Source: Rhizobium sp. WSM4643 (GTDB taxonomy: Bacteria > Pseudomonadota > Alphaproteobacteria > Rhizobiales > Rhizobiaceae). Taken from it: a DNA stretch of 64,000 bases. Shown piece by piece: positions 1-64,000 of this stretch (its first letter is position 1; the number at the start of each line of letters is the position of its first letter). A model generated the notes under the pieces. That model saw only the letters and a list, made by a program, of their open reading frames with translations, was not told the DNA's origin and searched no databases. The position numbers and the translations under genes are program-made. Location: contig NZ_CP104040.1 of NCBI RefSeq assembly GCF_025152745.1, positions 186,001-250,000 on the forward strand, read 5' to 3'.

Positions 1-599
1 ATATGGGCGCCGAGTTCCAGCGGCTTCTGGAAGAGCGGCGTCGCAAAGACGTTGTCGACGACGACCTTGGCGCCGATCTGGTTGGCGAGCTTGGCGACGC
101 CTGCGATATCGATCACTTCGAGCGTCGGGTTGGTCGGGCTTTCCAGGAAGAACACCTTGGTCTTTGGCGTGATCGCCTTTTCCCAGTTCGCCAGATCCCG
201 GCCGTCGATCAGCGTGCAGTCGATGCCGTATTTCGGCGCCAACGTCTCGACGACCCAGCGGCACGAACCGAAGAGGGCGCGGGCGGCGACGATATGATCG
301 CCTGATTTCAGCTGGCAGAGGATTGCCGCGGTGACGGCGGCCATGCCGGAAGCGGTGGCGCGGGCGTCTTCGGCGCCTTCGAGCATGCACATGCGCTTTT
401 CGAACATGTCGTTGGTCGGGCTGCCGTAGCGGGCGTAGATGAAGCCCTCCGTCTCGCCTTTGAAGCGGGCTTCGGCCGCCTCCGATGTCTCGTAAACGAA
501 GCCTTGGGTGAGATAGATTGCCTCGGACGTCTCGCCATATTGCGAACGCAGCGTGCCACCGTGGACGAGTTGGGTTGCCGGGCGCCAGGTCTTGCTCAT
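1..599 (-). CDS. metZ: O-succinylhomoserine sulfhydrylase, C-terminus beyond left edge
   Basis: PLP enzyme of methionine biosynthesis that makes homocysteine from O-succinylhomoserine and sulfide. The minus-strand frame opens MSKTWRPATQLVHGG and carries the Cys/Met-metabolism PLP family hallmarks: QGFVYETSE, YARYGSPT, the SGMAA turn, FLESPTNPTLEVIDI and the cofactor aspartate region VVDNVFATP. About 199 residues are visible; the PLP lysine and the rest lie off the window. ATG at 599 follows a GAAGGTGA ribosome binding site. The upstream SAM-II riboswitch fits a methionine gene and favours metZ over metB/metC-type relatives, which share the fold. Confidence 0.9.
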   Translation of the reverse strand, partial: MSKTWRPATQLVHGGTLRSQYGETSEAIYLTQGFVYETSEAAEARFKGETEGFIYARYGSPTNDMFEKRMCMLEGAEDARATASGMAAVTAAILCQLKSGDHIVAARALFGSCRWVVETLAPKYGIDCTLIDGRDLANWEKAITPKTKVFFLESPTNPTLEVIDIAGVAKLANQIGAKVVVDNVFATPLFQKPLELGAH

Positions 600-618
600 G
601 CCATCACCTTCACATAAC

Positions 619-646
619 AAAAAAACCGGTCGCAAAAGCAGACCGG
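619..646 (-). terminator. Intrinsic attenuator of the metZ leader
   Basis: Read on the minus strand, CCGGTC (641-646) pairs with GACCGG (626-631) around a loop rich in T, and seven T follow (619-625). This is a classic rho-independent terminator between the SAM-II aptamer and the metZ start. The upstream arm can pair instead with GACCGG at 654-659, giving an exclusive antiterminator. Confidence 0.85.
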
Positions 647-653
647 TTTCAAC

Positions 654-713
654 CCGGTCTTTTTAGCCACTTGTTTAACGTGGCTGCAAGCCGACCGGCC
701 AAATCACCACGGG
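654..713 (-). promoter_or_regulatory. SAM-II riboswitch (metA RNA motif)
   Basis: The minus strand reads CCCGTGGTGATTTGG, then CGGCTTGCAGCCACGTTAAA, then GTGGCTAAAAAG, which matches the SAM-II consensus. P1 is CGTGG (707-711) with CCACG (679-683). The pseudoknot P2 pairs CCGGTC (693-698) with GACCGG (654-659). SAM-II aptamers occur upstream of metA/metX/metZ in alphaproteobacteria. The 3' pseudoknot strand is also the 5' arm of the antiterminator, so SAM binding should release the terminator and switch metZ off. Confidence 0.93.
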
Positions 714-721
714 ATAATTCT

Positions 722-750
722 GCAATACTGCTGTTAGCTGCTTGCGTCAA
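722..750 (-). promoter_or_regulatory. Candidate sigma-70 promoter of the metZ leader
   Basis: On the minus strand a TTGACG -35 (745-750) is separated by 17 bases from TATTGC (722-727) as -10. Transcription would start near 714-716, right at the 5' edge of the SAM-II aptamer, which is where a riboswitch leader should begin. The dcd promoter must share this 80-base space. Inferred from spacing and consensus only. Confidence 0.6.
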
Positions 751-793
751 TTCCCCGAGTTTGGTTTTGTCGGCGGCAAATGATGGATGAGGC

Positions 794-1888
794 ATGATGG
801 CTCGCGAAACGGGAATTCTGGCGGATCGCGCGATCTCCGCGCTGTTCGAAACGGGGCGTCTGATCTCCGAACGGGAGCTGGACCGCGACCAGATCCAGCC
901 GGCAAGCCTCGACCTGCGCTTGGGCGCCAAGGCTTTTCGCGTGCGCGCCAGCTTCATGCCCGGCCCCTCGCACCTGGTTGCCGACAAGCTCGACCGGCTG
1001 AGCCTGCATGTGATCGACCTCTCCGAGGGGGCGGTGCTCGAAACCGGCTGCGTCTATATCGTGCCGCTGATGGAGAGCCTGGCCCTGCCGGCCGACATGT
1101 CGGCCTCGGCCAATCCGAAGAGCTCGACCGGGCGCCTCGATATCTTCACCCGCGTCATCACCGATTACGCCCAGGAATTCGACAAGATCCCGGCAGGCTA
1201 TTCCGGCCCGCTCTATCTCGAAATCAGCCCGCGCACCTTCCCGATCGTCGTGCGCCGCGGCTCGCGCCTGTCGCAGATCCGTTTCCGCGTCGGTCAGGCC
1301 CTGCTCGGCGAGCCCGAACTGTTGAAGCTGCATGAAAGCGAGACGCTGGTGGCCAGCAAGCTGCCCAACGTATCAGGCGGCGGCATCGCCCTGTCGATCG
1401 ACCTCGCCGGGGACAAGGACGGCCTGATCGGCTATCGCGGCAAACATCACACCGCCGTCGTCGATGTCGACAAGAAGGCCGAGCACGACCTCTTCGATTT
1501 CTGGGAACCGCTCCACAGCCGCGGCCGCAACGAGCTGATCCTCGATCCCGACGAGTTCTATATCCTCGTCTCGCGCGAGGCCGTGCACGTGCCGCCGGAT
1601 TATGCCGCCGAGATGACTCCGTTCGATCCGCTGGTCGGCGAATTCCGCGTCCATTATGCCGGCTTCTTCGATCCGGGCTTCGGCCACGCGCCTGCCGGCG
1701 GACGCGGCAGCCGCGCCGTGCTCGAAGTCCGCAGCCACGAAGTGCCCTTCATCCTCGAAGACGGCCAGATCGTCGGCCGCCTCGTCTACGAACACATGCA
1801 GGAAAAGCCCGCAAGCCTCTACGGCTCCGGCCTCGGCTCCAACTACCAGGCCCAGGGCCTCAAACTCTCGAAGCACTTCCGCATCTGA
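794..1888 (+). CDS. dcd: 2'-deoxycytidine 5'-triphosphate deaminase, long (double-domain) form
   Basis: Deaminates dCTP to dUTP, feeding dTMP synthesis. The 364-residue product contains the DCD/dUTPase trimer motifs: PASLDLRLG near residue 36, ANPKSSTGRLD near 110 (substrate-binding Ser-Ser-Thr-Gly-Arg) and YLEISPRTFPIVVRRGSRLSQIRF near 145. A second DCD-like half follows (DEFYILVSRE, FDPGFG, QIVGRLVYE). Classical E. coli Dcd is about 190 residues, so this is the duplicated version common in Rhizobiales. ATG 794 follows GATGAGG; ATG 797 is the alternative. The gene diverges from metZ. Confidence 0.9.
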   Translation: MMARETGILADRAISALFETGRLISERELDRDQIQPASLDLRLGAKAFRVRASFMPGPSHLVADKLDRLSLHVIDLSEGAVLETGCVYIVPLMESLALPADMSASANPKSSTGRLDIFTRVITDYAQEFDKIPAGYSGPLYLEISPRTFPIVVRRGSRLSQIRFRVGQALLGEPELLKLHESETLVASKLPNVSGGGIALSIDLAGDKDGLIGYRGKHHTAVVDVDKKAEHDLFDFWEPLHSRGRNELILDPDEFYILVSREAVHVPPDYAAEMTPFDPLVGEFRVHYAGFFDPGFGHAPAGGRGSRAVLEVRSHEVPFILEDGQIVGRLVYEHMQEKPASLYGSGLGSNYQAQGLKLSKHFRI

Positions 1889-1947
1889 AGCGTTGCGTCA
1901 GGCGCGACTTGACAGCGGCCCCTATCTGTTGGAAATCTCGCTTCATC

Positions 1948-2021
1948 GCGGGTGTAGCTCAATGGTAGAGCAGCAGCTTCCCAAGCTGAATACGAGGGTT
2001 CGATTCCCTTCACCCGCTCCA
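1948..2021 (+). tRNA. tRNA-Gly (anticodon CCC)
   Basis: A cloverleaf can be drawn: acceptor GCGGGTG/CACCCGC, D-arm GCTC/GAGC with loop AATGGTA, anticodon stem CAGC/GCTG with loop TTCCCAA (anticodon CCC), T-arm AGGG/CCCT around TTCGATT, discriminator T and an encoded CCA (2019-2021). tRNA 3' ends often serve as integration sites, and the atypical five-gene cluster begins just downstream, but I found no duplicate of the tRNA 3' end in the window. Confidence 0.95.
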
Positions 2022-2255
2022 GCTGCCTTTCCAACCATGTCCAGCATCAGCGTGCCTATTGTCTCAGCATATGTACATGGGTTCGACCAACGGTCCTATC
2101 GAACCCCACGGTGAGGAGGCGGCCCCTAATCGCGCTGCCATAATTACTCGCGAGGCTCCGAAGACAAAAAGCCGGGTCGCTGGGGCAGATACCAAATCAT
2201 TTTACAGCAAGTCCTCATTAGAGGAGGCGCCTGCAAGCTTCGAACCATCGTCCGG
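2022..2255. other. Spacer between tRNA-Gly and the stator-like cluster
   Basis: 234 bases with no convincing gene, hairpin terminator or repeat. Short frames here have no ribosome binding site and low-complexity translations. This is the downstream boundary of the AT-richer cluster. Confidence 0.5.
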
Positions 2256-3284
2256 CTAGGGCCTCCGCAAGGCAATCTTCAAAATTCGGACTAGTAATGA
2301 AGCGCCAAGGAAAAAAATAATGCCCAACTGGCTTGTCTTCATCGCCATACTTATCTCTCCGGTAATCGGTCCTATAAGGGTAGCCTTTTGAAGGCTGTTG
2401 GAAATGTCGATGCCCCCGAGCACCCACAACGCTTCCCCCATTCCGAAAATCGTCCCCAAGAATCCAACGTATGGCACAAGGTCAACAACTGTTTCGGTAG
2501 CACTAATCGCGAAGAGTACTGTCGAGAAACCAAGTATCGAAAGCGAAATTTCGAAAGCGAAGACCAACATGCAAAAGACGCTCAGCACGACAATTAGCTG
2601 CTCGACTGGCCCTGAGATCAATCGAAGCCAGTAATAACGGTGTCCCCATGATGTTAAGCCGTTGCAGCTGTCTATCTCATTGGTAGTGGTCAGTGCGATT
2701 TCTTGAGCTTCCTCAGCTTTCAAATGGCTCGATTTCTGGCCGGACAATTGAGTAGCTAAAGCAGATAGTTCCGCTCGAAGGGGGCCCTTTGGTCGGTCGA
2801 ATGACACGCCCATATTATGGGAAAAGAACGCGCCGTAACTTTTGAAACTGACCAGCGGAAAGGTTTTTAGCGGGCCGAAACGTTGTACAGAGTCCAAAAG
2901 AAAGGGATTTGGGACGACTTCGAGAATGAGACCGTCTGGTCCAAGTTGGCTTTTGGCGGTCCATACTATGCGGGGAGTGGGCGCACCTACGGACGCCTTG
3001 AGTTCGCAACTACCGGCCTCGTAGTCACTCCGTTCTATAAACGTAATATCAGAAGCCGTTACCCAGGTGACTGTCTTAGTGATCGGCCTGATCGACTGGT
3101 AGTAGCTCCCCCCGCCGGACGTTGAGTAATAATAAATGAATCCACTTGTGATCCACCAGGCTATTGCGAACAATAAGGGAAAAATAAAGTACCGCAGGCC
3201 CGCAATTCGTGCGGATTTCCTCAGGGCAATCTTTATGCGGATCCATAGGTCATGGATACTTTCGGCTGCTTGATTAGCTCCCAC
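2256..3284 (-). CDS. MotA/TolQ/ExbB-type proton-channel membrane protein
   Basis: Last gene of the five-gene cluster, about 342 residues. A first membrane span (FPLLFAIAWWITSGFIYYY) is followed by an extracytoplasmic domain of roughly 160 residues and then at least three more spans. The C-terminal part carries the family signature VDLVPYVGFLGTIFGMGEA followed by ISMAMKTSQLGIIFFL, equivalent to the P..G.LGT..G and AL.TT..GL..A segments of ExbB/TolQ. Such proteins form the channel that converts proton (or sodium) flow into work with ExbD/TolR partners. GTG 3284, preceded by GGGAG inside the end of the previous gene, is preferred to the in-frame TTG at 3308, which lacks a ribosome binding site. 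The large external insert after span 1 is unusual. Confidence 0.75.
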   Translation of the reverse strand: MGANQAAESIHDLWIRIKIALRKSARIAGLRYFIFPLLFAIAWWITSGFIYYYSTSGGGSYYQSIRPITKTVTWVTASDITFIERSDYEAGSCELKASVGAPTPRIVWTAKSQLGPDGLILEVVPNPFLLDSVQRFGPLKTFPLVSFKSYGAFFSHNMGVSFDRPKGPLRAELSALATQLSGQKSSHLKAEEAQEIALTTTNEIDSCNGLTSWGHRYYWLRLISGPVEQLIVVLSVFCMLVFAFEISLSILGFSTVLFAISATETVVDLVPYVGFLGTIFGMGEALWVLGGIDISNSLQKATLIGPITGEISMAMKTSQLGIIFFLGASLLVRILKIALRRP

Positions 3285-4125
3285 AATAAAGCACTCCCAA
3301 TTGGTCAATTGATGTGTCGACCGAGAAAAGCGCTTCTATTCGTCGCTGGTATCCCGTCGGTGAACCTGAACGGATGAATGTGGTGTTAACCGCATCGAGT
3401 GTTTCGATGTTTTTTCTTGCCTCCGATTCGTCGCATAGCTCGAATTCTGTGAGCGTGTGGAGATATTCGTCCTCTATAGTTGCTCTCGCAGGCGGGCCGG
3501 GTACGAGCCAGCCTCGTGGCCCCAAAACGAGGATCTCCGCACTTTTGACGCTAGATAGTCCGGCCACATTCCACTGGAGAAAGTTTGAGGGATAATCTCC
3601 CGGAAACCCGACGACCTTACGAATTGATGTTAGTCTGCCCGGTGACATTGCGTAGCCAGTGACTGCCTGTCCGTCCTGAGCAGCTATCACGAGGTTGGGC
3701 GTACCAGCGTCGTCTTTGAAGAGCGACGCTATACAGAGCGGTCCAAGGTTAAGATTCGCGAAATCGCGCATAATACCAAGCACTTGTGGCTCTATCGTTG
3801 ATGGATTGAAAGTTGTGGTGGTGGGCCCTGTAGCGTCCGCTGTGGGAATGGGGTCAAAACCGAGGTGGACGCTACAGGACATATCCTTCTCAGCCGCTGT
3901 CCAAATTTGTTCTTGGGCGTTTGGAGTCCTTGCGATTGTGATTGGCTCGCAATCGATTGTAATAAGCGGAGGGATCGGCAAGCCTGTGCGCCACGTGTTG
4001 TGTTGGGCTAATGTCCACGAGTGAATAACATCGTCGCCAGTTAGGGGCGAGCAGGCCCAGACCGAACTAGTAAATAGTACCATTAATAGTGGTGCTATCA
4101 GGAAGCTTAAAATTCGCCTCTGCAT
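3274..4125 (-). CDS. Secreted cysteine-containing protein of the stator-like cluster, unknown function
   Basis: About 283 residues. It starts with a clear signal peptide (QRRILSFLIAPLLMVLFTSS, then VWA/C), so the mature protein is periplasmic or, if the cysteine right after VWA is lipidated, membrane anchored; the lipobox fit is poor. Six cysteines (ACSP, DCEP, SCSV, LCIA, LCDE, YCGS) suggest disulfides. No family recognised. ATG 4125 is nine bases from GGAG and is preferred to ATG 4134, which touches it. It overlaps the genes on both sides, so translational coupling with the channel and plug genes is likely. Probably an exported client or cap of the machine (inference). Confidence 0.6.
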   Translation of the reverse strand: MQRRILSFLIAPLLMVLFTSSVWACSPLTGDDVIHSWTLAQHNTWRTGLPIPPLITIDCEPITIARTPNAQEQIWTAAEKDMSCSVHLGFDPIPTADATGPTTTTFNPSTIEPQVLGIMRDFANLNLGPLCIASLFKDDAGTPNLVIAAQDGQAVTGYAMSPGRLTSIRKVVGFPGDYPSNFLQWNVAGLSSVKSAEILVLGPRGWLVPGPPARATIEDEYLHTLTEFELCDESEARKNIETLDAVNTTFIRSGSPTGYQRRIEALFSVDTSIDQLGVLYCGS

Positions 4126-4531
4126 GGCCCCCATCTCCTTCTAGGGTCACTCCTGCGCCGACTATAGCGAACTCGATAGATCGGATTTTCATTGGGACCA
4201 GTACGACCCGACTGACCTGCGTTGAAGCACTTGCCGCAATCGCAATCCCATCGAAAGTTTCCACCACGGTAAGGTCTTCCTCAGGGATTTCGTCTTCTCC
4301 CGCGAAGGCGGTCACGTGAAATTGCACAAGACGTGAGAGATCTATGCTGCTCTTTCCGGTCTTTTCGTAGAACGGAGTCTTGTCGAACGAGATCGAAATC
4401 ATCCCGTTTGATTTCGATGGTATTGCTGCGTATACCTCCTCGTCAGAAGGCTGAACGTATTGAAGTACGAAGAATACAATCGAAAGCATTATGAAAAAGT
4501 CCAACATAATGATTACGAGCGCTCTACTCAC
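4067..4531 (-). CDS. ExbD/TolR-like single-span protein (Asp version)
   Basis: 154 residues: a very short cytoplasmic N-terminus, one span (MLDFFIMLSIVFFVLQYV) and an external domain of about 120 residues. Asp11 at the start of the span sits where ExbD, TolR and MotB carry their proton-accepting Asp (pattern LxD followed by a hydrophobic run ending FF). GTG 4531 overlaps the TGA of the preceding gene (GTGA), with GGAG nine bases upstream. The external part does not obviously look like the usual ExbD fold. Predicted to plug into the ExbB-like protein encoded two genes downstream. Confidence 0.65.
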   Translation of the reverse strand: MSRALVIIMLDFFIMLSIVFFVLQYVQPSDEEVYAAIPSKSNGMISISFDKTPFYEKTGKSSIDLSRLVQFHVTAFAGEDEIPEEDLTVVETFDGIAIAASASTQVSRVVLVPMKIRSIEFAIVGAGVTLEGDGGHAEANFKLPDSTTINGTIY

Positions 4532-5340
4532 TCTGTTTCACTCCTTTTGCCATCTTTGATAGCGCGGAGATTTTCCGTTGTTATGTCAAAACCGGACGTT
4601 ATTTTGAGTCCAAATCGCCTCAGAGGGTTCTTTACTGGAAGGCGACGGGCGCTATCTTCATACAGCAGCCCTCCTAAGTCGGGTTCATCCATCTGCGACT
4701 TGTGATAGTCGGCAACATATGTCCTTTCCAAGTCAACATTCGTCCCGCGCAGCTTTAAGGTCAAAATGACGGGATGTGGGTACTCTAAGTCAGAGTCCTG
4801 ATGGCTAGAATCTTGATCCAAAGTACAGGGGCATAGAAAGACGGATAAATCAAAAGGTCTCTCTTCGGGCTCTAGTTCGCCGGATATCATAACATTATTA
4901 TCGACCTGGCCTTTATAGACTGTTGCAGTAAGTCCTTTGGTTGTTTTTACATAAGATCGGAATTCATCCAGGCCCGTCCCCGCAGCGCCGAATAAGTTCC
5001 TCAGCATCTTCCCTTCTAAGGAAACTTCCTCCGGCGGCATGTGCGGCGTACTTACGCCGGTCTCGAAGTGATACGGCCACGGGACCCAGGGAAGAGGGCA
5101 CCCTTGCTTTCCGCCCAGGGAGAGGAGCGCATCTCCAATTTGCACCAGGTCCACGTGGTAAGTCGTATTTTTTGCAGTCGAGATTTGAGAGATGTCGAGA
5201 AGCAGCGTTGCCTTTCCAACCCCAGACTTGGCGGACGAGTCGGACATCCCAGCGATAACATACTGGAGCATAAATAGCAGGCATAGAACAATAAATGCCT
5301 CTATTAATACCACGTTACCTTTTTTTCCACCGCCCGCCAT
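4528..5340 (-). CDS. Second ExbD/TolR-like single-span protein (Glu version)
   Basis: 270 residues: a short basic N-terminus (AGGGKKGN), one span (VVLIEAFIVLCLLFMLQYVI) and a large external domain. The span aligns by eye with that of the next gene: LIEAFIVLCLLFMLQYV against MLDFFIMLSIVFFVLQYV. Glu14 occupies the position of the conserved stator Asp. The two look like diverged paralogues that could form a heterodimer where TolR/ExbD form homodimers. The external domain has no family I recognise (a CPCTLD cysteine pair is notable). Nine bases separate it from the upstream gene, and it overlaps the next by four. Confidence 0.6.
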   Translation of the reverse strand: MAGGGKKGNVVLIEAFIVLCLLFMLQYVIAGMSDSSAKSGVGKATLLLDISQISTAKNTTYHVDLVQIGDALLSLGGKQGCPLPWVPWPYHFETGVSTPHMPPEEVSLEGKMLRNLFGAAGTGLDEFRSYVKTTKGLTATVYKGQVDNNVMISGELEPEERPFDLSVFLCPCTLDQDSSHQDSDLEYPHPVILTLKLRGTNVDLERTYVADYHKSQMDEPDLGGLLYEDSARRLPVKNPLRRFGLKITSGFDITTENLRAIKDGKRSETE

Positions 5341-5349
5341 CTGCGTGCT

Positions 5350-6708
5350 TCAGTAGCTGCCAGCGGTATATTGTCCAGGCTCAATACTTTCGATAATCGA
5401 TATCGGAGACTTCTTTCCCGCGAAGTCACCCTCAAACCTTAAGACAACATATCCTGACTTGGTTGTAAGCTCCCATTTATTAGCCGCCGTAAGATCGGTT
5501 AACTTCTCGGGAAGCTTCCAGTAGCCGCTTTGTTCAACAACGCCATCTAAAGCAATGCGGATGACTTCTTCCTTCGTGTCTCCACGTACCAAGACGAGCG
5601 ACTTAGTCGTTCTTGCGAGTAGCAGGTATATGTTTCCACCCGGCGCGCTAGGCTGCGCGAACACGAATTCAGGCTCCTTATATTTTTGCTTAAGGTCGTT
5701 GTCGTTTGCCGGCGCAGGGCTCTTAGCCGCCTCGCCTACTTTCGTCGAATCTGCAGAGCTTGCGCTTGGGCCGACTGCGGCAGTTTGGCCATCCTTCCCG
5801 GGTCCGCTTCCTTTATTTCCGTCGCCGGAGCCACCTCCGCCACTTCCGGCTACCATTGAAAGGCCAGTTGTTACGAGAGCCCATCCGTCAGCAATGTCGT
5901 AGCAAAATACAAGTACAAGCCCTGCCGCAACGAGGGCCAACCCAGCGACAAGAGCCCAGCTGTTTACGGCCTCCTTTGCTCCCTCTTCCTGCTTCTTCTG
6001 CTTTTGAGCGTCCTCTTTTTCCTTTTCTTTCTCTTTTTTTATTCTGTCGTGATCTTCCTTGCTAATCTTACTGTTTTTGAACTGTTCCTCGTTTGTTTTT
6101 AAGGCTTGATCGGCGTCCACAATCGTTTTGTCGAGAGCGGCAATATTCTGCTCAATCTTTGCTTTGGTCGCATCGTACTCAGCATAGCAGGCTTGGGCAT
6201 CTTGAGAGGCCTTTAGCTCTTCGGGCGCGGCTCCCTCGAGCTTGGTTGATGCCGTCGTGGTGCTATCAATTGCCTTGTTAGCGGCGTCGGCCTGAACGGA
6301 TATTACGGCTTCGCATCTCGTCCAAAATTCTGTTGGGAATATAGACTTGTATTGGCCTCTAGCAACACGATCACGTAGCTGGGCTAAGCTCTCCCTGCTT
6401 CGACTGAGGTTCTTCCGAGCCTGTTCAAGTTGTGCCCTTTTTTCACTGTTACTCAAAGGTGGCATAGGCTTCCCTTCGGCGCCAGCGGAGGCCTCCGGAG
6501 TAACCGTATTAAGGAGAGTCAAAATATCATTGACGACAGGATCTCCAACGTCGAATCCCTGCATAAACTCAGCAAGCTGGAGTTGAAACTTTTCGCCGAT
6601 AAACAATTTGAAAAACGCGTTGTCCTGAGTCTGCGGATGGGCTGTCGAGGTCAGAATAAATATGAAGGCAATAGTTGCTGACGCCAATTTCTTCGTATTC
6701 CAGGGCAT
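5350..6708 (-). CDS. Exported coiled-coil protein with internal membrane hairpin, first gene of stator-like cluster
   Basis: 452 residues. Order: signal peptide (KKLASATIAFIFILTSTAHPQ), an N-terminal region, a long charged coiled coil at about 75-235 (ending in a Lys/Glu run), two closely spaced hydrophobic segments (SWALVAGLALVAAGLVLVF and GWALVTTGLSMVAG), a Gly/Ser-rich linker near 285-330, and a C-terminal beta-rich domain. ATG 6708 has GGAGA six bases upstream; the in-frame TTG at 6723 lies before that site and is rejected. In Zorya the coiled-coil tail is fused to the MotA-like protein, whereas here a coiled-coil protein is a separate exported gene. Function unknown; an envelope-spanning scaffold is my inference. 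Confidence 0.65.
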   Translation of the reverse strand: MPWNTKKLASATIAFIFILTSTAHPQTQDNAFFKLFIGEKFQLQLAEFMQGFDVGDPVVNDILTLLNTVTPEASAGAEGKPMPPLSNSEKRAQLEQARKNLSRSRESLAQLRDRVARGQYKSIFPTEFWTRCEAVISVQADAANKAIDSTTTASTKLEGAAPEELKASQDAQACYAEYDATKAKIEQNIAALDKTIVDADQALKTNEEQFKNSKISKEDHDRIKKEKEKEKEDAQKQKKQEEGAKEAVNSWALVAGLALVAAGLVLVFCYDIADGWALVTTGLSMVAGSGGGGSGDGNKGSGPGKDGQTAAVGPSASSADSTKVGEAAKSPAPANDNDLKQKYKEPEFVFAQPSAPGGNIYLLLARTTKSLVLVRGDTKEEVIRIALDGVVEQSGYWKLPEKLTDLTAANKWELTTKSGYVVLRFEGDFAGKKSPISIIESIEPGQYTAGSY

Positions 6709-6730
6709 GACTAGTCTCCACAAAAAAATA

Positions 6731-6758
6731 CGAGTTTAAGGTGTGCAACCTTAACTCG
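6731..6758 (-). promoter_or_regulatory. Hairpin plus U-tract in the leader of the stator-like cluster
   Basis: Arms CGAG(T)TTAAGGT (6731-6742) and ACCTTAACTCG (6748-6758) enclose a five-base loop. On the minus strand the hairpin is followed by TATTTTTTT and then directly by the GGAGA ribosome binding site of the first gene. The shape is that of an intrinsic terminator lying between promoter and gene, so it may attenuate the operon. Upstream, 6759-6832 is very AT-rich and probably holds the promoter. Confidence 0.5.
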
Positions 6759-6912
6759 ACAGAAAGAATTTTCAACGAGAATCCTCTAACCAATTATAGT
6801 TATATTATATAGTATTACGTCTTAGAGATGTAATGAGTGAGACAAAGTTCTTATTTGTTCGGGGGGCGCTGGAGCGAACTCAAAACTGGATAAACTTGGG
6901 GGCAGGGTCAGT

Positions 6913-7090
6913 ATTGCCGATGCGCGATGATCAGGCTTCGGTCTTGCTGGATGATGTAGGTTTTCTCCACCTGGCGGCCGTACTGGTCGATGAAATCATG
7001 CGGGAAGGCGGAACCAACCGGCGATTTGGTGAGTTTGGTGCGCGGCTGGCCACTATAAGTGATGCTTCCGGGGTATGGGTTCGAGGCCCC
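6913..7090 (-). pseudogene. Decayed copy of the small lipoprotein gene at 14225-14503
   Basis: The minus strand encodes SITYSGQPRTKLTKSP, SAFPHDFIDQYGR and DRSLIIAHRQY, nearly identical to the intact protein, with DNA similarity running from about 6913 to 7090. An extra base near 7073 shifts the frame, the signal peptide and lipobox are gone, and a stop directly after HRQY removes the usual C-terminus (KPIRFFGD). No start or ribosome binding site remains. It marks one edge of the polysaccharide region. Confidence 0.8.
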
Positions 7091-7214
7091 GGCCGGCCGT
7101 TCGCCGCCTTTTGAAGGCGCTTCGCGATCTTTTATGAAAAGGGTTGCGCGCAGGAATCGGCGCCTACAAGGATACAGATGGCGCCTCGGCCGCGCGCAAC
7201 CCCTAGCTTCGCCT

Positions 7215-7724
7215 TTATCTGGTCTTACTGACGCTCGTCTCAATTCCCCCCAATTGAGAACTCACGTAGTCGCCATGGCGAAGCTTTGCGAATTCGTCGG
7301 TGGCTTGTGCCGGTGCGCTCTTGAAAACGTACCATTGACCGTCCGGTTCGCGTTTCTGATAGATCAGGCCGCCCTTCTTGCGGTGGCTGAAGCAGGTGAT
7401 TGCCGTCGCCGTTCCGGTCTTGGCGTGCCAGTCGGCGTTGAAGCAGAGTTTACCCGGTTCCGTGATGAACCAGCGGCCCGTGCCGAAGGACGGCGAGCCA
7501 TTTTCCCGAGACCAGGCGGTAAAGCGACGCGCCTTTGTGGAGAAGTAGCCGGCGCCGGCTTTCCACATCCAGGAATTCTGGTCGTAGAGCCGATAGATTT
7601 CCGCGCTGCTCATCGGCTTTGCGGTCTCTATCCCCTTCGGCTCATTGGTTCCGGCAGCGGACGCGGCCGTGGCGATACCGCTGGTCAGGGCCACGGCCAG
7701 GAGCATTTTTTGAAGCATGGACAC
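7215..7724 (-). CDS. DUF995-type secreted protein
   Basis: 169 residues with a signal peptide (MLLAVALTSGIATAASA). The mature part has the pattern of rhizobial DUF995 proteins: SAEIYRLYDQNSWMWKAGAGYFS, WFITEPGKLCFNADWH, CFSHRKKG and WYVFK. Two cysteines may pair. Function of the family is unknown, but it recurs beside exopolysaccharide genes. Last gene of the five-gene polysaccharide operon, 18 bases after the hydrolase. GTG 7724 has AAGGAA eight bases upstream; ATG 7718 is the alternative start. Confidence 0.75.
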   Translation of the reverse strand: MSMLQKMLLAVALTSGIATAASAAGTNEPKGIETAKPMSSAEIYRLYDQNSWMWKAGAGYFSTKARRFTAWSRENGSPSFGTGRWFITEPGKLCFNADWHAKTGTATAITCFSHRKKGGLIYQKREPDGQWYVFKSAPAQATDEFAKLRHGDYVSSQLGGIETSVSKTR

Positions 7725-7742
7725 GGTCAGGTTCCTTCTTGT

Positions 7743-8708
7743 TCAATTGATGCTTTCGCGGACGACCCGCCAGTCGGGGCGGCCATAGCCGTCCGGCCAC
7801 GGATAGACTTCGCGGTCGTTGAAGTAGATAACGGCGCTGAGCGCCGGGAACTGGGGATAGCGTTTCGTTACGCTCTCGGCCCAGTTTCGCACGTAGGAAT
7901 CGCTGCCTTCGTAGCCGAGTTCGGCAACCATGATGGGCTTGCCGTAACCGGCGACACGGGCGTATCCGGGCGCAAGGTGCTCGGCAAACGTCTGGTCACG
8001 GCCAGTCTTGTCCCTGTCGTATTGCTCCAGGCCAAAGACCGAGAGCCCGATGAGATCGACGACATCGTTGCCGGGATAAAAGGCTTGAAGCCCCTCATTG
8101 CCCTTCGGTGACCACATGTACTTGGCCGTCTTCAGGTGGTCTTTGCAGACCTCCACCATCCGGCGATAGGCCTTGGCATAATCGGCGCCCTGCCAATGCG
8201 ACCAGGAGAACTGGCTGTCGGTTTCGTCCATTTCCTGTCCCCAGCGAATGATGACCGGACTTTTCAGCGTGGCAGCAGTCGAGCAGACGGCGGCCATATT
8301 CGCATCGCGCGAACCGTCCAGGATGCTGTGCAGCAGTTCCTGCGGGGTTTGGCGCCAATCGCTCGACCAGGTCCAGGGCTCGACCGAGATCAGCAGGGTG
8401 CGGCCACGCGCTTGCGCATAATCGTCGGCGAGGGCGAGGGTGCGCAGATCGACATCTTCCCAGGGCAGGAAGAGGTGTTCGATCTTCGAATCGGACGAGG
8501 CGCCTAAATCTCCGTGCGGGTCATAGGCGCCGAACGTGATCGACTCCTTCGTGACAACAGGCATTTTGGTCGGCGGCGCAATGGACGATGTCGTCATTGC
8601 AAGCGGCTTCCCTTCGGCAAAGCTGCCCAGAGCGGGCGGCAGGACCGCGACTCCCGACAGCAGCAGGCCGGTTAACGACAATAGGGCTATTTTGGATGGG
8701 CTATGCAT
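7743..8708 (-). CDS. GH26-like glycoside hydrolase (endo-mannanase type), exported
   Basis: 321 residues from ATG 8708, which overlaps the end of the glycosyltransferase by eight bases. It has a signal peptide (SKIALLSLTGLLLSGVAVLP), then a TIM-barrel sequence with GH26 landmarks: ITFGAYDP, SVEPWTW, IIRWGQEMDE (likely acid/base Glu), MWSPKGN, and VAELGYE (likely nucleophile Glu). GH26 enzymes cleave beta-mannan, mixed-linkage glucan or xylan. Within an operon making an extracellular polymer, it probably trims or releases the product in the periplasm, as BcsZ does for cellulose (inference). Confidence 0.8.
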   Translation of the reverse strand: MHSPSKIALLSLTGLLLSGVAVLPPALGSFAEGKPLAMTTSSIAPPTKMPVVTKESITFGAYDPHGDLGASSDSKIEHLFLPWEDVDLRTLALADDYAQARGRTLLISVEPWTWSSDWRQTPQELLHSILDGSRDANMAAVCSTAATLKSPVIIRWGQEMDETDSQFSWSHWQGADYAKAYRRMVEVCKDHLKTAKYMWSPKGNEGLQAFYPGNDVVDLIGLSVFGLEQYDRDKTGRDQTFAEHLAPGYARVAGYGKPIMVAELGYEGSDSYVRNWAESVTKRYPQFPALSAVIYFNDREVYPWPDGYGRPDWRVVRESIN

Positions 8709-10608
8709 TGTGTAATTCCTCCACGCTCGGCCGCAACTCCGGTTGAGCGGCATCCGTTCTCAGTTGGATCTCCTCCGGAGCGGAAATCCATCGTGGTTTG
8801 AAGAAGATCGTGCGCAGGGCGGTCCCGCCCAGGCCCGCACCGGAGACGGCATAGCGCTCTTCGAACAGCTGAAGGCGGCCGCTGCCCCAGGCGAGTGCCT
8901 CGGCCGCGTCCTTTCCGCGCATGATGGTTGCAACCCCCGGCAGCGCGACGAGCGCAAGAAGCACGGTCGCCATCGCCGGACGGTAGAAACGCGGGGCCGC
9001 CGCAACCGTATTTTCCTTCGAATGGCGCCCGACGATGACCAACAGCAGCGCGCAGTAGATTGCCGCGTTCAGGATGGTGAAGAAGTAACCCCCCTTGGAG
9101 GCGCCGGCATGGCCGATTGCCAGGGCGGGCAATACGGCGATGAGCGCCAGCACAGCGTAAGGCGCCAGGACACGCACCGGCAGCAGATCGACTTCGGACC
9201 GCCCTTTCGGCGTGACGCGGAAATCGACGAAGGAGCCTGTCACAAAATCGTGCACCGCAGCCAGCGTGCCGGCGAGCGCCCAGGGCCAGCGCGCAAAGAG
9301 AAAGAGCATGCATTCCCAACTCAGGATCTTGGCGTCGTAGGGGCGGAACGAGCTGCTGGCGCGCCAGCGATAAGCCATCACCACGAGAGCGATAGAAAGC
9401 GGTGCGAAATGCGCCAGGAAATCGGGATAGGTCACCGTCACGAAGTTCTGGCCGCGCACGAGCGCGATGATCGGCAACGCAAACATGAGCAACATGAAGA
9501 ACGCAAAAAGCGGATACCAGAGTTGCGAAAAGAGGAACTGGAACTTGAGCCGGGGCGGCAGCCGGCCGACGAGGCTCGGCGAGTACCGCAACAGCACCAT
9601 GACCAGGCTGCGCGACCACTGGAATTCCTGCGTCACGAGATCGCTGAAGGTTCTCGGGCCGTCACCATGGGCGATGGCATCCAACGCATGCACACCCCGC
9701 CAGCCGCCGGCATTCATCATCAATGTCGTCGAATGGTCTTCAGCCAACTCCGGACCGAGGCCGCCGATCTGTTGGAGGGCGACGGTACGCACTGCGTAAT
9801 GCGACCCTATGCACAGCGGCGCCAGGCCGCCATTGTAACCGGCTTGGAGCGAGCCATGCATGCTGGCTTCGGCATAGAGCCTTCCACGTGCCGACCAGCT
9901 TTCGGAAGCGTTCTTGTCGCAAATGCTGGGGGCTGAGACATAGCCGACCTCTGGATCGGAGAACGGACGCAGCATGTGGAAGAGATAGTCGGGCGCGGGA
10001 ACATGATCCGCATCGAGTTGCGCCACGAAATCGTAGCGGCTGTAGCCGTAGTGGTCGTAGAAGAAGGCGAGGTTGCCTTCCTTGCACCGCGTGCGTCGGG
10101 GCCACGACGTCCGATGATAATCGGATCGCCCCTTGCGGGTTGAGACGAGGACCCCGTGCCCGGAGCACCAGTCGAGAGTCTCGGGGGAAGGGTCTTCGTC
10201 GGCAAGCCAGGTGTCGTGTTCCACCTCCTGGGCAAGCATTGCCAGCAGGGTTTCACGGACGACCGCGAAGGGTTCCGCCGGCGCCTTGGTCACGACCATG
10301 GCCACTCGACTGCCCGCCGGCAGGCGCAAGGGACCGTTCGGTCTTGCCGCCCGATAGAAGACGACGATGAAATAGGCCGGCAGAGCGGTAACCCAGGCAA
10401 GAACGAGGCTCACCGTAATCGTGCCGAAGAGATCGACGTGATGGCGCGGCTCCAGCCACCAGATCCAGAAATAGGCGAAGGCGCAGGCCCATACGGCCGT
10501 CAAGAACAGATATTCGGCCCGCCGATGTCCTGTGAGAACCGGGACAAGAAACGGCTCGTGCGAGGGTTCCGGAGCATGCGTCGCTTGGCTAATCGCAAGT
10601 TCGGTCAC
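8701..10608 (-). CDS. Family 2 processive glycosyltransferase, BcsA-like membrane protein
   Basis: 635 residues. Two N-terminal spans are followed by a GT2 catalytic domain with LDADHVPAP (DxD), LAEDHSTTLMM (base region) and QEFQWSRS (a variant of the processive QxxRW motif), then several C-terminal spans. This is the cellulose/hyaluronan synthase architecture: sugar transfer on the cytoplasmic side coupled to export. No PilZ domain is visible at the C-terminus. GTG 10608 overlaps the galE stop as GTGA; the longer in-frame extension to 10773 lies wholly inside galE and is rejected. Co-transcribed genes suggest galactose- or xylose-containing product. Confidence 0.85.
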   Translation of the reverse strand: MTELAISQATHAPEPSHEPFLVPVLTGHRRAEYLFLTAVWACAFAYFWIWWLEPRHHVDLFGTITVSLVLAWVTALPAYFIVVFYRAARPNGPLRLPAGSRVAMVVTKAPAEPFAVVRETLLAMLAQEVEHDTWLADEDPSPETLDWCSGHGVLVSTRKGRSDYHRTSWPRRTRCKEGNLAFFYDHYGYSRYDFVAQLDADHVPAPDYLFHMLRPFSDPEVGYVSAPSICDKNASESWSARGRLYAEASMHGSLQAGYNGGLAPLCIGSHYAVRTVALQQIGGLGPELAEDHSTTLMMNAGGWRGVHALDAIAHGDGPRTFSDLVTQEFQWSRSLVMVLLRYSPSLVGRLPPRLKFQFLFSQLWYPLFAFFMLLMFALPIIALVRGQNFVTVTYPDFLAHFAPLSIALVVMAYRWRASSSFRPYDAKILSWECMLFLFARWPWALAGTLAAVHDFVTGSFVDFRVTPKGRSEVDLLPVRVLAPYAVLALIAVLPALAIGHAGASKGGYFFTILNAAIYCALLLVIVGRHSKENTVAAAPRFYRPAMATVLLALVALPGVATIMRGKDAAEALAWGSGRLQLFEERYAVSGAGLGGTALRTIFFKPRWISAPEEIQLRTDAAQPELRPSVEELHNA

Positions 10609-11591
10609 GCGCGCGCCTCCAGTCCGAAGAACGGAGCCGCCGTCCGCACGATGGTTTCGAGGTCGGAATATCGAGGCTGGAAGCAGAGCGTCTCGCGGGC
10701 CAGGCTGGCGTCGGCGTAGAGGCTGGCCGGATCGCCCGGCCGGCGTGGATGGATGACGACCGGGACTTCGCACCCGGTCGTTTCCTCGATCACGCGCAGG
10801 ACGTCCCTGATGGAAAAACCCCGCCCGGTGCCGAGGTTGACAGTGAGGTTTGCTCCGCCTTTGGCAAGATGAGTGAAGGCCTGAACATGGGCGCGCGCGA
10901 GATCGGCGACGTGGATATAGTCCCTTATGCAGGTGCCGTCAGGGGTATCGTAATCATCGCCGAATATCTCCAGGTGCGGAATCCGGCCGGCCGCGGCCAG
11001 CAGCGCCCGCGGAATGAGATGGGTTTCCGGAACGTGCCATTCGCCAAGCTCGCCGTCCGGATCGGCTCCACAGGCATTGAAGTAACGCAGGGCAACATAC
11101 CGCAGGCCGTAGGCCGCCGCATAATCGGCGAGCATATGCTCGAACATCAGCTTGGTCTTGCCGTAGGGATTGATCGGAGCCTTCGGCAACGTCTCGTTGA
11201 TCGGCAGCACGGAGGGGACGCCGTAGACGGCACAGCTCGATGAGAAGATGACGTTCTGAAGCCCCGTCTGCCGGCAGGCATCGATAAGCGACAATGCACC
11301 GCAGACATTGTTGTTGTAATATTTCGCTGGGTTTTCCACCGACTCGCCCACGTAGGCCGAGGCGGCAAAGTGGATAACGGCATCGGGAGCATATTTCTCG
11401 ATGACCTCGATCAGGCATGACGAGTCGAGGACGTCACCTTCGACGAAGGGCCCCCAGCGCACGGACGAACGGTTTCCGGTCGTGAGATTGTCGTAGACGA
11501 CAGGCTCAATCCCCTCCGAGCGGAGGAGCTTGGCGGTGTGGCTGCCGATATAGCCGGCACCACCCGTGACAAGGACCCGGGGCGCATCCAT
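10605..11591 (-). CDS. galE: UDP-glucose 4-epimerase (EPS operon copy)
   Basis: 328-residue extended SDR. It has the Rossmann motif VTGGAGYIGSHTAK at the N-terminus, SSSCAVYG with the catalytic Ser, and YGKTK (catalytic Tyr/Lys), plus FNACGADPDGELGE and DGTCIRDYIHVADLARAH, typical of GalE. It interconverts UDP-glucose and UDP-galactose in the cytoplasm and presumably supplies the downstream glycosyltransferase. It starts one base into the stop of the preceding gene (TGATG) and ends in a GTGA overlap, so the operon is tightly coupled. A second epimerase gene lies at 62296-63330. Confidence 0.92.
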   Translation of the reverse strand: MDAPRVLVTGGAGYIGSHTAKLLRSEGIEPVVYDNLTTGNRSSVRWGPFVEGDVLDSSCLIEVIEKYAPDAVIHFAASAYVGESVENPAKYYNNNVCGALSLIDACRQTGLQNVIFSSSCAVYGVPSVLPINETLPKAPINPYGKTKLMFEHMLADYAAAYGLRYVALRYFNACGADPDGELGEWHVPETHLIPRALLAAAGRIPHLEIFGDDYDTPDGTCIRDYIHVADLARAHVQAFTHLAKGGANLTVNLGTGRGFSIRDVLRVIEETTGCEVPVVIHPRRPGDPASLYADASLARETLCFQPRYSDLETIVRTAAPFFGLEARA

Positions 11592-12637
11592 CAGACCGCC
11601 TCCAGTTCGCGTGCCGGACGGGTGAGAAGGCCATCGAAATAGTCGATCGTCTGACGCAGGCCGCTCGACAAGTCGATCTTCGGCCGCCAGTCGAGTTCCT
11701 GCATGGCAAGCGAAATATCGGGGCGACGCTGACGGGGGTCGTCAACCGGCAGAGCGCGGTGGATGATTTGCGACCGCGAGCCGGTCAATCCGATCACCTG
11801 CTCGGCCAGCTCCCGGATCGTGAATTCGCCCGGATTGCCGAGATTGACAGGCCCCGTCAGCGACGACGGTGAGGCCATCATGCGGACCATGCCGCCGATG
11901 AGATCATCGACGAAACAGAACGAGCGGGTCTGCGAACCGTCGCCATATATCGTGATGTCCTGCCCCGTCAGGGCCTGAACGATGAAATTCGAGACGACGC
12001 GGCCGTCGTCCGGACGCATCCGCGGGCCATAGGTGTTGAAGATGCGGATGATCTTGATCTCGACGCCGTGCGTCTTGTGGAAGTCGAAGAACAGCGTCTC
12101 TGCGCACCGCTTGCCCTCGTCGTAGCAGGAGCGCGGCCCGAACGAATTGACGTTGCCCCAGTAGCTTTCGACTTGCGGGTGGACGTTCGGGTCGCCGTAG
12201 ACTTCGGAGGTGGATGCCTGAAGGATGCGTGCGCCGGTGCGCGCGGCCAGCTCCAGAAGGTTGAGGGAGCCCAGCACGCAGGTCTTTGTCGTATGGATCG
12301 GATCGGCCTGATAATGCGGGGGCGATGCCGGGCAGGCGAGATTATAGATCTCGTCGACTTCCAGATCGAGCGGCTGGACGATATCGTGGGCGACGACATT
12401 GAAGCGATCGACCCGCTTCAGATGGACGATATTGCGCCGCATGCCTGTGGAAAAGTTGTCGAGGCAGATCACCTGGTGTCCGGCGGCCAAAAGCGTCTCG
12501 CACAGATGTGATCCGAGGAAGCCTGCGCCGCCGGTGACAAGAACTCTCTTGGGAGCACGAGATATTCCGGATGAATTATTTGCATCACCAGCCGAAGTTT
12601 GCACAGAGCGCGCACGAATCTTACCAAGATAGTTCAC
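11591..12637 (-). CDS. UDP-glucuronate decarboxylase (UDP-xylose synthase) family
   Basis: 348 residues, with a 30-residue N-terminal extension before [19 protein letters not shown] landmarks: [46 protein letters not shown] (YxxxK) and [10 protein letters not shown]. The family oxidises and decarboxylates UDP-glucuronate to UDP-xylose; dTDP-glucose dehydratases are the main alternative, but the [10 protein letters not shown] segment favours UXS. First gene of the polysaccharide operon; the divergent AraC regulator and a 353-base gap lie upstream. ATG 12637 follows GGGAGG. Confidence 0.85.
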
Positions 12638-12990
12638 GACTACCTCCCGTGTTTTCAGGTTTTGCTATGGGATATTCGGTATGTACTTCGCTATACCGCG
12701 AAATTAAGTCGTTAATTCATGCGAATATTTTGTTCGTCCGGTTTTTCTTTTGGAACGAACCGATGTTTATTTAGATACAGCTAAGAAAGGCAGTTGTCGT
12801 TATCTTCGCGTCCTGGAAATTATCGCTCCGTACATTTCGGAGCGAAAAGGAATATGATAAGCAACTCATGCAGGTGACTCTTCGGGCACTTCCGCTTTTT
12901 CAGACGGAGTTCTGCGGAGATTTCAGCCGCAAAAACAATTGCTTTTCTCAATTTCCATGGCTCGGTCGGGTTATGCGCTGGAGGAATTGG
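12638..12990. promoter_or_regulatory. Divergent promoter region of EPS operon and AraC gene, two inverted repeats
   Basis: 353 AT-rich bases with no supported gene. It contains CGGTAT (12677-12682) facing ATACCG (12693-12698), and CGCTCCG (12824-12830) facing CGGAGCG (12838-12844). Both are candidate operators, and the second, followed by AAAA, could also be a weak terminator. No clear -35/-10 pair could be fixed. Confidence 0.45.
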
Positions 12991-14139
12991 ATGACTACAG
13001 GGTCTGATTCCGACGATGATGCTGCCGCGGAACAGGAACGGCCGGCGCATATGGAGCGGCGGCGCTGGCCGCGTGAACCGGCCTTACGCAAGGAACGCCC
13101 ACCCCATGCCTCCCCTGCACTTGAGCCGCTGCGATTCTCGACGCAGGACCTGCCACCGGCAGAACAATTCCAGGCCTGGCGGGCACATATGGCGCCGCTC
13201 GTGGATGTTCATCTGCCGGAGGGAAAATCACCGGAAGACGGGTTCCTCGCGGAGCAGATCGGCTGGCACCTCGGCGATATCCTCATCGTCCAGCAACGCG
13301 CGCAGGCCCACAGATATGTCCGCGATCAGGCCATGCTTCGATCGAGCCCCATCGACCACTGGAACGTCGGCCTGCAGCTCAGCGGCCAAGCCTGGACCGA
13401 GGTCAACCGTCGTGTCACCGAGACCGGTGCCGGCGAGATACTTTTCATATCTGTCGGCAGCCCCTATCGCGGACGGATGACCGATACCGAAGCTTTGCTC
13501 GTGTTCCTGCCGTATGAGCTGCTGGCTCGCGATGCGAGCCTTCTCCAGAGCGCCGGCAACACGGTTCTTTCGGGTAGCCACGCCGAGTTGCTCACGGGTT
13601 ATCTCACGGGCCTCGAAACGAACCTCGGCAATCTGACGATAGAGGAAGTGCCCCGGATCATCCAAACCATCGGCGATATGGTCGTTGCGGGCGCCGCATC
13701 GTCCACAAGGACTGATACCGGTCAAAACCAGACCAACATGGGACTGATGGAGCGGGCGCACCGCTACGTTCACGTCAATCTCCATTCGGAAAACTTGACG
13801 CCGGACATGATGTGCCGCGCGTTGGGGATTTCGCGGACGCGGCTTTACCAGCTGTTTGAGGCGAGCGGAGGCGTGCTCAATTATATTCGCAAGCGGCGAT
13901 TGCTGCAGGCCTATGCCGATCTCAGCAATTCGGCCGACCACAGGCCGATTGCGGAAATCGCAGAAGCCGCCGGTTTCGAGGTCGCCGCCAATTTTACGCG
14001 CGCCTTCATCCACGAATTCGGACTGAGCCCGCGTGAGATCCGAAGGACGGCGGCAACCCAACAGCGGCCGGCTCCGGCCATCCGCTCCACGCGGCGTTAC
14101 GGAAAAACGATCGGTGATTGGCTGGCCCGGACGAGTTGA
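12991..14139 (+). CDS. AraC-family transcriptional regulator
   Basis: 382 residues from ATG 12991, which follows GGAGG; frames extending to 12868 add an unlikely N-terminus. A Pro/Arg/Glu-rich start leads into an AraC-binding-like domain (LPPAEQFQAWRAHMAPLVDV, HWNVGLQLSG, LVFLPYELLARD). The last ~110 residues hold the two helix-turn-helix motifs (MMCRALGISRTRLYQLFEASGG, then IAEIAEAAGFEVAANFTRAFIHEFGLSPREIRR). Divergent from the polysaccharide operon, so probably its regulator (inference). The effector is unknown. Confidence 0.85.
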   Translation: MTTGSDSDDDAAAEQERPAHMERRRWPREPALRKERPPHASPALEPLRFSTQDLPPAEQFQAWRAHMAPLVDVHLPEGKSPEDGFLAEQIGWHLGDILIVQQRAQAHRYVRDQAMLRSSPIDHWNVGLQLSGQAWTEVNRRVTETGAGEILFISVGSPYRGRMTDTEALLVFLPYELLARDASLLQSAGNTVLSGSHAELLTGYLTGLETNLGNLTIEEVPRIIQTIGDMVVAGAASSTRTDTGQNQTNMGLMERAHRYVHVNLHSENLTPDMMCRALGISRTRLYQLFEASGGVLNYIRKRRLLQAYADLSNSADHRPIAEIAEAAGFEVAANFTRAFIHEFGLSPREIRRTAATQQRPAPAIRSTRRYGKTIGDWLARTS

Positions 14140-14224
14140 TCTAACAAGTTTCAGGCGGATCGTCATCCAGGTGCTGTCGGGGTCCCGTCACCGCTCCATC
14201 TCCCGCAAACCACGCCGACCAGGC

Positions 14225-14503
14225 CTAATCCCCGAAGAACCGGATCGGCTTATATTGCCGATGCGCGATGATCAGGCTCCTGTCGGGCTGAATGATGTAG
14301 GTTTCCTCCACCTCTCGGCCATATTGGTCGATGAAATCATGCGGGAAGGCCGAGCCGGGCGGGGATTTGGTGAGTTTGGTGCGCGGTTGGCCGCTATAGG
14401 TAATGCTGCCGGGGATGGGTTCGAGGCCCGGTCCGCCGTAGCTGACGGTGTTGCAGCCCGCGAGAGCGAGCGTGCCGACGAGGCCGATGATTGCAGCTTT
14501 CAT
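14225..14503 (-). CDS. Small lipoprotein, conserved in rhizobia, unknown function
   Basis: 92 residues: signal MKAAIIGLVGTLALAGC with lipobox LAGC, then a short globular part with PHDFIDQYGREVEETYII and SLIIAHRQYKPIRFFGD. The start at 14503 is set by GGGAGG seven bases upstream; the in-frame ATG at 14509 is too close to it. A frameshifted, truncated relative lies at 6913-7090 in the same orientation. No known domain recognised. Confidence 0.75.
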   Translation of the reverse strand: MKAAIIGLVGTLALAGCNTVSYGGPGLEPIPGSITYSGQPRTKLTKSPPGSAFPHDFIDQYGREVEETYIIQPDRSLIIAHRQYKPIRFFGD

Positions 14504-14926
14504 GTCCATCCCTCCCAATGCCGTGGATAATATCACTCTACACCTCGCCGGATAGAGTTCACGACACGAATGCCCATGCCGCGCTTCAATCCTTCGGGAA
14601 GCGTTGCCGGGGATGCCGCGATCGAGCGGCTGGCGGGACGACATCCACCTGCTGATATTAGGGTGAAAATCCCGTTCCACCAGTCGCGCCGACGCATCCA
14701 TTGCCGAAACCGGTGCCGTCTGCTAGATCGGCATCGTCGAAAAAGGCAGGATCGGTTGAGGTAAGCCCGGTCCCTTCCATTGGAGCGTCAAGCGCGCTCT
14801 CACGGAAGCTCTGCTCCGTGCCATGGCACGAGAACCCGCGACGTGATCCGCATCAAGATGCGGGATCCCGGCGGCGTGCGGAGACGGCAAAAGGCAGTCC
14901 CGGGATTTTTTCGAACGGAGACTGTC
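14504..14926. other. Intergenic stretch without a supported gene
   Basis: 423 bases between the lipoprotein start and the VOC gene. I see only one short inverted repeat near 14844-14867 (GATCCGCAT facing ATGCGGGATC). Long frames on either strand here lack starts with ribosome binding sites and read as shadows. Confidence 0.4.
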
Positions 14927-15307
14927 ATGCGCTTGAACCACCTCGATTTCCACGTACCCGACATCGCTGCCACCGCGGATTTCTTCATCCGCCATTTCGG
15001 CCTGAGACTTAAGGATATGCGCGGCCGGAACGGTCTCGCGATCCTCGAAGACGATGCCGGCCTCGAAATCGTCCTCAGCCACGCAATCGCAAAATTCGGC
15101 ACCGCCAATCAGGTGGAGATCGGGCGCCGGACCTATCACATCGGCTTCATTCTGCCCGAAAGGGCGGATGTCGATGCGGTCCATGCCGGGCTTGCGGCTG
15201 CCGGTGCGACCCTGTCTGGTCCGCCGGCCGCCATGCGCGGCGGCTGGCTGTTTTATTGCACGGCGCCAGGAAACATCCTCGTCGAAATCGGCTGGCGGCC
15301 GGGTTAG
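14927..15307 (+). CDS. Glyoxalase/VOC superfamily protein
   Basis: 126 residues from ATG 14927, with CGGAG seven bases upstream. It opens MRLNHLDFHVPDIAATADFFIRHFG, the first beta-alpha-beta unit of a VOC domain, and the second half ends in NILVEIGWRP, with Glu at the usual metal-ligand position. His5 or His8 could be the partner ligand. One VOC module of normal length. Substrate cannot be predicted. No operon partner; RIME-type repeats follow. Confidence 0.75.
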   Translation: MRLNHLDFHVPDIAATADFFIRHFGLRLKDMRGRNGLAILEDDAGLEIVLSHAIAKFGTANQVEIGRRTYHIGFILPERADVDAVHAGLAAAGATLSGPPAAMRGGWLFYCTAPGNILVEIGWRPG

Positions 15308-15381
15308 ACGACACCCCAAAAGGAAAGAGCGGCCGCTGCCGTCCGGGGCCGAACCATGAGTATCAACCCGTCCTTCAGAGT

Positions 15382-15475
15382 AACGGGGCGAAGGGGTATG
15401 CCGCAACGTCTCGATTCCCTCTTCTCCCCAGCGGGGAGAAGGTGCCCGTAGGGCGGATGAGGGGGCCGGCGAAGC
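15382..15475 (+). repeat. RIME-like palindromic repeat
   Basis: It contains CTTCTCCCC-AGC-GGGGAGAAG and the flank GGTGCCCGTAGGGCGGATGAG, a family found about ten times in this window, always between genes. Its partner at 15603-15700 lies in the opposite orientation. Confidence 0.75.
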
Positions 15476-15602
15476 CGGTCTTTTCAACAAAGCCCATGCA
15501 GGTTTCGGCCGCGATGACCTCGTCTGACCGTATTCAGGGCGCTGGGAACTGGCGTTGCCGCCGGAGTACCGGAATAGATTCTACGTGAAGGATGTGCCGT
15601 GT

Positions 15603-15700
15603 GGCCCCCTCATCCGCCTGCCGGCACCTTCTCCCCGAGGGGAGAAGAGGGTACGCCGCGAGCTCTCCATTCCTTGCCGACCTCTCGCAGGCTGGTGAGC
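15603..15700 (-). repeat. RIME-like palindromic repeat, inverted partner
   Basis: CCCTCATCCGCCTGCCGGCACC followed by CTTCTCCCC-GA-GGGGAGAAG, in reverse orientation to the copy at 15382. It sits just beyond the stop of the chemoreceptor gene and could act as its terminator. Confidence 0.75.
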
Positions 15701-15743
15701 CATCGCCGCGAACCGGACAACCGCGCCTCATGCCTCTATCGGC

Positions 15744-17738
15744 TCAGAATTCCGTCCAGTCGGGATCCTGGCTCGGCGACTTGCTGCCGCCGGCGCCGAA
15801 GGCGTTGGCGATTTTCTGGCCGAGAGCACGGGCCGGTGAGGCGGCCGGTCGGGCGGCACCTTCGCGGGCGACACGGATCGGAGCTGCCCTGGCTGCCGGG
15901 CGGGCGGCAGCGCGTGGTGCTGCTGTGGCGATTGGCACACTCGTGGTGAAGCCGCCGGTGCCGGTCAGCCTGAACTGGCCGAGCAGGTTGTTGAGCGCTG
16001 CCGCTTCCGTGGCCAGATTGTGGCTGGCGGCGGTGGATTCCTCGACCATCGCCGCATTCTGCTGCGTGCCCTGGTCCATGGTGTTAACCGCGGTGTTGAT
16101 TTCCTGCAGTCCGATCGATTGTTCGCGGGAGGCCTCGGCGATCGCGTGGACGTGCTGGTTGATCTCCTGCACCTCCTGGACGATCGCGTCGAGCGCCTTG
16201 CCGGTCTCGCCGACCAGCGAAACGCCGGTCTGCACATGCGTGCCGGAGGTGCTGATCAGCGCCTTGATTTCCTTGGCGGCCTTCGCCGAGCGCTGGGCGA
16301 GCTCGCGCACTTCCTGGGCGACGACCGCAAAGCCCTTGCCGGCATCGCCGGCGCGGGCGGCTTCGACGCCTGCGTTCAGAGCGAGCAGGTTGGTCTGGAA
16401 GGCGATGTCGTCGATGACGCCGATGATGTTGGAGATTTCGCCAGAGGACTTCTCGATCTGCTGCATGGCGGAAACGGCCTTGCGGACGACCTCGCCCGAT
16501 TTCTCGGCGCCGAGGCGGGTACGGGCGACGAGCTGGCTCGCCTCTTCGGCCCGCTTGGCGGCGTCGCGCACCGTCGTGGTGATCTCCTCCAGCGCCGCTG
16601 CCGTCTCTTCGACGGAGGCCGATTGCTGTTCCGTCCGCTGGGAAAGCTGGTCTGCGGAAGAGCGGATTTCATTGGCGCCGGCGCCGATCGCCCGGGCATT
16701 GGCGCCGACCGTATGCAGGGTTTCGTTGAGCTTCTCGACTGAGTTGTTGAAATCCTCACGCAGCGCATCGAGATGGGCGACGAAGGGTTCGGCGATATGC
16801 GAGGCGAGATCGCCGTCGGCAAGGCGGCGCAGGCCGTCGCCGAGGGCGGTGACGGCGCGGTCGAGTTCGGCTGCTTCGCGGGCCTTCTGCGCCTCGCGGT
16901 CGCGGCGCTCGCTATCGCTGACGTCGCGGTCTGTTTCGGCGCGTGCCTCGATCCGGGCGCGCTCGATCGCGTTGTCGCGGAAGACCGAAACGGCCTTCGC
17001 CATCTGGCCGACTTCGTCGCCGCGGTCGAGGCCGCTGACATCGCTTGTGGTATCGCCCTCGGCGAGCCGGGTCATGCGCTGACGCAGCTGCGTCATCGGA
17101 CCGGCGATGCCCATCTGGGCCACGACCACGCTGAAGCCGACGGCGGCGAGAACCGCGATGCCGATCAGAACGAGACAGAAGACGATCCGTTCGTTGACGG
17201 AAGCCGAGAGCGCGTCGCCGCCATCGGTGAGCATCGCCATCATCGCATCATTGTTGGCGATCATCTTCGGCGTCAGCGCATTGAGCTTGGCGTTGATCAG
17301 GGCAACATTCGCCTGGGCGCCGGCGCCGTCCTTGGCTTTGCTCTGTTCGATGATCTTGGTCGCCAGCGTTTCGATCTCATCGATGCCCGCCTGGATTTCA
17401 TCGATCGCCGGCTTGCGGCTGGGCACCAGCGCCAGCGCCTGCTTCATGCGGTCTCGCGCCTGCGGCAGCTTGCTCGGTGTGGCGAGCGCCGTCTGGAATT
17501 CCGGCGTATCGGGCTTTATGTCGGCAAGCAGGCTTACCTGCAGCACCGAGGCCACCGCCGATGCGCTGGCGCGCGCGCTCAGCATCGAGGCCTGCGCTTC
17601 ATGATCGATGAAGGCGCTGTAGGCGGCGTCCGCATGGCGGAACTCGGCGATGACGTAGACCAGCCCGGCCATCGTGATCAGCCCCATGAGCGCCACGACC
17701 GATATGATTTTTGTCCGGATTTTCAGATGCTTCAGCAT
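15744..17738 (-). CDS. Methyl-accepting chemotaxis protein
   Basis: 664 residues. Span 1 ([23 protein letters not shown]) and span 2 ([21 protein letters not shown], about 186-206) enclose a helical periplasmic sensor. HAMP segments follow, including a second HAMP-like stretch ([13 protein letters not shown]), and then the signalling domain with hairpin tip [32 protein letters not shown]. The C-terminus has a Pro/Ala-rich tail ending DPDWTEF, resembling the CheR/CheB-docking pentapeptide (NWETF type). It senses an unknown ligand and signals to CheA/CheW. Monocistronic. Confidence 0.93.
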
Positions 17739-18025
17739 GGAAATGTCACCCGATTGGCTGGGCGTGCTCGCGCGCCCGGTGATGTGAAATCAATTGTTGC
17801 AGAAAAAACGCTGCTTCAATATCGCGGTTTAGGGATTAGGTTTGGGCTGACGCTTGCATCATGCGATCGGCTGGCGGAGTCCGATGTCGTCGCAACAAAT
17901 AAAGGCGATATTCTTTAATTCCGCGCTAACAGAAGGCGGCGGATGACTGTGATTTTTAGGGGCTGACTTGTCGTCCAGCGCGTTGTGTCCGATGTGCGTT
18001 GATGGCTGCCCCTCACCCTAACCCT
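17739..18025. other. Region between the chemoreceptor gene and the first IS
   Basis: It holds the upstream region of the chemoreceptor gene and, from about 18009, the left end of a RIME repeat interrupted at 18026. No gene seen. Confidence 0.5.
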
Positions 18026-19399
18026 CATATGCGCTAGGTTTAGCGCTGGACATAAGGAATCTGGTTGTGATTCAAGCTTTGGATGAAGATTCGTCCTGAG
18101 ATTTTGGATCATTGGCCGGAAGTGCGCGCGCGGCTTCCGGCGGGTTTTGACCTGGAAGCAACGGCGCGGTTGCGCGGTGCTTTTACGCGGGTCCGCGAAA
18201 TCAAGAATGCCGAGACGCTGTTGCGGCTGGCACTTGCCTATGGCGGCCTTGGCATGTCGCTGCGCGAGACCTGTGCATGGGCCGAAGCGGGCGGGATTGC
18301 CCGCTTGTCAGACCCATCGCTGCTCGAGCGGCTGTGCAAAGCGGCGCCTTGGCTTGGCGACATCGTCGCCGCGCTGATTGCCGAACAGGCCAAAGTGCCG
18401 GCGGGGCGCTTTGCGGGCTATCGCTTGCGTGTGCTCGATGGAACGTCGATCTGCCATCCGGGTGCTGACCGCACGACATGGCGGCTGCATGTCGGCTACG
18501 ACTTGGCAACGGCTCAGGTCGATCAGCTTGAATTGACCGACATCCATGGTGCCGAGAACCTTCAGCGCCTTACCTATGCAGCCGGCGATATCGTGCTGGC
18601 CGATCGCTACTATGCAAGACCGCGCGACCTGCGGCCGGTGATCGATGCCGGTGCAGACTTCATCGTGCGGACCGGCTGGAACTCGTTGCGCCTGTTGCAG
18701 ACGAATGGCGAGCCCTTCGATCTGTTTGCCGCGCTCGCCGCTCAGCAAGAGCAGGAAGGCGAGGTGCAGGTTCGTGTCCACGAAGGCATAACGGGGACGC
18801 CGCCAACGCCGCCGCTGGTCCTGCGCCTCATTGTCCGGCGCAAGGATCCGCAACAGGCCCAAGCCGAGCAGGAGCGTCTGCTCAAAGCCGCCCGCAAGCA
18901 CGGCAAACAACCCGATCCGCGCAGTCTCGAGGCAGCGAAGTACATTCTGCTGCTGACTTCGCTGCCGGCCACCACCTTCCCGCCGGCCGATATCCTCACC
19001 CTCTATCGCTTCCGCTGGCAAATCGAGCTGGCGTTCAAACGGTTCAAGAGCCTGGCCGGCCTCGACAGCTTGCCGGCCAAGAAGCCGGAACTGGCCCAGG
19101 CATGGCTCTACGCCAGGCTGATCGTTGCCATCATCGCCGAACAGATTGCCGGGCAAGTCCCGGACTCTCCCCCCTCTGGATGCGGCAACCCCACCGGCTA
19201 GCCCCCCATTGGCAAGTCCTTCGCGCTGGCGTCTCATGAAGTTAGCCTTGGCCACCATTTGCGCCGCCATCCGCGGACCACTTCTGTGGCAGGCCGTCCG
19301 TAATCTCCTCACGCGAAGTCGTCGCCACCTCTGCGAGCCGCCGCGACGACGCCGAAAACAATGCGATTATCTCCGCGCCCGCCTAACCTAGCGCATATG
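18026..19399 (+). mobile_element. IS4-family insertion sequence (element A), complete ends
   Basis: Terminal inverted repeats begin CATATGCGCTAGGTT at 18026 and its complement ends at 19399. An 11-base direct repeat ACCCTAACCCT flanks it (18015-18025 and 19400-19410). Joining the flanks restores the RIME sequence CCCTCACCCTAACCCTCTCC, as seen intact near 61955, which proves insertion into the repeat. Length 1374 bases with one transposase. Confidence 0.93.
18083..19201 (+). CDS. IS4-family transposase, frameshifted near the C-terminus
   Basis: 372 residues with DDE catalytic landmarks: VLDGTSIC (first Asp), VLADRYYA (second Asp), and YRFRWQIELAFKRFK, which fits the Y(2)R(3)E(6)K signature of the IS4 family with its Glu. 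The frame ends with SGCGNPTG, but the +1 frame continues from the six-C run at 19169-19174 as LPPLDAATPP through to CEPPRRRRKQ and a stop at 19391. The expected C-terminus is therefore out of frame: a one-base indel (five C would restore it) or a frameshift signal. Catalytic residues are all upstream of the shift. Confidence 0.88.
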   Translation: MKIRPEILDHWPEVRARLPAGFDLEATARLRGAFTRVREIKNAETLLRLALAYGGLGMSLRETCAWAEAGGIARLSDPSLLERLCKAAPWLGDIVAALIAEQAKVPAGRFAGYRLRVLDGTSICHPGADRTTWRLHVGYDLATAQVDQLELTDIHGAENLQRLTYAAGDIVLADRYYARPRDLRPVIDAGADFIVRTGWNSLRLLQTNGEPFDLFAALAAQQEQEGEVQVRVHEGITGTPPTPPLVLRLIVRRKDPQQAQAEQERLLKAARKHGKQPDPRSLEAAKYILLLTSLPATTFPPADILTLYRFRWQIELAFKRFKSLAGLDSLPAKKPELAQAWLYARLIVAIIAEQIAGQVPDSPPSGCGNPTG

Positions 19400-19425
19400 A
19401 CCCTAACCCTCTCCCCGTTCTGACG

Positions 19426-20733
19426 CTAGGGCATATACATATCTCGCAAAGCCCATCCATCGGCGACGGCTCGAAAGTATTTGAGGCCGTTGAAGAAGGT
19501 GATTGGGCCCGGCGGCTTGGCCGAGGCGTAGCCGTTCCAGCCGCCGAGCTTGGCGATGATCCAGGCGGCCCAAGCCAGCGAGGCCTTAGAGTGGGGATTG
19601 GACTGCAGCTTGGTTGTGCCCTTGAAACGGCTTTCGAGGGCGGCGAGGGTATCGATCTCGGCTGCCGTGAAGGTCAGGCTTGCCGGCTGGTGATCGCCGC
19701 CGCTGCGGGCTTGGACGAGCTGGAGGACGATTGCTGCGGCCTTGGCGGCGATGGCGACGAGCTTTTCCAGCCGTGCCGCCAGATGCAACTGGCTGTCCTC
19801 GATCTTGAAGCCTTGGTTCTTCATCACCCGAAAGAACTGCTCGATCATCCAGCGCTGCTTGTACCAGGCGACGATCTGCCAGGCATCGGCCGGGCTGCTG
19901 AGCCAATGGGTGGTCAGGAGCAGCCAGTGCAAGGGCTCGACACCGTCGGGGGCGGCCGGTTCAACGATCTCGACCCAGCTCAGCCTGACGCCATCGGGCA
20001 GGCTTACCTCGCGCAGGTTTTGCGGCCGCCGGATCGTCGCTTCGCCGAAGCGCAGGCACACCGTCGCCTGCCGCGCCGGACGGTCGGCGCGCTCGCGCAG
20101 ATCAATCGTCTGAGTATCGCAAAACGCCACCGTTTCGACCGCGCGGCGCAGTTTGGAACCGTCGATGAGCGCATGGTCATGCATGACGCGCGACAAAAGA
20201 TCGAAGCGCCGATCGGGCAGGCGCGCCCACATGATGAAGAAGTCACCCTCCCGGTCGGCGATCGCCGTGACCCGGGCCGCACGCGAAAGCACCAGTTTGG
20301 CCGCCTCTGCCGTCTCCACCCAGCGCCGCGATTCCTTTTCGTTCAACGGCCGCTCGGCATGCGGCGTAAGCTCTTCGCTACCCCGCGTCCAGACCCGGCC
20401 GCCCACCAGGCCAAGGCAGCTGCCGGTGTCGGCATCGAGCGCCAGCATCGGATGCAGCAAAAGGCCAAAGCAATTGCCTTTTTTGATCTTGCCCAATTCC
20501 CGCCGGCTGTCCGGCGTCGTCGCAAACTTGATCTCGCTGGTGTCCTGCAGCGCCAGCACGTGGCGACCCTCAACCGCAGACCGGGTCTCCTGGCTCCAGC
20601 CGGCAATGATCTCTTCCACGCTCACCGCACTGTTGTTGAGAAAACGCCCGAACCGGATCTCCTGCGAATGGTTGCCCTCGGCCAACTGGCGAAGGCAAAC
20701 CGTCTCGCGCAGCACAATGCGACGGAGCAGCAC
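19426..20733 (-). CDS. IS4-family (Tn5-like) transposase, N-terminus in another frame
   Basis: 435 residues with DDE motifs ALQDTSEIKF and TAIADREGDFF, and YKQRWMIEQFFRVMK (Y-R-E-K signature). The visible frame starts at a GTG inside the gene. The natural N-terminus (MDVGHDFSLGRFGDRRLDKGG, beginning near 20798) lies in a different frame and joins at AAAGGGGGG (20736-20744). A seventh G, or a -1 slip on the G run, would restore continuity. So it is either disabled by a homopolymer deletion or uses frameshifting. Confidence 0.85.
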   Translation of the reverse strand: MLLRRIVLRETVCLRQLAEGNHSQEIRFGRFLNNSAVSVEEIIAGWSQETRSAVEGRHVLALQDTSEIKFATTPDSRRELGKIKKGNCFGLLLHPMLALDADTGSCLGLVGGRVWTRGSEELTPHAERPLNEKESRRWVETAEAAKLVLSRAARVTAIADREGDFFIMWARLPDRRFDLLSRVMHDHALIDGSKLRRAVETVAFCDTQTIDLRERADRPARQATVCLRFGEATIRRPQNLREVSLPDGVRLSWVEIVEPAAPDGVEPLHWLLLTTHWLSSPADAWQIVAWYKQRWMIEQFFRVMKNQGFKIEDSQLHLAARLEKLVAIAAKAAAIVLQLVQARSGGDHQPASLTFTAAEIDTLAALESRFKGTTKLQSNPHSKASLAWAAWIIAKLGGWNGYASAKPPGPITFFNGLKYFRAVADGWALRDMYMP

Positions 20734-20912
20734 CGCCCCCCTTTATCGAGACGACGATCTCCAAACCGGCCCAACGAAAAATCATGCCCTACATCCATCG
20801 GCGACGCTCCCAAATCAAAACGTCGCCAAAACAATCATACAGCCCGCAGTAAAGGAATCCGACCCCCGCAAACCGAGTCAATCCGTCGCACCCACTTATG
20901 TATATGCCCTAG
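19426..20912 (-). mobile_element. IS4-family insertion sequence (element B), complete ends
   Basis: Inverted repeats start CTAGGGCATATACATA at 19426 and end with the complement at 20912. The 10-base direct repeat CGTTCTGACG flanks it (19416-19425 and 20913-20922). Removing the element and one repeat copy rebuilds a RIME hairpin, CTCTCCCCGT-TCTG-ACGGGGAGAG. Only 15 bases of RIME separate it from element A, apart from the duplications. The outermost CTA of the left end supplies the transposase stop codon. Length 1487 bases. Confidence 0.93.
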
Positions 20913-21035
20913 CGTTCTGACGGGGAGAGGGGACGTGCCATGCGAAAGGCCTGCGGGGGACGGAGAGGTTGCGGCTTGTCCCTTCTCCCCGCCCGCGGGG
21001 AGAAGGTGGCGGCAGCCGGATGAGGGGCTGCTCTC
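20913..21035. repeat. Right part of the RIME repeat interrupted by both IS elements
   Basis: Continues as GGGGAGAGGGGACGTGCCATG, then CTTCTCCCCGCCCGCGGGGAGAAG and GCCGGATGAGGGGCTG. With 18009-18025 and 19400-19425 it reconstitutes one long element like that at 61955-62095. Confidence 0.8.
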
Positions 21036-21191
21036 GTCGACTCCTGGGCGGGGATGGCGCATGAAGGCTTCCTATGCATGGCAACCCCCATCCGCTCCCC
21101 CTCCTCCCACGCATATTCCCCACCACGCATGACTCTGATAATCTCGCCGACGCCGCAATGCTTCGCGCTTAACCCAGAGACCACAATCACG

Positions 21192-22067
21192 ATGATGCAA
21201 TCAAAGCTGGCATCCCTGACTCTGAAGGGTTTTTTCGCGCTGGGGCTGTTTCTCGGCCCGCTTTTTTCAAGTTTTGCCGCATTGGCCCAGCAGGCGGCGC
21301 CCTCGCTGCCGCTGCTCTTCGATGCACGCGAACGTCTTGCCAGGCCCGATCTCTCCTCGCTGGTGCGATTGCGCTTCCTGACCTCGGTCGATTTCCCGCC
21401 CTTCAATTTCACCGATCAGAACGGCAAGCTCTCCGGCTTCAATGTCGACCTCGCCCGCGAAATCTGCAGCGAGTTGGAGATTTCAGACAAGTGCCAGATC
21501 CAGGCGCTCCCCTTTGCCGACCTCAAGGATGCGCTCGCCGCCTCACAGGGCGATGCCATCATCGCCGGTCTTGCCGTGACCCCGGAGTTGCGGCGGCAAT
21601 TCGTCTTCTCCAGGCCTTATCTGATGTTGCCGGCGCGCTTCGTGCGCAATCTCGCCGTGCCGCTCGACGGAAAGACCGCTGCCGCGCTTTCCAGCCATCC
21701 GGTCGGCGTCGTCAGGGGGACGGTGCATGAGGCGATGCTGGCGGCCTTTTTCCCGACGCTCAAGGCCGAGCCGTTCGATACGAAGGACGCCCTGCTGGCG
21801 GCGCTCAAGGACCGCAAGGTCGATGCCGCCTTTGCCGATGCGCTGCAGCTTTCCTTCTGGGTCTCTTCGCCGGCCTCAGCCAAATGCTGCGCGCTGTTCG
21901 ACGGCCCTTATCTCTCCGAGCATTTCCTCGGCGAGGGCATGACGATCATGCTGCGGCAGAAGGACAGCGTGCTGACATCCGCCATCGATCACGCGCTCGC
22001 CACGCTGTCGCGCAACGGCCGTCTCCAGGAAATCTATCTGCGCTACTTTCCCTACGGGCTCTATTGA
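21192..22067 (+). CDS. Periplasmic solute-binding protein, family 3
   Basis: 291 residues from ATG 21192. A signal peptide (LTLKGFFALGLFLGPLFSSFAALAQQ) leads into a SBP_bac_3 domain: LRFLTSVDFPPFNFTDQNGKLSGFNVDLAREIC, the signature of amino-acid and opine binding proteins, then ALAASQGDAIIAGLAVTPELRRQFVFSRPYL and DALLAALKDRKVDAAFADA, ending MLRQKDSVLTSAIDHALA. No permease or ATPase gene is adjacent, so it is an orphan binding protein serving a remote ABC transporter or a sensor. Ligand unknown. Confidence 0.85.
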   Translation: MMQSKLASLTLKGFFALGLFLGPLFSSFAALAQQAAPSLPLLFDARERLARPDLSSLVRLRFLTSVDFPPFNFTDQNGKLSGFNVDLAREICSELEISDKCQIQALPFADLKDALAASQGDAIIAGLAVTPELRRQFVFSRPYLMLPARFVRNLAVPLDGKTAAALSSHPVGVVRGTVHEAMLAAFFPTLKAEPFDTKDALLAALKDRKVDAAFADALQLSFWVSSPASAKCCALFDGPYLSEHFLGEGMTIMLRQKDSVLTSAIDHALATLSRNGRLQEIYLRYFPYGLY

Positions 22068-22091
22068 AGCCGCAGTCTAAATTGCTCGCCT

Positions 22092-22505
22092 TCAGCCCTT
22101 GCGGAAGCGCGCAATCGCACTGCGCTCGATCGCCGCGCAGGTGAGCTTGTCGAGACCGAGCCGGTCGCGCAGCAGGCTAAGCAGCCGCAATTCCTCCGCC
22201 TTCACCGAGAGATCGGCCGAGGCCACCTCGACGGCCAGCGCATAGGCCGTGTCGTAGAGTTTCGCGGGCAGCGTGTCGCGCACGGTTTCGAGCACGACGT
22301 CGAGACCTTCCGGCCCGGCGAGCAGCGCGGCGCAGTCGCGCGCCACCGCAATTAGCTTGTCGTCATCGAAATCCTGGAAAACAGGCAGGAATCCGATCAG
22401 TTGGCCGATCCTCTCCAACTCCCTGTCGTTCATCGTGCTGTCGACGGCGGATGCCATCACCATCACGTAGATCAGCGCGTCATGAGCAGAAAGCGGCTTG
22501 TTCAT
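22092..22505 (-). CDS. TerB-like protein
   Basis: 137 residues, all helical in appearance, cytoplasmic. The pattern ALIYVMVMASAVDSTMNDRELERIGQLI with a second acidic repeat (ALAVEVASADLSVKAEELRLLSLLRDRLGL) is that of the TerB/DjlA helical fold, where acidic residues bind metal. Linked with tellurite and stress response in some bacteria, but stand-alone alphaproteobacterial copies have no proven role. Monocistronic; converges on the binding-protein gene with a 24-base gap. Confidence 0.75.
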   Translation of the reverse strand: MNKPLSAHDALIYVMVMASAVDSTMNDRELERIGQLIGFLPVFQDFDDDKLIAVARDCAALLAGPEGLDVVLETVRDTLPAKLYDTAYALAVEVASADLSVKAEELRLLSLLRDRLGLDKLTCAAIERSAIARFRKG

Positions 22506-22607
22506 CTCTGATTCCTTTTTCGATCAGCCCAGATTAGGAACTGGCGACAGCCATTACAAGGGATCGGCCCGATCCGGGCTGTCCGAACGCTTGCCAAGGC
22601 TGCCGGT

Positions 22608-23318
22608 TTATTTGCGGTGTGGATCGTCGCCGTAAAGGCCTTTTCCTGCCTGCCTGGCCTTTTCGGCGGCAGCCGCAAGCGGCGAACCCACTGCGGCTTC
22701 CGCCCAGCCGTTTTCGGCGAGCCATGCGCCGAGATCCTCTGCGCCGAGCCGGCAGGCAGCCGTTAGTGTTTCCTTCCATTCCACGGTGTCGAGATCGCAG
22801 GTGACGCTGCGATTGCGCAACAGCAGGCGCAGCGCCGTTTTCGCCATCATGCCGCAGGGCCACTGCCGGCCCACCGGTCCGCATATCCTATCGACCGGCG
22901 TCGGCACGATGCCGGCAAGCTGAAGCCTGCGCTCGCCAAAGGAAAGCATGCCTGCATTGTCGACCGCCGGCCGCGCCAGCTCCATCGCCTTTTTCGCGGC
23001 AGGACTTGCCGCTTGCTGGGTGGCGGTCTGCGCTTGCTGAGTGACATCGGCGGATTTGGCTGCCGCGCTTTCGCTTGGTCTCGAAGCGGGTGGGGCGGCC
23101 GGTTCTGCTGAGCGAGCAATCATTTCGGCACGCTCGTCCGACATCGCCGCGGGTTCGCCGGCTTCGGGGGCCGCATCCGCCGGTGCGGTCGCGGTCGCCT
23201 CTGCGGACGCCCTTGCGTCGCCGGCAGTGCCGCCGCCAAGCCTTGCTTCGCCCGCCATCAGCAGGCCGACCACCACTAGCATCCCGGTGATACCTGTGAT
23301 GAAGGCGGCAGGGCGCAT
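22608..23318 (-). CDS. Membrane-anchored or exported protein with degenerate nuclease-like C-terminus
   Basis: 236 residues. N-terminal span or uncleaved signal (AAFITGITGMLVVVGLLMAG), an Ala/Glu/Ser-rich low-complexity linker to about residue 110, then LSFGERRLQLAGIVPTP, ICG, MMAKTALRLLLRNRSVTCDLD, ACRLGAEDLGAWLAENGWAEA and EKARQAGKGLYGDDP. The spacing recalls the staphylococcal-nuclease fold, but I cannot find the full catalytic Arg/Asp/Glu set, so activity is doubtful. The S24 repressor gene ends 11 bases upstream on the same strand, so the two may be co-transcribed. Confidence 0.6.
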   Translation of the reverse strand: MRPAAFITGITGMLVVVGLLMAGEARLGGGTAGDARASAEATATAPADAAPEAGEPAAMSDERAEMIARSAEPAAPPASRPSESAAAKSADVTQQAQTATQQAASPAAKKAMELARPAVDNAGMLSFGERRLQLAGIVPTPVDRICGPVGRQWPCGMMAKTALRLLLRNRSVTCDLDTVEWKETLTAACRLGAEDLGAWLAENGWAEAAVGSPLAAAAEKARQAGKGLYGDDPHRK

Positions 23319-23329
23319 GGAATATCTTC

Positions 23330-23992
23330 CTATTGACTGGCCCAGATGATGCGGGCGATCCAGTCGACGTCGGAAAGCTCGAAGGTGCGGTTGGGATGTT
23401 CGGGATTGAGCGACATCAACTCGATCGACCGCGGGCTCTGGCGCAGCAGCACCTTGGCCATCACCTCGCCCTCGTTTGTGCGCACGACGACGCGGTCGTT
23501 GCGGCGCACCTGTGCCCCCGGTTCGACGATCAGCACGTCGCCGTCGCGGTAGAGCGGCATCATGCTTTCGCCCTGCACCTCCAGCGCATAGACACCGGCC
23601 TTCCGTGCCGGGGCTGCCGGAAATTCCACCACGTCCCAGCCCTGGCCGGCTGGAAAGCCGCCATCGTCGAAGAAGCCGCCGGCGCCGGCTTGAGCGAAGC
23701 CGAGCAGCGGAATGGAGTTGCCTCGCTGGGGAAATGCGCCTTCCTGCCGTCCGAAAGCACCGTCCGGCCGCATGAAGGCCAGAAACTGCTCCATGCTCGC
23801 GCCTGTGGCGTCGAGCACCTTGGCGATCGATTCCGTCGAGGGCCAGCGCAGCCGTCCATCGGCGGAAAGGCGTTTCGATTTGTTGAAGGAGGTCGGGTCG
23901 AGCCCCGCGCGCCGCGCAAGTCCGGATGGCGTCAGCTCGTGCCGTTCGGCAAGCCTGTCGAGCGCTTCCCAGATCTGGTTGTGTGACAGCAT
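23330..23992 (-). CDS. XRE-type repressor with S24 (LexA-like) peptidase domain
   Basis: 220 residues. N-terminal helix-turn-helix (LTPSGLARRAGLDPTSFNKSKR, about 20-41) and C-terminal S24 domain with nucleophile Ser143 (GESMMPLYRDGD) and Lys180 (GEVMAKVL); the 37-residue separation equals that in LexA. Ala-Gly pairs around 102-105 are possible self-cleavage sites. The family includes phage CI-like and SOS-type repressors, but here no phage genes are nearby, suggesting a domesticated stress regulator. No clear operator was identified upstream. Confidence 0.85.
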   Translation of the reverse strand: MLSHNQIWEALDRLAERHELTPSGLARRAGLDPTSFNKSKRLSADGRLRWPSTESIAKVLDATGASMEQFLAFMRPDGAFGRQEGAFPQRGNSIPLLGFAQAGAGGFFDDGGFPAGQGWDVVEFPAAPARKAGVYALEVQGESMMPLYRDGDVLIVEPGAQVRRNDRVVVRTNEGEVMAKVLLRQSPRSIELMSLNPEHPNRTFELSDVDWIARIIWASQ

Positions 23993-24114
23993 GCGCGATT
24001 CCGTCGCGGCTCATTCAACGCCGCGCTTCAACCCGGCGGAATATTAATCGACCGTGCCGCCTGAGTAAAGATGAAAGAGGAATAAAATCCTGTTTCCAAA
24101 GGGAAATGTATCGC

Positions 24115-24762
24115 TCAGGCGACCATCGCCATATTGATCTTGCCGAGCTGGATGACCGCCTGCGTCCGGCTGTCGACATCGAGTTTCAACAGGATCGCCG
24201 AGACATGCGCCTTGATGGTCGCCTCGGAGACGCCGAGTTCGTAGGCGATCTGCTTGTTCAGCAGCCCTTCGCCGAGCATGGTCAGCACCCGGCTCTGCTG
24301 CGGCGTCAGCGTATGCAGGCGGTGGATCAGGTCGGCGACATCGGGATCTTGCTCTTGGCCGTCGCGATAGCTCTCGGGCGTGGCAATGTCGCCGGCAAGC
24401 ACCGTCTGGATGCTGCGGCGGATGTCGTCGATGCCGGAGGATTTCGAAATGAAGCCAGAAGCACCGAGTTCCAGCGCCCGGCGGATGGTCGTCGCGTCGT
24501 CGGTCGCCGACACGATGACGATCGGCAGGCTGGCGAATTCGGAGCGCAGCGCCATCAGGCCGGAAAAGCCGCTGACCCCGGGCATGGCGAGGTCGAGTAG
24601 CATCAGGTCGGCATCCGCATGGGCGCCGGCGGCCCGGCGCGCGGCGGCGAAATCGCCGGCCTCGACGATCGATTGCCGGCCTTCCATGCCGATCACCGCC
24701 TGGCGCAGCGCGTCACGGAAAAGCGGGTGATCGTCCGCAATGATGATGGTGTGTTCCTGCAT
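24115..24762 (-). CDS. NarL/LuxR-type response regulator
   Basis: 215 residues from ATG 24762, which is preceded by GGGAGGGAG. Receiver domain: acidic pair Asp10-Asp11, phospho-acceptor Asp57 (LMLLDLAMPG), and the conserved Lys in GFISKSS. C-terminal LuxR-type HTH: LTPQQSRVLTMLGEGLLNKQIAYELGVSEATIKAHVSAILLKLDV. No histidine kinase is adjacent. The SSF-hybrid kinase at 56437-59961 belongs to a class that often works with regulators of this type, but a link is only speculation. Confidence 0.9.
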   Translation of the reverse strand: MQEHTIIIADDHPLFRDALRQAVIGMEGRQSIVEAGDFAAARRAAGAHADADLMLLDLAMPGVSGFSGLMALRSEFASLPIVIVSATDDATTIRRALELGASGFISKSSGIDDIRRSIQTVLAGDIATPESYRDGQEQDPDVADLIHRLHTLTPQQSRVLTMLGEGLLNKQIAYELGVSEATIKAHVSAILLKLDVDSRTQAVIQLGKINMAMVA

Positions 24763-24854
24763 CGAAAACTCCCTCCCAAGAGCCCGATCATGCCTTGCAT
24801 GCGACGCCATCCCTCCGCGTTGCATGCCGGCTTGCTCATACCGACTATATCAGA

Positions 24855-25253
24855 TCAGGTCTTCTGCGGAAGGGGATTGGTGTTTTCCTCGGCCTGGAAC
24901 TCCTTCACCATCCCCATGAAACTCTTCATCATCCGCTCCATGATGCTGATCGAACGGTCGACCTCGGCATCGCTCGGCAGCGCACGCTGGATCACACCGC
25001 CCTGTTCGAGTGCCGTCACCCGCTTTGACAGCCGGTCGAGTTCGTCCTCATAGGCCGCCCGCTCGTCGGCGGCCATCCGGCAGACGAGGGCGCCGTCCTT
25101 GTCCTGGCAGATCGACATGGCCCCGGTCTGCCGATCGAGCCGGACGAAATGGTCACCGCTCTTCTCCAGCTGGAAGCGGCCCGCATCGGTTTCGACGGCC
25201 GCGGCCGCCAATGGCATCAGAAAAACGCCAAGCGTGATAACGAATGCCTTCAT
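24855..25253 (-). CDS. Small exported protein with coiled coil, unknown function
   Basis: 132 residues from ATG 25253; upstream in-frame sequence to 25385 is rejected. Signal peptide MKAFVITLGVFLMPLAAAA, then a small beta part with two cysteines (GAMSICQDKDGALVCRM) and a charged helix (ADERAAYEDELDRLSKRVTALEQ) followed by a Met-rich segment (SIMERMMKSFMGMVKEF). The pattern is found in other rhizobial hypothetical proteins; no named domain. Confidence 0.7.
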   Translation of the reverse strand: MKAFVITLGVFLMPLAAAAVETDAGRFQLEKSGDHFVRLDRQTGAMSICQDKDGALVCRMAADERAAYEDELDRLSKRVTALEQGGVIQRALPSDAEVDRSISIMERMMKSFMGMVKEFQAEENTNPLPQKT

Positions 25254-25369
25254 CTTCTTATCCTCCGGATTTTGCCAGTGGCGGTCCCGTTTTTCGGCGC
25301 CGGGGCGTGGACATCGCCGCCTCTTTCCTGCAAAGCCCTCGTGACCAAGGAACAGCCTATCGTGAGGCC

Positions 25370-25726
25370 ATGATGACCCTGACACCGACCCTTTACAAGA
25401 TCGTGACGGAAACGCTCTGGCAGCAAGCCAGACAAACCGGCACTTTTCATGGCGCCGGCATTGATCTCAAGGATGGCTTCATCCATTTCTCGACAGCGGA
25501 GCAGGTGAAGCAAACTGCCGCCTTGCATTTTGCTGGCCAGTCCGGCCTGCTGCTGATTGCCGTCGATGGCAGCGGCCTCGGTGACAAGCTGGTCTTCGAA
25601 CCCTCGCGCGGCGGCGATCTCTTCCCGCATCTCTACGCCGATCTGCCGCTGGCCGCCGTGCTCTGGGAGGCGCCGCTGCCGCTCGACGAAGCTGGCGCCC
25701 ATGTCTTTCCGGAGCTGCAGTCATGA
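25370..25726 (+). CDS. DUF952 family protein
   Basis: 118 residues from ATG 25370 (GAGG upstream; ATG 25373 is an alternative). It shows the family pattern LYKIVTETLWQQA, GAGIDLKDGFIHFSTAEQV, LLLIAVDG, PHLYADLPLAAVLW. The fold is related to ADP-ribosyltransferase-like small proteins, and the role is unknown. It overlaps pyrD by four bases (ATGA), a pairing common in rhizobia, so both are probably one transcript. Confidence 0.85.
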   Translation: MMTLTPTLYKIVTETLWQQARQTGTFHGAGIDLKDGFIHFSTAEQVKQTAALHFAGQSGLLLIAVDGSGLGDKLVFEPSRGGDLFPHLYADLPLAAVLWEAPLPLDEAGAHVFPELQS

Positions 25727-26811
25727 TCGATCCCCTCAAGCGTCTCGCCCGCAAGGGTCTCTTCCTGTTCGATCCGGAAACGGCGCACGGCATGTCGATC
25801 GCCGCCTTGAAATCCGGCCTCGTGCCCGCTTGCCAGCTGACGCCCGATCCGCGCCTGCGCCAGACCGTTGCTGGCCTTACCTTCGAAAATCCGCTCGGCA
25901 TGGCCGCCGGCTACGACAAGAATGCCGAAGTGCCGGAGGCGCTGTTGAAGCTCGGTTTCGGCTTTACCGAGATCGGCACGGTGACGCCGAAGCCGCAATC
26001 CGGCAATTCGCGGCCGCGCATCTTCCGCCTGGTGGAGGATGAAGGCGTCATCAACCGTCTCGGCTTCAACAATGAAGGCCATGATGCCGCCTTCGGGCGC
26101 CTCGCCGCGCTAGGGGGCGGTGGCATGATCGGCGTCAATATCGGCGCCAACAAGGATAGCGAGGACCGCATCGCCGACTATGTCGCCGGCATCCGCCGTT
26201 TTTATTCCGTCGCGCGCTATTTCACCGCCAACATCTCATCGCCGAACACGCCCGGCCTGCGCGACCTGCAGGGGCGCGAAAGCCTGGCGGTGCTGTTATC
26301 ATCAGTGCTTGCGGCGCGCGACGAGATGGCAGCGACTTCCGGCCGGAAGATCCCGGTCTTTCTGAAGATCGCCCCTGATCTGACCGAGGAAGGTATGGAC
26401 GATATCGCTGCCGAGGCGCTCTCGCATGCGCTGGATGGCCTGATCGTTTCCAACACCACGCTGTCGCGCGACGGCCTCAAGGATCAGCGCCAGGCGAAGG
26501 AGGCGGGCGGCCTTTCCGGCGTACCGCTGTTCGAAAAGTCGACGGCGGTGCTCGCCAGGATGCGCAAGCGTGTCGGCCCTGATCTGCCGATCATCGGCGT
26601 CGGCGGCGTCTCCTCGGCCGAAACCGCGGTCGAGAAGATCAGGGCGGGTGCCGATCTGGTCCAGCTCTACTCCTGCATGGTGTATGAAGGCCCCGGCTTG
26701 GCCGGCGATATCGTCCGCGGCCTCTCGAAACTCCTGGACCGCGAGAAGGCCGCCTCGATCCGCGACTTGCGCGACACCCGGCTGGATTATTGGGCGGCGC
26801 GAAAGGTCTGA
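25723..26811 (+). CDS. pyrD: Dihydroorotate dehydrogenase (quinone), class 2
   Basis: 362 residues. FMN enzyme at the inner membrane oxidising dihydroorotate to orotate with quinone, fourth step of pyrimidine synthesis. An N-terminal amphipathic region (LKRLARKGLFLFDPETAHG) typical of class 2 precedes the barrel: NPLGMAAGYDKNAE, GFTEIGTVTP, NRLGFNNEG, ISSPNTPGLRDLQ (catalytic Ser at ANISSPNTPG), IVSNTTLSRDG, GVGGVSSAETAVEKIRAGADLVQLYS. Its last 25 bases overlap the convergent MATE gene. Confidence 0.95.
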   Translation: MIDPLKRLARKGLFLFDPETAHGMSIAALKSGLVPACQLTPDPRLRQTVAGLTFENPLGMAAGYDKNAEVPEALLKLGFGFTEIGTVTPKPQSGNSRPRIFRLVEDEGVINRLGFNNEGHDAAFGRLAALGGGGMIGVNIGANKDSEDRIADYVAGIRRFYSVARYFTANISSPNTPGLRDLQGRESLAVLLSSVLAARDEMAATSGRKIPVFLKIAPDLTEEGMDDIAAEALSHALDGLIVSNTTLSRDGLKDQRQAKEAGGLSGVPLFEKSTAVLARMRKRVGPDLPIIGVGGVSSAETAVEKIRAGADLVQLYSCMVYEGPGLAGDIVRGLSKLLDREKAASIRDLRDTRLDYWAARKV

Positions 26812-28133
26812 TCGGCCCGCCGCTTCACCAGCGTCGCCAGGAAGAACCCGCGGAAGAGCAGGAAGGCGTTCATCGCCAGCCACAGGCCGTGGTTGCCGAA
26901 GAGCGGCACGAAGACCGCGAGCATCACGAGATAGCCGGCAAAAGAGATCAGCATCCGGTTGCGCATGTCGACCGACCACGTGGCGCCGATGAAGACCCCG
27001 TCCATCAGGAAGGCGAGCGCTCCGGTCAGTCCCGTCACCGCCGCCCAGGGCAGATAGATTTCAGCCGCCTGCCGCACCTCCGGTGAGGTCGTCAGCACCG
27101 AGATCAGCCAGGGACCGGCGAGGAAGAAGAAGGCGGAGCCAACAGCCGCCAGCCCGAAGGACCACAAGATCGTGAGCTTCAGCCCACGGTCGAAGGCCGG
27201 CCGGTAATGCGCGCCGATCGCCCGGCCGATGATCTGTTCGGCGGCATTGGCAAGCCCGTCGAGATAATAGCCCGACAGCAGAAAGAAATTCATCACCACG
27301 GCATTGGCGGCAAGCGTCACCGCGCCGAAGCTGGTGCCGATCCGCGTCATGATGGTGAAGGCGCCGATCAGCACGAAGGTGCGGATCAGGATGTCGCGGT
27401 TGAGCGCGAAAAGCTCGGCCAGCCGGTGCCGGGAAAAGATCTCCGCCCATGCCGGCCGCGCTGCCTTGCCGAAGCCTCGCAGCACAATGGCTAGCCCGGC
27501 GAGCGCGCCGACCGTTTCGCCGGCCATCGTGCCCCAGGCAACCCCCGCCACGCCCCAGTCGAGCGTCAGGCCAAGATAGATGGAAAGCAGGATGTTGATG
27601 CCGTTGATAACAGCCTGCAGCAGCAGTCCGATATTGCCCTGTCCGCGCCCGAGCACGAACCCCAGGATGGCATAATTCGCCAGCGCCGCCGGTGCTGCCA
27701 GCATGCGGATCGAAAAATAGGTGCTGGTCGCCTCGGCGATCGCGCCTTCCGCCCCCATCAGCCTCAACCCCGCCGCCATCAGCAGCGGCGAAAGACCGAG
27801 CAGCGCCAGTCCGCAGCCGAGCGCCGAAATCATCGCCCGGGAGAACACCGCCTGCTGCTCGTGCTGGTCGCGCCGGCCATAGGCCTGCGCCGTCAGCCCG
27901 GTCGTCGACGCGCGCAGGAAGTTGAAGCTGCCGAGGATCAGATCGAAGAGCATCGCGCCGATCGCCAGCCCTGCCAGCGCCTCCGCATTGCCCATGCGGC
28001 CGACGACGGCGGTGTTCGTCAGCCCGAGCAGCGGCGTCGTCATGAACCCCAGCGTCATCGGAATGGCGATCGACAGCACCAGCCGGTGCGTCACGTCGAA
28101 CGCAAGCGCGTTGTGATTGCTGCGTGTATCCAT
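26787..28133 (-). CDS. MATE-family efflux transporter (DinF-like)
   Basis: 448 residues, about 12 hydrophobic spans. It begins VTHRLVLSIAIPMTLGFMTTPLLGLTNTAVVGRMG, with the conserved Pro/Asn/Thr of the first half, and has the duplicated six-span layout (second half from IFSRHRLAELFALNRDILIRT). The sequence resembles the DinF branch, which exports cationic or organic compounds against sodium or protons. Substrate unknown. Overlaps pyrD tail-to-tail. ATG 28133. Confidence 0.88.
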   Translation of the reverse strand: MDTRSNHNALAFDVTHRLVLSIAIPMTLGFMTTPLLGLTNTAVVGRMGNAEALAGLAIGAMLFDLILGSFNFLRASTTGLTAQAYGRRDQHEQQAVFSRAMISALGCGLALLGLSPLLMAAGLRLMGAEGAIAEATSTYFSIRMLAAPAALANYAILGFVLGRGQGNIGLLLQAVINGINILLSIYLGLTLDWGVAGVAWGTMAGETVGALAGLAIVLRGFGKAARPAWAEIFSRHRLAELFALNRDILIRTFVLIGAFTIMTRIGTSFGAVTLAANAVVMNFFLLSGYYLDGLANAAEQIIGRAIGAHYRPAFDRGLKLTILWSFGLAAVGSAFFFLAGPWLISVLTTSPEVRQAAEIYLPWAAVTGLTGALAFLMDGVFIGATWSVDMRNRMLISFAGYLVMLAVFVPLFGNHGLWLAMNAFLLFRGFFLATLVKRRADQTFRAAQ

Positions 28134-28218
28134 GCCGGCCTCGTCGCGGCAGCGCCACGCGTCGTTTCAGACGCGCAACAGACGCTGCATCACTTGAACT
28201 GCTGCAGGCGGAATCACC

Positions 28219-28716
28219 TCAGCTGGAAAGCACCATGGCCCAATAGGGCAGGTTCCTGGAAGATGTATTATGGGCGACGGCAACGCCAAGACCGTCATAA
28301 CGACCGAGCATGTTTTCCAGGTGATGCGGCGAGTTGATCCAGGCCGTCACCACGGCATCGACGCTTTGCTGGCCGGCGGCGATATTCTCAGCCGCCGGCA
28401 GCCGCACGCCGCTCGCCTTGACGCGCGCACCGAAGCTGTCGGTCATGCCCATCAGATGCGCCATCTTGCCGGCGCTCGCCATGCGTTTCGCCTGGAACAA
28501 GGCTGCAGTGCTCGCCGCAGGATCGACGGTAAGCGGCGGCAGGCCGTTTTTGGCCCTGAGCTGGTTGACGAGCGGCAGCACGCTCGGCGTCTCGTCCTCG
28601 CCGTCGGAAGGCGTCCCAGCGATTCGCGGGGTCGTGGTGCAGCCGGCGATGCCGGCGGCGAGCGCAAGTCCGGAAAGGCGCAACAGGCTGCGTCTGGAAA
28701 GATCGATGGATGTCAT
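28219..28716 (-). CDS. CAP/SCP-domain lipoprotein
   Basis: 165 residues. The N-terminus has both a twin-Arg-like start (SRRSLLRLSGLALAAGIAGC) and a lipobox IAGC. The rest is a CAP (PR-1/YkwD-like) domain: LVNQLRAKNGLPPLTVDPAASTAALFQAKRMA, MAHLMGM, AENIAAGQQSVDAVVTAWINSPHHLENMLGRYDGLGVA, with the conserved His/Glu pattern. Bacterial CAP proteins are extracellular and of unclear biochemistry. Preceded by a one-base gap by the small membrane protein gene, so likely co-transcribed. Confidence 0.85.
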   Translation of the reverse strand: MTSIDLSRRSLLRLSGLALAAGIAGCTTTPRIAGTPSDGEDETPSVLPLVNQLRAKNGLPPLTVDPAASTAALFQAKRMASAGKMAHLMGMTDSFGARVKASGVRLPAAENIAAGQQSVDAVVTAWINSPHHLENMLGRYDGLGVAVAHNTSSRNLPYWAMVLSS

Positions 28717-28717
28717 G

Positions 28718-28984
28718 TTACCGGCGGTAGCTGAAAAGACGAAGGATGATGAAGAGCGGGATAACGATCGTCGCGCCGAGGATGAGATAGTCGCCGACGC
28801 GCCCGAGGGCCGAGAAGCCCCGATACCAGATCTCCAGGATGAAATCGCGTATGCCGTAGATGATGCCCCACGGCGTCAGGCCGAAGACGGTCATGACGAA
28901 ACCGACGATCAGCGACACCACGATAAGCTTTATCAATGTGCGGCCGATTGAATCGCCGAGGAACCTGTTCGCCTGATCGGACAT
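28718..28984 (-). CDS. Small integral membrane protein
   Basis: 88 residues from ATG 28984 with CAGGAG upstream. Two hydrophobic spans (IKLIVVSLIVGFVMTVFGL and VGDYLILGATIVIPLFIILRLF) joined by a short aromatic loop. Looks like a conserved rhizobial hypothetical family; no enzymatic motif. Likely forms an operon with the CAP lipoprotein that starts two bases after its stop. Confidence 0.75.
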   Translation of the reverse strand: MSDQANRFLGDSIGRTLIKLIVVSLIVGFVMTVFGLTPWGIIYGIRDFILEIWYRGFSALGRVGDYLILGATIVIPLFIILRLFSYRR

Positions 28985-29177
28985 AAACCATCTCCTGTTT
29001 GCCCTTGGAATAGGGTCGCGGCGCGACGCCCGCAAGCCCTTTCCGGAATTGGCCGCTAAGCCCCTTGCGGGCTTGGCTGCTTCGCCCCCTTTTATGGCTG
29101 GGCCGCTTCGCCTCTGAAATAGGACTTGAGTTTTTTTGTGGCCGCCGCCAAATGCGGGCGAACCCATAGGTCAATTC

Positions 29178-30110
29178 ATGCAGCCCCACCAACTTTCCTC
29201 CGGCGACGTCATTGCCGACCGCCGCGCCGACTACGCCAGGATGCTCGAGGAAGGCGGCGAGCCGGAAGCGGCTGCCGAGCTGATGGAACAGGCCCTCGAA
29301 CTCGTGCCTGCCTGGGCCGCCGGCTGGTATCGCCTCGCCACCTATCTGGAAAAGGCGGGCAGGGACGAAGCCGCGATCGAGGCCTATCGCAGGACGCTTG
29401 CTCTCGGTCCCGATGATATTTTCGGCGCCGCCCTCAAGCTCGCCCTTCTCGGCGACGGTGTGGTGCCTGACCGGCCGCCGAGCCGCTATGTCGAGCGCCT
29501 CTTCGACGACTATGCCGACCGTTTCGAATCGGCACTTGTGGAAAAACTCGACTACAGCGTCCCGCAGAAACTGGCGGCGCTCATCGCCTCCACCGGCAGG
29601 CACTACGAGTTCGCCGTCGATCTCGGCTGCGGCACCGGCCTGCTTGGCCCTGAAATCCGTAGCCGTGCCGGTCGCCTCGAAGGCTTCGATCTCTCGCAGA
29701 ACATGCTGGCGAAGGCCGGCGAGAAACAGGTCTATGACAGTCTCGCCCAGGCCGATCTCTCGCTCGCGCCCGATCTTTCCGGCCTCTTCGTGGATGCCGC
29801 GCGCCATCGCGCCGACCTGGTGACGGCAGCCGATGTGCTGATGTATCTCGGCAATCTCGAGAGCGTCTTTGCCATCGTCGGAGACCTCGCTGCACCAGGC
29901 GCCGATATTGCCTTTTCCGTCGAGGATGCCGGTGACGGCGAGGGCTTCCATCTCGCTCCGTCGCTGCGTTATGCCCATTCGGAAAGCTATGTCAGGATGC
30001 TTCTTGCCGGTCACGGCTTCCAAATCCTGAAGATTGTCAAATCGGTCATTCGCAAAGATGGCGGAAAACCAGTTTTCGGCATTCTTTTCCTTGCGCGCAA
30101 GCTCGCGTGA
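29178..30110 (+). CDS. TPR-containing class I SAM-dependent methyltransferase
   Basis: 310 residues from ATG 29178. Residues 1-85 form about two TPR units (ADYARMLEEGGEPEAAAELMEQALELVPAWAAGWYRLATYLEKAG). A methyltransferase domain then starts at FAVDLGCGTGLLGPEIRSRAGRLEGFDLSQNMLAKA (motif I and the following acidic strand), with VTAADVLMYLG as motif IV. Cytoplasmic. Substrate unknown; TPR-methyltransferase fusions often act on proteins or small acids. Monocistronic. Confidence 0.85.
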   Translation: MQPHQLSSGDVIADRRADYARMLEEGGEPEAAAELMEQALELVPAWAAGWYRLATYLEKAGRDEAAIEAYRRTLALGPDDIFGAALKLALLGDGVVPDRPPSRYVERLFDDYADRFESALVEKLDYSVPQKLAALIASTGRHYEFAVDLGCGTGLLGPEIRSRAGRLEGFDLSQNMLAKAGEKQVYDSLAQADLSLAPDLSGLFVDAARHRADLVTAADVLMYLGNLESVFAIVGDLAAPGADIAFSVEDAGDGEGFHLAPSLRYAHSESYVRMLLAGHGFQILKIVKSVIRKDGGKPVFGILFLARKLA

Positions 30111-30321
30111 GCGAACATTTCTTGCGATGTTTTTATAGGTCAGCATTGCTTACCTATTTCGCTTGATCGAACGACCGAAAAACCCGATACTGCACCGCAT
30201 CGGCAGAGTGCTCGGCAATATTACGCCGAGGCGCTCGGGCTCCTTTCATGATCCCAAATTCCGTCGCGCTCGGGCCTTCCCAAGCGCGTTCTTCAACTCG
30301 ACTGCCGTGGAGACTGGCGAC

Positions 30322-30957
30322 ATGACACAGCTCATCAATGCCCTTGGCTTCTGGAATACGACCGCGACGCGCCATACGCCGATCGAAGACGTGCAGGGCA
30401 TATTCTCCGGCAGTCTAGTCGCCGCTCTCGGCCTCTACGTGCTCGCCAGCGCCGGCCTTCTCACCGGCAGCACGGCCGGCGTGGCCTTCCTCCTGCATTA
30501 TGCCTTCGGCGTCAATTTCGGGCTTGCCTTCTTCCTGCTCAACCTGCCGTTCTTCTATCTCTCCTGGAAGCGCCTCGGCGTGACCTTCACCATCAAGACC
30601 TTCATCGCCATCGGCCTGACCTCGGTGCTTGCCGATGTACAGTCGCGCTTCTTCTCCATTTCGAGCATTCATCCGGCCTGGGCGGCCCTTCTCGGCGGCT
30701 TGCTGCTCGGCTTCGGCCTGCTGGCGCTCTATCGCCACCGCGCCAGCCTCGGCGGTGTCGGCATTCTCGGCATCTACCTGCAGGAGCGTTTTGGCATCCG
30801 CGCCGGCCTCGTCCAGCTCGCCATCGACATGTGCGTGCTCGCCGCCGCCTTCTTCGTCACCACGCCGCCTGTTGTCTTCTATTCAGTGCTCGGCGCCGTC
30901 GTCCTAAACCTCTTCGTCGCCATCAATCACCGCGCCGACCGCTACATCGCGTTGTAA
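30322..30957 (+). CDS. YitT-type integral membrane protein
   Basis: 211 residues from ATG 30322, with GGAG ten bases upstream; an in-frame extension back to 30163 reads as non-protein and is rejected. Five or six spans (SLVAALGLYVLASAGLLTGSTAGVAFLLHYAFG, FGLAFFLLNLPFFYLSWKRLG, WAALLGGLLLGFGLLALY, VLAAAFFVTTPPVVFYSVLGAVVLNLFV), with the family motif TGSTAGVAFLLHY and GGVGILGIYLQ. The YitT/DUF161 family has no settled function. Confidence 0.8.
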   Translation: MTQLINALGFWNTTATRHTPIEDVQGIFSGSLVAALGLYVLASAGLLTGSTAGVAFLLHYAFGVNFGLAFFLLNLPFFYLSWKRLGVTFTIKTFIAIGLTSVLADVQSRFFSISSIHPAWAALLGGLLLGFGLLALYRHRASLGGVGILGIYLQERFGIRAGLVQLAIDMCVLAAAFFVTTPPVVFYSVLGAVVLNLFVAINHRADRYIAL

Positions 30958-31313
30958 GGGAAGCCGGCCAGGTCCCTCTTGCCGCGACTGGGTTAGGGTG
31001 AGGCCACACTATGGCAAGTCATCGCCAATTGCTTGTGGCCGGAAGAGCTAAAGCCTGCTAGCACCTGCTCCAGCATGCGAGGAGAAGGAAGCATGCCGCA
31101 ACCTCTCCGTTCCCACCTCGCTCTCGCGTGGCACGTCCCCTCTCCCCGTCTTTTACGGGGAGAGGGGACTGCGTCTCACGCTGCCTCTACGATGCGTGCC
31201 GCAGGAAAGGCTCTAACGTTACAATTCGGTAAGCCATTCTAAACAAAACGTAACTTGCCTGTGATCGGTCTCGGCGCCAAATTCTTCTCGCGCCGGATTT
31301 GATGAGGTGAGCT
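30958..31313. repeat. Intergenic region with RIME-like repeat
   Basis: About 31060-31175 holds a RIME copy including CCTCTCCCCGT-CTTTT-ACGGGGAGAGG (near 31138-31166). The rest (30958-31055 and 31176-31313) shows no supported gene, apart from the promoter area of the small ORF that follows. Confidence 0.65.
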
Positions 31314-31481
31314 ATGTCAGATTTGGAAAAGCTTGTGAGACGCCGTATGCAGGAAGAATATGCCAAGGGTGCTTCCGCAGAAGAAATTGCGAAAGTCGTG
31401 CGCGACCTATTCAACAGCATCGACCTCTCGGGCAATCGGTTTGACGCCGTTGCCGTACGGGCCAACAGGGATCATGAGTGA
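31314..31481 (+). CDS. Small conserved-looking protein, 55 residues
   Basis: A short frame, MSDLEKLVRRRMQEEYAKG through to a stop at 31479-31481, with AGGTGA three to eight bases before ATG 31314. The product is a soluble charged helix-rich peptide (SAEEIAKVVRDLFNSIDLSG) without membrane span. Codon use resembles real genes in the first half. No family recognised. It lies between two RIME repeats, so it may be a genuine small protein or a chance frame; the good ribosome binding site favours the former. Confidence 0.5.
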   Translation: MSDLEKLVRRRMQEEYAKGASAEEIAKVVRDLFNSIDLSGNRFDAVAVRANRDHE

Positions 31482-31589
31482 CCCAATATTCGACCGACCC
31501 GAGATTTTCGGGTCGGTTGCCAGGATGCCATTAATCACTACGCCGACACCTCCGCCGGGGGTGAGCCGCGGGTCTCGTCTCAGTCCCGT

Positions 31590-31710
31590 CCTTCGTACGC
31601 CGTAAACGGAGCGAAGGGACATGCCGCAGCGTCTCGATCCCCTCTTCTCCCCGAGGGGAGAAGAGATATGCCGCGACCTCTTCGTTCCCCGCTCACCTCT
31701 CGCATGGCAT
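31590..31710. repeat. RIME-like repeat downstream of the AhpD-like gene
   Basis: Contains GTAAACGGAGCGAAGGGACATGCC and CTTCTCCCC-GA-GGGGAGAAG (about 31646-31668), the same family as at 15382 and 40010. Its hairpin may terminate the minus-strand Rrf2/AhpD transcript. Confidence 0.7.
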
Positions 31711-31715
31711 TGGCC

Positions 31716-32177
31716 TCACGCGGCCTTCGTTACCGCATCGAGCGGATGCTGCGAGCGGAAGCCGACAGCAAGCCGGTTCCAGATATTGATCGCGCCGATT
31801 GCCACCGTAATCTCAGTCATCTCCTTCTCGGAGAAATGTGCCTTCAGCGCCTCGTAGTCGGCATCAGGCGCGCCTGTTTTGGCGATATTGGTCACTGCGT
31901 CAACCCAGCCGAGCAGCGCCCGTTCGCGGGCGTCATAGACCGGGGATTCCCGCCAGACGCACATCAGGTTGATCCATTGTTCGGAGAGCCCATCATGGCG
32001 GGCTTCCTTCACATGCATGTCGACGCAATAGGCGCAGCCATTGATCTGCGAAGCGCGCAGCTTGATCAGGTGGATGAAGCGGCGCTCCAGGCCGGAGGAC
32101 TGGACATATTGCTCGAGCGCGGCGACAGCCTTGTAGGCATCGGGAGCGGCTTTGGCGAAGTTGAAACGCGGTTGCAT
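31716..32177 (-). CDS. Carboxymuconolactone decarboxylase/AhpD-family protein
   Basis: 153 residues from ATG 32177, preceded by AAGGAG. It carries the alkylhydroperoxidase motif: Cys48 and Cys51 with His55 (INGCAYCVDMHVKEA), preceded by LIKLRASQ. These proteins act as small peroxidases or peroxiredoxin partners through the Cys pair. Second gene of an operon with an Rrf2 regulator 23 bases upstream, which suggests a redox or nitrosative stress role under that regulator's control. Confidence 0.85.
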   Translation of the reverse strand: MQPRFNFAKAAPDAYKAVAALEQYVQSSGLERRFIHLIKLRASQINGCAYCVDMHVKEARHDGLSEQWINLMCVWRESPVYDARERALLGWVDAVTNIAKTGAPDADYEALKAHFSEKEMTEITVAIGAINIWNRLAVGFRSQHPLDAVTKAA

Positions 32178-32200
32178 AGTCTTTCTCCTTTGTTGGTGGC

Positions 32201-32701
32201 TCAACGAGCCGTCTTGCGTTCATGGATTTCAAGGAAAGCGCAGCCTCGAGCTGCGATCGATCCGTCGTCGAGAGCATTCAGCTCGATGCCGAGATCGGCA
32301 ATGCTCGTCTTGGCAAGTTCGGCCCGATAGACCCGTTCGGCTCTGAGCATCGCGGCGCTGATGTTGCAGGGCGAGGCAAAGAAGCGATCGGAGACCGGGT
32401 TCGGTCCGCGCTGGCGGATTTCGGCGCAGCGGAAGGCGGGCGCCGGTCCTTCGACCGCGATCACGATGTCGAGCAACGAAATCTCCTTCGGCGCTTTTGC
32501 CAGCCGATATCCGCCCTTCGGCCCCGGCACGGTATCGAGGATGCCGGCGCCCGACAGCGCCTGCAGATGCTTCAGCAGATAACTCGTCGAGACGCCGTGG
32601 AATTCCGCCAGCGCGGCGGCCGAAAGCACGCCGCCTTCGGAGAGGCCGGAAAGCATCGCAACGCTGTGAATAGCCTGCTCGACCCCATCGCCCATCTTCA
32701 T
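32201..32701 (-). CDS. Rrf2-family transcriptional regulator
   Basis: 166 residues. Winged helix typical of Rrf2: GGVLSAAALAEFHGVSTSYLLKHLQALSGAGILDTVPGPKGGYRLAKAPKEISLLDIVIAVEG. Of the three cysteines used by IscR/NsrR to hold an iron-sulfur cluster, I see Cys in FRCAEIR, SPCNIS and a later RGCAF, but the spacing differs, so cluster binding is uncertain. Autoregulation is likely: a perfect inverted repeat lies 20 bases before its ATG. Co-transcribed with the AhpD-like gene. Confidence 0.88.
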   Translation of the reverse strand: MKMGDGVEQAIHSVAMLSGLSEGGVLSAAALAEFHGVSTSYLLKHLQALSGAGILDTVPGPKGGYRLAKAPKEISLLDIVIAVEGPAPAFRCAEIRQRGPNPVSDRFFASPCNISAAMLRAERVYRAELAKTSIADLGIELNALDDGSIAARGCAFLEIHERKTAR

Positions 32702-32720
32702 TCGCCTGGCCTCCTCAATT

Positions 32721-32741
32721 CATGGATAAAAAATATCCATG
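32721..32741. promoter_or_regulatory. Palindromic operator upstream of the Rrf2 gene
   Basis: CATGGATA (32721-32728) and TATCCATG (32734-32741) are exact inverted repeats around five A. It lies between the Rrf2 gene and the divergent helicase gene and resembles the A/T-centred sites bound by Rrf2 repressors. The protein-site match is inferred from position. Confidence 0.75.
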
Positions 32742-32798
32742 ATTATTGCTTTTGTCAATCGCTCTTCTTTTTCCCCCGCATTTCACTACCTTCCAGGC

Positions 32799-35309
32799 GT
32801 GGACCAGATCGATTCCGAAGCCCGTGCCCTGCTTCCCGCTGCCTTTACCCGCTGGTTTGCGGAAAAGGGCTGGCGCCCGCGCGCCCATCAGCTGGAATTG
32901 CTCGCCCGCGCCGAGGCCGGCGAAAGCACGTTGCTGATTGCGCCCACAGGCGCCGGCAAGACGCTTGCCGGTTTCCTGCCCTCGCTCACCGATCTCACCC
33001 GCCGCCGCAAGATCCCGCCCGGCTCCGCCTTCACCGGCATCCATACGCTCTATGTCTCACCGCTGAAGGCGCTTGCCATCGATATCGAGCGCAATCTGAT
33101 GAAGCCGGTCGAGGAGATGGGCCTGCCGGTCACGATAGAAAACCGCACCGGCGACACGCCGAATGCCAAGCGCCAGCGCCAGAAGCTCAACCCGCCGGAT
33201 ATTCTGCTGACGACTCCGGAACAGGTCGCCCTGCTGCTGGCAAACCGGGAAGCCGAGCGTTTCTTCAAAGACCTGAAATATGTCGTCCTCGACGAGCTGC
33301 ATTCGCTGGTCACCTCCAAGCGAGGCCATATGCTTTCGCTCGGCCTAGCGCGTCTCCGCCGCCTTGCCCCCGGTCTTCAGACCATCGGCCTGTCGGCCAC
33401 CGTCGCCGAACCCATGGATCTGCAGAAATGGCTGGTTGGCCAGGAAGAGGGCCGGGAGCATCATGCCGGGCTCGTCGTCGTCGAAGGCGGCGCCAAACCC
33501 GATATCTCGATCCTGTCGACCGAAGAGCACATTCCCTGGGCCGGCCATTCCGCCCGATATGCAATTCCGGATGTCTACAACAAGCTTGTCGAACATCGCA
33601 CGACGCTGCTCTTCGTCAACACCCGCAGCCAGGCCGAAATGCTTTTCCAGGCACTCTGGACGATCAATGACGACAACCTGCCGATCGCCCTTCATCACGG
33701 CTCCCTCGATGTCGCCCAGCGCCGCAAGGTCGAGGCGGCGATGGCCGAAAACCGGCTGCGCGCCGTCGTTGCCACCTCCACCCTCGATCTCGGCATCGAC
33801 TGGGGCGATGTCGATCTCGTCATCCATGTCGGCGCGCCGAAGGGCGCCTCGCGTCTTGCCCAGCGCATCGGTCGTGCCAACCACCGCATGGACGAGCCGT
33901 CGAAGGCGATCCTGGTGCCGGCCAACCGCTTCGAGGTCATGGAATGCCAGGCAGCTCTCGACGCCAATTATATCGGCGCGCAGGACACCCCGCCGGTCGG
34001 CCGCGGCGCGCTCGACGTGCTCGCCCAGCATGTGCTCGGCATGGCCTGCGCCGAGCCTTTCGACATGCTGGAACTCTACGATGAAATCATCAGCGCCTCT
34101 CCCTATGCCGATCTGAACTGGGAGATATTTGAGCGTATCGTCGATTTCGTCGCGACCGGCGGTTATGCGCTCCGGACCTACGAGCGTTATGCCCGCATCC
34201 GCAAGACCGCGGAGGGCCGCTGGCGCGTCTCCAATCCGGCGGTCGCCCAGCAATATCGCCTCAACCTCGGCACCATCGTCGAAAGCCCGATGCTGAATAT
34301 CCGCATGGTCAAGCGCGGCGAGGGCGGCAGGATCGGCCGCGGCGGCGCCACGTTGGGGAAGGTCGAGGAATATTTCCTCGAGCAATTGTCGCCCGGCGAT
34401 ACTTTCCTCTTTTCCGGCAAGGTGCTGCGCTTCGAAGGCATCCGCGAAAACGAATGCTTGGCGTCGCAGGCCTTCTCGCTCGATCCGAAGATCCCCTCCT
34501 ATAATGGCGGCAAGTTTCCGCTATCGACTTATCTCGCCGAGCAGGTGCGGGCGATGATCGCCGATCCCGATCGCTGGCGCCGCCTGCCGGATCAGGTGCG
34601 AGATTGGCTGTCGCTGCAGAACGACAAGTCGATGCTGCCGAAGCGCGACGAGTTTCTGATCGAAACCTTCCCGCGCGGCAGCCGCGGCTATATGGTCGCC
34701 TATCCCTTCGAAGGCCGTCTCGCCCACCAGACGCTCGGCATGCTGCTGACTCGCAGGCTGGAGCGGATCGGCGGCAAGCCGCTCGGCTTCGTCGCCACTG
34801 ATTATTCCCTGGCCATCTGGGGCCTCGAGGATATGGGCCTGATGATCCGCAACGGTCGGCTAAACCTCTCCGACCTCTTCGACGAGGACATGCTCGGCGA
34901 CGATCTCGAAGCCTGGCTGGACGAATCCTTCCTGTTGAAGCGCACTTTCCGCAATTGCGCCGTGATTGCAGGCTTGATCGAGCGCCGCCATCCGGGCAAG
35001 GAAAAGAGCGGCCGCCAGATCACCGTCTCCGCCGATCTGATCTACGACGTGCTGCGCAGCCACGAGCCAGATCACATCCTCCTGCAGGCGACGCGACAGG
35101 ATGCGGCGACGGGACTTTTGGACATTGGCCGTCTTGGCGATATGCTGAGACGAATCAGGGGCCACATCACCCACCGCGCCCTCGACCATATTTCCCCGCT
35201 TGCCGTGCCGGTGATGCTGGAAATCGGACGCGAGGCGGTGCCGGGCGAGGCCCATGATGCGCTGCTCGCCGAAGCGGCGGACGATCTGATCGCCGAAGCA
35301 CTCGCCTGA
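32799..35309 (+). CDS. Ligase-associated DEXH-box DNA helicase (Lhr-like)
   Basis: 836 residues from GTG 32799; an in-frame ATG at 32739 lies inside the operator, lacks a ribosome binding site and adds atypical residues. Helicase motifs: APTGAGKTLAGF (Walker A), TTPEQVALLL, VVLDELHSL (DEXH box), GLSATVAEP (motif III), LFVNTRSQAEMLF, ATSTLDLGIDWGDVDLVIHVG, QRIGRANHR (motif VI), followed by the long Lhr-type C-terminal region. In this family the gene travels with PdeM and often with an ATP-dependent DNA ligase and an exonuclease as a DNA damage response cassette. Here only PdeM follows. Confidence 0.9.
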   Translation: MDQIDSEARALLPAAFTRWFAEKGWRPRAHQLELLARAEAGESTLLIAPTGAGKTLAGFLPSLTDLTRRRKIPPGSAFTGIHTLYVSPLKALAIDIERNLMKPVEEMGLPVTIENRTGDTPNAKRQRQKLNPPDILLTTPEQVALLLANREAERFFKDLKYVVLDELHSLVTSKRGHMLSLGLARLRRLAPGLQTIGLSATVAEPMDLQKWLVGQEEGREHHAGLVVVEGGAKPDISILSTEEHIPWAGHSARYAIPDVYNKLVEHRTTLLFVNTRSQAEMLFQALWTINDDNLPIALHHGSLDVAQRRKVEAAMAENRLRAVVATSTLDLGIDWGDVDLVIHVGAPKGASRLAQRIGRANHRMDEPSKAILVPANRFEVMECQAALDANYIGAQDTPPVGRGALDVLAQHVLGMACAEPFDMLELYDEIISASPYADLNWEIFERIVDFVATGGYALRTYERYARIRKTAEGRWRVSNPAVAQQYRLNLGTIVESPMLNIRMVKRGEGGRIGRGGATLGKVEEYFLEQLSPGDTFLFSGKVLRFEGIRENECLASQAFSLDPKIPSYNGGKFPLSTYLAEQVRAMIADPDRWRRLPDQVRDWLSLQNDKSMLPKRDEFLIETFPRGSRGYMVAYPFEGRLAHQTLGMLLTRRLERIGGKPLGFVATDYSLAIWGLEDMGLMIRNGRLNLSDLFDEDMLGDDLEAWLDESFLLKRTFRNCAVIAGLIERRHPGKEKSGRQITVSADLIYDVLRSHEPDHILLQATRQDAATGLLDIGRLGDMLRRIRGHITHRALDHISPLAVPVMLEIGREAVPGEAHDALLAEAADDLIAEALA

Positions 35310-35352
35310 TGAAAAATTGGGCCCGGCTGACGTATTTGGGAATTAGAGAGTG

Positions 35353-36078
35353 ATGAATCGCCTGGCGCTCGCGCGCGACATTTCAGGACTGGCCGCGATA
35401 CCAGGCATCGAGACATCGGTGAACGGCATTGCCGCCGTCTGCGACCCGCTCGGCGCCCTCTATCTGCCGGATACCGGCCTGCTCGTCGTCTCCGATCTGC
35501 ATCTGGAAAAAGGCGCAGCCTTTGCGCGCCGCGGCATGATGCTGCCGCCTTACGATACGCTGGCGACGCTGACCGTCCTTGCCGCCGTCATCTCGCGTTA
35601 TGATCCGAAGCTCGTCATCTCGCTCGGCGATAATTTCCACGACCGCATCGGTTCGAAGCACCTGGCGGAGAATTTTCGCGCCCTGATCGTCGAGATGGCG
35701 CGCGGTCGCGAATGGATCTGGATCAATGGCAACCATGATCCGGACGGCATCGTCGATCTGCCGGGCACATCTGCCGACGAGATGCATTATGCCGGCCTGA
35801 CCTTTCGGCACGAGCCGAAGAACGGCTTGCAGAGCGGCGAAATCGCCGGCCACCTGCACCCGTCGGCGACCGTGCGCCGACGCGAGAAATCCGTCCGCCG
35901 CCCGTGCTTTGCCACCGACGGCGCCCGCCTGCTGATGCCGGCCTTCGGCGTCATGAGCGGCGGTCTGGATCTCGGGCACCAGGCGATGAAGGGCCTGTTC
36001 GACAAGGCTTCGCTGGTGGCGCATCTGTTGGGGCGAGATCGGATTTATTCGGTGCGGTATGGGAATTTGAGGGGGTAG
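35353..36078 (+). CDS. pdeM: Ligase-associated DNA-damage-response phosphoesterase PdeM
   Basis: 241 residues from ATG 35353. Calcineurin-like metallophosphoesterase with its metal motifs in order: VVSDLHLEKG (DxH), SLGDNFHD (GDxxD-type), INGNHDPD (GNHD) and IAGHLHPSA (GHxH). It lies 43 bases after the helicase on the same strand, the typical arrangement of this repair cassette. Exact substrate in this organism is unknown; PdeM is described as an endonuclease/phosphodiesterase in cassettes with ligase and Lhr-like helicase. Confidence 0.9.
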   Translation: MNRLALARDISGLAAIPGIETSVNGIAAVCDPLGALYLPDTGLLVVSDLHLEKGAAFARRGMMLPPYDTLATLTVLAAVISRYDPKLVISLGDNFHDRIGSKHLAENFRALIVEMARGREWIWINGNHDPDGIVDLPGTSADEMHYAGLTFRHEPKNGLQSGEIAGHLHPSATVRRREKSVRRPCFATDGARLLMPAFGVMSGGLDLGHQAMKGLFDKASLVAHLLGRDRIYSVRYGNLRG

Positions 36079-36107
36079 CGCCTTATATTCCAGGTCGGCG
36101 GGCTTCA

Positions 36108-36288
36108 GCCCCTCTGCCCTGCCGGGCATCTCCCCCACAGGTGGGGAGATCACTAGTGGCTTGAACTTCCTGCCCATCTACCGTTTCGCCGTGCTGGACG
36201 TTCGTTGTTTGGGGAAGCCCGTGTGCCCAGCCAATCTCCCCACCTGTGGGGGAGATGCCCGGCAGGGCAGAGGGGGCTGGCACGGCAC
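36108..36288. repeat. MITE-like element with long terminal inverted repeats (copy 1)
   Basis: The left arm, from CCCCTCTGCCCTGCCGGGCA to CCACAGGTGGGGAGAT (about 36110-36152), is repeated inverted at about 36234-36276. The core of ~80 bases (CTTGAACTTCCTGCCCATCT ... GTTTGGGGAAGCC) also occurs, in opposite orientation, in the copy at 52751-52949. No coding capacity. It lies between the convergent pdeM and transglycosylase genes. Confidence 0.75.
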
Positions 36289-36297
36289 CACCTAAAC

Positions 36298-36879
36298 TCA
36301 ATCACACTCCTGCAGTTGCCGCTGATACGTCCCGGCCATCCGCGCAAACTTCTGCGCTGTCTGCTGCAATTGCCCGTTCGAGCGCCAGTCGCCGCGTTTG
36401 TATCCCGTCGGCCCGGAATAATAGGCGAGATAGAGATTATAGGCATCGTTCAGCGGAATGCCGGTCTCCACGCTGTTCTGGTAATGATACCAACCGATGA
36501 AATCGATCGCGTCGGCGAAGTTCGCCCGCCGCGCCGTCCAGTTCCCGGTCTGCGACTGATAGTGATCCCAGGTCCCGTCGAGCGCCTGCGAATAGCCGTA
36601 GGCGGTCGACGGCCGGGTCCAGGGAATGAAGCCGAACAGCTTGGTGCGCGGCGGCCGCGCATAGGGCTGGAAGCCGGATTCGGTATACATCGTCGCCATC
36701 AGGATCGGCACGGGCACGCCGTACTTCTTCTCCGTTCGTTCGGCGGCGCTCTGCCAGCTGGAGAAGAGCCCGTCGCGCTCGTCGAAGACGGCACAGATGT
36801 TCCTCGTCTGCTTCGGCGCCGTCGCGCAGCCGGCAAGCAGCGCGAGACCCACGGCCGTCAGAACGATACGAGTACGCAT
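36298..36879 (-). CDS. Lipoprotein with lytic transglycosylase (SLT-like) domain
   Basis: 193 residues: signal MRTRIVLTAVGLALLAGC with lipobox LAGC, then an SLT-like lysozyme fold: VPVPILMATMYTESGFQPYA (putative catalytic Glu in TESGF), STAYGYSQALDGTWDHYQ and NLYLAYYSGPTGY. Such enzymes cut peptidoglycan glycan strands from the outer membrane side. Monocistronic, and its ribosome binding site is folded into a hairpin. The family is conserved in Rhizobiales; target process unknown. Confidence 0.82.
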   Translation of the reverse strand: MRTRIVLTAVGLALLAGCATAPKQTRNICAVFDERDGLFSSWQSAAERTEKKYGVPVPILMATMYTESGFQPYARPPRTKLFGFIPWTRPSTAYGYSQALDGTWDHYQSQTGNWTARRANFADAIDFIGWYHYQNSVETGIPLNDAYNLYLAYYSGPTGYKRGDWRSNGQLQQTAQKFARMAGTYQRQLQECD

Positions 36880-36886
36880 GACAAAA

Positions 36887-36903
36887 CCTCTCGTTTCCGA
36901 GAG
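36887..36903 (-). promoter_or_regulatory. Hairpin sequestering the ribosome binding site of the transglycosylase gene
   Basis: On the minus strand CTCTCG-GAAA-CGAGAG (36888-36903) forms a six-pair stem with a GNRA tetraloop, and GAGAGG (36887-36892), the only purine-rich site before ATG 36879, is its 3' arm. Folding would block initiation, so translation may be temperature, protein or sRNA controlled. Confidence 0.55.
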
Positions 36904-37190
36904 ATTACTAACTCGTAAATGTTAAAAACCGGTTTTTAGTCGAATGCGAACTTCTCTCTAGCCGGCACTGCCCCTCATCCGCCTGCCGGCACCTTCTCCC
37001 CGTAAACGGGGCGAAGGGGATATGCCGCACCCTCTCCGTTCCCAGACGGCTCTCGCAGGGCACGTCCCCTCTCTCCCCGTTTTTTACGGGGGTCCGAAGG
37101 ACGGGTCGAGACGAGTGGCTCGACCCCGGCAGGTTAGGGTGAGGGGCAGCCATCACAAACGACCGGCGGTTCATCACATAGTCCAGCCCG
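36904..37190. repeat. RIME-like repeat between transglycosylase and reductase genes
   Basis: From about 36967 to 37148: CCCCTCATCCGCCTGCCGGC, CTTCTCCCCGTAAACGGGGCGAAG, CCTCTCTCCCCGTTTTTTACGGGG and a final TTAGGGTGAGGGGCAGCC. A full-length mosaic copy. No gene here. Confidence 0.7.
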
Positions 37191-37748
37191 TTAAGCCTTG
37201 ACGGGCTCGTAGCGCAGGATCACCGCGCCGCCTTCCGTCGTCGAGGATTCGATGAGCTTCAGCGGCACCTGGCCCTCTGCCTGTTTGAAAAGCGGATTGC
37301 CGCCGCCGAGGATGACCGGCACCAGGCAGATCCTGATTTCGTCGATAAGCCCCGCTTTTAGCAGGCTATCGGCAAGCTCGGCACTGCCGAAGATGAAGAT
37401 CGTCTTGCCGTCCTCCTGCTTCAGCCGCGTCAATTCGGAGATCGGATCGCTGACGACGCGGGCATTGTTCCAGCCGGGCACGGTGATCGTCCGCGACACG
37501 GCGATCTTGGCGATATCGTTCATATAGGCTTTGATCTCACCTTCGCCCTCGGCTGTCGGCCAGTACGAGGCCATGCCCTCATAGGTCTTGCGGCCGAAGA
37601 CCAGCAGATCGCCTTCCCTGCCGAACTGTTCGGCATAGCGCTGCAATTCAGGCCCCCAGGCGAGATTGTGGAAGTCGATATCCCACGGCTTCGTGCCTTC
37701 GAAATAACCATCGAGCGTCATCAGGTTCCAGACAACAAGCTTTCTCAT
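37191..37748 (-). CDS. Dihydrofolate reductase/RibD C-terminal-like reductase
   Basis: 185 residues from ATG 37748, preceded by AGGAGGAAGG; the frame upstream to 37880 is rejected. Pattern of the RibD_C/DHFR-like family: RKLVVWNLMTLDGYFEG, LLVFGRKTYEGMASYWP, IFIFGSAELADSLLKAGLIDEIRICLVPVILGGGNPLF. NADPH-dependent reductase fold in the cytoplasm. The true substrate of these small stand-alone proteins is generally unknown. Monocistronic. Confidence 0.85.
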   Translation of the reverse strand: MRKLVVWNLMTLDGYFEGTKPWDIDFHNLAWGPELQRYAEQFGREGDLLVFGRKTYEGMASYWPTAEGEGEIKAYMNDIAKIAVSRTITVPGWNNARVVSDPISELTRLKQEDGKTIFIFGSAELADSLLKAGLIDEIRICLVPVILGGGNPLFKQAEGQVPLKLIESSTTEGGAVILRYEPVKA

Positions 37749-37972
37749 TTCCTTCCTCCTTCTGAATTGCCAACCAAGGTAAAACCGATTGCGTTTGGCA
37801 ACTGGTTGAAAGCTAGATAAACTGATAGCAATGTGCAAGCGGTTTTTTTGTGAAGCGTGGATGAGCTGCCGCCAAAACATCCGCGTAGCAGCTCCCGCAA
37901 AGTGGGCTCGACGCCGGACTCAAATCGATAGAAGAAATCGAGAGGAAATGAGCGTCGAGCCTTGGCGGCAGA

Positions 37973-38773
37973 TCAGTCCTTGCGGAAGATCAGGCTGGCA
38001 CCCCAGCCGGTGATCACGGCGAGAGCCACGGCCGCGCAGCCGTAGAGGATCGGCTGATCATGCGCCGCATCGGTGATCGTCTGCTCGATGCCGGTCTTGA
38101 TGACCCGCAGCGGCAGCGACTTTTCGGCGACGAAAAGACCGCTCTTGAACAGATAGGCGCGCACGCTGTGCACGCCGTTCGGAATGTTCGCGGGCAAACG
38201 CAGGCTCGCCTTGAAGAGATTGGAGGAAACGAACCGCACGCCGCTTGGGTTGCGGTCGTAGAGCCCGCCGCCCTGCTGCAGCCGCCGGAAGGCGTCACGG
38301 AACTCGCCGAGATTGCTGCCGTCGCCGACGAAGCCGACCGGAGTCAGCGGAATGTGATCGATGCCGATTTCCTGGTCGGTCAGGTCAAGCGGCGTCACGA
38401 TGTCGTCGATCATCCGTGAACTCGACATCGAATAGGAATGCGGCACCGCTTCGAAGGTCATCGAGCGAGTATTCACCCAGATGCCGAAGACGCGTTCCTT
38501 CTTGCGCACCGTCGCATCCTCGCGCGGCCCCTCCAGCACCACGACCACGTCATATTGGCCGACGGCGAGCAGCAACTGGTCGGTGTTCGAGAGCGCCCCG
38601 AAAATAGTCAGATCCGCACCGTGGAAATCCGAGGTGATGGCGATTTCACTGGTCGACGTGCCGATTTCCAACCCTTCACGCACCGCCTCCGTTGCCTGCC
38701 CTGGCAGCCATTGCGCTCCGGCAGAGGCCGGCAGCAGGCAAAACAACGCGATGACGAAAACAGCAAAGCGCAT
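37973..38773 (-). CDS. TIGR02186 family membrane-anchored periplasmic protein
   Basis: 266 residues. Signal peptide (RFAVFVIALFCLLPASAGAQ), then an exported beta-rich domain (LEIGTSTSEIAITSDFHGADLTIFGAL, VVVVLEGPREDATVRKKERVFGIWVNT) and a C-terminal span (PILYGCAAVALAVITGWGASLIF). This architecture and text match the alphaproteobacterial TIGR02186 family, which is normally found next to a TauE/SafE permease, as here: the genes overlap by one base. Presumed accessory subunit of that transporter; biochemistry unknown. Confidence 0.85.
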   Translation of the reverse strand: MRFAVFVIALFCLLPASAGAQWLPGQATEAVREGLEIGTSTSEIAITSDFHGADLTIFGALSNTDQLLLAVGQYDVVVVLEGPREDATVRKKERVFGIWVNTRSMTFEAVPHSYSMSSSRMIDDIVTPLDLTDQEIGIDHIPLTPVGFVGDGSNLGEFRDAFRRLQQGGGLYDRNPSGVRFVSSNLFKASLRLPANIPNGVHSVRAYLFKSGLFVAEKSLPLRVIKTGIEQTITDAAHDQPILYGCAAVALAVITGWGASLIFRKD

Positions 38774-39696
38774 CAGTTGCCCGCTCCCATCACCACCGAA
38801 TAGACGTCGGCCGGCGCCACCACCAGCGCGATCGCAAGACGCAGGCCGACGGCGAGCACCAGCAGGCCGAGCAGGGCGCGCAGCTGCTCGCCGCGCAGCT
38901 TCTGGCCGACGCGCACGCCATATTGCGCGCCGATGACACCCGCCACCATCAGGATGAAGGCGAGCACGATGTCGACGGAGAAGTTCGTCGCCGCCTGCAC
39001 GATCGTCGTATAGGCGGTCACGAAGATGATCTGGAACAGCGAGGTGCCGACGACGACATTGGTCGGGATCCGCAACAGGTAGATCATCGCCGGCACCATG
39101 ATGAAGCCGCCGCCGACACCCATGATCGAGGTAAGGATGCCGATCGCAAAGCCGAGCGTGACGATCGGAATGACGCTGAGATAGATCTTAGATTTCTTGA
39201 AACGCACCTTCAGCGGCAACTTGTGCACCCAGTGCTGGTGGCCGGGCTTGCGCGGTGCGGGCGGCTCGTTGCGCGCTGCCCGCCGCATGGCATTGATGCT
39301 TTCGAGCAGCATCAGTCCGCCGACGGTGCCGAGGAAGACGACATACATCAGTGAGATGATGAGATCGAGCTGGCCGATGGCGCGCAGCAGCGAGAAGATC
39401 CAGATGCCGACCGTCGCACCGGTAAGACCGCCGACCAGCAGCACGGTGCCGAGCTTGACGTCGAGCGAGCCGCGCCGAAAATGCGTGATCGCGCCTGATA
39501 TCGACGATGCCACAACCTGGTTGGCGCCGGTCGCGACCGCGACGACGGGCGGGATGTTGTAGAAGATCAATAGCGGCGTGATGAGAAAACCGCCGCCGAC
39601 GCCGAACATTCCAGACAGGAATCCGACGGCCGCCCCCATGCCGAGAATGATGAAAATGTTCACCGACAATTCTGCGATGGGCAGATAGATTGTCAC
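38773..39696 (-). CDS. TauE/SafE-family anion permease
   Basis: 307 residues, about eight spans. Family motif GMGAAVGFLSGMFGVGGGFLITPLLIFYNIPPVVAVAT in the first half and its internal repeat AIGILTSIMGVGGGFIMVPAMIYLLRIPTNVVVGTSLFQII in the second. TauE/SafE proteins move sulfite, sulfoacetate or other organosulfonates across the inner membrane. Operon with the TIGR02186 protein downstream. Substrate not predictable from sequence, though sulfur-anion export is likely. Confidence 0.88.
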   Translation of the reverse strand: MTIYLPIAELSVNIFIILGMGAAVGFLSGMFGVGGGFLITPLLIFYNIPPVVAVATGANQVVASSISGAITHFRRGSLDVKLGTVLLVGGLTGATVGIWIFSLLRAIGQLDLIISLMYVVFLGTVGGLMLLESINAMRRAARNEPPAPRKPGHQHWVHKLPLKVRFKKSKIYLSVIPIVTLGFAIGILTSIMGVGGGFIMVPAMIYLLRIPTNVVVGTSLFQIIFVTAYTTIVQAATNFSVDIVLAFILMVAGVIGAQYGVRVGQKLRGEQLRALLGLLVLAVGLRLAIALVVAPADVYSVVMGAGN

Positions 39697-40317
39697 AGCC
39701 GACCCCGAATGATGACCGCTCCTGCCGGGCGGTTTCTTGTCACGTCCCCGTTCGAATGCGCACCATACGGTGAAATCATTGCCAGAGGCTTTCGATCGGC
39801 CCCGTGATTAGCCATAGAGATTGACGGAGAGATCGGTGGCACAGGATTCGCCGGATGCGCGGATCGATATGTCCGGGCATAATCCGGCTTTTTTCAGGTT
39901 TTGTGACAGGCTGCGGCAAATTTGGAAAAAGCCTTGCGGCATAGTGCCGCCAGGCCTGCACCGATGGCTGCCCCACCTAACCTACCGTGATTGAGCGTTG
40001 CGAAAGGTAAGAGGGGAACGGAGAGGTCGCAGCATGTCCTCTTCTCCCCTCGGGGAGAAGGTGCCGGCAGGCGGATGAGGGGGCTACACGGCACATAATT
40101 CACCTATTCAGGCGCACCGATGGTCGAGGCGATGCCGGCGCGGTCGAAGCCCGCATGAGGAAAAGACCAGCTTTGCGGCCCCCTCATCCGCCCTACGGGC
40201 ACCTTCTCCCCGAAGGGAGAAGAGGGAGTCGAGAGGCCGTGGCTTGACCCGGTCGGTGCCGGCAGGCGGATGAGGGGCCGCTGTCGGCGATCTCCCGGAC
40301 GAAGATGACGACGCGCC
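39697..40317. repeat. Intergenic region with two RIME-like repeats
   Basis: 621 bases. Copy one spans about 39957-40084 (CTTCTCCCC-TC-GGGGAGAAG then GCCGGCAGGCGGATGAGGG). Copy two spans about 40178-40285, opposite orientation (CCCTCATCCGCCCTACGGGC, CTTCTCCCCGAAGGGAGAAG). The promoter of the permease operon must lie in 39697-39800. A short hairpin CCGCTCCTGCCGGGCGG sits at about 39717. No supported gene. Confidence 0.65.
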
Positions 40318-43300
40318 TCAGATCGCCTTGCTGCCCTGCTTGTTGCGTTCGAGCAGCGCCTTCACCGTCGCGTCGGTCACCTTGCCGTCCGGCTCCTGCC
40401 CGACGGACTTCTGGAAGTTTTTGATCGCGGTCACGGTCTTCGCACCCATTTCGCCGTCCGGAACTCCGGCGTCGAAGCCGTTATTGTTGAGGATCGCCTG
40501 GATGTTGCGGACTGCCTTCTTCATGTCGACGGTCGCCGTCTTCGCGCCAGTGCCGGCCCATTCGTCGGGAATGTCGATGGCGTTCGTACGGTGGTCGACC
40601 GGCTCCGGCTTCCAGAGATCGGCCTTGGCGCGCGCCCGTTCGAGCTGGTCGGGCTTCATGGCTTTGGCCACTTCGTCGCGCTTCTGCGCCGCATCCTTGT
40701 CGCCGGCCTTGGCGGCGATCGCAAACCATTTGTAGGACTCTTCGAGATCAGCCGGAACCCCGTTGCCCCTAGCGCAGAGGATCGCCAGGTTGAACTGGCT
40801 GTCGGTGATGCCGAGGTTCGCTGCCTTGGTGAACCAGGAAGCGGCGGTTGTATAATCCTGCTGGCCCAGCGCGCCGGAGGAGTAGAGGACGGCGAGATTG
40901 TGCATGGCGCTGGCATTGCCCTGGTTTGCCGCCTGCTCGTAGAAGCCCTTCGCCTTGGCGATGTCGCGTTCGACGCCGTTGCCCTTCTCGTACATGCTGC
41001 CGAGCCGGTATTGCGCAGGCGCAAAGCCCTTGTCGGCCGCAAGCTGGTACCAGTTCGCCGCCTGCTTCTGATCGGCTGTCATGCCGTTGCGGCCGTCGGA
41101 ATAACGCGCGCCGATCTCGAACAGCGCCAGCGCATCGCCGCCGCTCGCCGCATCGGCAAGCGATTTCGGCTGGACGGTGTCGGGAATGGTAATAGTCGCC
41201 TGCGGCGCGGGTGCGGGAACGAAGCTCGATGTCTCCTGTGCCGCGCCGGACGGACCGGGAGCGGCAAGCATCGCCGCCCCTTCGCCGTCAAGCGGCGTCA
41301 TATCGGTCAGATGGTCGCCGCCGACCGGCGGGGTTGCCTCCGGCTGCGCCGGTTCGGCGACGGGCGGTACAGTTGCTGCCGGAGCGGTCGTTTCGAGAGC
41401 GGCGGCATCCGGCTGGGCAGGTGTCGCTTCGGGCAAGGCCGGCGCCGGGTTTTCCGCAGCACCCGTCAGCGCCGAGAATTCCGCTGGCGGCTGCGGCGCG
41501 CGCTCGCCGCTCGTCAGCGTTCGGGCAAGCGGAAAGGCCATGATGGCGAGCAGCACGGCGCCGACCGCCAGCAAGATCGGCCGCCGGTAGCGCGAAAAGG
41601 CACTGGTCTTACCCGTTTTGTCAGAAGCCTTGCCGGCTTTGTCGGCAGTCGCGCCCTTCTTCTCGGCCTTGACGGCCGCCTGCTTCGGATTGGCGTCCAC
41701 TTCCATCGCGGCCGCCTGCGCCGCCCGGCGCGCAGCAGCAATATAATCGGCGCGATCGGTTTCGCCGGCAGGTTTGCCGCGCGCCGCGCTCTGGCTGGCG
41801 CGAACCCGTTCAAGAATCTTCTTCACGTCAGGTGCGCCCGAGCCCGGCTCGAGCAGTTCGTTTGCCGCATCCGTCGGCACCACGTCGGTGGGATCGATCG
41901 ACGGCGCGGGATCGATCATCGGACGTTCGGTCGCCCGGCTCTCGGCTTTCTTGCCGGGCAGCAGCCGCTTGCCGAGACTGGCGAGCAGGCTGGCCTTCGC
42001 CGGGGTCTGTGTCCGTGTCGCTGTCGCAACCTCCGCGGTCCGGCTCGCGGCTTCGATGGCGATCGCGCTCGTTCCGCTCATGGCGGCGGCTTGTGCCGGG
42101 GCGGCAGCTTCGGCTGCGACCTCGGCCGTGCGGATAACAGGGGAAGCCGTCGCTGTCGGGGCAGCGGCCGGCATCCTGTTCATCTCGGCTTCGGCCACCA
42201 TCAGCGCATAGGGATCGACATCGAAATCGACGTCGGCAACCGGCATCTGGGCGAGCGGCCGGCCGCGATCCTCCATGCCGTCGAGGCGGTCGGCGATATG
42301 CACCAGCGTCTCGTGCAGCGCCTGGAAAGTCTTGTGCGTGCGTTCCTCGCTGTCACGGCTGAGATCCTCGAGGTGGCGCAGATCCTCGGCCAGCGCCGTC
42401 AGCGCTGACATGTCGGCGGCGGGCATGACACCCTGCGGGCCGCCATGACGCGAATAGGCTTCGACGACAGCCTCTGCCGCCTGGCGTGCGGCCTCGATGA
42501 TATATTCGTCGCTTGTCGCCATATAGTCTTCGATCGCGCCCATGCGCCGGTCGAATTCCGGGGGTATCGCAGCGCTCTCGCGCGGCGCGCTCATCAGCGC
42601 CGAAAGATTGGCGATCTGGTCTTCAAGGTTCTTCAGCGCGCGCGCGTCGGTCGGCGCTGCCGATGTGCTTTCCTCCAGGCGGGCGGCAATGTCGCTCAGC
42701 CGTCCTTCGAGACGCAGGAAGGCGCTGTCGTCGGCTACAGCGGCGGGTGCCGGCGCCTGCTGATGATAGGCCATCTCGTCGATGCGCCGGGCGAGATGGT
42801 CGAGCCGCTGCGCCAGCACGTCGTTGACGGCGCCGTTCTCAAGCGCGTCGATCTTGCGGGAAATGTCGGAAAGCGTGCCGGTGAGGTCGGGCTGCGGTGC
42901 CGTCTCCTGCGTGCGCTCCAGCAGATAGGAAAGATGTTCCAGCCGTTCGTCGAGCCGCGACGTCGCTTCCGCCTTCGTCATCTCCTCGACGCGTCCCGTC
43001 AGCGCCTCAAGCCGCATCGCCAGCTCATCGGCCGGGTTCACGCGGCTGGCCGCATCATGGCTCATCAGTTCGATCTGATCGGCCAGCGCCTCCAGCCGGT
43101 TTTCCAGCCGCTGCATCAGGCCCGGATCATTCGTGGTGGCCGTGCGCCCGCTTGCCGCGATCGCCCGGCTGATCTCGTCGAGCCGCATGTCCATGGCGGC
43201 GAACTGTTCGGACATTACCCGGTCGTGCGGCTGGATCATGTTGCCGAAATGCTCCATCGCCGTGGCGATCGAGATGAGCTTGTCTTCCAGCGCCCGAACC

Positions 43301-44094
43301 GCGGGGCTTTCGCCCATGCCGCCGATATGGCGCTTGATGTCGTCGAGCCGATAGGCAAGCGAAACGAGCTCTTCCTGCAGCCCTTCGGTATCGAGCGCCG
43401 CAAGCCGGTTTTCGAAACCGTCCCAGCGGTTTTCCATATGGCGCAGCGAATCCTCGCGCGCCAGCCCGTCCATCAGCGAGCGCAGCTCTTCAAAATCCTC
43501 GCGAAGGCCTGTGGCCTCCGGCGCGGCGGAGCGGCCGGTAAGCTGCGTGATGCTCTGGGCAAGGCGGCCCATGTCGGCGCGCATGTCGTCGGCGAAACGG
43601 CCGTCGCCGGCATTTGTCTTGATGTCGCGCAGCTCGGCGCGCAGCGCGTTCATCTCACGGGTGACGCCCTCGGAAATGTCGCGCTTCAGGTCCTGCCGCA
43701 GGTTGACGAGGGCCTGGGCAATCTCCGTCATCGTATCGTCGCCGGCGCGCAAGGCCGGCGCCGGCGCTGGAGCGGCGGCGCGCGGCACAGGTTCGCGAAG
43801 CTGCGGGGCCTGTTGGCGTGCGTAGGGCCGTTCGCGGCTGGCTTCGAGCGCGCGCTGGCGTTGACGGATTTCGGCGAGCGGATCGGGCCGCGGCTCGGGT
43901 GGGGCCTTTGCGGGCCGGGGAGCATGGGAGCCGGCATAAGGATCGCGCTCGGCCGGTGCCGTGCGTGGCCGCTGTTCGCGCCCGCTGCCCATCAGCCCTT
44001 CGATGCGCGCCTCCAGCCCTTCGATCGTGCGGTTCAGCGCATCGAGCGAGGTCCTGTCGGACTGTCGGGAAGGATTTGATCGCGATCCGTTCAT
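40318..44094 (-). CDS. podJ: PodJ-like polar localization factor with Sel1 repeats and peptidoglycan-binding domain
   Basis: 1258 residues. Residues 1 to ~650 are acidic coiled coil with many Leu/Arg/Glu heptads (LNRTIEGLEARIEGL onward), followed by an Ala/Pro-rich region. A single span (ILLAVGAVLLAIMAFPLA) near 870 precedes a Pro-rich periplasmic stretch, four Sel1 repeats around 985-1150 (LGSMYEKGNGVERDIAKAKGFYEQAA and relatives), and a C-terminal PG_binding_1 domain (NNGFDAGVPDGEMGAKTVTAIKNFQ). The order equals that of Caulobacter/Agrobacterium PodJ, which organises the pole and division-plane-to-pole maturation. Monocistronic. Confidence 0.85.
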   Translation of the reverse strand: MNGSRSNPSRQSDRTSLDALNRTIEGLEARIEGLMGSGREQRPRTAPAERDPYAGSHAPRPAKAPPEPRPDPLAEIRQRQRALEASRERPYARQQAPQLREPVPRAAAPAPAPALRAGDDTMTEIAQALVNLRQDLKRDISEGVTREMNALRAELRDIKTNAGDGRFADDMRADMGRLAQSITQLTGRSAAPEATGLREDFEELRSLMDGLAREDSLRHMENRWDGFENRLAALDTEGLQEELVSLAYRLDDIKRHIGGMGESPAVRALEDKLISIATAMEHFGNMIQPHDRVMSEQFAAMDMRLDEISRAIAASGRTATTNDPGLMQRLENRLEALADQIELMSHDAASRVNPADELAMRLEALTGRVEEMTKAEATSRLDERLEHLSYLLERTQETAPQPDLTGTLSDISRKIDALENGAVNDVLAQRLDHLARRIDEMAYHQQAPAPAAVADDSAFLRLEGRLSDIAARLEESTSAAPTDARALKNLEDQIANLSALMSAPRESAAIPPEFDRRMGAIEDYMATSDEYIIEAARQAAEAVVEAYSRHGGPQGVMPAADMSALTALAEDLRHLEDLSRDSEERTHKTFQALHETLVHIADRLDGMEDRGRPLAQMPVADVDFDVDPYALMVAEAEMNRMPAAAPTATASPVIRTAEVAAEAAAPAQAAAMSGTSAIAIEAASRTAEVATATRTQTPAKASLLASLGKRLLPGKKAESRATERPMIDPAPSIDPTDVVPTDAANELLEPGSGAPDVKKILERVRASQSAARGKPAGETDRADYIAAARRAAQAAAMEVDANPKQAAVKAEKKGATADKAGKASDKTGKTSAFSRYRRPILLAVGAVLLAIMAFPLARTLTSGERAPQPPAEFSALTGAAENPAPALPEATPAQPDAAALETTAPAATVPPVAEPAQPEATPPVGGDHLTDMTPLDGEGAAMLAAPGPSGAAQETSSFVPAPAPQATITIPDTVQPKSLADAASGGDALALFEIGARYSDGRNGMTADQKQAANWYQLAADKGFAPAQYRLGSMYEKGNGVERDIAKAKGFYEQAANQGNASAMHNLAVLYSSGALGQQDYTTAASWFTKAANLGITDSQFNLAILCARGNGVPADLEESYKWFAIAAKAGDKDAAQKRDEVAKAMKPDQLERARAKADLWKPEPVDHRTNAIDIPDEWAGTGAKTATVDMKKAVRNIQAILNNNGFDAGVPDGEMGAKTVTAIKNFQKSVGQEPDGKVTDATVKALLERNKQGSKAI

Positions 44095-44423
44095 GTTCTT
44101 GCTCGCTTCGACTGCTCGACCCCTCGTCAGAGCTCGATCTTTGGCTTTTCCGTCTGCTGCCCGCCTCTTTACGCGGACCAGAGCACACCATTCATAAGAC
44201 GATAGTCAATTAGACTTTCCTCAAGCTGAACGATGTAGCGGCATCCTAAGGGAACGCGAGACTGGGGAAAGGAATGCGGATCGCTACTGCTCAATCCGCA
44301 CCTTTCACGAAACGTGGTAAACAAGCCGTTAATGCCGATGGGAATTTTTTAACGTTTGTGTTCAAAACGCCGTTCTTGGCGGCAATTGCCCCCGAACGCG
44401 TCACATCGAATGGCCACGCGCGC
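44095..44423. other. Upstream region of the podJ-like gene
   Basis: 329 bases without a supported gene. AT-rich centre near 44310-44360 (candidate promoter area). An imperfect CtrA-like half-site pair is at 44318-44332 (TAAA, seven bases, TTAA), and a short hairpin GCCG-TTCTT-GGCG near 44369 could end the VOC transcript region. All weak. Confidence 0.35.
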
Positions 44424-44789
44424 TCAGGCGGGCCGGGGATATTGCAGTTCGATTTTCACGCCTTCGGGTCCGTAGACGAAGACCTGACCGAGTTCTGTGT
44501 CGGGAATATCGTAATATTCGTAGCGATAGCCGGTCGCCTTGATGCGCTCCAGTGCCGGCCCGAATTCGTAGAGGCTGAAGGCGACATGGTTGAAGATGCC
44601 GGGCGGAAAATCGGTGCTGCCCGATGTCAGGCTGAGATGGATGACCGGGCGTTCGTCCAGATAGAGCCAGTGGCCGGGCGAGGCAAAGGGTGGCCGATAG
44701 CCCTCGCTAACGCCGAGCACGGTCTCCAGGAAGCCGATCATCCCCGGCGCATCGCGGGTCTCGATGGTGACATGGTCCAGACGCGGCAT
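44424..44789 (-). CDS. Glyoxalase/VOC superfamily protein
   Basis: 121 residues: PRLDHVTIETRDAPGMIGFLETVLGVSEGYRPPF (first VOC module with His6), HWLYLDERPVIHLSLT, IFNHVAFSLYEFGPALERIKATGYRYEYYDI and VFVYGPEGVKIELQYP with a final Glu ligand. The two-His/Glu pattern fits a metal-dependent VOC enzyme such as a dioxygenase or lactoylglutathione-lyase relative; substrate unknown. Transcribed with, but 88 bases after, the SDR gene. Confidence 0.8.
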   Translation of the reverse strand: MPRLDHVTIETRDAPGMIGFLETVLGVSEGYRPPFASPGHWLYLDERPVIHLSLTSGSTDFPPGIFNHVAFSLYEFGPALERIKATGYRYEYYDIPDTELGQVFVYGPEGVKIELQYPRPA

Positions 44790-44877
44790 TGGTGTCCTCC
44801 CGGCCAGCTCCGACGACGACGAAACATAGTCTGTTTGACGCCGCCGCGAAAGTTGCCTTGTCGGCTATAGCAGGGTC

Positions 44878-45579
44878 TCAGAAGCTCTCCGTCCAGGGCC
44901 GGACTTCCACCTCCAGCGACCATGCGCTGCGGTGCTGGCGAAGCACGTCGATATAGGTCTGGGCGATCGCATCCGGCGAGAGCGTGCCATCCGGCTTCTC
45001 CACCCGGTCCGGCCGGGTCTGCGACCGCACCGCGCCGTCGATGACGAAATGGGCGACATGAATGCCCATCGGCCCGAGTTCGCGGGCAGCACTCTGGGCA
45101 AGGCCACGCAGCGCGAACTTGCCCATCGCGAAGGGTGCCGATTGCGCAAAGCCCTTCACGCTTGCCGACGCGCCCGTGATGAGGATGGCGCCGCGGCCGC
45201 GCGGGATCATCCGCCGCGCCGCCTGCTGCACCACAAGGAAACCGCCGAAAGCGGTGGTCGCAATCGCCTTCTCGACATCGGCGGGATCGAGTTCGGCAAG
45301 CGGGCCGCGCTGACGGGCGCTGGCATTGAAGATCACCACGTCAGGCCCGCCGATCGCAGCGGCAGCCGCTTCGAAGAGTGCTGCGACGCTCGCCGGTTGC
45401 GAGACATCGGTTGTAAAGGCGCTGGCGCCGGTCTCCTCGATCAGCCCCTGCAGTTTCTCGATATTGCGGGCGGCAAGCCCGACCTTGACGCCCTGCGCCG
45501 ACAATTGCCGGGCAAGCGATGCGCTGATGCCGGAGCCCGCGCCGACGATCAGTGCGCTCTCATAGGGAAAGTCGGTCAT
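44878..45579 (-). CDS. Short-chain dehydrogenase/reductase-like protein lacking the catalytic Tyr
   Basis: 233 residues from ATG 45579, with GAGGA upstream. Rossmann start ALIVGAGSGISASLARQLSAQG (variant of TGxxxGIG), FNASAR in place of NNAG, LITGASAS with candidate Ser138. The usual YxxxK becomes F150-AMG-K154, so the general acid/base Tyr is missing. It may bind NAD(P)H without classical catalysis or use another residue. Operon-like neighbours: VOC protein downstream, DNA glycosylase upstream, same strand. Confidence 0.8.
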   Translation of the reverse strand: MTDFPYESALIVGAGSGISASLARQLSAQGVKVGLAARNIEKLQGLIEETGASAFTTDVSQPASVAALFEAAAAAIGGPDVVIFNASARQRGPLAELDPADVEKAIATTAFGGFLVVQQAARRMIPRGRGAILITGASASVKGFAQSAPFAMGKFALRGLAQSAARELGPMGIHVAHFVIDGAVRSQTRPDRVEKPDGTLSPDAIAQTYIDVLRQHRSAWSLEVEVRPWTESF

Positions 45580-45652
45580 AATGTCTTCCTCGATGGATCG
45601 TGGCAAAGACGTAGGAAGTCCGAACGGCCGGCGCCACCACGCGACCGGAATT

Positions 45653-46336
45653 TCAGTGCGCTGAATCGATCGAATAGGCGCTGATGCGCGAGAGATGGAT
45701 GAAGGAAAGGCCCGTTTCCTCCGCCCAGTCATTGAAGGCCTGCTGGATCAACTGCTGGTCCTTCTTGGTCGTGCCGGAGGAGGAGAGCGGTACGCCGGCC
45801 GATCGGAGGCAGGCGAGCACGTCGATCGTGGCGATGAAGCTGTCGCGGCCGATGCCGCGCAGGAAATATTGTCCGGTCATGCCGCCGAGCCGGTTGCCGC
45901 GTTTGCTCAGCAGGTCGAGAAGGCCGATCTGGTCATCCCCAGGCCAGTCGGCGAAGAAGACGCCGGCGCTGCCATATTCCTTTGCCAATTCCCTGATGAA
46001 GGCGGCATTGGCCCGAACCGACATGATCTTGGCGCCGTTGCGGATGATCCGCTCATCCGAGGTGAGGGCATGCCAATAGTCGTCGGGCGTGATATTCAGC
46101 ATCGCCGGATCAAAACCGGAAAACGCTGCCTCGAAACCTGGCCACTTGCTGTCGATCACCTTCTGGACGAAACCGCTGTAGAAGATGCGCCGGGTCATGT
46201 CTGCCAGGATGCGATCGTCGGGCATGGCGCGCAGCCGCTCGTGATCCGGTCGGTGATTCTCCAGCAAGGCCTGCAACGCGGCGGCCCCGCCCTTTCGCTC
46301 CTCCGCACGCTGCCTTATCGCCTCGAAACTGATCAT
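45653..46336 (-). CDS. 3-methyladenine DNA glycosylase I-type protein
   Basis: 227 residues from ATG 46336 (GGAGGGCC upstream); the frame up to 47122 overlaps other genes and is rejected. Helix-hairpin-helix glycosylase-like sequence: MTRRIFYSGFVQKVIDSKWPGFEAAFSGFDPAML, NGAKIMSVRANAAFIRELAKEYG, LSKRGNRLGGMTGQYFLRGIGRDSFIATIDV (HhH-like loop with a following Asp). It resembles the COG2818 (Tag) branch that removes 3-methyladenine. The zinc-binding Cys/His set of E. coli Tag is not seen, so this is a divergent member. Confidence 0.7.
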   Translation of the reverse strand: MISFEAIRQRAEERKGGAAALQALLENHRPDHERLRAMPDDRILADMTRRIFYSGFVQKVIDSKWPGFEAAFSGFDPAMLNITPDDYWHALTSDERIIRNGAKIMSVRANAAFIRELAKEYGSAGVFFADWPGDDQIGLLDLLSKRGNRLGGMTGQYFLRGIGRDSFIATIDVLACLRSAGVPLSSSGTTKKDQQLIQQAFNDWAEETGLSFIHLSRISAYSIDSAH

Positions 46337-46529
46337 GCGGCCCTCCTGAAACATTTCCCGATTGCGGCTTGAACGACGCTTCCGTTTATACGCCGTTCTG
46401 CGATGGACAAGGAAGATGAGATGGCGTCTGTTCCTTCCCACGCGTGATGCATTACGCGTCGCACTTTCATCGCCCAACGGATTCGCGCGTTCGAATTTTT
46501 TCATGAAAAGACGGCCAAGGTTGCAAAAT

Positions 46530-46551
46530 TTGACGTTTACGCAAACGTCAA
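46530..46551. promoter_or_regulatory. Palindromic operator ahead of the beta-oxidation operon
   Basis: TTGACGTTT (46530-46538) faces AAACGTCAA (46543-46551) around ACGC, and an AT-rich candidate -10 (ATATTTTGTAAG) follows. It lies 65 bases before the acyl-CoA dehydrogenase start. The half-site resembles the TTTACGT-type sites of MerR-like acyl-CoA catabolism regulators (LiuR class), but the regulator is not in the window. Confidence 0.65.
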
Positions 46552-46615
46552 TATTTTGTAAGACAGTGCCCGAGCCTGGAGCAATCCGGTCAGTCGAATG
46601 GGAGGAATTTGAGAG

Positions 46616-48412
46616 ATGCCAGTCTACAAGGCCCCGGTGAACGATACGCTCTTCGTCCTGAACGACGTGCTGGGTCTCGAACGCTACAACAATCTGCCGG
46701 GTTTTGCCGACGCGACCCCCGATATGATCGAAGCGATCCTCGGCGAGGCCGGAAGGGTTGCCGAGGAAGCTCTCTTTCCACTGAATTATTCCGGCGACCA
46801 GGAAGGCTGCACGCGCCACGACGATGCCAGCGTCTCGACGCCGAAGGGTTTCAAGGAAGCCTATAAAGCCTATCGCGAAGGCGGCTGGATCGGCCTTGCG
46901 GTGCCGGAGGAATTCGGCGGCCAGGGGCTTCCCTATACGCTGCATACCGCCGTCGGCGAATATACCTCGGCCGCCAACATGTCGCTGATGATGTATCCAG
47001 GCCTGACGCAGGGCGCGATCGCGGCACTCCTCGTCCACGGTTCCGACGAACAGAAGGCCACCTATCTGCCGAAGATGGTGGACGGTACCTGGTCCGGCAC
47101 CATGAACCTGACCGAGCCGCATTGCGGCACCGATCTCGGCATGCTGCGCACCAAGGCGGTGCCGCAGGCTGACGGCAGCTACAAAATATCAGGCCAGAAG
47201 ATCTTCATCTCCGCCGGCGAGCACGACCTGACCGACAATATCATCCATCTGGTGCTGGCCCGCATCGAGGGTGCGCCCGAGGGCACCAAGGGCATCTCGC
47301 TCTTCATCGTCCCGAAATTCCTCGTCGGCAAGGACGGCGCACCGGGCACCCGCAACGCCGTCTCCTGCGGTGCCATCGAGCACAAGATGGGCATCCACGC
47401 CAACGCCACCTGCGTCATGAATTACGACGAGGCGACGGGCTTCCTGATCGGCGCCGAAAACCGCGGCCTCAACGCCATGTTCGTGATGATGAACGAGGCC
47501 CGCCTCATGGTCGGCCTGCAGGGCATCGCCATTTCCGAGATCGCCTATCAGAACGCCGCCAGCTATGCCCGCGACCGCATCCAGGGCCGTTCGCTGTCCG
47601 GCCCCAAGGCGCCGGACAAGAAGGCCGATCCGATCATCGTCCATCCGGATATTCGCCGGACCCTAATGACCATCCGCGCCTTCAACGAGGGCGGCCGCGC
47701 CTTCCTGCTGTGGACCGCGCTGAAGTCCGATATCGCCCACCGCGCTAGCGACGAGAAGGAGCGCCAGACGGCCGACGATATTCTTGGCCTCGTCACCCCG
47801 ATCCTCAAGGGCGTGATGACCGACAAGGGCTTCGATCATGCCGTCATGGCCCAGCAAGTCCTCGGCGGCCACGGCTATATCGAAGAGCACGGCATGAGCC
47901 AGTATGTGCGCGATGCCCGCATCGCCATGATCTATGAAGGCGCCAACGGCATTCAGGCGCTCGATCTCGTCGGCCGCAAGCTGGCGCTCAACGGCGGCCG
48001 CGCCGCCATGGCCCTCTTCAAGGAGATCGGCGATTTCTGCGAGGAGAACCGCGAGAACGAAAAGCTCTCCTTCTTCACCAAGCATCTGAAGAAGGGCTTG
48101 AACGACGTCCAGGGCGCGACCATGTGGTTCATGCAGAATGCCATGGCCAAGCCCGACAATGCCGGGGCCGGCTCGACCGATTATATGCACCTCTTCGGCC
48201 TCGTCATTCTCGGCTATATGTGGGCGAAGATGGCCAAAGCCGCCGAGGATGGGCTTGCATCCGGCGATGCCGCCCGCGAGGATTACCTGAAGAACAAGCT
48301 GGTCACCGCCCGCTTCTTCATGGAACGCCTGATGCCGGAAACCGCACTTCGCAAGGCCCGCATCGAAGTCGGCGCCGACACGATGATGGAACTGGCCGCC
48401 GAAGCGTTTTGA
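46616..48412 (+). CDS. Acyl-CoA dehydrogenase, long form (FadE/DmdC-like)
   Basis: 598 residues; ATG 46616 follows GGGAGG. FAD-dependent enzyme making the first double bond in beta-oxidation. Landmarks: VPEEFGGQGLPYTLHTAVGEY, MNLTEPHCGTDLGMLRTKA (FAD/substrate loop), KIFISAGEHD, QVLGGHGYIEEHGMSQYVRDARIAMIYEGANGIQALDLVGRKL (catalytic Glu expected in YEGANGIQ). The extra C-terminal helical domain of ~120 residues marks the DmdC/FadE branch, which includes 3-methylmercaptopropionyl-CoA dehydrogenase. First gene of a three-gene operon. Confidence 0.92.
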   Translation: MPVYKAPVNDTLFVLNDVLGLERYNNLPGFADATPDMIEAILGEAGRVAEEALFPLNYSGDQEGCTRHDDASVSTPKGFKEAYKAYREGGWIGLAVPEEFGGQGLPYTLHTAVGEYTSAANMSLMMYPGLTQGAIAALLVHGSDEQKATYLPKMVDGTWSGTMNLTEPHCGTDLGMLRTKAVPQADGSYKISGQKIFISAGEHDLTDNIIHLVLARIEGAPEGTKGISLFIVPKFLVGKDGAPGTRNAVSCGAIEHKMGIHANATCVMNYDEATGFLIGAENRGLNAMFVMMNEARLMVGLQGIAISEIAYQNAASYARDRIQGRSLSGPKAPDKKADPIIVHPDIRRTLMTIRAFNEGGRAFLLWTALKSDIAHRASDEKERQTADDILGLVTPILKGVMTDKGFDHAVMAQQVLGGHGYIEEHGMSQYVRDARIAMIYEGANGIQALDLVGRKLALNGGRAAMALFKEIGDFCEENRENEKLSFFTKHLKKGLNDVQGATMWFMQNAMAKPDNAGAGSTDYMHLFGLVILGYMWAKMAKAAEDGLASGDAAREDYLKNKLVTARFFMERLMPETALRKARIEVGADTMMELAAEAF

Positions 48413-48512
48413 GCCGGTTCTCCCTCCCCCTTGTGGGGAGGGCTGGGGAGGGGTCTTATCTCCTCCTTCCAAGATTTGAGGCAAGATAGATTGCCGTCAG
48501 GGAGATGAGACG
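48413..48512. repeat. Short palindromic repeat between acyl-CoA dehydrogenase and thiolase genes
   Basis: CTCCCTCCCCCTTGTGGGGAGGG (48421-48443), followed by CTGGGGAGGGGTCTT. A second copy lies at 49733-49830. It forms a G/C hairpin inside the operon, so it may adjust the ratio of upstream to downstream message rather than stop transcription. Confidence 0.6.
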
Positions 48513-49721
48513 ATGACCGAGGTTTTCATTTACGACCACGTGCGTACGCCGCGCGGCCGCGGCAAGAAGGACGGTGCCCTGCATGAGGTGCCTTCCGTCC
48601 GCCTCGCGGCAAAGAGCCTGGAGGCGATCCGCGACCGCAACGGGCTGGACACGAGCACGGTCGACGACATCATCATGGGCTGCGTCGATCCGGTCATGGA
48701 TGCCGGCGCCGTCATCCCCAAGGCCGCCGCCTTCGAAGCCGGTTACTCCACGAAGGCGCCCGGCATGCAGATCTCCCGCTTCTGCGCCTCCGGCCTCGAT
48801 GCCGTCAATTTCGGAGCCGGCAAGATCGCCCAAGGCGCCGACGACATCGTCATTGCGGGCGGCGTCGAAAGCATGTCGCGCGTCGGCCTCGGCATGTCCG
48901 GCGGCGCCTGGTTCATGGATCCGTCGGTAAATTTCCCGGCTTATTTCATGCCGCAGGGTGTCTCGGCCGATCTGATCGCCACAAAATACGGCTTCAGCAG
49001 AACCGATGTCGACGCTTATGCGGTCGAGAGCCAGAAGCGTGCCGCCCAAGCCTGGGAAAAGGGCTGGTTCGACAAGTCGGTCATCCCGGTCAAAGACCAG
49101 AACGGCCTGACGATCCTGGCAAAGGATGAACACATGCGTCCCGGCACCGACATGCAGGCGCTCGCCTCCCTCAATCCGTCCTTCCAGATGCCCGGCGAGA
49201 TGGGCGGCTTCGAGGCCGTTGGCATCCAGGCCCATCCTGAGATCGAGCGCATCAACTATGTCCACCATGCCGGCAACTCCTCCGGCATCGTCGATGGCGC
49301 CAGTGCCGTCTTGCTCGGCTCCAAGGCCGGCGGTCAGAGCATGGGCAAAAAGCCGCGCGCTCGCATCAAGGCCTTCGCCAATATCGGCTCCGATCCGGCC
49401 CTGATGCTGACCGGACCCGTAGATGTCACCGAGAAGCTGTTGAAACGATCGGGCATGAACCTTGCCGACATCGACCTCTTCGAACTCAACGAGGCCTTTG
49501 CTGCCGTGGTGCTGCGCTACATGCAGGCATTCGACATCGACCATGACAGGATCAACGTCAATGGCGGCGCTATCGCCATGGGCCATCCGCTCGGCGCCAC
49601 CGGCGCGATGATCCTCGGCACGGTGCTGGACGAACTTGAACGCCGCGATCTCAACACCGCGCTGGTGACGCTCTGCATCGGCGCCGGCATGGGTACGGCA
49701 ACGGTTATCGAAAGGGTCTGA
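48513..49721 (+). CDS. fadA: Acetyl-CoA C-acyltransferase (thiolase)
   Basis: 402 residues. Active-site Cys91 in ISRFCASGLDAVNFG, catalytic His in NGGAIAMGHPLGATGA, and second Cys in LCIGAGMGTATVIE; NEAFAAV marks the other conserved block. Performs the last, thiolytic step of beta-oxidation (degradative thiolase). Sits between the dehydrogenase and the hydratase/3-hydroxyacyl-CoA dehydrogenase, so the operon covers a full cycle. ATG 48513 follows GGGAGATGAG. Confidence 0.92.
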   Translation: MTEVFIYDHVRTPRGRGKKDGALHEVPSVRLAAKSLEAIRDRNGLDTSTVDDIIMGCVDPVMDAGAVIPKAAAFEAGYSTKAPGMQISRFCASGLDAVNFGAGKIAQGADDIVIAGGVESMSRVGLGMSGGAWFMDPSVNFPAYFMPQGVSADLIATKYGFSRTDVDAYAVESQKRAAQAWEKGWFDKSVIPVKDQNGLTILAKDEHMRPGTDMQALASLNPSFQMPGEMGGFEAVGIQAHPEIERINYVHHAGNSSGIVDGASAVLLGSKAGGQSMGKKPRARIKAFANIGSDPALMLTGPVDVTEKLLKRSGMNLADIDLFELNEAFAAVVLRYMQAFDIDHDRINVNGGAIAMGHPLGATGAMILGTVLDELERRDLNTALVTLCIGAGMGTATVIERV

Positions 49722-49865
49722 CGGGACCGAAACCCTCCCACTTGTGGGGAGGGTCGAGCAAAGCGAGGGGAGGGGTCTTCTCGCCAAGGAAAACCCCTCC
49801 CCAACCCCTCCCCACAAGGGGGAGGGGCTTCACCGCCAGAGAATTCAGGGAGAGGAATTCCCAAG
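49722..49865. repeat. Palindromic repeat between thiolase and FadJ-like genes
   Basis: CCCTCCCACTTGTGGGGAGGG (about 49736-49754) and, about 45 bases on, CCCCTCCCCAACCCCTCCCCACAAGGGGGAGGGG: two facing copies of the same family as 48421. The intervening spacer is GTCGAGCAAAGCGAGGGGAG. Intra-operon, non-coding. Confidence 0.6.
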
Positions 49866-52082
49866 ATGAGCACTTACACGAATTTCACGCTCGAAACCGA
49901 CGCTGACGGCATCGCTCTCGTCACCTGGGACATGCCCGGGAAATCGATGAACGTCTTCACCGCCGAGGTGATGGCCGAACTCGACGCCATCATCGACGCC
50001 ACGACCGCTGATGCCGCCATCAAGGGTGTCGTCGTCACCTCGGGCAAATCCTCCTTCTCCGGCGGCGCCGATCTGTCGATGATCAAGTCGATGTTCAGCT
50101 CCTATCAGGATGAGAAGGAAAAGAGCCCGCAAACGGCCGTGCAGACCCTCTTCGGTCTAGTCGGCCGCATGAGCGGTCTGTTCCGCAAGCTCGAAACATC
50201 GGGAAAGCCCTGGGTGTCCGCGATCAACGGTACCTGCATGGGCGGCGCCTTCGAACTGTCGCTCGCCTGCCACGGCCGCGTCGCCTCCAATGCCAAGAGC
50301 GTCAAGATCGCGCTGCCCGAAGTGAAGGTCGGTATCTTCCCCGGCGCCGGCGGCACGCAGCGTGTGCCGCGGCTGGCGAACGCCCAGGATGCGCTGCAGA
50401 TGATGACCACCGGCCAGTCGCTGACCGGCTCCCGCGCCAAGGCGATGAACCTCGTGCATCAGGTGGTCGAGCCGGATCAGCTGATCCCTGCTGCCAAGCA
50501 GATGATCAAGGATGGCCTGAAGCCGATCGCTCCATGGGACGAGAAGGGCTTTAAGGCGCCGGGCGGCGGCATCTGGACGCCGGCTTCCGCCCAGCTCTGG
50601 CCGGCAGCTCCGGCGATCCTGCGCCGGGAAACATCGGGCAATTATCCGGCAGCGCTTGCCATCCTGAAATGCGTCTACGAAGGCCTGCAGGTGCCGTTCG
50701 ACACCGGCCTGAAGATCGAGCAGCGTTACTTCACCGAGGTGCTGCAGACCCGCGAAGCCTTCTCGATGATCCGTTCGCTGTTCATCTCCATGCAGGAGCT
50801 CGGCAAGGGCGCCCGCCGCCCGGTAGGTCACGCGAAGACCGAGCTGAAACATATAGGCGTCGTCGGCGCCGGCTTCATGGGCGCCTCGATCGCTTATGTC
50901 ACCGCCGCCGCCGGCATTCCGGTGACGCTGATCGACCGCGATATCGAAGCGGCGATGAAGGGCAAGACCGTCTCGGAAGGCCTGGTCAAGGATTCTATCG
51001 GTAAGGGACGGCTTACGCAGGACGAGGCGGCTGCATTGCTCTCCCGCATCACGCCCTCGGCAGACTATGCCGACCTTGCCAATGCCGATCTCGTCATAGA
51101 GGCGGTTTTCGAGGATCGCGAGGTGAAGAAAGCGGTCATCGAGGCGGTCGAAGCGGTGTTGCCGGAAGGCGCGGTCTTCGCCTCCAACACCTCGACCCTG
51201 CCGATCTCAGGTCTCGCCAAGAATTCGAAACGCCCGGCCGATTTCATCGGCATCCACTTCTTCTCGCCTGTCGAGAAGATGATGCTGACCGAGGTCATCC
51301 TCGGAAGCGACACCGGCGACAGGGCGCTGGCCATCGCTCTTGATTATGTCGCAGCCATCAAGAAGACGCCGATCGTCGTCAACGACACCCGCGGCTTCTT
51401 CGTCAATCGTTGCGTGCTGCGCTACATGTCGGAAAGCTACGACATGCTGATCGAGGGTGTGCCGCCTGCCATGATCGAGAATGCAGCCAAGATGGCCGGC
51501 ATGCCGGTCGGTCCCTTGGCGCTCAACGACGAGGTCGCCATCGACCTCTCGCTGAAGATCCTCAAGGCGACGGTTGCCGATCTCGGCGAAAAGGCCATCG
51601 ACCCCAGGCATATGGAACTCATCTCCCGCATGGTGGAAAAGGAAGGCCGCTTCGGCCGCAAGAATTCCAAGGGCTTCTACGACTATCCGCCGAAACCGGC
51701 GAAGAAGTCCCTCTGGCCCGACCTCAAGACCTTCTACCCGCAGAAGCAGGCGGATGAGGTCGACGTCAACTTGCTGAAGCAACGATTCCTCGTCACCATC
51801 GCGCTGGAAGCCGCTCGCACGGTCGAGGAAGGCATCGTCACCGATCCGCGCGAAGCGGATGTCGGTTCGATCCTGGGCTTCGGCTTCGCGCCCTATACCG
51901 GCGGGGCGCTGAGCTATATCGATGGGATGGGCGCAAAGGCTTTCGTAGAATTGGCGGAAAAGTTAGCTGCTGCTTACGGAAGCCACTTCAAGCCGACGCC
52001 GCTGCTGAAGGACATGGCCGCCAAGGGCGAGACGTTCTACGGCCGGTTCGACCCCTATGCGAAGGTGGGGAAGGCGGCTTAG
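49866..52082 (+). CDS. fadJ: Bifunctional enoyl-CoA hydratase / 3-hydroxyacyl-CoA dehydrogenase (FadJ/FadB type)
   Basis: 738 residues. The N-terminal crotonase domain (MSTYTNFTLETDADGIALVTWDMPGKSMNVF; KSSFSGGADLSMI; INGTCMGGAFELSLACHGRVA; LPEVKVGIFPGAGGTQRVPR with two catalytic Glu) ends near 190. The NAD-binding 3HCDH domain starts at HIGVVGAGFMGASIAYVTAAAGIPVTLIDRD near 330 and contains NTSTLPIS, IGIHFFSPVEKMMLTEVI (catalytic His), and a C-terminal 3HCDH repeat. Hydrates and then oxidises the product of the acyl-CoA dehydrogenase. Third gene of the operon. Confidence 0.93.
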   Translation: MSTYTNFTLETDADGIALVTWDMPGKSMNVFTAEVMAELDAIIDATTADAAIKGVVVTSGKSSFSGGADLSMIKSMFSSYQDEKEKSPQTAVQTLFGLVGRMSGLFRKLETSGKPWVSAINGTCMGGAFELSLACHGRVASNAKSVKIALPEVKVGIFPGAGGTQRVPRLANAQDALQMMTTGQSLTGSRAKAMNLVHQVVEPDQLIPAAKQMIKDGLKPIAPWDEKGFKAPGGGIWTPASAQLWPAAPAILRRETSGNYPAALAILKCVYEGLQVPFDTGLKIEQRYFTEVLQTREAFSMIRSLFISMQELGKGARRPVGHAKTELKHIGVVGAGFMGASIAYVTAAAGIPVTLIDRDIEAAMKGKTVSEGLVKDSIGKGRLTQDEAAALLSRITPSADYADLANADLVIEAVFEDREVKKAVIEAVEAVLPEGAVFASNTSTLPISGLAKNSKRPADFIGIHFFSPVEKMMLTEVILGSDTGDRALAIALDYVAAIKKTPIVVNDTRGFFVNRCVLRYMSESYDMLIEGVPPAMIENAAKMAGMPVGPLALNDEVAIDLSLKILKATVADLGEKAIDPRHMELISRMVEKEGRFGRKNSKGFYDYPPKPAKKSLWPDLKTFYPQKQADEVDVNLLKQRFLVTIALEAARTVEEGIVTDPREADVGSILGFGFAPYTGGALSYIDGMGAKAFVELAEKLAAAYGSHFKPTPLLKDMAAKGETFYGRFDPYAKVGKAA

Positions 52083-52090
52083 GTCTCTGT

Positions 52091-52148
52091 ATCGTGCCGC
52101 AACGCCCCCCTCTGCCCTGCCGGGCCCGGGGGGCGGCCACGGCACGAC
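52091..52148. repeat. Deletion derivative of the MITE-like element (ends only)
   Basis: ATCGTGCCG ... CCCCCCTCTGCCCTGCCGGGC joined directly to CCGGGGGGCGGCCACGGCACGAC. The outer bases match both ends of the full copy at 52751-52949, with the core missing. It is a near-perfect hairpin right after the FadJ-like gene and could terminate the operon. Confidence 0.65.
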
Positions 52149-52377
52149 ATTCAAGAATTATTCGACTTCACCTCGCCAGCTGAATTCGCCTTTCCCTCGC
52201 TGCGGCCTTGTCACCGACACAATTTCCGATTACATGTGCGCGCATCGATCTTGCTAGATGAACTTTGAAACGGCCTCGCGTCGTTCCTGGCGAACTTCCT
52301 CCAAAATCGGTTTTCATCGCCGCTTGGCATTTATCCGAGCTGCAATCTTTAATGAACGATTCGAAAAGGATATCGTC
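52149..52377. other. Upstream region and long leader of the cold-shock gene
   Basis: 229 bases without a gene, AT-richer than flanks. Long untranslated leaders are characteristic of csp genes, where they fold differently in the cold; the sequence permits this, but I did not establish a specific fold. Confidence 0.4.
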
Positions 52378-52587
52378 ATGAGCACAGGTACCGTAAAGTG
52401 GTTCAACGCAACCAAGGGCTTCGGCTTCATTCAGCCGGATGACGGCGCAGCCGACGTTTTCGTCCACATCTCCGCCGTTGAACGCGCTGGCATGCGCGAT
52501 CTCAAGGATGGCCAGAAGCTGTCTTACGAGCTCGTCCGCGACAACAAGTCCGGCAAGATGTCGGCAGACCGCCTCCAGGCGGCCTGA
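52378..52587 (+). CDS. Cold-shock domain protein
   Basis: 69 residues, a single CSD. RNP1 (KGFGFIQP) and RNP2 (VFVHISAV) are intact within [38 protein letters not shown]. Binds single-stranded RNA/DNA as an RNA chaperone. One of several paralogues usual in rhizobia; the family name (csp) is clear, the number is not. Monocistronic with a strong terminator 77 bases after the stop. Confidence 0.95.
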
Positions 52588-52663
52588 GCCTTCAAGGCTC
52601 TAAATATCATCTCCGGATCGTGACCACGGATGTACTGGCACGGTTCGTTGAGATAGCAGGGAA

Positions 52664-52688
52664 GGTCGGGTTCACCCGGCCTTTTTTT
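52664..52688 (+). terminator. Intrinsic terminator of the cold-shock gene
   Basis: GGTCGGG (52664-52670), loop TTCA, CCCGGCC (52675-52681), then seven T (52682-52688). Stem of seven pairs including one G-T. A smaller palindrome GAGCCTTCAAGGCTC (52587-52601) directly after the stop may stabilise the 3' end. Confidence 0.88.
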
Positions 52689-52750
52689 GTATCTGGTTGG
52701 CTGATGTTGTGCCCGATTGGCGGAGTAGCCGGCATCGCCTTGGCGCATAG

Positions 52751-52949
52751 GTCGTGCCGTGTAAGCCCCCCTCTGCCCTGCCGGGCATCTCCCCCACAGG
52801 TGGGGAGATCGGCTGGGCGCACCGGCTTCCCCAAACAATTTTCGATCAGCACGACGAAACGATAGATGGATACGAAGTTCAAGCCGCTTGTGATCTCCCC
52901 ACCTGTGGGGGATGCCCGGCAGGGCAGAGGGGGGCGGCCACGGCACGAC
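52751..52949. repeat. MITE-like element with long terminal inverted repeats (copy 2)
   Basis: Outer ends GTCGTGCCGTG (52751) and CGGCACGAC (to 52949). Inside, the arm CCCCTCTGCCCTGCCGGGCA to CAGGTGGGGAGATC (about 52769-52811) reappears inverted at about 52891-52935. The core matches copy 1 (36108-36288) in reverse orientation, e.g. GGTTTCCCC-type segment GGCTTCCCCAAACAA and GATGGATACGAAGTTCAAGC. No frame of interest inside. Confidence 0.75.
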
Positions 52950-53023
52950 CTCAAAGAATCTTTCGTGTCGCCAAGCCGAGAGCGTCACCGGCGACAACGA
53001 GCCCCGCAACACAAGTAAGTCGT

Positions 53024-53467
53024 TCAGCCTCCTGCCGCCTCGCTAGCCTCCAGCATCTCCATGACCCGCGCCATCACCGCCCGCGCCGCATCGAGTTCTG
53101 CTGACGTAAATGCAGCCCCCAGCTCGTCGGCCCAACCGGCTTGCGCGGTCTCAATGACACCGAGCCGCGCCGCCCCTTCTTCCGTCAGCCGCACCAGCTT
53201 GGCGCGCTGGTGCTGCGGGTTGTCGGCATAGGCGATCAGCCCTTCGCTCTCCAGCACGTCCGCAAGCCGCTGCACGCCCTGGCGGGCGACGCCGAGCGCG
53301 CGGGCAATCTGCGCCACCGACATGCCGCCGCGTCGCGCCGCCGCCAGCACCTGCCAGCGCGCGCTCGTCTGTCCTGCCGGCTTTGCCAGCCGGTCGCCGG
53401 CGGTCGCCAGATGGCCGGCGAGGCGAAGGGCGGTGATCGCGAAAGCGGAAAAAGCGTCCCCCTCCAT
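53024..53467 (-). CDS. MarR-family transcriptional regulator
   Basis: 147 residues from ATG 53467 (CCGGAGCGG upstream). Winged helix: TSARWQVLAAARRGGMSVAQIARALGVARQGVQRLADVLESEGLIAYADNPQHQRAKLVRLTEEG, the recognition helix and wing of MarR proteins. Divergent from a GFA-family gene, and two near-identical palindromes between them are probable operators, so it likely represses itself and that gene. Effector unknown. Confidence 0.88.
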   Translation of the reverse strand: MEGDAFSAFAITALRLAGHLATAGDRLAKPAGQTSARWQVLAAARRGGMSVAQIARALGVARQGVQRLADVLESEGLIAYADNPQHQRAKLVRLTEEGAARLGVIETAQAGWADELGAAFTSAELDAARAVMARVMEMLEASEAAGG

Positions 53468-53491
53468 CGTCCGCTCCGGTCGTTTTTGTTT

Positions 53492-53541
53492 GACAACATG
53501 TTGTCGATTCTGTATCTCATCCATAACGACAACATATTGTC
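53492..53541. promoter_or_regulatory. Twin MarR operators in the divergent promoter
   Basis: GACAACATGTTGTC (53492-53505) is a perfect 14-base palindrome. GACAACATATTGTC (53528-53541) differs by one base. Centres are 36 bases apart, between the MarR gene and the GFA gene and close to both starts. Size and symmetry fit MarR dimers. Confidence 0.82.
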
Positions 53542-53582
53542 ATATGCGGAAACTGAAGGCAACGCCGAAGGAGGAGAGCACC

Positions 53583-53987
53583 GTGAAGAAAACCTACAAG
53601 GGAAGCTGCCATTGCGGCAAAGTGCACTACGAGGTGGACATGGACCTCGAGGAGGGCACCGGCCGCTGCAATTGTTCGATCTGCGCCAAGCGCCGCTATT
53701 GGGGCGCCAACGTCAAGCCGGAGGATTTTCGACTGATGTGCGACCAGGCGGAAACGTCCGACTATCAATTCAATACCATGAGCGGTCATCATCGCTTCTG
53801 TTGCACCTGCGGTGTGCCGGCCTATGGCGACGGTTATGTCGAAGCGATCGGCGGCGCCTATGTCTCGATCAACATCGCCTGCCTCGATGATATCAGCCCC
53901 GAGGAACTGGCAGCACTGCCTATCCGTTATGCCGACGGCAGGCACGATGCCTGGTGGAACGAACCGGCAGTGACGAGGTATCTCTGA
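53583..53987 (+). CDS. GFA-family zinc protein (glutathione-dependent formaldehyde-activating-like)
   Basis: 134 residues from GTG 53583, preceded by GAAGGAGGA; the in-frame ATG at 53544 lies in the operator and is less likely. Zinc ligands of the GFA fold are all present: YKGSCHCGKVHYEV, CNCSICAKR and FCCTCGVPAYG. Members bind glutathione adducts or act on small aldehydes/thiols, and the real substrate is often unknown. Divergent to, and probably repressed by, the adjacent MarR protein. Confidence 0.88.
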   Translation: MKKTYKGSCHCGKVHYEVDMDLEEGTGRCNCSICAKRRYWGANVKPEDFRLMCDQAETSDYQFNTMSGHHRFCCTCGVPAYGDGYVEAIGGAYVSINIACLDDISPEELAALPIRYADGRHDAWWNEPAVTRYL

Positions 53988-54079
53988 CGCAATTCCAAAA
54001 GTGCGCAGCGGTTCTATCGCTGATGTCGGAACGTCGTCCTCCCTTCGTCCTCTGTCCATAACGGAGAAGGAGAACGATC

Positions 54080-54523
54080 GTGAAAGACGAAGCGAACGCC
54101 AGGATCGAGGAAGAGGCGATCATCGCCATGCTGATGATGCGCGCCAAGGCGCTGGGCGAAAAAAACGCCAAGGATGCGCTTTCCTACGAGACCGAGGATG
54201 AGGTCGAGTTTTCGCTGGCGCCGCCGCTTGTCTACTACGGCAAGGACGAGGCGGGCCTGCAGGCCTGGTTCGATACCTGGGAAGGCCCGATCGGCGGCGA
54301 TGTGCGCGATGCCAGGCTGACGGTTGGCGAAGATGTTGCTTTCTGGAGCGGCCTGACGCGCATGACCGGGACCAAGACCGACGGCACTGCCGTCGATCTC
54401 TGGTTCCGCCAGACCCTCGGCCTCGTCAAGCAGGATGGCCGCTGGCTGGTTGCCCATCAGCACGCCTCGGTGCCCTTCGCCATGGACGGCAGCGGCCGGG
54501 CGCTGCTCGATCTCAATCCGTGA
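54080..54523 (+). CDS. SnoaL/NTF2-like fold protein
   Basis: 147 residues from GTG 54080 with GAAGGAGA upstream. Pattern of the YybH/SgcJ branch of the NTF2-like superfamily: EEEAIIAMLMMRAKALGEKNAKDALSYETEDEVEFSLAPPL, then WSGLTRMTGTKTDGTAVDLWFRQTLGLVKQDGRWLVAHQHASVPF. Small cone-shaped ligand-binding domain, cytoplasmic. Role unknown. It starts 92 bases after the GFA gene on the same strand and could share its transcript. Confidence 0.8.
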   Translation: MKDEANARIEEEAIIAMLMMRAKALGEKNAKDALSYETEDEVEFSLAPPLVYYGKDEAGLQAWFDTWEGPIGGDVRDARLTVGEDVAFWSGLTRMTGTKTDGTAVDLWFRQTLGLVKQDGRWLVAHQHASVPFAMDGSGRALLDLNP

Positions 54524-54529
54524 AGACTG

Positions 54530-55732
54530 TCAGGCAGCACTCCCCGCGACCTTCCGCCGGTCGGCGCGAATGCTCACCATTCCGACGCCCATCAAAAGCA
54601 GGATCGCCGTCGCATAGATATCCGTCGTCAATGCGTAACCGGCCGATTTTGCCAGGAACCCGGCCAGGATCGCCGGCAGGCTGAAGGCGAGGTAGCTCTG
54701 GACGTAGAAGGCCGACACCAGCCCTGCCCGCTCGTCCGGTTTGGCGAGCGGCATGATGGTGCCGATCGAACCGAGGAAATTGGTGCCGAAACCGGCGCCG
54801 GTGAAAATCGTGCCGATCAGCAGCAGCGGCACATTGGCGAGATGCACGCCGGCAACGACGGTCAGGATACCGAGCGTCTTGGCCGACACGCCGAAAGCAA
54901 GATTGGCCGAGGCCGTCTTGCTGCGCCTGAGATAGACGGCGATCGCTCCGCTCACCATCAGTGCGGTGACGACGGCCCCGCCCGTTAGCGGCGCCCGGCT
55001 ACCGGTCGTGGTGGCGACCAGGGACGGGACCAGCGAAAGATAAAAGCCGGCAAGCGTCCAGTTGGCGATGTTGATCGGTGTCACCAGCGAGAGCGGTCGC
55101 TTCACCTGCTGGGGAATGGTGACCCGCGGTATCAGCGAGCCGAGCGCGCCCGGCCGCGTGCCGCCGGTCTCGTGCGTCAGCCAGATGACCGCTGCCTGCA
55201 GCGTGAAGGCGACGAGCAGCAGCGCATAGATCAGATGCATCGGGAAGGGGCCGTATTGGATCAAGGCACTGGTGCCGACAGCGCCCACCGCCATGCCGGA
55301 AAGCGGTGCGATCGAGTTGACGATCTGTCCCTTTGCCCGGTCGACATCGACGAGCGCCGCCCCGAGCGAGGCACCAGCAATTCCCGTTGCCAGCCCCTGC
55401 ACGATCCGTGCCGCGATCAGCCAGCCGGGACCGCTTGCGACGACGAAGAGCGCCATGGCGACGATTTCGAGCACAAGGGCGAAGAAGATCACCGGCTTGC
55501 GGCCGAGATGGTCGGAGATCGAACCGGCGGTCAGCAACGCCGCCAGCAGCGCGAAGGCGTAGACCGCGAAAATCACCGTGATCAGCACCGGCGAGACGGA
55601 GAAGTTTTCCTGATAGATCCGGTAGAGCGGCGTCGGCGCCGCGGAGGCGCCGAAGAAGGTGGCAAGCGTCAGCGCATGAAAGCCGATCGAAGGGCGCGGC
55701 GAATTCTCGGTGGATTTGGCTGCGACGAACAT
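54530..55732 (-). CDS. MFS transporter, drug/metabolite exporter type
   Basis: 400 residues, 12 predicted spans; ATG 55732 follows AAGGAG. MFS signatures: LTAGSISDHLGRKPVIFFALVLEIVAM (motif A between spans 2 and 3), GWLIAARIVQGLATGIAGASLGAALVDV, and IFTGAGFGTNFLGSIGTIMPLAKPDERAGLVSAFYV in the second half. Typical of small-molecule exporters. Divergent from a TetR-family gene with a palindrome between, so repressor-controlled efflux is likely. Substrate unknown. Confidence 0.88.
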   Translation of the reverse strand: MFVAAKSTENSPRPSIGFHALTLATFFGASAAPTPLYRIYQENFSVSPVLITVIFAVYAFALLAALLTAGSISDHLGRKPVIFFALVLEIVAMALFVVASGPGWLIAARIVQGLATGIAGASLGAALVDVDRAKGQIVNSIAPLSGMAVGAVGTSALIQYGPFPMHLIYALLLVAFTLQAAVIWLTHETGGTRPGALGSLIPRVTIPQQVKRPLSLVTPINIANWTLAGFYLSLVPSLVATTTGSRAPLTGGAVVTALMVSGAIAVYLRRSKTASANLAFGVSAKTLGILTVVAGVHLANVPLLLIGTIFTGAGFGTNFLGSIGTIMPLAKPDERAGLVSAFYVQSYLAFSLPAILAGFLAKSAGYALTTDIYATAILLLMGVGMVSIRADRRKVAGSAA

Positions 55733-55746
55733 ATATAAGCTCCTTA

Positions 55747-55769
55747 AAGCTAAGTCGTTGCGTTAGCTT
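55747..55769. promoter_or_regulatory. Candidate TetR operator between exporter and regulator
   Basis: AAGCTAA (55747-55753) faces TTAGCTT (55763-55769) with a nine-base spacer, 15 bases from the exporter start and 101 from the tetR start. Placed to block the exporter promoter. Confidence 0.65.
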
Positions 55770-55869
55770 ATGTAGAGCAGCCATCTCGTAAAAGCAAATT
55801 CTTTGCATTAATAGGTCTGTCAAAGATTTTGAACCATCGGCGTCAAGGAGAGAAAGTCGGGTTGCCCGC

Positions 55870-56427
55870 ATGACAGTGAAAGAGAATCTCCGTCCGGGCG
55901 GCAGAAGCGCCCGGGTTCAGGCATCGGTGCACAAGGCGGTTCGTGAGCTGATGACCGAGATGAGCCGCGCCGAGGTGACGATCCCCCTGATCGCCGGCAA
56001 GGCGGGGGTGACGCCATCGACCATCTATCGCCGCTGGGGCGACCTGCAGGAGCTTTTCGCCGATGTCGCCGTCGATCGGCTGCGCCCGGATATGCAGCCG
56101 GTCGATGCCGGCAGTGGCAAGGCCGATCTCGAAGCCTGGGCCGAGCAATATGCCGAGGAAATGTCCTCCGGCCCGGGCCGCGAGATGATCCGCGACGTGC
56201 TGGCGGCGCAGGCGGGCGCAAATGCCTGCAAATGCGCTGAATTTACCCGCCAGCAGATCGGCGTCATCGCCGAGAGGGCAAAGGCCCGCGGCGAGATCTT
56301 TCCGGATGTCGATCGCGTCATGGACCAGGTCGTGGCGCCGATCATGTACCGCATCCTGTTCGCTGACGTGCCGGATGCAGCGCGCGTGCGCGATCTGGTC
56401 GCCCGTGTCATGGGCGCGACGGACTGA
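55870..56427 (+). CDS. TetR-family transcriptional regulator
   Basis: 185 residues. N-terminal HTH: VRELMTEMSRAEVTIPLIAGKAGVTPSTIYRRWGDLQELFADVAVDRL (about 20-66). The C-terminal ligand domain contains DLEAWAEQYAEEMSSGPGREMIRDVLAAQAGANACK and belongs to the TetR_C-type helical class. Adjacent and divergent to the MFS exporter, presumably its repressor released by a transported compound (inference). Confidence 0.9.
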   Translation: MTVKENLRPGGRSARVQASVHKAVRELMTEMSRAEVTIPLIAGKAGVTPSTIYRRWGDLQELFADVAVDRLRPDMQPVDAGSGKADLEAWAEQYAEEMSSGPGREMIRDVLAAQAGANACKCAEFTRQQIGVIAERAKARGEIFPDVDRVMDQVVAPIMYRILFADVPDAARVRDLVARVMGATD

Positions 56428-56436
56428 GCGGATCTC

Positions 56437-59400
56437 TTACTCCGCGGCGGCGCGCTTGAGGCCGGAAATCTGGGTGATATAGGCGCGCAGTGCTGCCGGC
56501 CGCACCGGCTTGTGCTGAACGGCGATGCCGTATCGCTCGGCCTCGCTGCGCACCTCCGGCGTGCGGTCGGCCGTGATCAGCAAAGCGGGAATATCGGCGC
56601 CGAATTGCCGGCGCAGATGCAGGATAGCGGCAATGCCGGTGCCGTCGCCGAGGTGATAATCGGCGATGACGATATCTGGCGGTCCGTCCCGACCGTCGCT
56701 TGATATCACGTCGGCGAGACAATCCAGCGCCGCCACCTCGCAGCCCCAGCCGCTGATCAAGAGCCGCATGCCCTCGAGGATCTTCGGCTCGTTGTCGATG
56801 CAGAGGATTTTCAGCCCGCTCAGCGGTTGCCCTGGACGGTCGGCGGGCGTGATGGCCGCTGTGGCCTCGGCCGGGCGCGAGACGTCGAGTGGCATGGCGA
56901 TTCGGAATTCCGTGCCCCTGCCATGCGTCGAGTGCAGCTCGACCGGGTGGTTGAGCACGCGGGCGATGCGGTCGACGATCGAAAGGCCGAGCCCGAGGCC
57001 GGAGGCGGTTTTCGCGCCCTCGTCCAGCCGCGCGAATTCCTTGAACACGGTGCGGAATTTCGATGGCGGAATGCCGATGCCTGAATCGATCACCTGGATG
57101 ATCACCTGGTTGCCGCGCCGCCGCGCGCCGACCAGCACCTTGCCGCTGATCGTGTATTTGATGGCGTTGGAAACGAGGTTCTGCACCAGCCGGCGCAGCA
57201 GGTTGGGATCGGAGCGGACCCTGAGCGACGTCGGCATGACCACCAGCTTAAGCCGCTTTTCGCGGGCGATCGGCGCAAAATCGGTCTCGATACGCTTCAG
57301 CAGGTCGGAGAGCGCGACGGAGGCGAGCCGCGGCCGCATGGCGCCGGTATCGAGCCTGGAGATATCGAGCACCGCGCCGAGAATGGTCTCGACCGATTCC
57401 AGCGCGGAATCGATGTTGCGCACGATCAGGCTGTTGTCGGATTGCGCCATGCGCTCGACCAGCGCCGAGGAATAGAGCCTGGCTGCATTGAGCGGCTGCA
57501 GGATATCGTGGCCGGCGGCGGCAAAAAAGCGTGTCTTGCCGATATTCGCCTCGTCGGCAGCGGCGCGTGCCTCGCCGAGTTCGTGGTTGACGCGGGTAAG
57601 CTCGGCCGTACGTTCGGCAACGCGCTGCTCCAGAGTCTCGTTCGCCTGTTTCAGCGCCTGGTCGGCACTCACGCGCTGGGTGATGTCGGTGAAGGTGGCG
57701 ACGATGCCCTTGTCGGGCATGGCATTGGAACGCACCTCGATGATCCGCTCGCCGCCGCCGAGCACCAGCGAAAAGGGTTTGTCGAGCGTCAGGAAATGTC
57801 GCACCGTCTGGCTAAGATCGCCGGGCGCGATGTCGCCGCGCTGGCTGAGCGTAGTGACGATATCGGACAGGGGAAAACCGACCTGGCCGGCACTTTCCGG
57901 CAGATCCAGCAATTGCCGGAAGCGCCGGTTCCAGATCGTTAGCCGGTTGGAACTGTCGAAGACCGCAATGCCCTGGTCCATCTGCGAAAGTGCCGTCTGT
58001 AGCATGTCCTGATTATATTGCAGCGCCTCGCTCGCCTGGTCGAGCAGCCAGGCGGTGTCGGAAGAAGCATCCTCGATCTTCTGCAGGATCAATGACAGCA
58101 CCAGCCGGGCCGAAGATGAGCCGATGGCGCTGCCGAGCAGCTGTTCGCTGAAGTGGATGAGCGCCATGTCTGCCGGCTGCTCGTCTTCGAGCTTGCGGCC
58201 GGAGCTCTGTTCGTAGGTCGTCAACGAGCGCTGCATGCGCTCTTCGCCGAGATAGCGCGAGATCGCCGCCTTGAGATCGCCGACGCTGATGCGGGTCTTC
58301 CAGCCGCGCGTGGCAAATTGCGAGCGCGAATGCCGCTTGACGAAGATGCCGGCCTGGATGCGCTCCAGCGGCCTGGCGTTGCGGGTGATCGAGCCGACAA
58401 TAAAGAAGGCGGTGTTGACGAGCAGGCTCATCGCTGTCGTATTGACCAGCGGATCGGCGTCGGCTGCGGTGAACAATGTCGTGCCGGGGAAGATGAAGCC
58501 GAGCACGGCGCTCGCCACATAGGAATAATCGGGGCCGCCGAGCGAGGGCAGGAACAGCAGGTAGATCCAGATGACGAAACCCGAGGTCAGTCCGAGGATC
58601 GCGCCGCGCGCGTTCGCCCGCCGCCAGACCAGCCCACCGAATAGCGCTGGGGCGATTTGCGCGATCGCGGCAAAGGAAAGAAGGCCGATCGAGGCAAGGC
58701 CGGCAGTGCTGTCGGTCGAACGGTAATAGGCGTAGCCGAACAGCAACACAGCGAAAATGGCGCTGCGGCGGATGTTGAGCAGTGTCTTGGCGAAATTGTC
58801 GCGCTGGCTGGCGCGGCCGGCGAGTTTGCGCCTGAGGAAGATCGGCATGATGATGTCGTTCGACACCATGATCGACAGCGCGACGGAATCGACGATGACC
58901 ATCGCCGTTGCCGCGGAGAAACCGCCGATGAAGATGATCAGTGAAATCAGAGGCATCTGGCCGGCAAGCGGCAGCGACAGCATGTAGAAATCGGCATTGC
59001 CGCTGCCGCCGAAGGTCAGCAGCCCGCCGATCGCCACCGGCAGCACGAAGAGATTGATCGATATGAGATAGGTGGGAAACAGGAAGCCCGCGAGTTTCAG
59101 CTGTTTCGGGGTTCGGTTTTCGACGACCGTCACGTGGAATTGCCGCGGCAGCAGGATGATCGCAAAGGCCGACAATAGGATCAGGGTGATCCAGCGGCTG
59201 ATCGGCGTATGGTAGCTGAGCGCCGACATGACCAGTTCATTGTCGACGGTCTTGCGCCAGAGGTCGGTCGGGCCATCGAAGAGAAACCAGATGACGCAGA
59301 CGCCGGCCGTCAGGAAGGCGACGAGCTTGACTACCGATTCCATCGAGACGGCGAGGATCAGGCCATCCTGATGCTCCGTCGCATCCGTATGCCGCGTGCC

Positions 59401-59961
59401 GAACATGATGGCGAAGCAGGCAAGCACCAGCGTTGCGACGAGCGGCAGGTCGAGGAAATAGAGATTGCCGCTGCCGATGCCGTAATCGGACGGATTGACC
59501 ATGGCGCTGACCGTGCTGGAGATCGCCTTGAGCTGCAGCGCAATATAAGGAATGGCGCCGATCAGCGAGATCAATGCGACGATCGTTGCGACCGTCGAGT
59601 TCTTGCCGTAGCGGGCGGCGACGAAGTCGGCAACCGATGTGAGCTTCTCCGCCTTGGCGAGCTCGATGATGCGGCGAAGCAGCGGCATGCCGAGCGTGAA
59701 GACCAGGATGGGGCCGATATAGATGCCGGCAAATTCCAGGCCCCGCTGCGCCGCAAGCCCGACGCTGCCGAAATAGGTCCAGGAGGTGCAGTAGATCGCG
59801 AGGCTCAGCGCATAGACCACCGGCCATCCGCCTTCCAGCCTGCCCGGGCCGCCTTGCCGCGTGCCCTGGCCGCGGTTCTTGCGGTCGCCATAGCTTGCCA
59901 CGGCGAAAAGCAGGAGCAGATAGCCGAAGGCAGACGCGAATATGACCCAGCCTGGAAGCAT
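56437..59961 (-). CDS. SSF-domain hybrid histidine kinase (CbrA-like)
   Basis: 1174 residues. Order: sodium:solute-symporter domain of about 13 spans (1-~520), a linker, a PAS domain (~650-770, DQGIAVFDSSNRLTIWNRRFRQLLDLP), a coiled coil, a HisKA helix with the variant box FFAAAGHDILQPLNAARLY, a HATPase (NLVSNAIKYT, DSGIGIPPSKF, GLGLGLSIV), and a C-terminal receiver (CIDNEPKILEGM, phospho-Asp in IADYHLGDG, Lys in QHKPVRP). The architecture is that of CbrA-like transporter-kinases that sense or move a small nutrient and signal through a partner regulator. ATG 59961 follows GGAGGG. No partner gene adjacent. Confidence 0.92.
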   Translation of the reverse strand: MLPGWVIFASAFGYLLLLFAVASYGDRKNRGQGTRQGGPGRLEGGWPVVYALSLAIYCTSWTYFGSVGLAAQRGLEFAGIYIGPILVFTLGMPLLRRIIELAKAEKLTSVADFVAARYGKNSTVATIVALISLIGAIPYIALQLKAISSTVSAMVNPSDYGIGSGNLYFLDLPLVATLVLACFAIMFGTRHTDATEHQDGLILAVSMESVVKLVAFLTAGVCVIWFLFDGPTDLWRKTVDNELVMSALSYHTPISRWITLILLSAFAIILLPRQFHVTVVENRTPKQLKLAGFLFPTYLISINLFVLPVAIGGLLTFGGSGNADFYMLSLPLAGQMPLISLIIFIGGFSAATAMVIVDSVALSIMVSNDIIMPIFLRRKLAGRASQRDNFAKTLLNIRRSAIFAVLLFGYAYYRSTDSTAGLASIGLLSFAAIAQIAPALFGGLVWRRANARGAILGLTSGFVIWIYLLFLPSLGGPDYSYVASAVLGFIFPGTTLFTAADADPLVNTTAMSLLVNTAFFIVGSITRNARPLERIQAGIFVKRHSRSQFATRGWKTRISVGDLKAAISRYLGEERMQRSLTTYEQSSGRKLEDEQPADMALIHFSEQLLGSAIGSSSARLVLSLILQKIEDASSDTAWLLDQASEALQYNQDMLQTALSQMDQGIAVFDSSNRLTIWNRRFRQLLDLPESAGQVGFPLSDIVTTLSQRGDIAPGDLSQTVRHFLTLDKPFSLVLGGGERIIEVRSNAMPDKGIVATFTDITQRVSADQALKQANETLEQRVAERTAELTRVNHELGEARAAADEANIGKTRFFAAAGHDILQPLNAARLYSSALVERMAQSDNSLIVRNIDSALESVETILGAVLDISRLDTGAMRPRLASVALSDLLKRIETDFAPIAREKRLKLVVMPTSLRVRSDPNLLRRLVQNLVSNAIKYTISGKVLVGARRRGNQVIIQVIDSGIGIPPSKFRTVFKEFARLDEGAKTASGLGLGLSIVDRIARVLNHPVELHSTHGRGTEFRIAMPLDVSRPAEATAAITPADRPGQPLSGLKILCIDNEPKILEGMRLLISGWGCEVAALDCLADVISSDGRDGPPDIVIADYHLGDGTGIAAILHLRRQFGADIPALLITADRTPEVRSEAERYGIAVQHKPVRPAALRAYITQISGLKRAAAE

Positions 59962-60166
59962 TGACCCTCCGCCGGCGGAAAACCCGCCGGGACCTCCGCA
60001 ACGTGGCTCAGCTTAAGTTATTTCAGACGCTTTGGAAATTCCTGGCCGTCTAGGCCTTAAGTCAAAGACGGGTGAGGTTCAGGCGGAGAATTGCGATTTA
60101 CGATTGATTAATTGCAATGAAGATGTAGCTAATAAAAACAACTGTATCGAAGGGAGACGGACTCCG

Positions 60167-60604
60167 ATGCTCAATGAGTTCAAGGCCTTTATCGCCCGCG
60201 GCAATGTCATGGATCTTGCAGTCGGCGTCATCATCGGCGGCGCCTTCGGTGGCATCGTCAAATCTTTGGTGGATGACCTCATCATGCCGATCGTCGGAGC
60301 CATTTTCGGCGGCTTCGATTTTTCGAATTACTTCCTCCCGCTCTCGTCGGCCGTCAACGCACCGACGCTTGCCGCCGCCCGCGCTCAGGGAGCGGTCTTT
60401 GCCTATGGCAGTTTCCTCACCGTGCTCATCAACTTCCTCATTCTCGCCTGGATCATCTTCCTGATGGTCAAGGGCGTGAACACCATGCGTGCGCAGGTCG
60501 AGCGCCAGGAAAAGGCCGCACCGGAAGAGATGCCACCACCGCCGGCAGACGTTCAGCTGCTGACGGAAATCCGCGATCTTCTCGCCAAGCGCCCGACGGC
60601 TTGA
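60167..60604 (+). CDS. mscL: Large-conductance mechanosensitive channel
   Basis: 145 residues; ATG 60167 follows AAGGGAGAC. Textbook Msc[42 protein letters not shown] (span 1 with the gate), [38 protein letters not shown] (span 2) and the C-terminal helix [12 protein letters not shown]. Opens as a homopentamer under hypo-osmotic membrane tension to release solutes. Monocistronic, 205 bases from the divergent SSF-kinase. Confidence 0.97.
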
Positions 60605-60727
60605 TCCGGGGTGGAGCCCGTCCGCTCCGAGCGGCGCTCAATCATCACGAAAATCGATAAGCCATCACTTGTTATCATGGGATTTGCCGGAGCAAATCCG
60701 CTATGAAGGCGGAAACCGGAGATGTGC

Positions 60728-61894
60728 ATGTCGATCGTCAGCAGCCTCAGCCCGCGCGCCCTGGCGGCGCCCGAAAGCGGGATCGTCGAAGTCGTCAATT
60801 ACGCCCGTGGCCGCGAGGGTCTGCTGCCGCTCTGGGTAGGCGAGGGCGATCTTCCGACGCCCGATTTCATCAGCCGCGCGGCAATGGAGGCGCTTGCATC
60901 AGGCGAGACCTTCTACACCTGGCAGCGCGGTATTCCGGAGCTTCGCCAGGCCCTTTCGGATTATTACAGCAGACATTTCGGAATCCGGCTTCCAGTCGAA
61001 CATTTCTACGTCACCGGTTCCGGCATGCAGGCGATCCAGATCGCCGTGCAGGCGCTGACCTCGCCGGGTGACGAACTGGTTTACCTCTCACCTTCCTGGC
61101 CGAACATCGCCGCCGCTCTCGAAATATCCGGTGCGTGCTCCGTTGGTGTCGAGCTGCAGTTCCAAGGCGGTAAATGGGCGGTCGATCTGAACCGTATCGA
61201 AACCGCGATCACCCCGAAGACCAAGGGCATCTTCATCAACACGCCGTCGAACCCGACGGGCTGGACGGCAACGAAGCAGGACCTCGGCGATATCCTGGCG
61301 CTTGCCCGCAGGCACGACCTCTGGATCATGGCGGATGAAATCTACGCCCGCTACTATTTTGCCGGCGGCCGAGCCCCCTCTTTCCTCGATGTGATGGAAG
61401 AGGGTGACAAGGTCATCTTCGTCAATTCCTTCTCGAAGAACTGGTCGATGACCGGCTGGCGCGTCGGCTGGATCGTTGCACCCCCTGAGATGGGCCAGGT
61501 GCTCGAAAATCTCATCCAGTATTCGACATCGGGGGTGGCGCAGTTCATGCAGAAGGGTGCCGTCGCAGCCCTTGATCAAGGCGACGATTTCGTCGCTGCC
61601 AATATCGCCAAGGCGGCTCGCTCCCGCGATATTCTCTGCGATGCGCTGATCGCCACCAACCGGGTCGAGACTTTGAAGCCGGACGGCGCGATCTACGCCT
61701 TCCTGAAGATCGACGGCGTCTCCGATAGCCGCAGTGCAGCGCTCGATATCGTCGACAAGACTGGCGTCGGCCTTGCCCCCGGAACCGCTTTCGGCCGAGG
61801 CGGCGAACTCTTCCTGCGCGCCTGTTTCCTGCGCGACCCCACGCAGGTGGCCATCGCGGCCGAGCGCCTCTGCGACTATATTCTCAAGCTCTGA
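60728..61894 (+). CDS. Class I/II PLP-dependent aminotransferase
   Basis: 388 residues. ATG 60728 has GGAG six bases upstream; ATG 60722 directly abuts it. Fold-type I markers: LPLWVGEGDLPTPDFISRAAMEAL, YVTGSGMQAIQIAVQAL, INTPSNPTGW (substrate carboxylate loop), IMADEIYARYYF (PLP ring Asp/Tyr), NSFSKNWSMTGWRVGWIVAPP (Schiff-base Lys in SFSKNW) and LRACFLRDPT with the terminal Arg. Close to aspartate or branched-chain/aromatic aminotransferases of the AspB branch; amino donor cannot be told. Confidence 0.88.
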   Translation: MSIVSSLSPRALAAPESGIVEVVNYARGREGLLPLWVGEGDLPTPDFISRAAMEALASGETFYTWQRGIPELRQALSDYYSRHFGIRLPVEHFYVTGSGMQAIQIAVQALTSPGDELVYLSPSWPNIAAALEISGACSVGVELQFQGGKWAVDLNRIETAITPKTKGIFINTPSNPTGWTATKQDLGDILALARRHDLWIMADEIYARYYFAGGRAPSFLDVMEEGDKVIFVNSFSKNWSMTGWRVGWIVAPPEMGQVLENLIQYSTSGVAQFMQKGAVAALDQGDDFVAANIAKAARSRDILCDALIATNRVETLKPDGAIYAFLKIDGVSDSRSAALDIVDKTGVGLAPGTAFGRGGELFLRACFLRDPTQVAIAAERLCDYILKL

Positions 61895-62295
61895 CATCAG
61901 TCGGCCTGCTGCGAAAAGGAGGTCATCCACGGCCCGGGAGATCGGCGAGGACTGCCCCTCACCCTAACCCTCTCCCCGTAAACGGGGCGAGGGGACGTGC
62001 TTTACGAGAGGGGAGCGAGAAACGGAGAGGTTGCGGCGATCCCCCTTCGCCCCGCGAGCGGGGAGAAGGTGCCGGTAGGTTAGGATGAGGGGCAGCCGTC
62101 AGCCGCGAAAGCCGCGATTTTGTGCCGGGAATCGCCGGATCGATAAAACTCTAGCAAAGCCCGAAATCGGCCTCTAACCACGACTCCAAACATACCCGTT
62201 CAAGGGCCTGCCAATGGCCGTTCGATAAGAAAATTGGAAAGAAAAACCGGCGCCTGATGCCCCTGCTTATAAAAACGAAAGCAGGGATGCGGGAC
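61895..62295. repeat. Intergenic region with full RIME-like repeat
   Basis: About 61955-62097: GCCCCTCACCCTAACCCTCTCC, CCCCGTAAACGGGGCGAGGGG, a variable middle, CTTCGCCCCGCGAGCGGGGAGAAG and TTAGGATGAGGGGCAGCC. It is the intact reference copy for the element split by the two IS. The rest (62098-62295) shows no gene and carries the exoB-like promoter area. Confidence 0.75.
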
Positions 62296-63330
62296 ATGGC
62301 GGTTTTGGTGACGGGCGGGGCCGGATATATCGGCAGTCACATGGTTTGGGCGCTGCTCGACGCGGGCGAGGACGTGGTCGTGCTCGACCGCCTCTCCACG
62401 GGCTTTCGCTGGGCCGTGGCGCCGGCGGCGCGTTTCTATCTCGGCGACATTGCCGATCCCGACATATTGAAAAAGGTCTTCATCGAAAACGACATCGAGG
62501 CGATCATCCATTTCGCCGGCTCCGCCGTCGTCCCGGTCTCGGTCACCGATCCGCTCTCCTACTACGACAACAATTCCGGCAAGACCCGGGCGTTGCTGAG
62601 CGCTTCGGTCAAGGCCGGTATCCGCAACTTCGTCTTCTCCTCGACGGCGGCGGTCTACGGTCAACAAAAGACCGACCTGCCGGTGAAGGAGACGGCCCCG
62701 CTCAATCCGGAAAATCCTTATGGCCAGTCGAAGCTGATGACCGAGTTCATGCTGCGCGATGCCGCCGCCGCCTATGATTTCAACTATATCGCGCTGCGCT
62801 ACTTCAACGTCGCCGGCGCCGACCCGCATCACCGCGCCGGCCAGTCGACCTCAGGCGCCACGCACCTCATCAAGGTCGCCTGCGAGGCTGCGCTCGGCAG
62901 GCGCGACAGCGTCAATGTCTACGGCATCGACTATCCCACGCATGACGGCACAGGCGTGCGCGACTACATCCATGTCAGCGATCTCACGGATGCGCATCTG
63001 AAAGCGTTGCAGCACCTGCGCAGGGACAAGGGCTCGCTCGTGGCCAATTGTGGTTATGGCAGCGGCTATTCCGTGCTCGACGTGCTGAACATGGTCACCC
63101 GCCTGCACGGGCATTCCTTCAAGATCCACATGGCGCCGCGGCGCGCCGGCGATTCGGCAAGCGTCGTCGCAGACGCTTCGCTCGCCCGGCAGGTGCTCGA
63201 CTGGAAGCCCAGATACGATTCGCTGGAAACCATCGTCCAGAGCTCGCTCGATTGGGAACTGTTCCTGTCGAACAAGAGTGTCGACGACCTGCATAGCATC
63301 CACCGGGCATTGGCTGCCGCTTCGTTCTGA
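62296..63330 (+). CDS. exoB: UDP-glucose 4-epimerase (ExoB type)
   Basis: 344 residues; ATG 62296 is nine bases from AGGG, whereas ATG 62287 abuts it. GalE landmarks: [44 protein letters not shown] (Ser), NPYGQSKLMTE (Tyr-x3-Lys), RYFNVAGADPHHRAGQ, GTGVRDYIHVSDLTDAH. It supplies UDP-galactose for surface polysaccharides, and the sequence resembles rhizobial ExoB more than the first epimerase in the window. Monocistronic. Which copy serves which polymer is unresolved. Confidence 0.9.
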   Translation: MAVLVTGGAGYIGSHMVWALLDAGEDVVVLDRLSTGFRWAVAPAARFYLGDIADPDILKKVFIENDIEAIIHFAGSAVVPVSVTDPLSYYDNNSGKTRALLSASVKAGIRNFVFSSTAAVYGQQKTDLPVKETAPLNPENPYGQSKLMTEFMLRDAAAAYDFNYIALRYFNVAGADPHHRAGQSTSGATHLIKVACEAALGRRDSVNVYGIDYPTHDGTGVRDYIHVSDLTDAHLKALQHLRRDKGSLVANCGYGSGYSVLDVLNMVTRLHGHSFKIHMAPRRAGDSASVVADASLARQVLDWKPRYDSLETIVQSSLDWELFLSNKSVDDLHSIHRALAAASF

Positions 63331-63438
63331 TGCAGGAGCCTGTTTACGATCCCTGCGCCTGCGGGGACCGCATGCCGTGACGTGAACAAGGAAAAATCAA
63401 GCTTTCTCTGGCTGGCTCTGGCCAACGGAAAGGAGAAG

Positions 63439-64000
63439 ATGAAGAACTTTCTGGCCTCATTGCAGCTGCAAAAAGACAATCCGACGCTTCTGACGGCGCA
63501 GTTCCGGGCCTTGTCGTCGCAGATCCCCATTCTCTATGTCCTGCTGATCATCAACGCTCTTGCGGTGGCGATCACCCACCTCAAATCCGCCCCCCTTTGG
63601 CTCTCGCTCTACATTCCTGTGATCTTGAGCGTCGTCTGTGTCTTCCGTCTCTGCTGGTGGGAGATCCGGGGCAAGGAATACGTCACCGCCGAGCGGGCCT
63701 ACAGGCTGATGAAGGTGACGATATCGGGGGCCGGCATGCTGGCTGTTGCTTTCGGCGGCTGGGCGATCGCGCTCTACCAATATGGCGATGCCTCCCAGCA
63801 GGGGCAGATCGCTTATTTCCTCGTCGTGACAGGCATTTCCTGCATCTTTTGCCTGATGCACCTGCCGATGGCGGCGGCGCTGACCACGGTCATCACCTTC
63901 TCGGCCATGATTGCGACCTTCATGTTCTCGGGCAATCCCGTTTTCGTCGCGACCGCCATCAGCGGCATCTTCCTGATCCTGCCCTTCCTCAGGGTGATCA
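63439..64000 (+). CDS. Multi-span membrane sensor protein, C-terminus beyond right edge
   Basis: 187 residues visible from ATG 63439 (AAAGGAG upstream; an in-frame GTG at 63382 is possible). After a short cytoplasmic start come five or six spans (ILYVLLIINALAVAITHL, LWLSLYIPVILSVVCVFRLCWW, ISGAGMLAVAFGGWAIALY, IAYFLVVTGISCIFCLMHLPMAAALTTVITFSAMIATFMF, FVATAISGIFLILPFL). This N-terminal pattern resembles rhizobial GGDEF/EAL membrane proteins, but the catalytic domains lie outside the window, so that is an inference. Confidence 0.65.
   Translation, partial: MKNFLASLQLQKDNPTLLTAQFRALSSQIPILYVLLIINALAVAITHLKSAPLWLSLYIPVILSVVCVFRLCWWEIRGKEYVTAERAYRLMKVTISGAGMLAVAFGGWAIALYQYGDASQQGQIAYFLVVTGISCIFCLMHLPMAAALTTVITFSAMIATFMFSGNPVFVATAISGIFLILPFLRVI

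Follow-up and report, generated by a model that had tools for sequence, protein, structure and literature searches.

A rare five-gene island beside tRNA-Gly in Rhizobium sp. WSM4643 probably encodes an envelope motor with two unlike plug-like proteins

It is known that the ExbB-ExbD motor works with a ring of polar Thr and Ser residues in the channel and an acidic residue in the plug, and that GldM carries Ig-like periplasmic domains. In Zorya, the cytoplasmic tail of ZorA is reported to be important (PMC11890865). The original prediction on the present locus had taken one channel with one plug as the rule for the known systems. This rule could not be kept: AglRQ/S of Myxococcus has two different plug genes for a single channel gene (PMC9389320, PMC12204202), and section 8 of PMC12204202 describes new transducers and heterologous TolR-like pairs that accompany TolQ-like genes. 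A two-plug design is thus already of a known kind, because such heterologous plug pairs (AglQ/S, TolR-like) are in print. According to PMC9389320, AglQ and AglS may pair as heterodimers or as homodimers, and which of the two applies is not known.

The locus described here is an operon of five genes (4.45 kb) in the window, the 64,000-nucleotide stretch of DNA that was analysed. The genes, all on the minus strand, are real and tightly packed: A (5350-6708, 452 residues; ATG at 6708 with GGAG before it), B (4528-5340, 270 residues), C (4067-4531, 154 residues), D (3274-4125, 283 residues; ATG at 4125 after AAGGAG), and E (2256-3284, 342 residues). The start codons were chosen by us from the Shine-Dalgarno positions. 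The junctions A/B, B/C, C/D, and D/E measure +9, -4, -59, and -11 nt, so that the predicted nine-base gap and overlaps, like all five open reading frames, were found. The predicted AT-richness was borne out as well: the GC content of A-E is 0.475-0.521 and GC3 is 0.52-0.55, compared with 0.60-0.66 and 0.74-0.85 in six other window genes (at 794-17738). When the region was shuffled 300 times by mononucleotide, the longest stop-free run in any frame was 265 codons; the reading frames of A, B, D, and E exceed this value, and that of C does not. Scans for promoters and terminators gave nothing above the shuffle level. At a hydropathy cut-off of 1.6 over 19 residues, B, C, and D each have a single flagged segment at the N-terminus, A has a single one in its interior, and in E the flagged segments are TM1, TM2, and TM4; the signal peptide and the second hairpin helix of A and TM3 of E were missed.

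Gene E encodes a four-helix channel subunit of the MotA/TolQ/ExbB class. It consists of TM1, a periplasmic domain of ~165 residues, which corresponds to the large external insert of the original prediction, and a C-terminal three-helix core of the MotA/ExbB type, and it ends a few residues past the last helix, leaving no cytoplasmic domain. The protein passes the Pfam MotA_ExbB (PF01618) cut-off (23.8 bits against 22.9; 26.2 bits in a whole-genome PF01618 search), with a match spanning residues 268-343 only. The NCBIfam TolQ model gave E 0.16, far under its cut-off. TM3 was placed from the Pfam match and the predicted model. The structural similarity to ExbB, TolQ, and MotA that had been anticipated was found when this model was compared with known structures: the three-helix core of type II ZorA matched best (ZorAB, PDB 8VVI; 1.9 Å over 93 residues), followed by TolQ, ExbB, and MotA, with 6ysl and 8brd among the stator-fold entries listed. 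Thr286 and Ser326, numbered on the longer, 350-residue reading frame of E, align with the ExbB/TolQ threonines on two pore-lining helices and are invariant in all three sequences (E and its relatives).

The N-terminal helices of B (KKGNVVLIEAFIVLCLLFMLQYV, acid Glu14) and C (IIMLDFFIMLSIVFFVLQYV, acid Asp11) are of the plug type. In the best ungapped placement, both acids fall in the register of the ExbD/TolR aspartate; this test is weak taken alone, since 19 of the 317 control segments score as high as B and five as high as C. In B and its relatives, 23 of the 26 positions from residue 6 to 31 are invariant, compared with 24 of 239 in the remainder. These helices uphold part of the earlier description of B and C as two single-span proteins of the ExbD/TolR kind. 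Family membership was not recovered: neither protein has any Pfam match up to E 1, PF02472 (ExbD/TolR) included, and a PF02472 search of the genome itself up to E 0.1 returned TolR as the sole match. The host's own TolQR lies elsewhere (C1:3656438 and 3655904). The outer part of B is predicted with low confidence to be an Ig-like β-sandwich (pLDDT 62.5, weak Ig-like structural matches). Neither the 50 structural matches listed for B nor a further comparison contained a GldM, ExbD, or OmpA-like chain, a result that excludes nothing. The outer part of C has ~130 residues and no Cys, and C has no family match in Pfam, NCBIfam, PADLOC, or PHROGs. PDB sequence matches to ParA (E 0.04) for C and to an F-box WD protein (E 0.58) for B were judged to reflect chance or composition.

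Protein A is probably exported. As read from its sequence, it comprises a signal peptide, a charged helical or coiled-coil region of ~170 residues, a membrane helix at ~251-269 that is probably part of a hairpin, a disordered linker, and a C-terminal domain. Its matches in Pfam, NCBIfam, PADLOC, and PHROGs are sub-threshold and of the coiled-coil type (in PADLOC, JetC2 at E 0.0011, LmuB at 0.1, and JetC3 at 0.63), and these were rejected as chance or composition, as was a PDB sequence match to a calcium uniporter (E 0.046). Protein D looks exported and may be secreted: a signal peptide is followed by Cys25, the total number of Cys residues being six. It has no match in the same four family collections or among PDB sequences. 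A D-like match in another genome, G1301 (20.6 bits, 25% identity), contains six in-frame TAG stops and was judged to be chance.

No described system matches the five genes, as far as Pfam, NCBIfam, PADLOC, PHROGs, and a limited literature survey reach; A-D have no Pfam or NCBIfam match above cut-off, and PADLOC and PHROGs yielded nothing beyond the matches of A, in agreement with the original prediction. The compact three-helix channel core is common to E and ZorA. In E, however, it lies at the C-terminus behind an extra N-terminal helix and the periplasmic domain, the long cytoplasmic tail is absent, and the wall-binding domain of ZorB has no Pfam match in B or C. ExbB-ExbD and TolQ-TolR share with the locus the PF01618 core, the polar ring, and partners that cross the membrane once and have their acid at the corresponding position, but E has no cytoplasmic domain and is accompanied by two unlike partners that fail PF02472. 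The stator channel fold links E with MotA, whereas the torque-generating cytoplasmic domain of MotA is missing and no OmpA-family Pfam match was found in B or C. With GldL-GldM the only common feature found is the Ig-like domain that B may have. AglRQ/S and the heterologous TolR-like pairs resemble E, B, and C in gene arrangement; AglQ and AglS carry TolR-like wall-binding domains, according to the review literature (PMC9389320, PMC12204202). The expected absence of ZorC/D/E, TonB, and Tol-Pal from the five genes was confirmed with PADLOC, Pfam, and NCBIfam: the ZorA-G profiles in PADLOC gave no match up to E 1, and TonB, TolA, TolB, and Pal gave none in Pfam or NCBIfam.

Genomic islands habitually sit at tRNA genes. 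The cluster adjoins tRNA-Gly(CCC) (1948-2021, plus strand), as predicted, and this site is a variable integration hotspot. The dcd gene was found in 60 of 60 genomes of the genus; by our own count, the match continues across the tRNA without a break in 52, and in eight it stops and picks up again at the tRNA, still on the same contig. The far border is marked by a probable IS3 remnant of ~49 bp (6867-6915), which is 92-94% identical to DNA of plasmid records, two of the ten listed bearing the name IS3 family transposase. Next to it lies a truncated duplicate (6912-7100, minus strand; 86.8% over 189 bp in self-comparison) of a small gene at 14225-14701, which appears to encode a lipoprotein-like product. 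No exact 12- or 14-base repeat of the tRNA end (1997-2027) occurs on either strand of the window. In the 11 kb after the tRNA in 20 relatives, a near-identical tyrosine integrase was found in four; type I restriction enzyme, specificity, and methyltransferase genes (L114), a BrxH/SngC-like helicase (L115), and a short mad3-like match (L101) were found in one each. The remaining cargo is non-defence (efflux families, dehydrogenases, and others).

The island is extremely rare. Among 5.8 billion proteins, E has two and B three relatives other than itself; a second search with the three-row alignment of E, with scoring confined to the 7,998 candidates that had the most words in common, returned the same three proteins. 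Scans with E and B of genome_contigs (84,980 species) and viral_contigs gave pattern hits and no confirmed relative. By tblastn, none of A-E matched the plasmids, and neither E nor B matched the phages. B is present in one of 148 genomes of the genus and one of 377 of the order, and E in one of 100, one of 397, and one of 385 (overlapping samples). A second locus with all five genes together was not found in the sampled genus and order genomes, and the contigs listed for the relatives of E and of B do not coincide, their listed lengths being different.

These features fit best with a single proton-driven motor that belongs to an undescribed lineage of the 5:2 stator class and has two different plugs and a periplasmic output, and we consider this reading fairly probable. 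It draws support from the reading frames, the family to which E belongs, the register of the acids in B and C, the near-invariant helix of B, and the island setting. The three C-terminal helices of E would form the channel core of the ring, which the N-terminal helix and the periplasmic domain of E would crown on the outside of the membrane. Since E has no cytoplasmic domain, the work of the motor would have to go outward. The N-terminal helices of B and C would insert together as a mixed central plug, and Glu14 and Asp11 may carry the proton past the Thr/Ser ring; here we infer the stoichiometry, the joint plug, and the nature of the ion. Rotation of the ring against the plug would then move the outer domain of B, and A, membrane-anchored with its long helical part, and D, Cys-rich, might relay this movement to the cell wall or the outer membrane.

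A different view is that E is a divergent channel that a mobile segment has brought together with small membrane proteins and secreted proteins to which it is unrelated. The listing of E relatives and B relatives on separate contigs and the lack of any relative of A, C, and D known here would agree with it. The tightness of all four junctions, with overlaps at three, the uniform composition, and the presence in one operon of a channel core and two small proteins with acid-bearing N-terminal helices make it improbable. Two other readings refine that of a single motor with regard to its purpose. It is possible, at somewhat worse than even chances, that the motor serves a private surface or uptake machine like TonB-ExbBD, Tol, or Agl, such as one used in symbiosis or in the export of polysaccharide, and pulls an outer-membrane or wall partner with A or D as the transducer. 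Every output seems to be directed towards the periplasm, new transducers beside TolQ-like genes have been described as mentioned above, and the next genes in line encode a GH26 protein, a GT2/cellulose-synthase-type transferase, and two sugar epimerases. This polysaccharide block nevertheless stands without the five genes in three relatives, in which the tRNA joins window position 7083-7095 straight or via a short spacer, and in L100, in which it lies behind 9 kb of other cargo; hence the block and the five genes did not arrive together as a unit. The failure to find TonB, TolA, TolB, or Pal also argues against such a machine.

The other refinement, a Zorya-like anti-phage system with an envelope effector, seems rather unlikely. 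In such a system the motor would sense, or be triggered at, the envelope, and A and D would block injection with no cytoplasmic nuclease. The rank of type II ZorA as the nearest solved structure to the core of E, the integrase and the defence genes of the hotspot, and the patchy, rare, and AT-rich nature of the cargo point in this direction; the empty ZorA-G search, the missing tail, and the non-defence remainder of the hotspot cargo point away from it. A still more specific proposal, which we regard as a long shot, is a new class of envelope motor in which a mixed plug and an Ig-like output power an outward barrier against viruses or mobile elements. If this were true, infection would be halted mechanically in the periplasm, and no cytoplasmic nuclease would be involved.

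If E, B, and C do form one complex, the island would provide a compact natural stator with two different plug subunits. An outward-acting design would then join the 5:2 motors, one that dispenses with both the cytoplasmic domain of MotA and the tail of ZorA, and the operon is small enough to be transferred whole to a laboratory strain.

The interval 2256-6708 is filled by five minus-strand ORFs, A (452 aa), B (270 aa), C (154 aa), D (283 aa), and E (342 aa), each start being set by the ribosome-binding position. The junctions are, in order, a 9 nt gap and overlaps of 4, 59, and 11 nt. The 59 nt overlap (4067-4125) is read in one frame as the 3' end of C and in another as signal-peptide codons of D. 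The five genes share a GC3 of 0.52-0.55, as compared with 0.74-0.85 in six other window genes. Both the tight minus-strand arrangement and the AT-richness of the original prediction are thus confirmed. The 300 mononucleotide shuffles gave stop-free runs of up to 265 codons. A, B, D, and E exceed this length and are therefore no products of chance. C falls short of it and is supported by its position and its helix.

The operon is real, intact, and very rare. A search of about 5.8 billion proteins gave two relatives of E and three of B, self matches aside. Searches of overlapping genome samples found E in its own 6.4 Mb genome only (1/100, 1/397, and 1/385) and B in 1/148 genomes of the genus and 1/377 of the order, and D was found among 394 family genomes in its own genome only, plus one chance-level match. 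The contigs listed for the relatives of E (9.9 kb and, the longest, 4.02 Mb) differ from those listed for the relatives of B (1.0, 1.7, and 3.4 kb). Since the B search used a single-sequence query with a word filter that can miss distant relatives, this difference counts only mildly against a fixed E-B pair and does not refute it.

The operon lies beside tRNA-Gly (1948-2021, plus strand); a SAM_alpha riboswitch (642-720, minus strand, 82.7 bits) is located close to the window edge. The gene dcd was found in all 60 genus genomes searched. By our count, its match is unbroken through the tRNA in 52 of them, and in the other 8 it resumes at the tRNA on the same contig within about 6 kb. In three relatives (L004, L005, and L009), window position 7083-7095 follows the tRNA directly or after a spacer of at most about 70 bp. 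This means that 2028 to about 7085 is extra DNA in the window relative to those three. Two features mark its far border: approximately 49 bp resembling an IS3 remnant, and a truncated copy of the small gene that is whole at 14225-14701. The 3' part of this gene thus occurs twice (6912-7100 and 14253-14439, 86.8% identical), on either side of the polysaccharide block. In the relative L100, the truncated copy is already joined to this block (uninterrupted match over 6912-8835), and between it and the tRNA lie 9 kb of cargo of another kind. A-E therefore occupy a slot filled by other cargo in L100, and the small-gene copies are a trace of stepwise insertion at tRNA-Gly. None of the five island genes matched an integrase.

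The 11 kb after the tRNA was taken from 20 relatives, and window matches of >150 bp were counted. The polysaccharide block follows immediately in 3/20, and the core gene at 14225 lies within about 450 bp in 6/20. In five (L100, L105, L109, L112, and L115), window-like sequence resumes after 2.4-9 kb of other cargo; another five show no window match over the 11 kb, and L117 joins the core at a greater distance. A scan covered 52 of the 139 ORFs, four of which matched a tyrosine integrase. These adjoin tRNA-Gly in L101, L106, L111, and L114 and were assigned by 89-94% identity to the first integrase; the same integrase is thus at the site in four relatives, with different cargo in each. The cargo includes type I restriction genes (L114), a BrxH/SngC-like helicase (L115), and a short mad3-like match (L101); the other five of ten proteins scanned singly gave no match at 1e-20. 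The L101 match covers only ~90 residues (2.9e-37) of a 737-aa protein (L101:6159-8372), which may represent a novel form of a defence component. The tRNA-Gly site is a hotspot for integration, its cargo being partly defensive and partly of other kinds. Farther along the window, the match of several relatives goes from about 17,930-18,026 on to about 20,910-21,190; in the interval (18027-21100), the window has two transposase-like ORFs, named by reading of the sequence (18083-19201 and 19426-20733).

Published 5:2 motors, as described in PMC12905483 and PMC11890865, have an acid on the central dimer and a Thr/Ser ring, and both parts are present by sequence in the channel subunit E and the plug-like proteins B and C. 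The proton-driven envelope machine originally predicted stands as most likely. B and C together would form one mixed plug. Heterologous pairs of plug genes, TolR-like and vWA, are reported in PMC12204202, and PMC9389320 leaves open whether AglQ and AglS pair with each other or each with itself. E has neither the cytoplasmic domain that MotA uses nor the tail of ZorA, and A-D all seem to be oriented outward; for these reasons, the motor output would be in the periplasm. Non-flagellar family members with extraordinarily large periplasmic domains are described in PMC12505986, so that the insert of E has parallels.

A role in defence would fit such a motor, and so would a role at the surface or in uptake. 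These two readings refine the motor reading, and confidence in them is not exclusive of confidence in it. A-E most likely encode an envelope motor that is driven by protons and belongs to an undescribed lineage.
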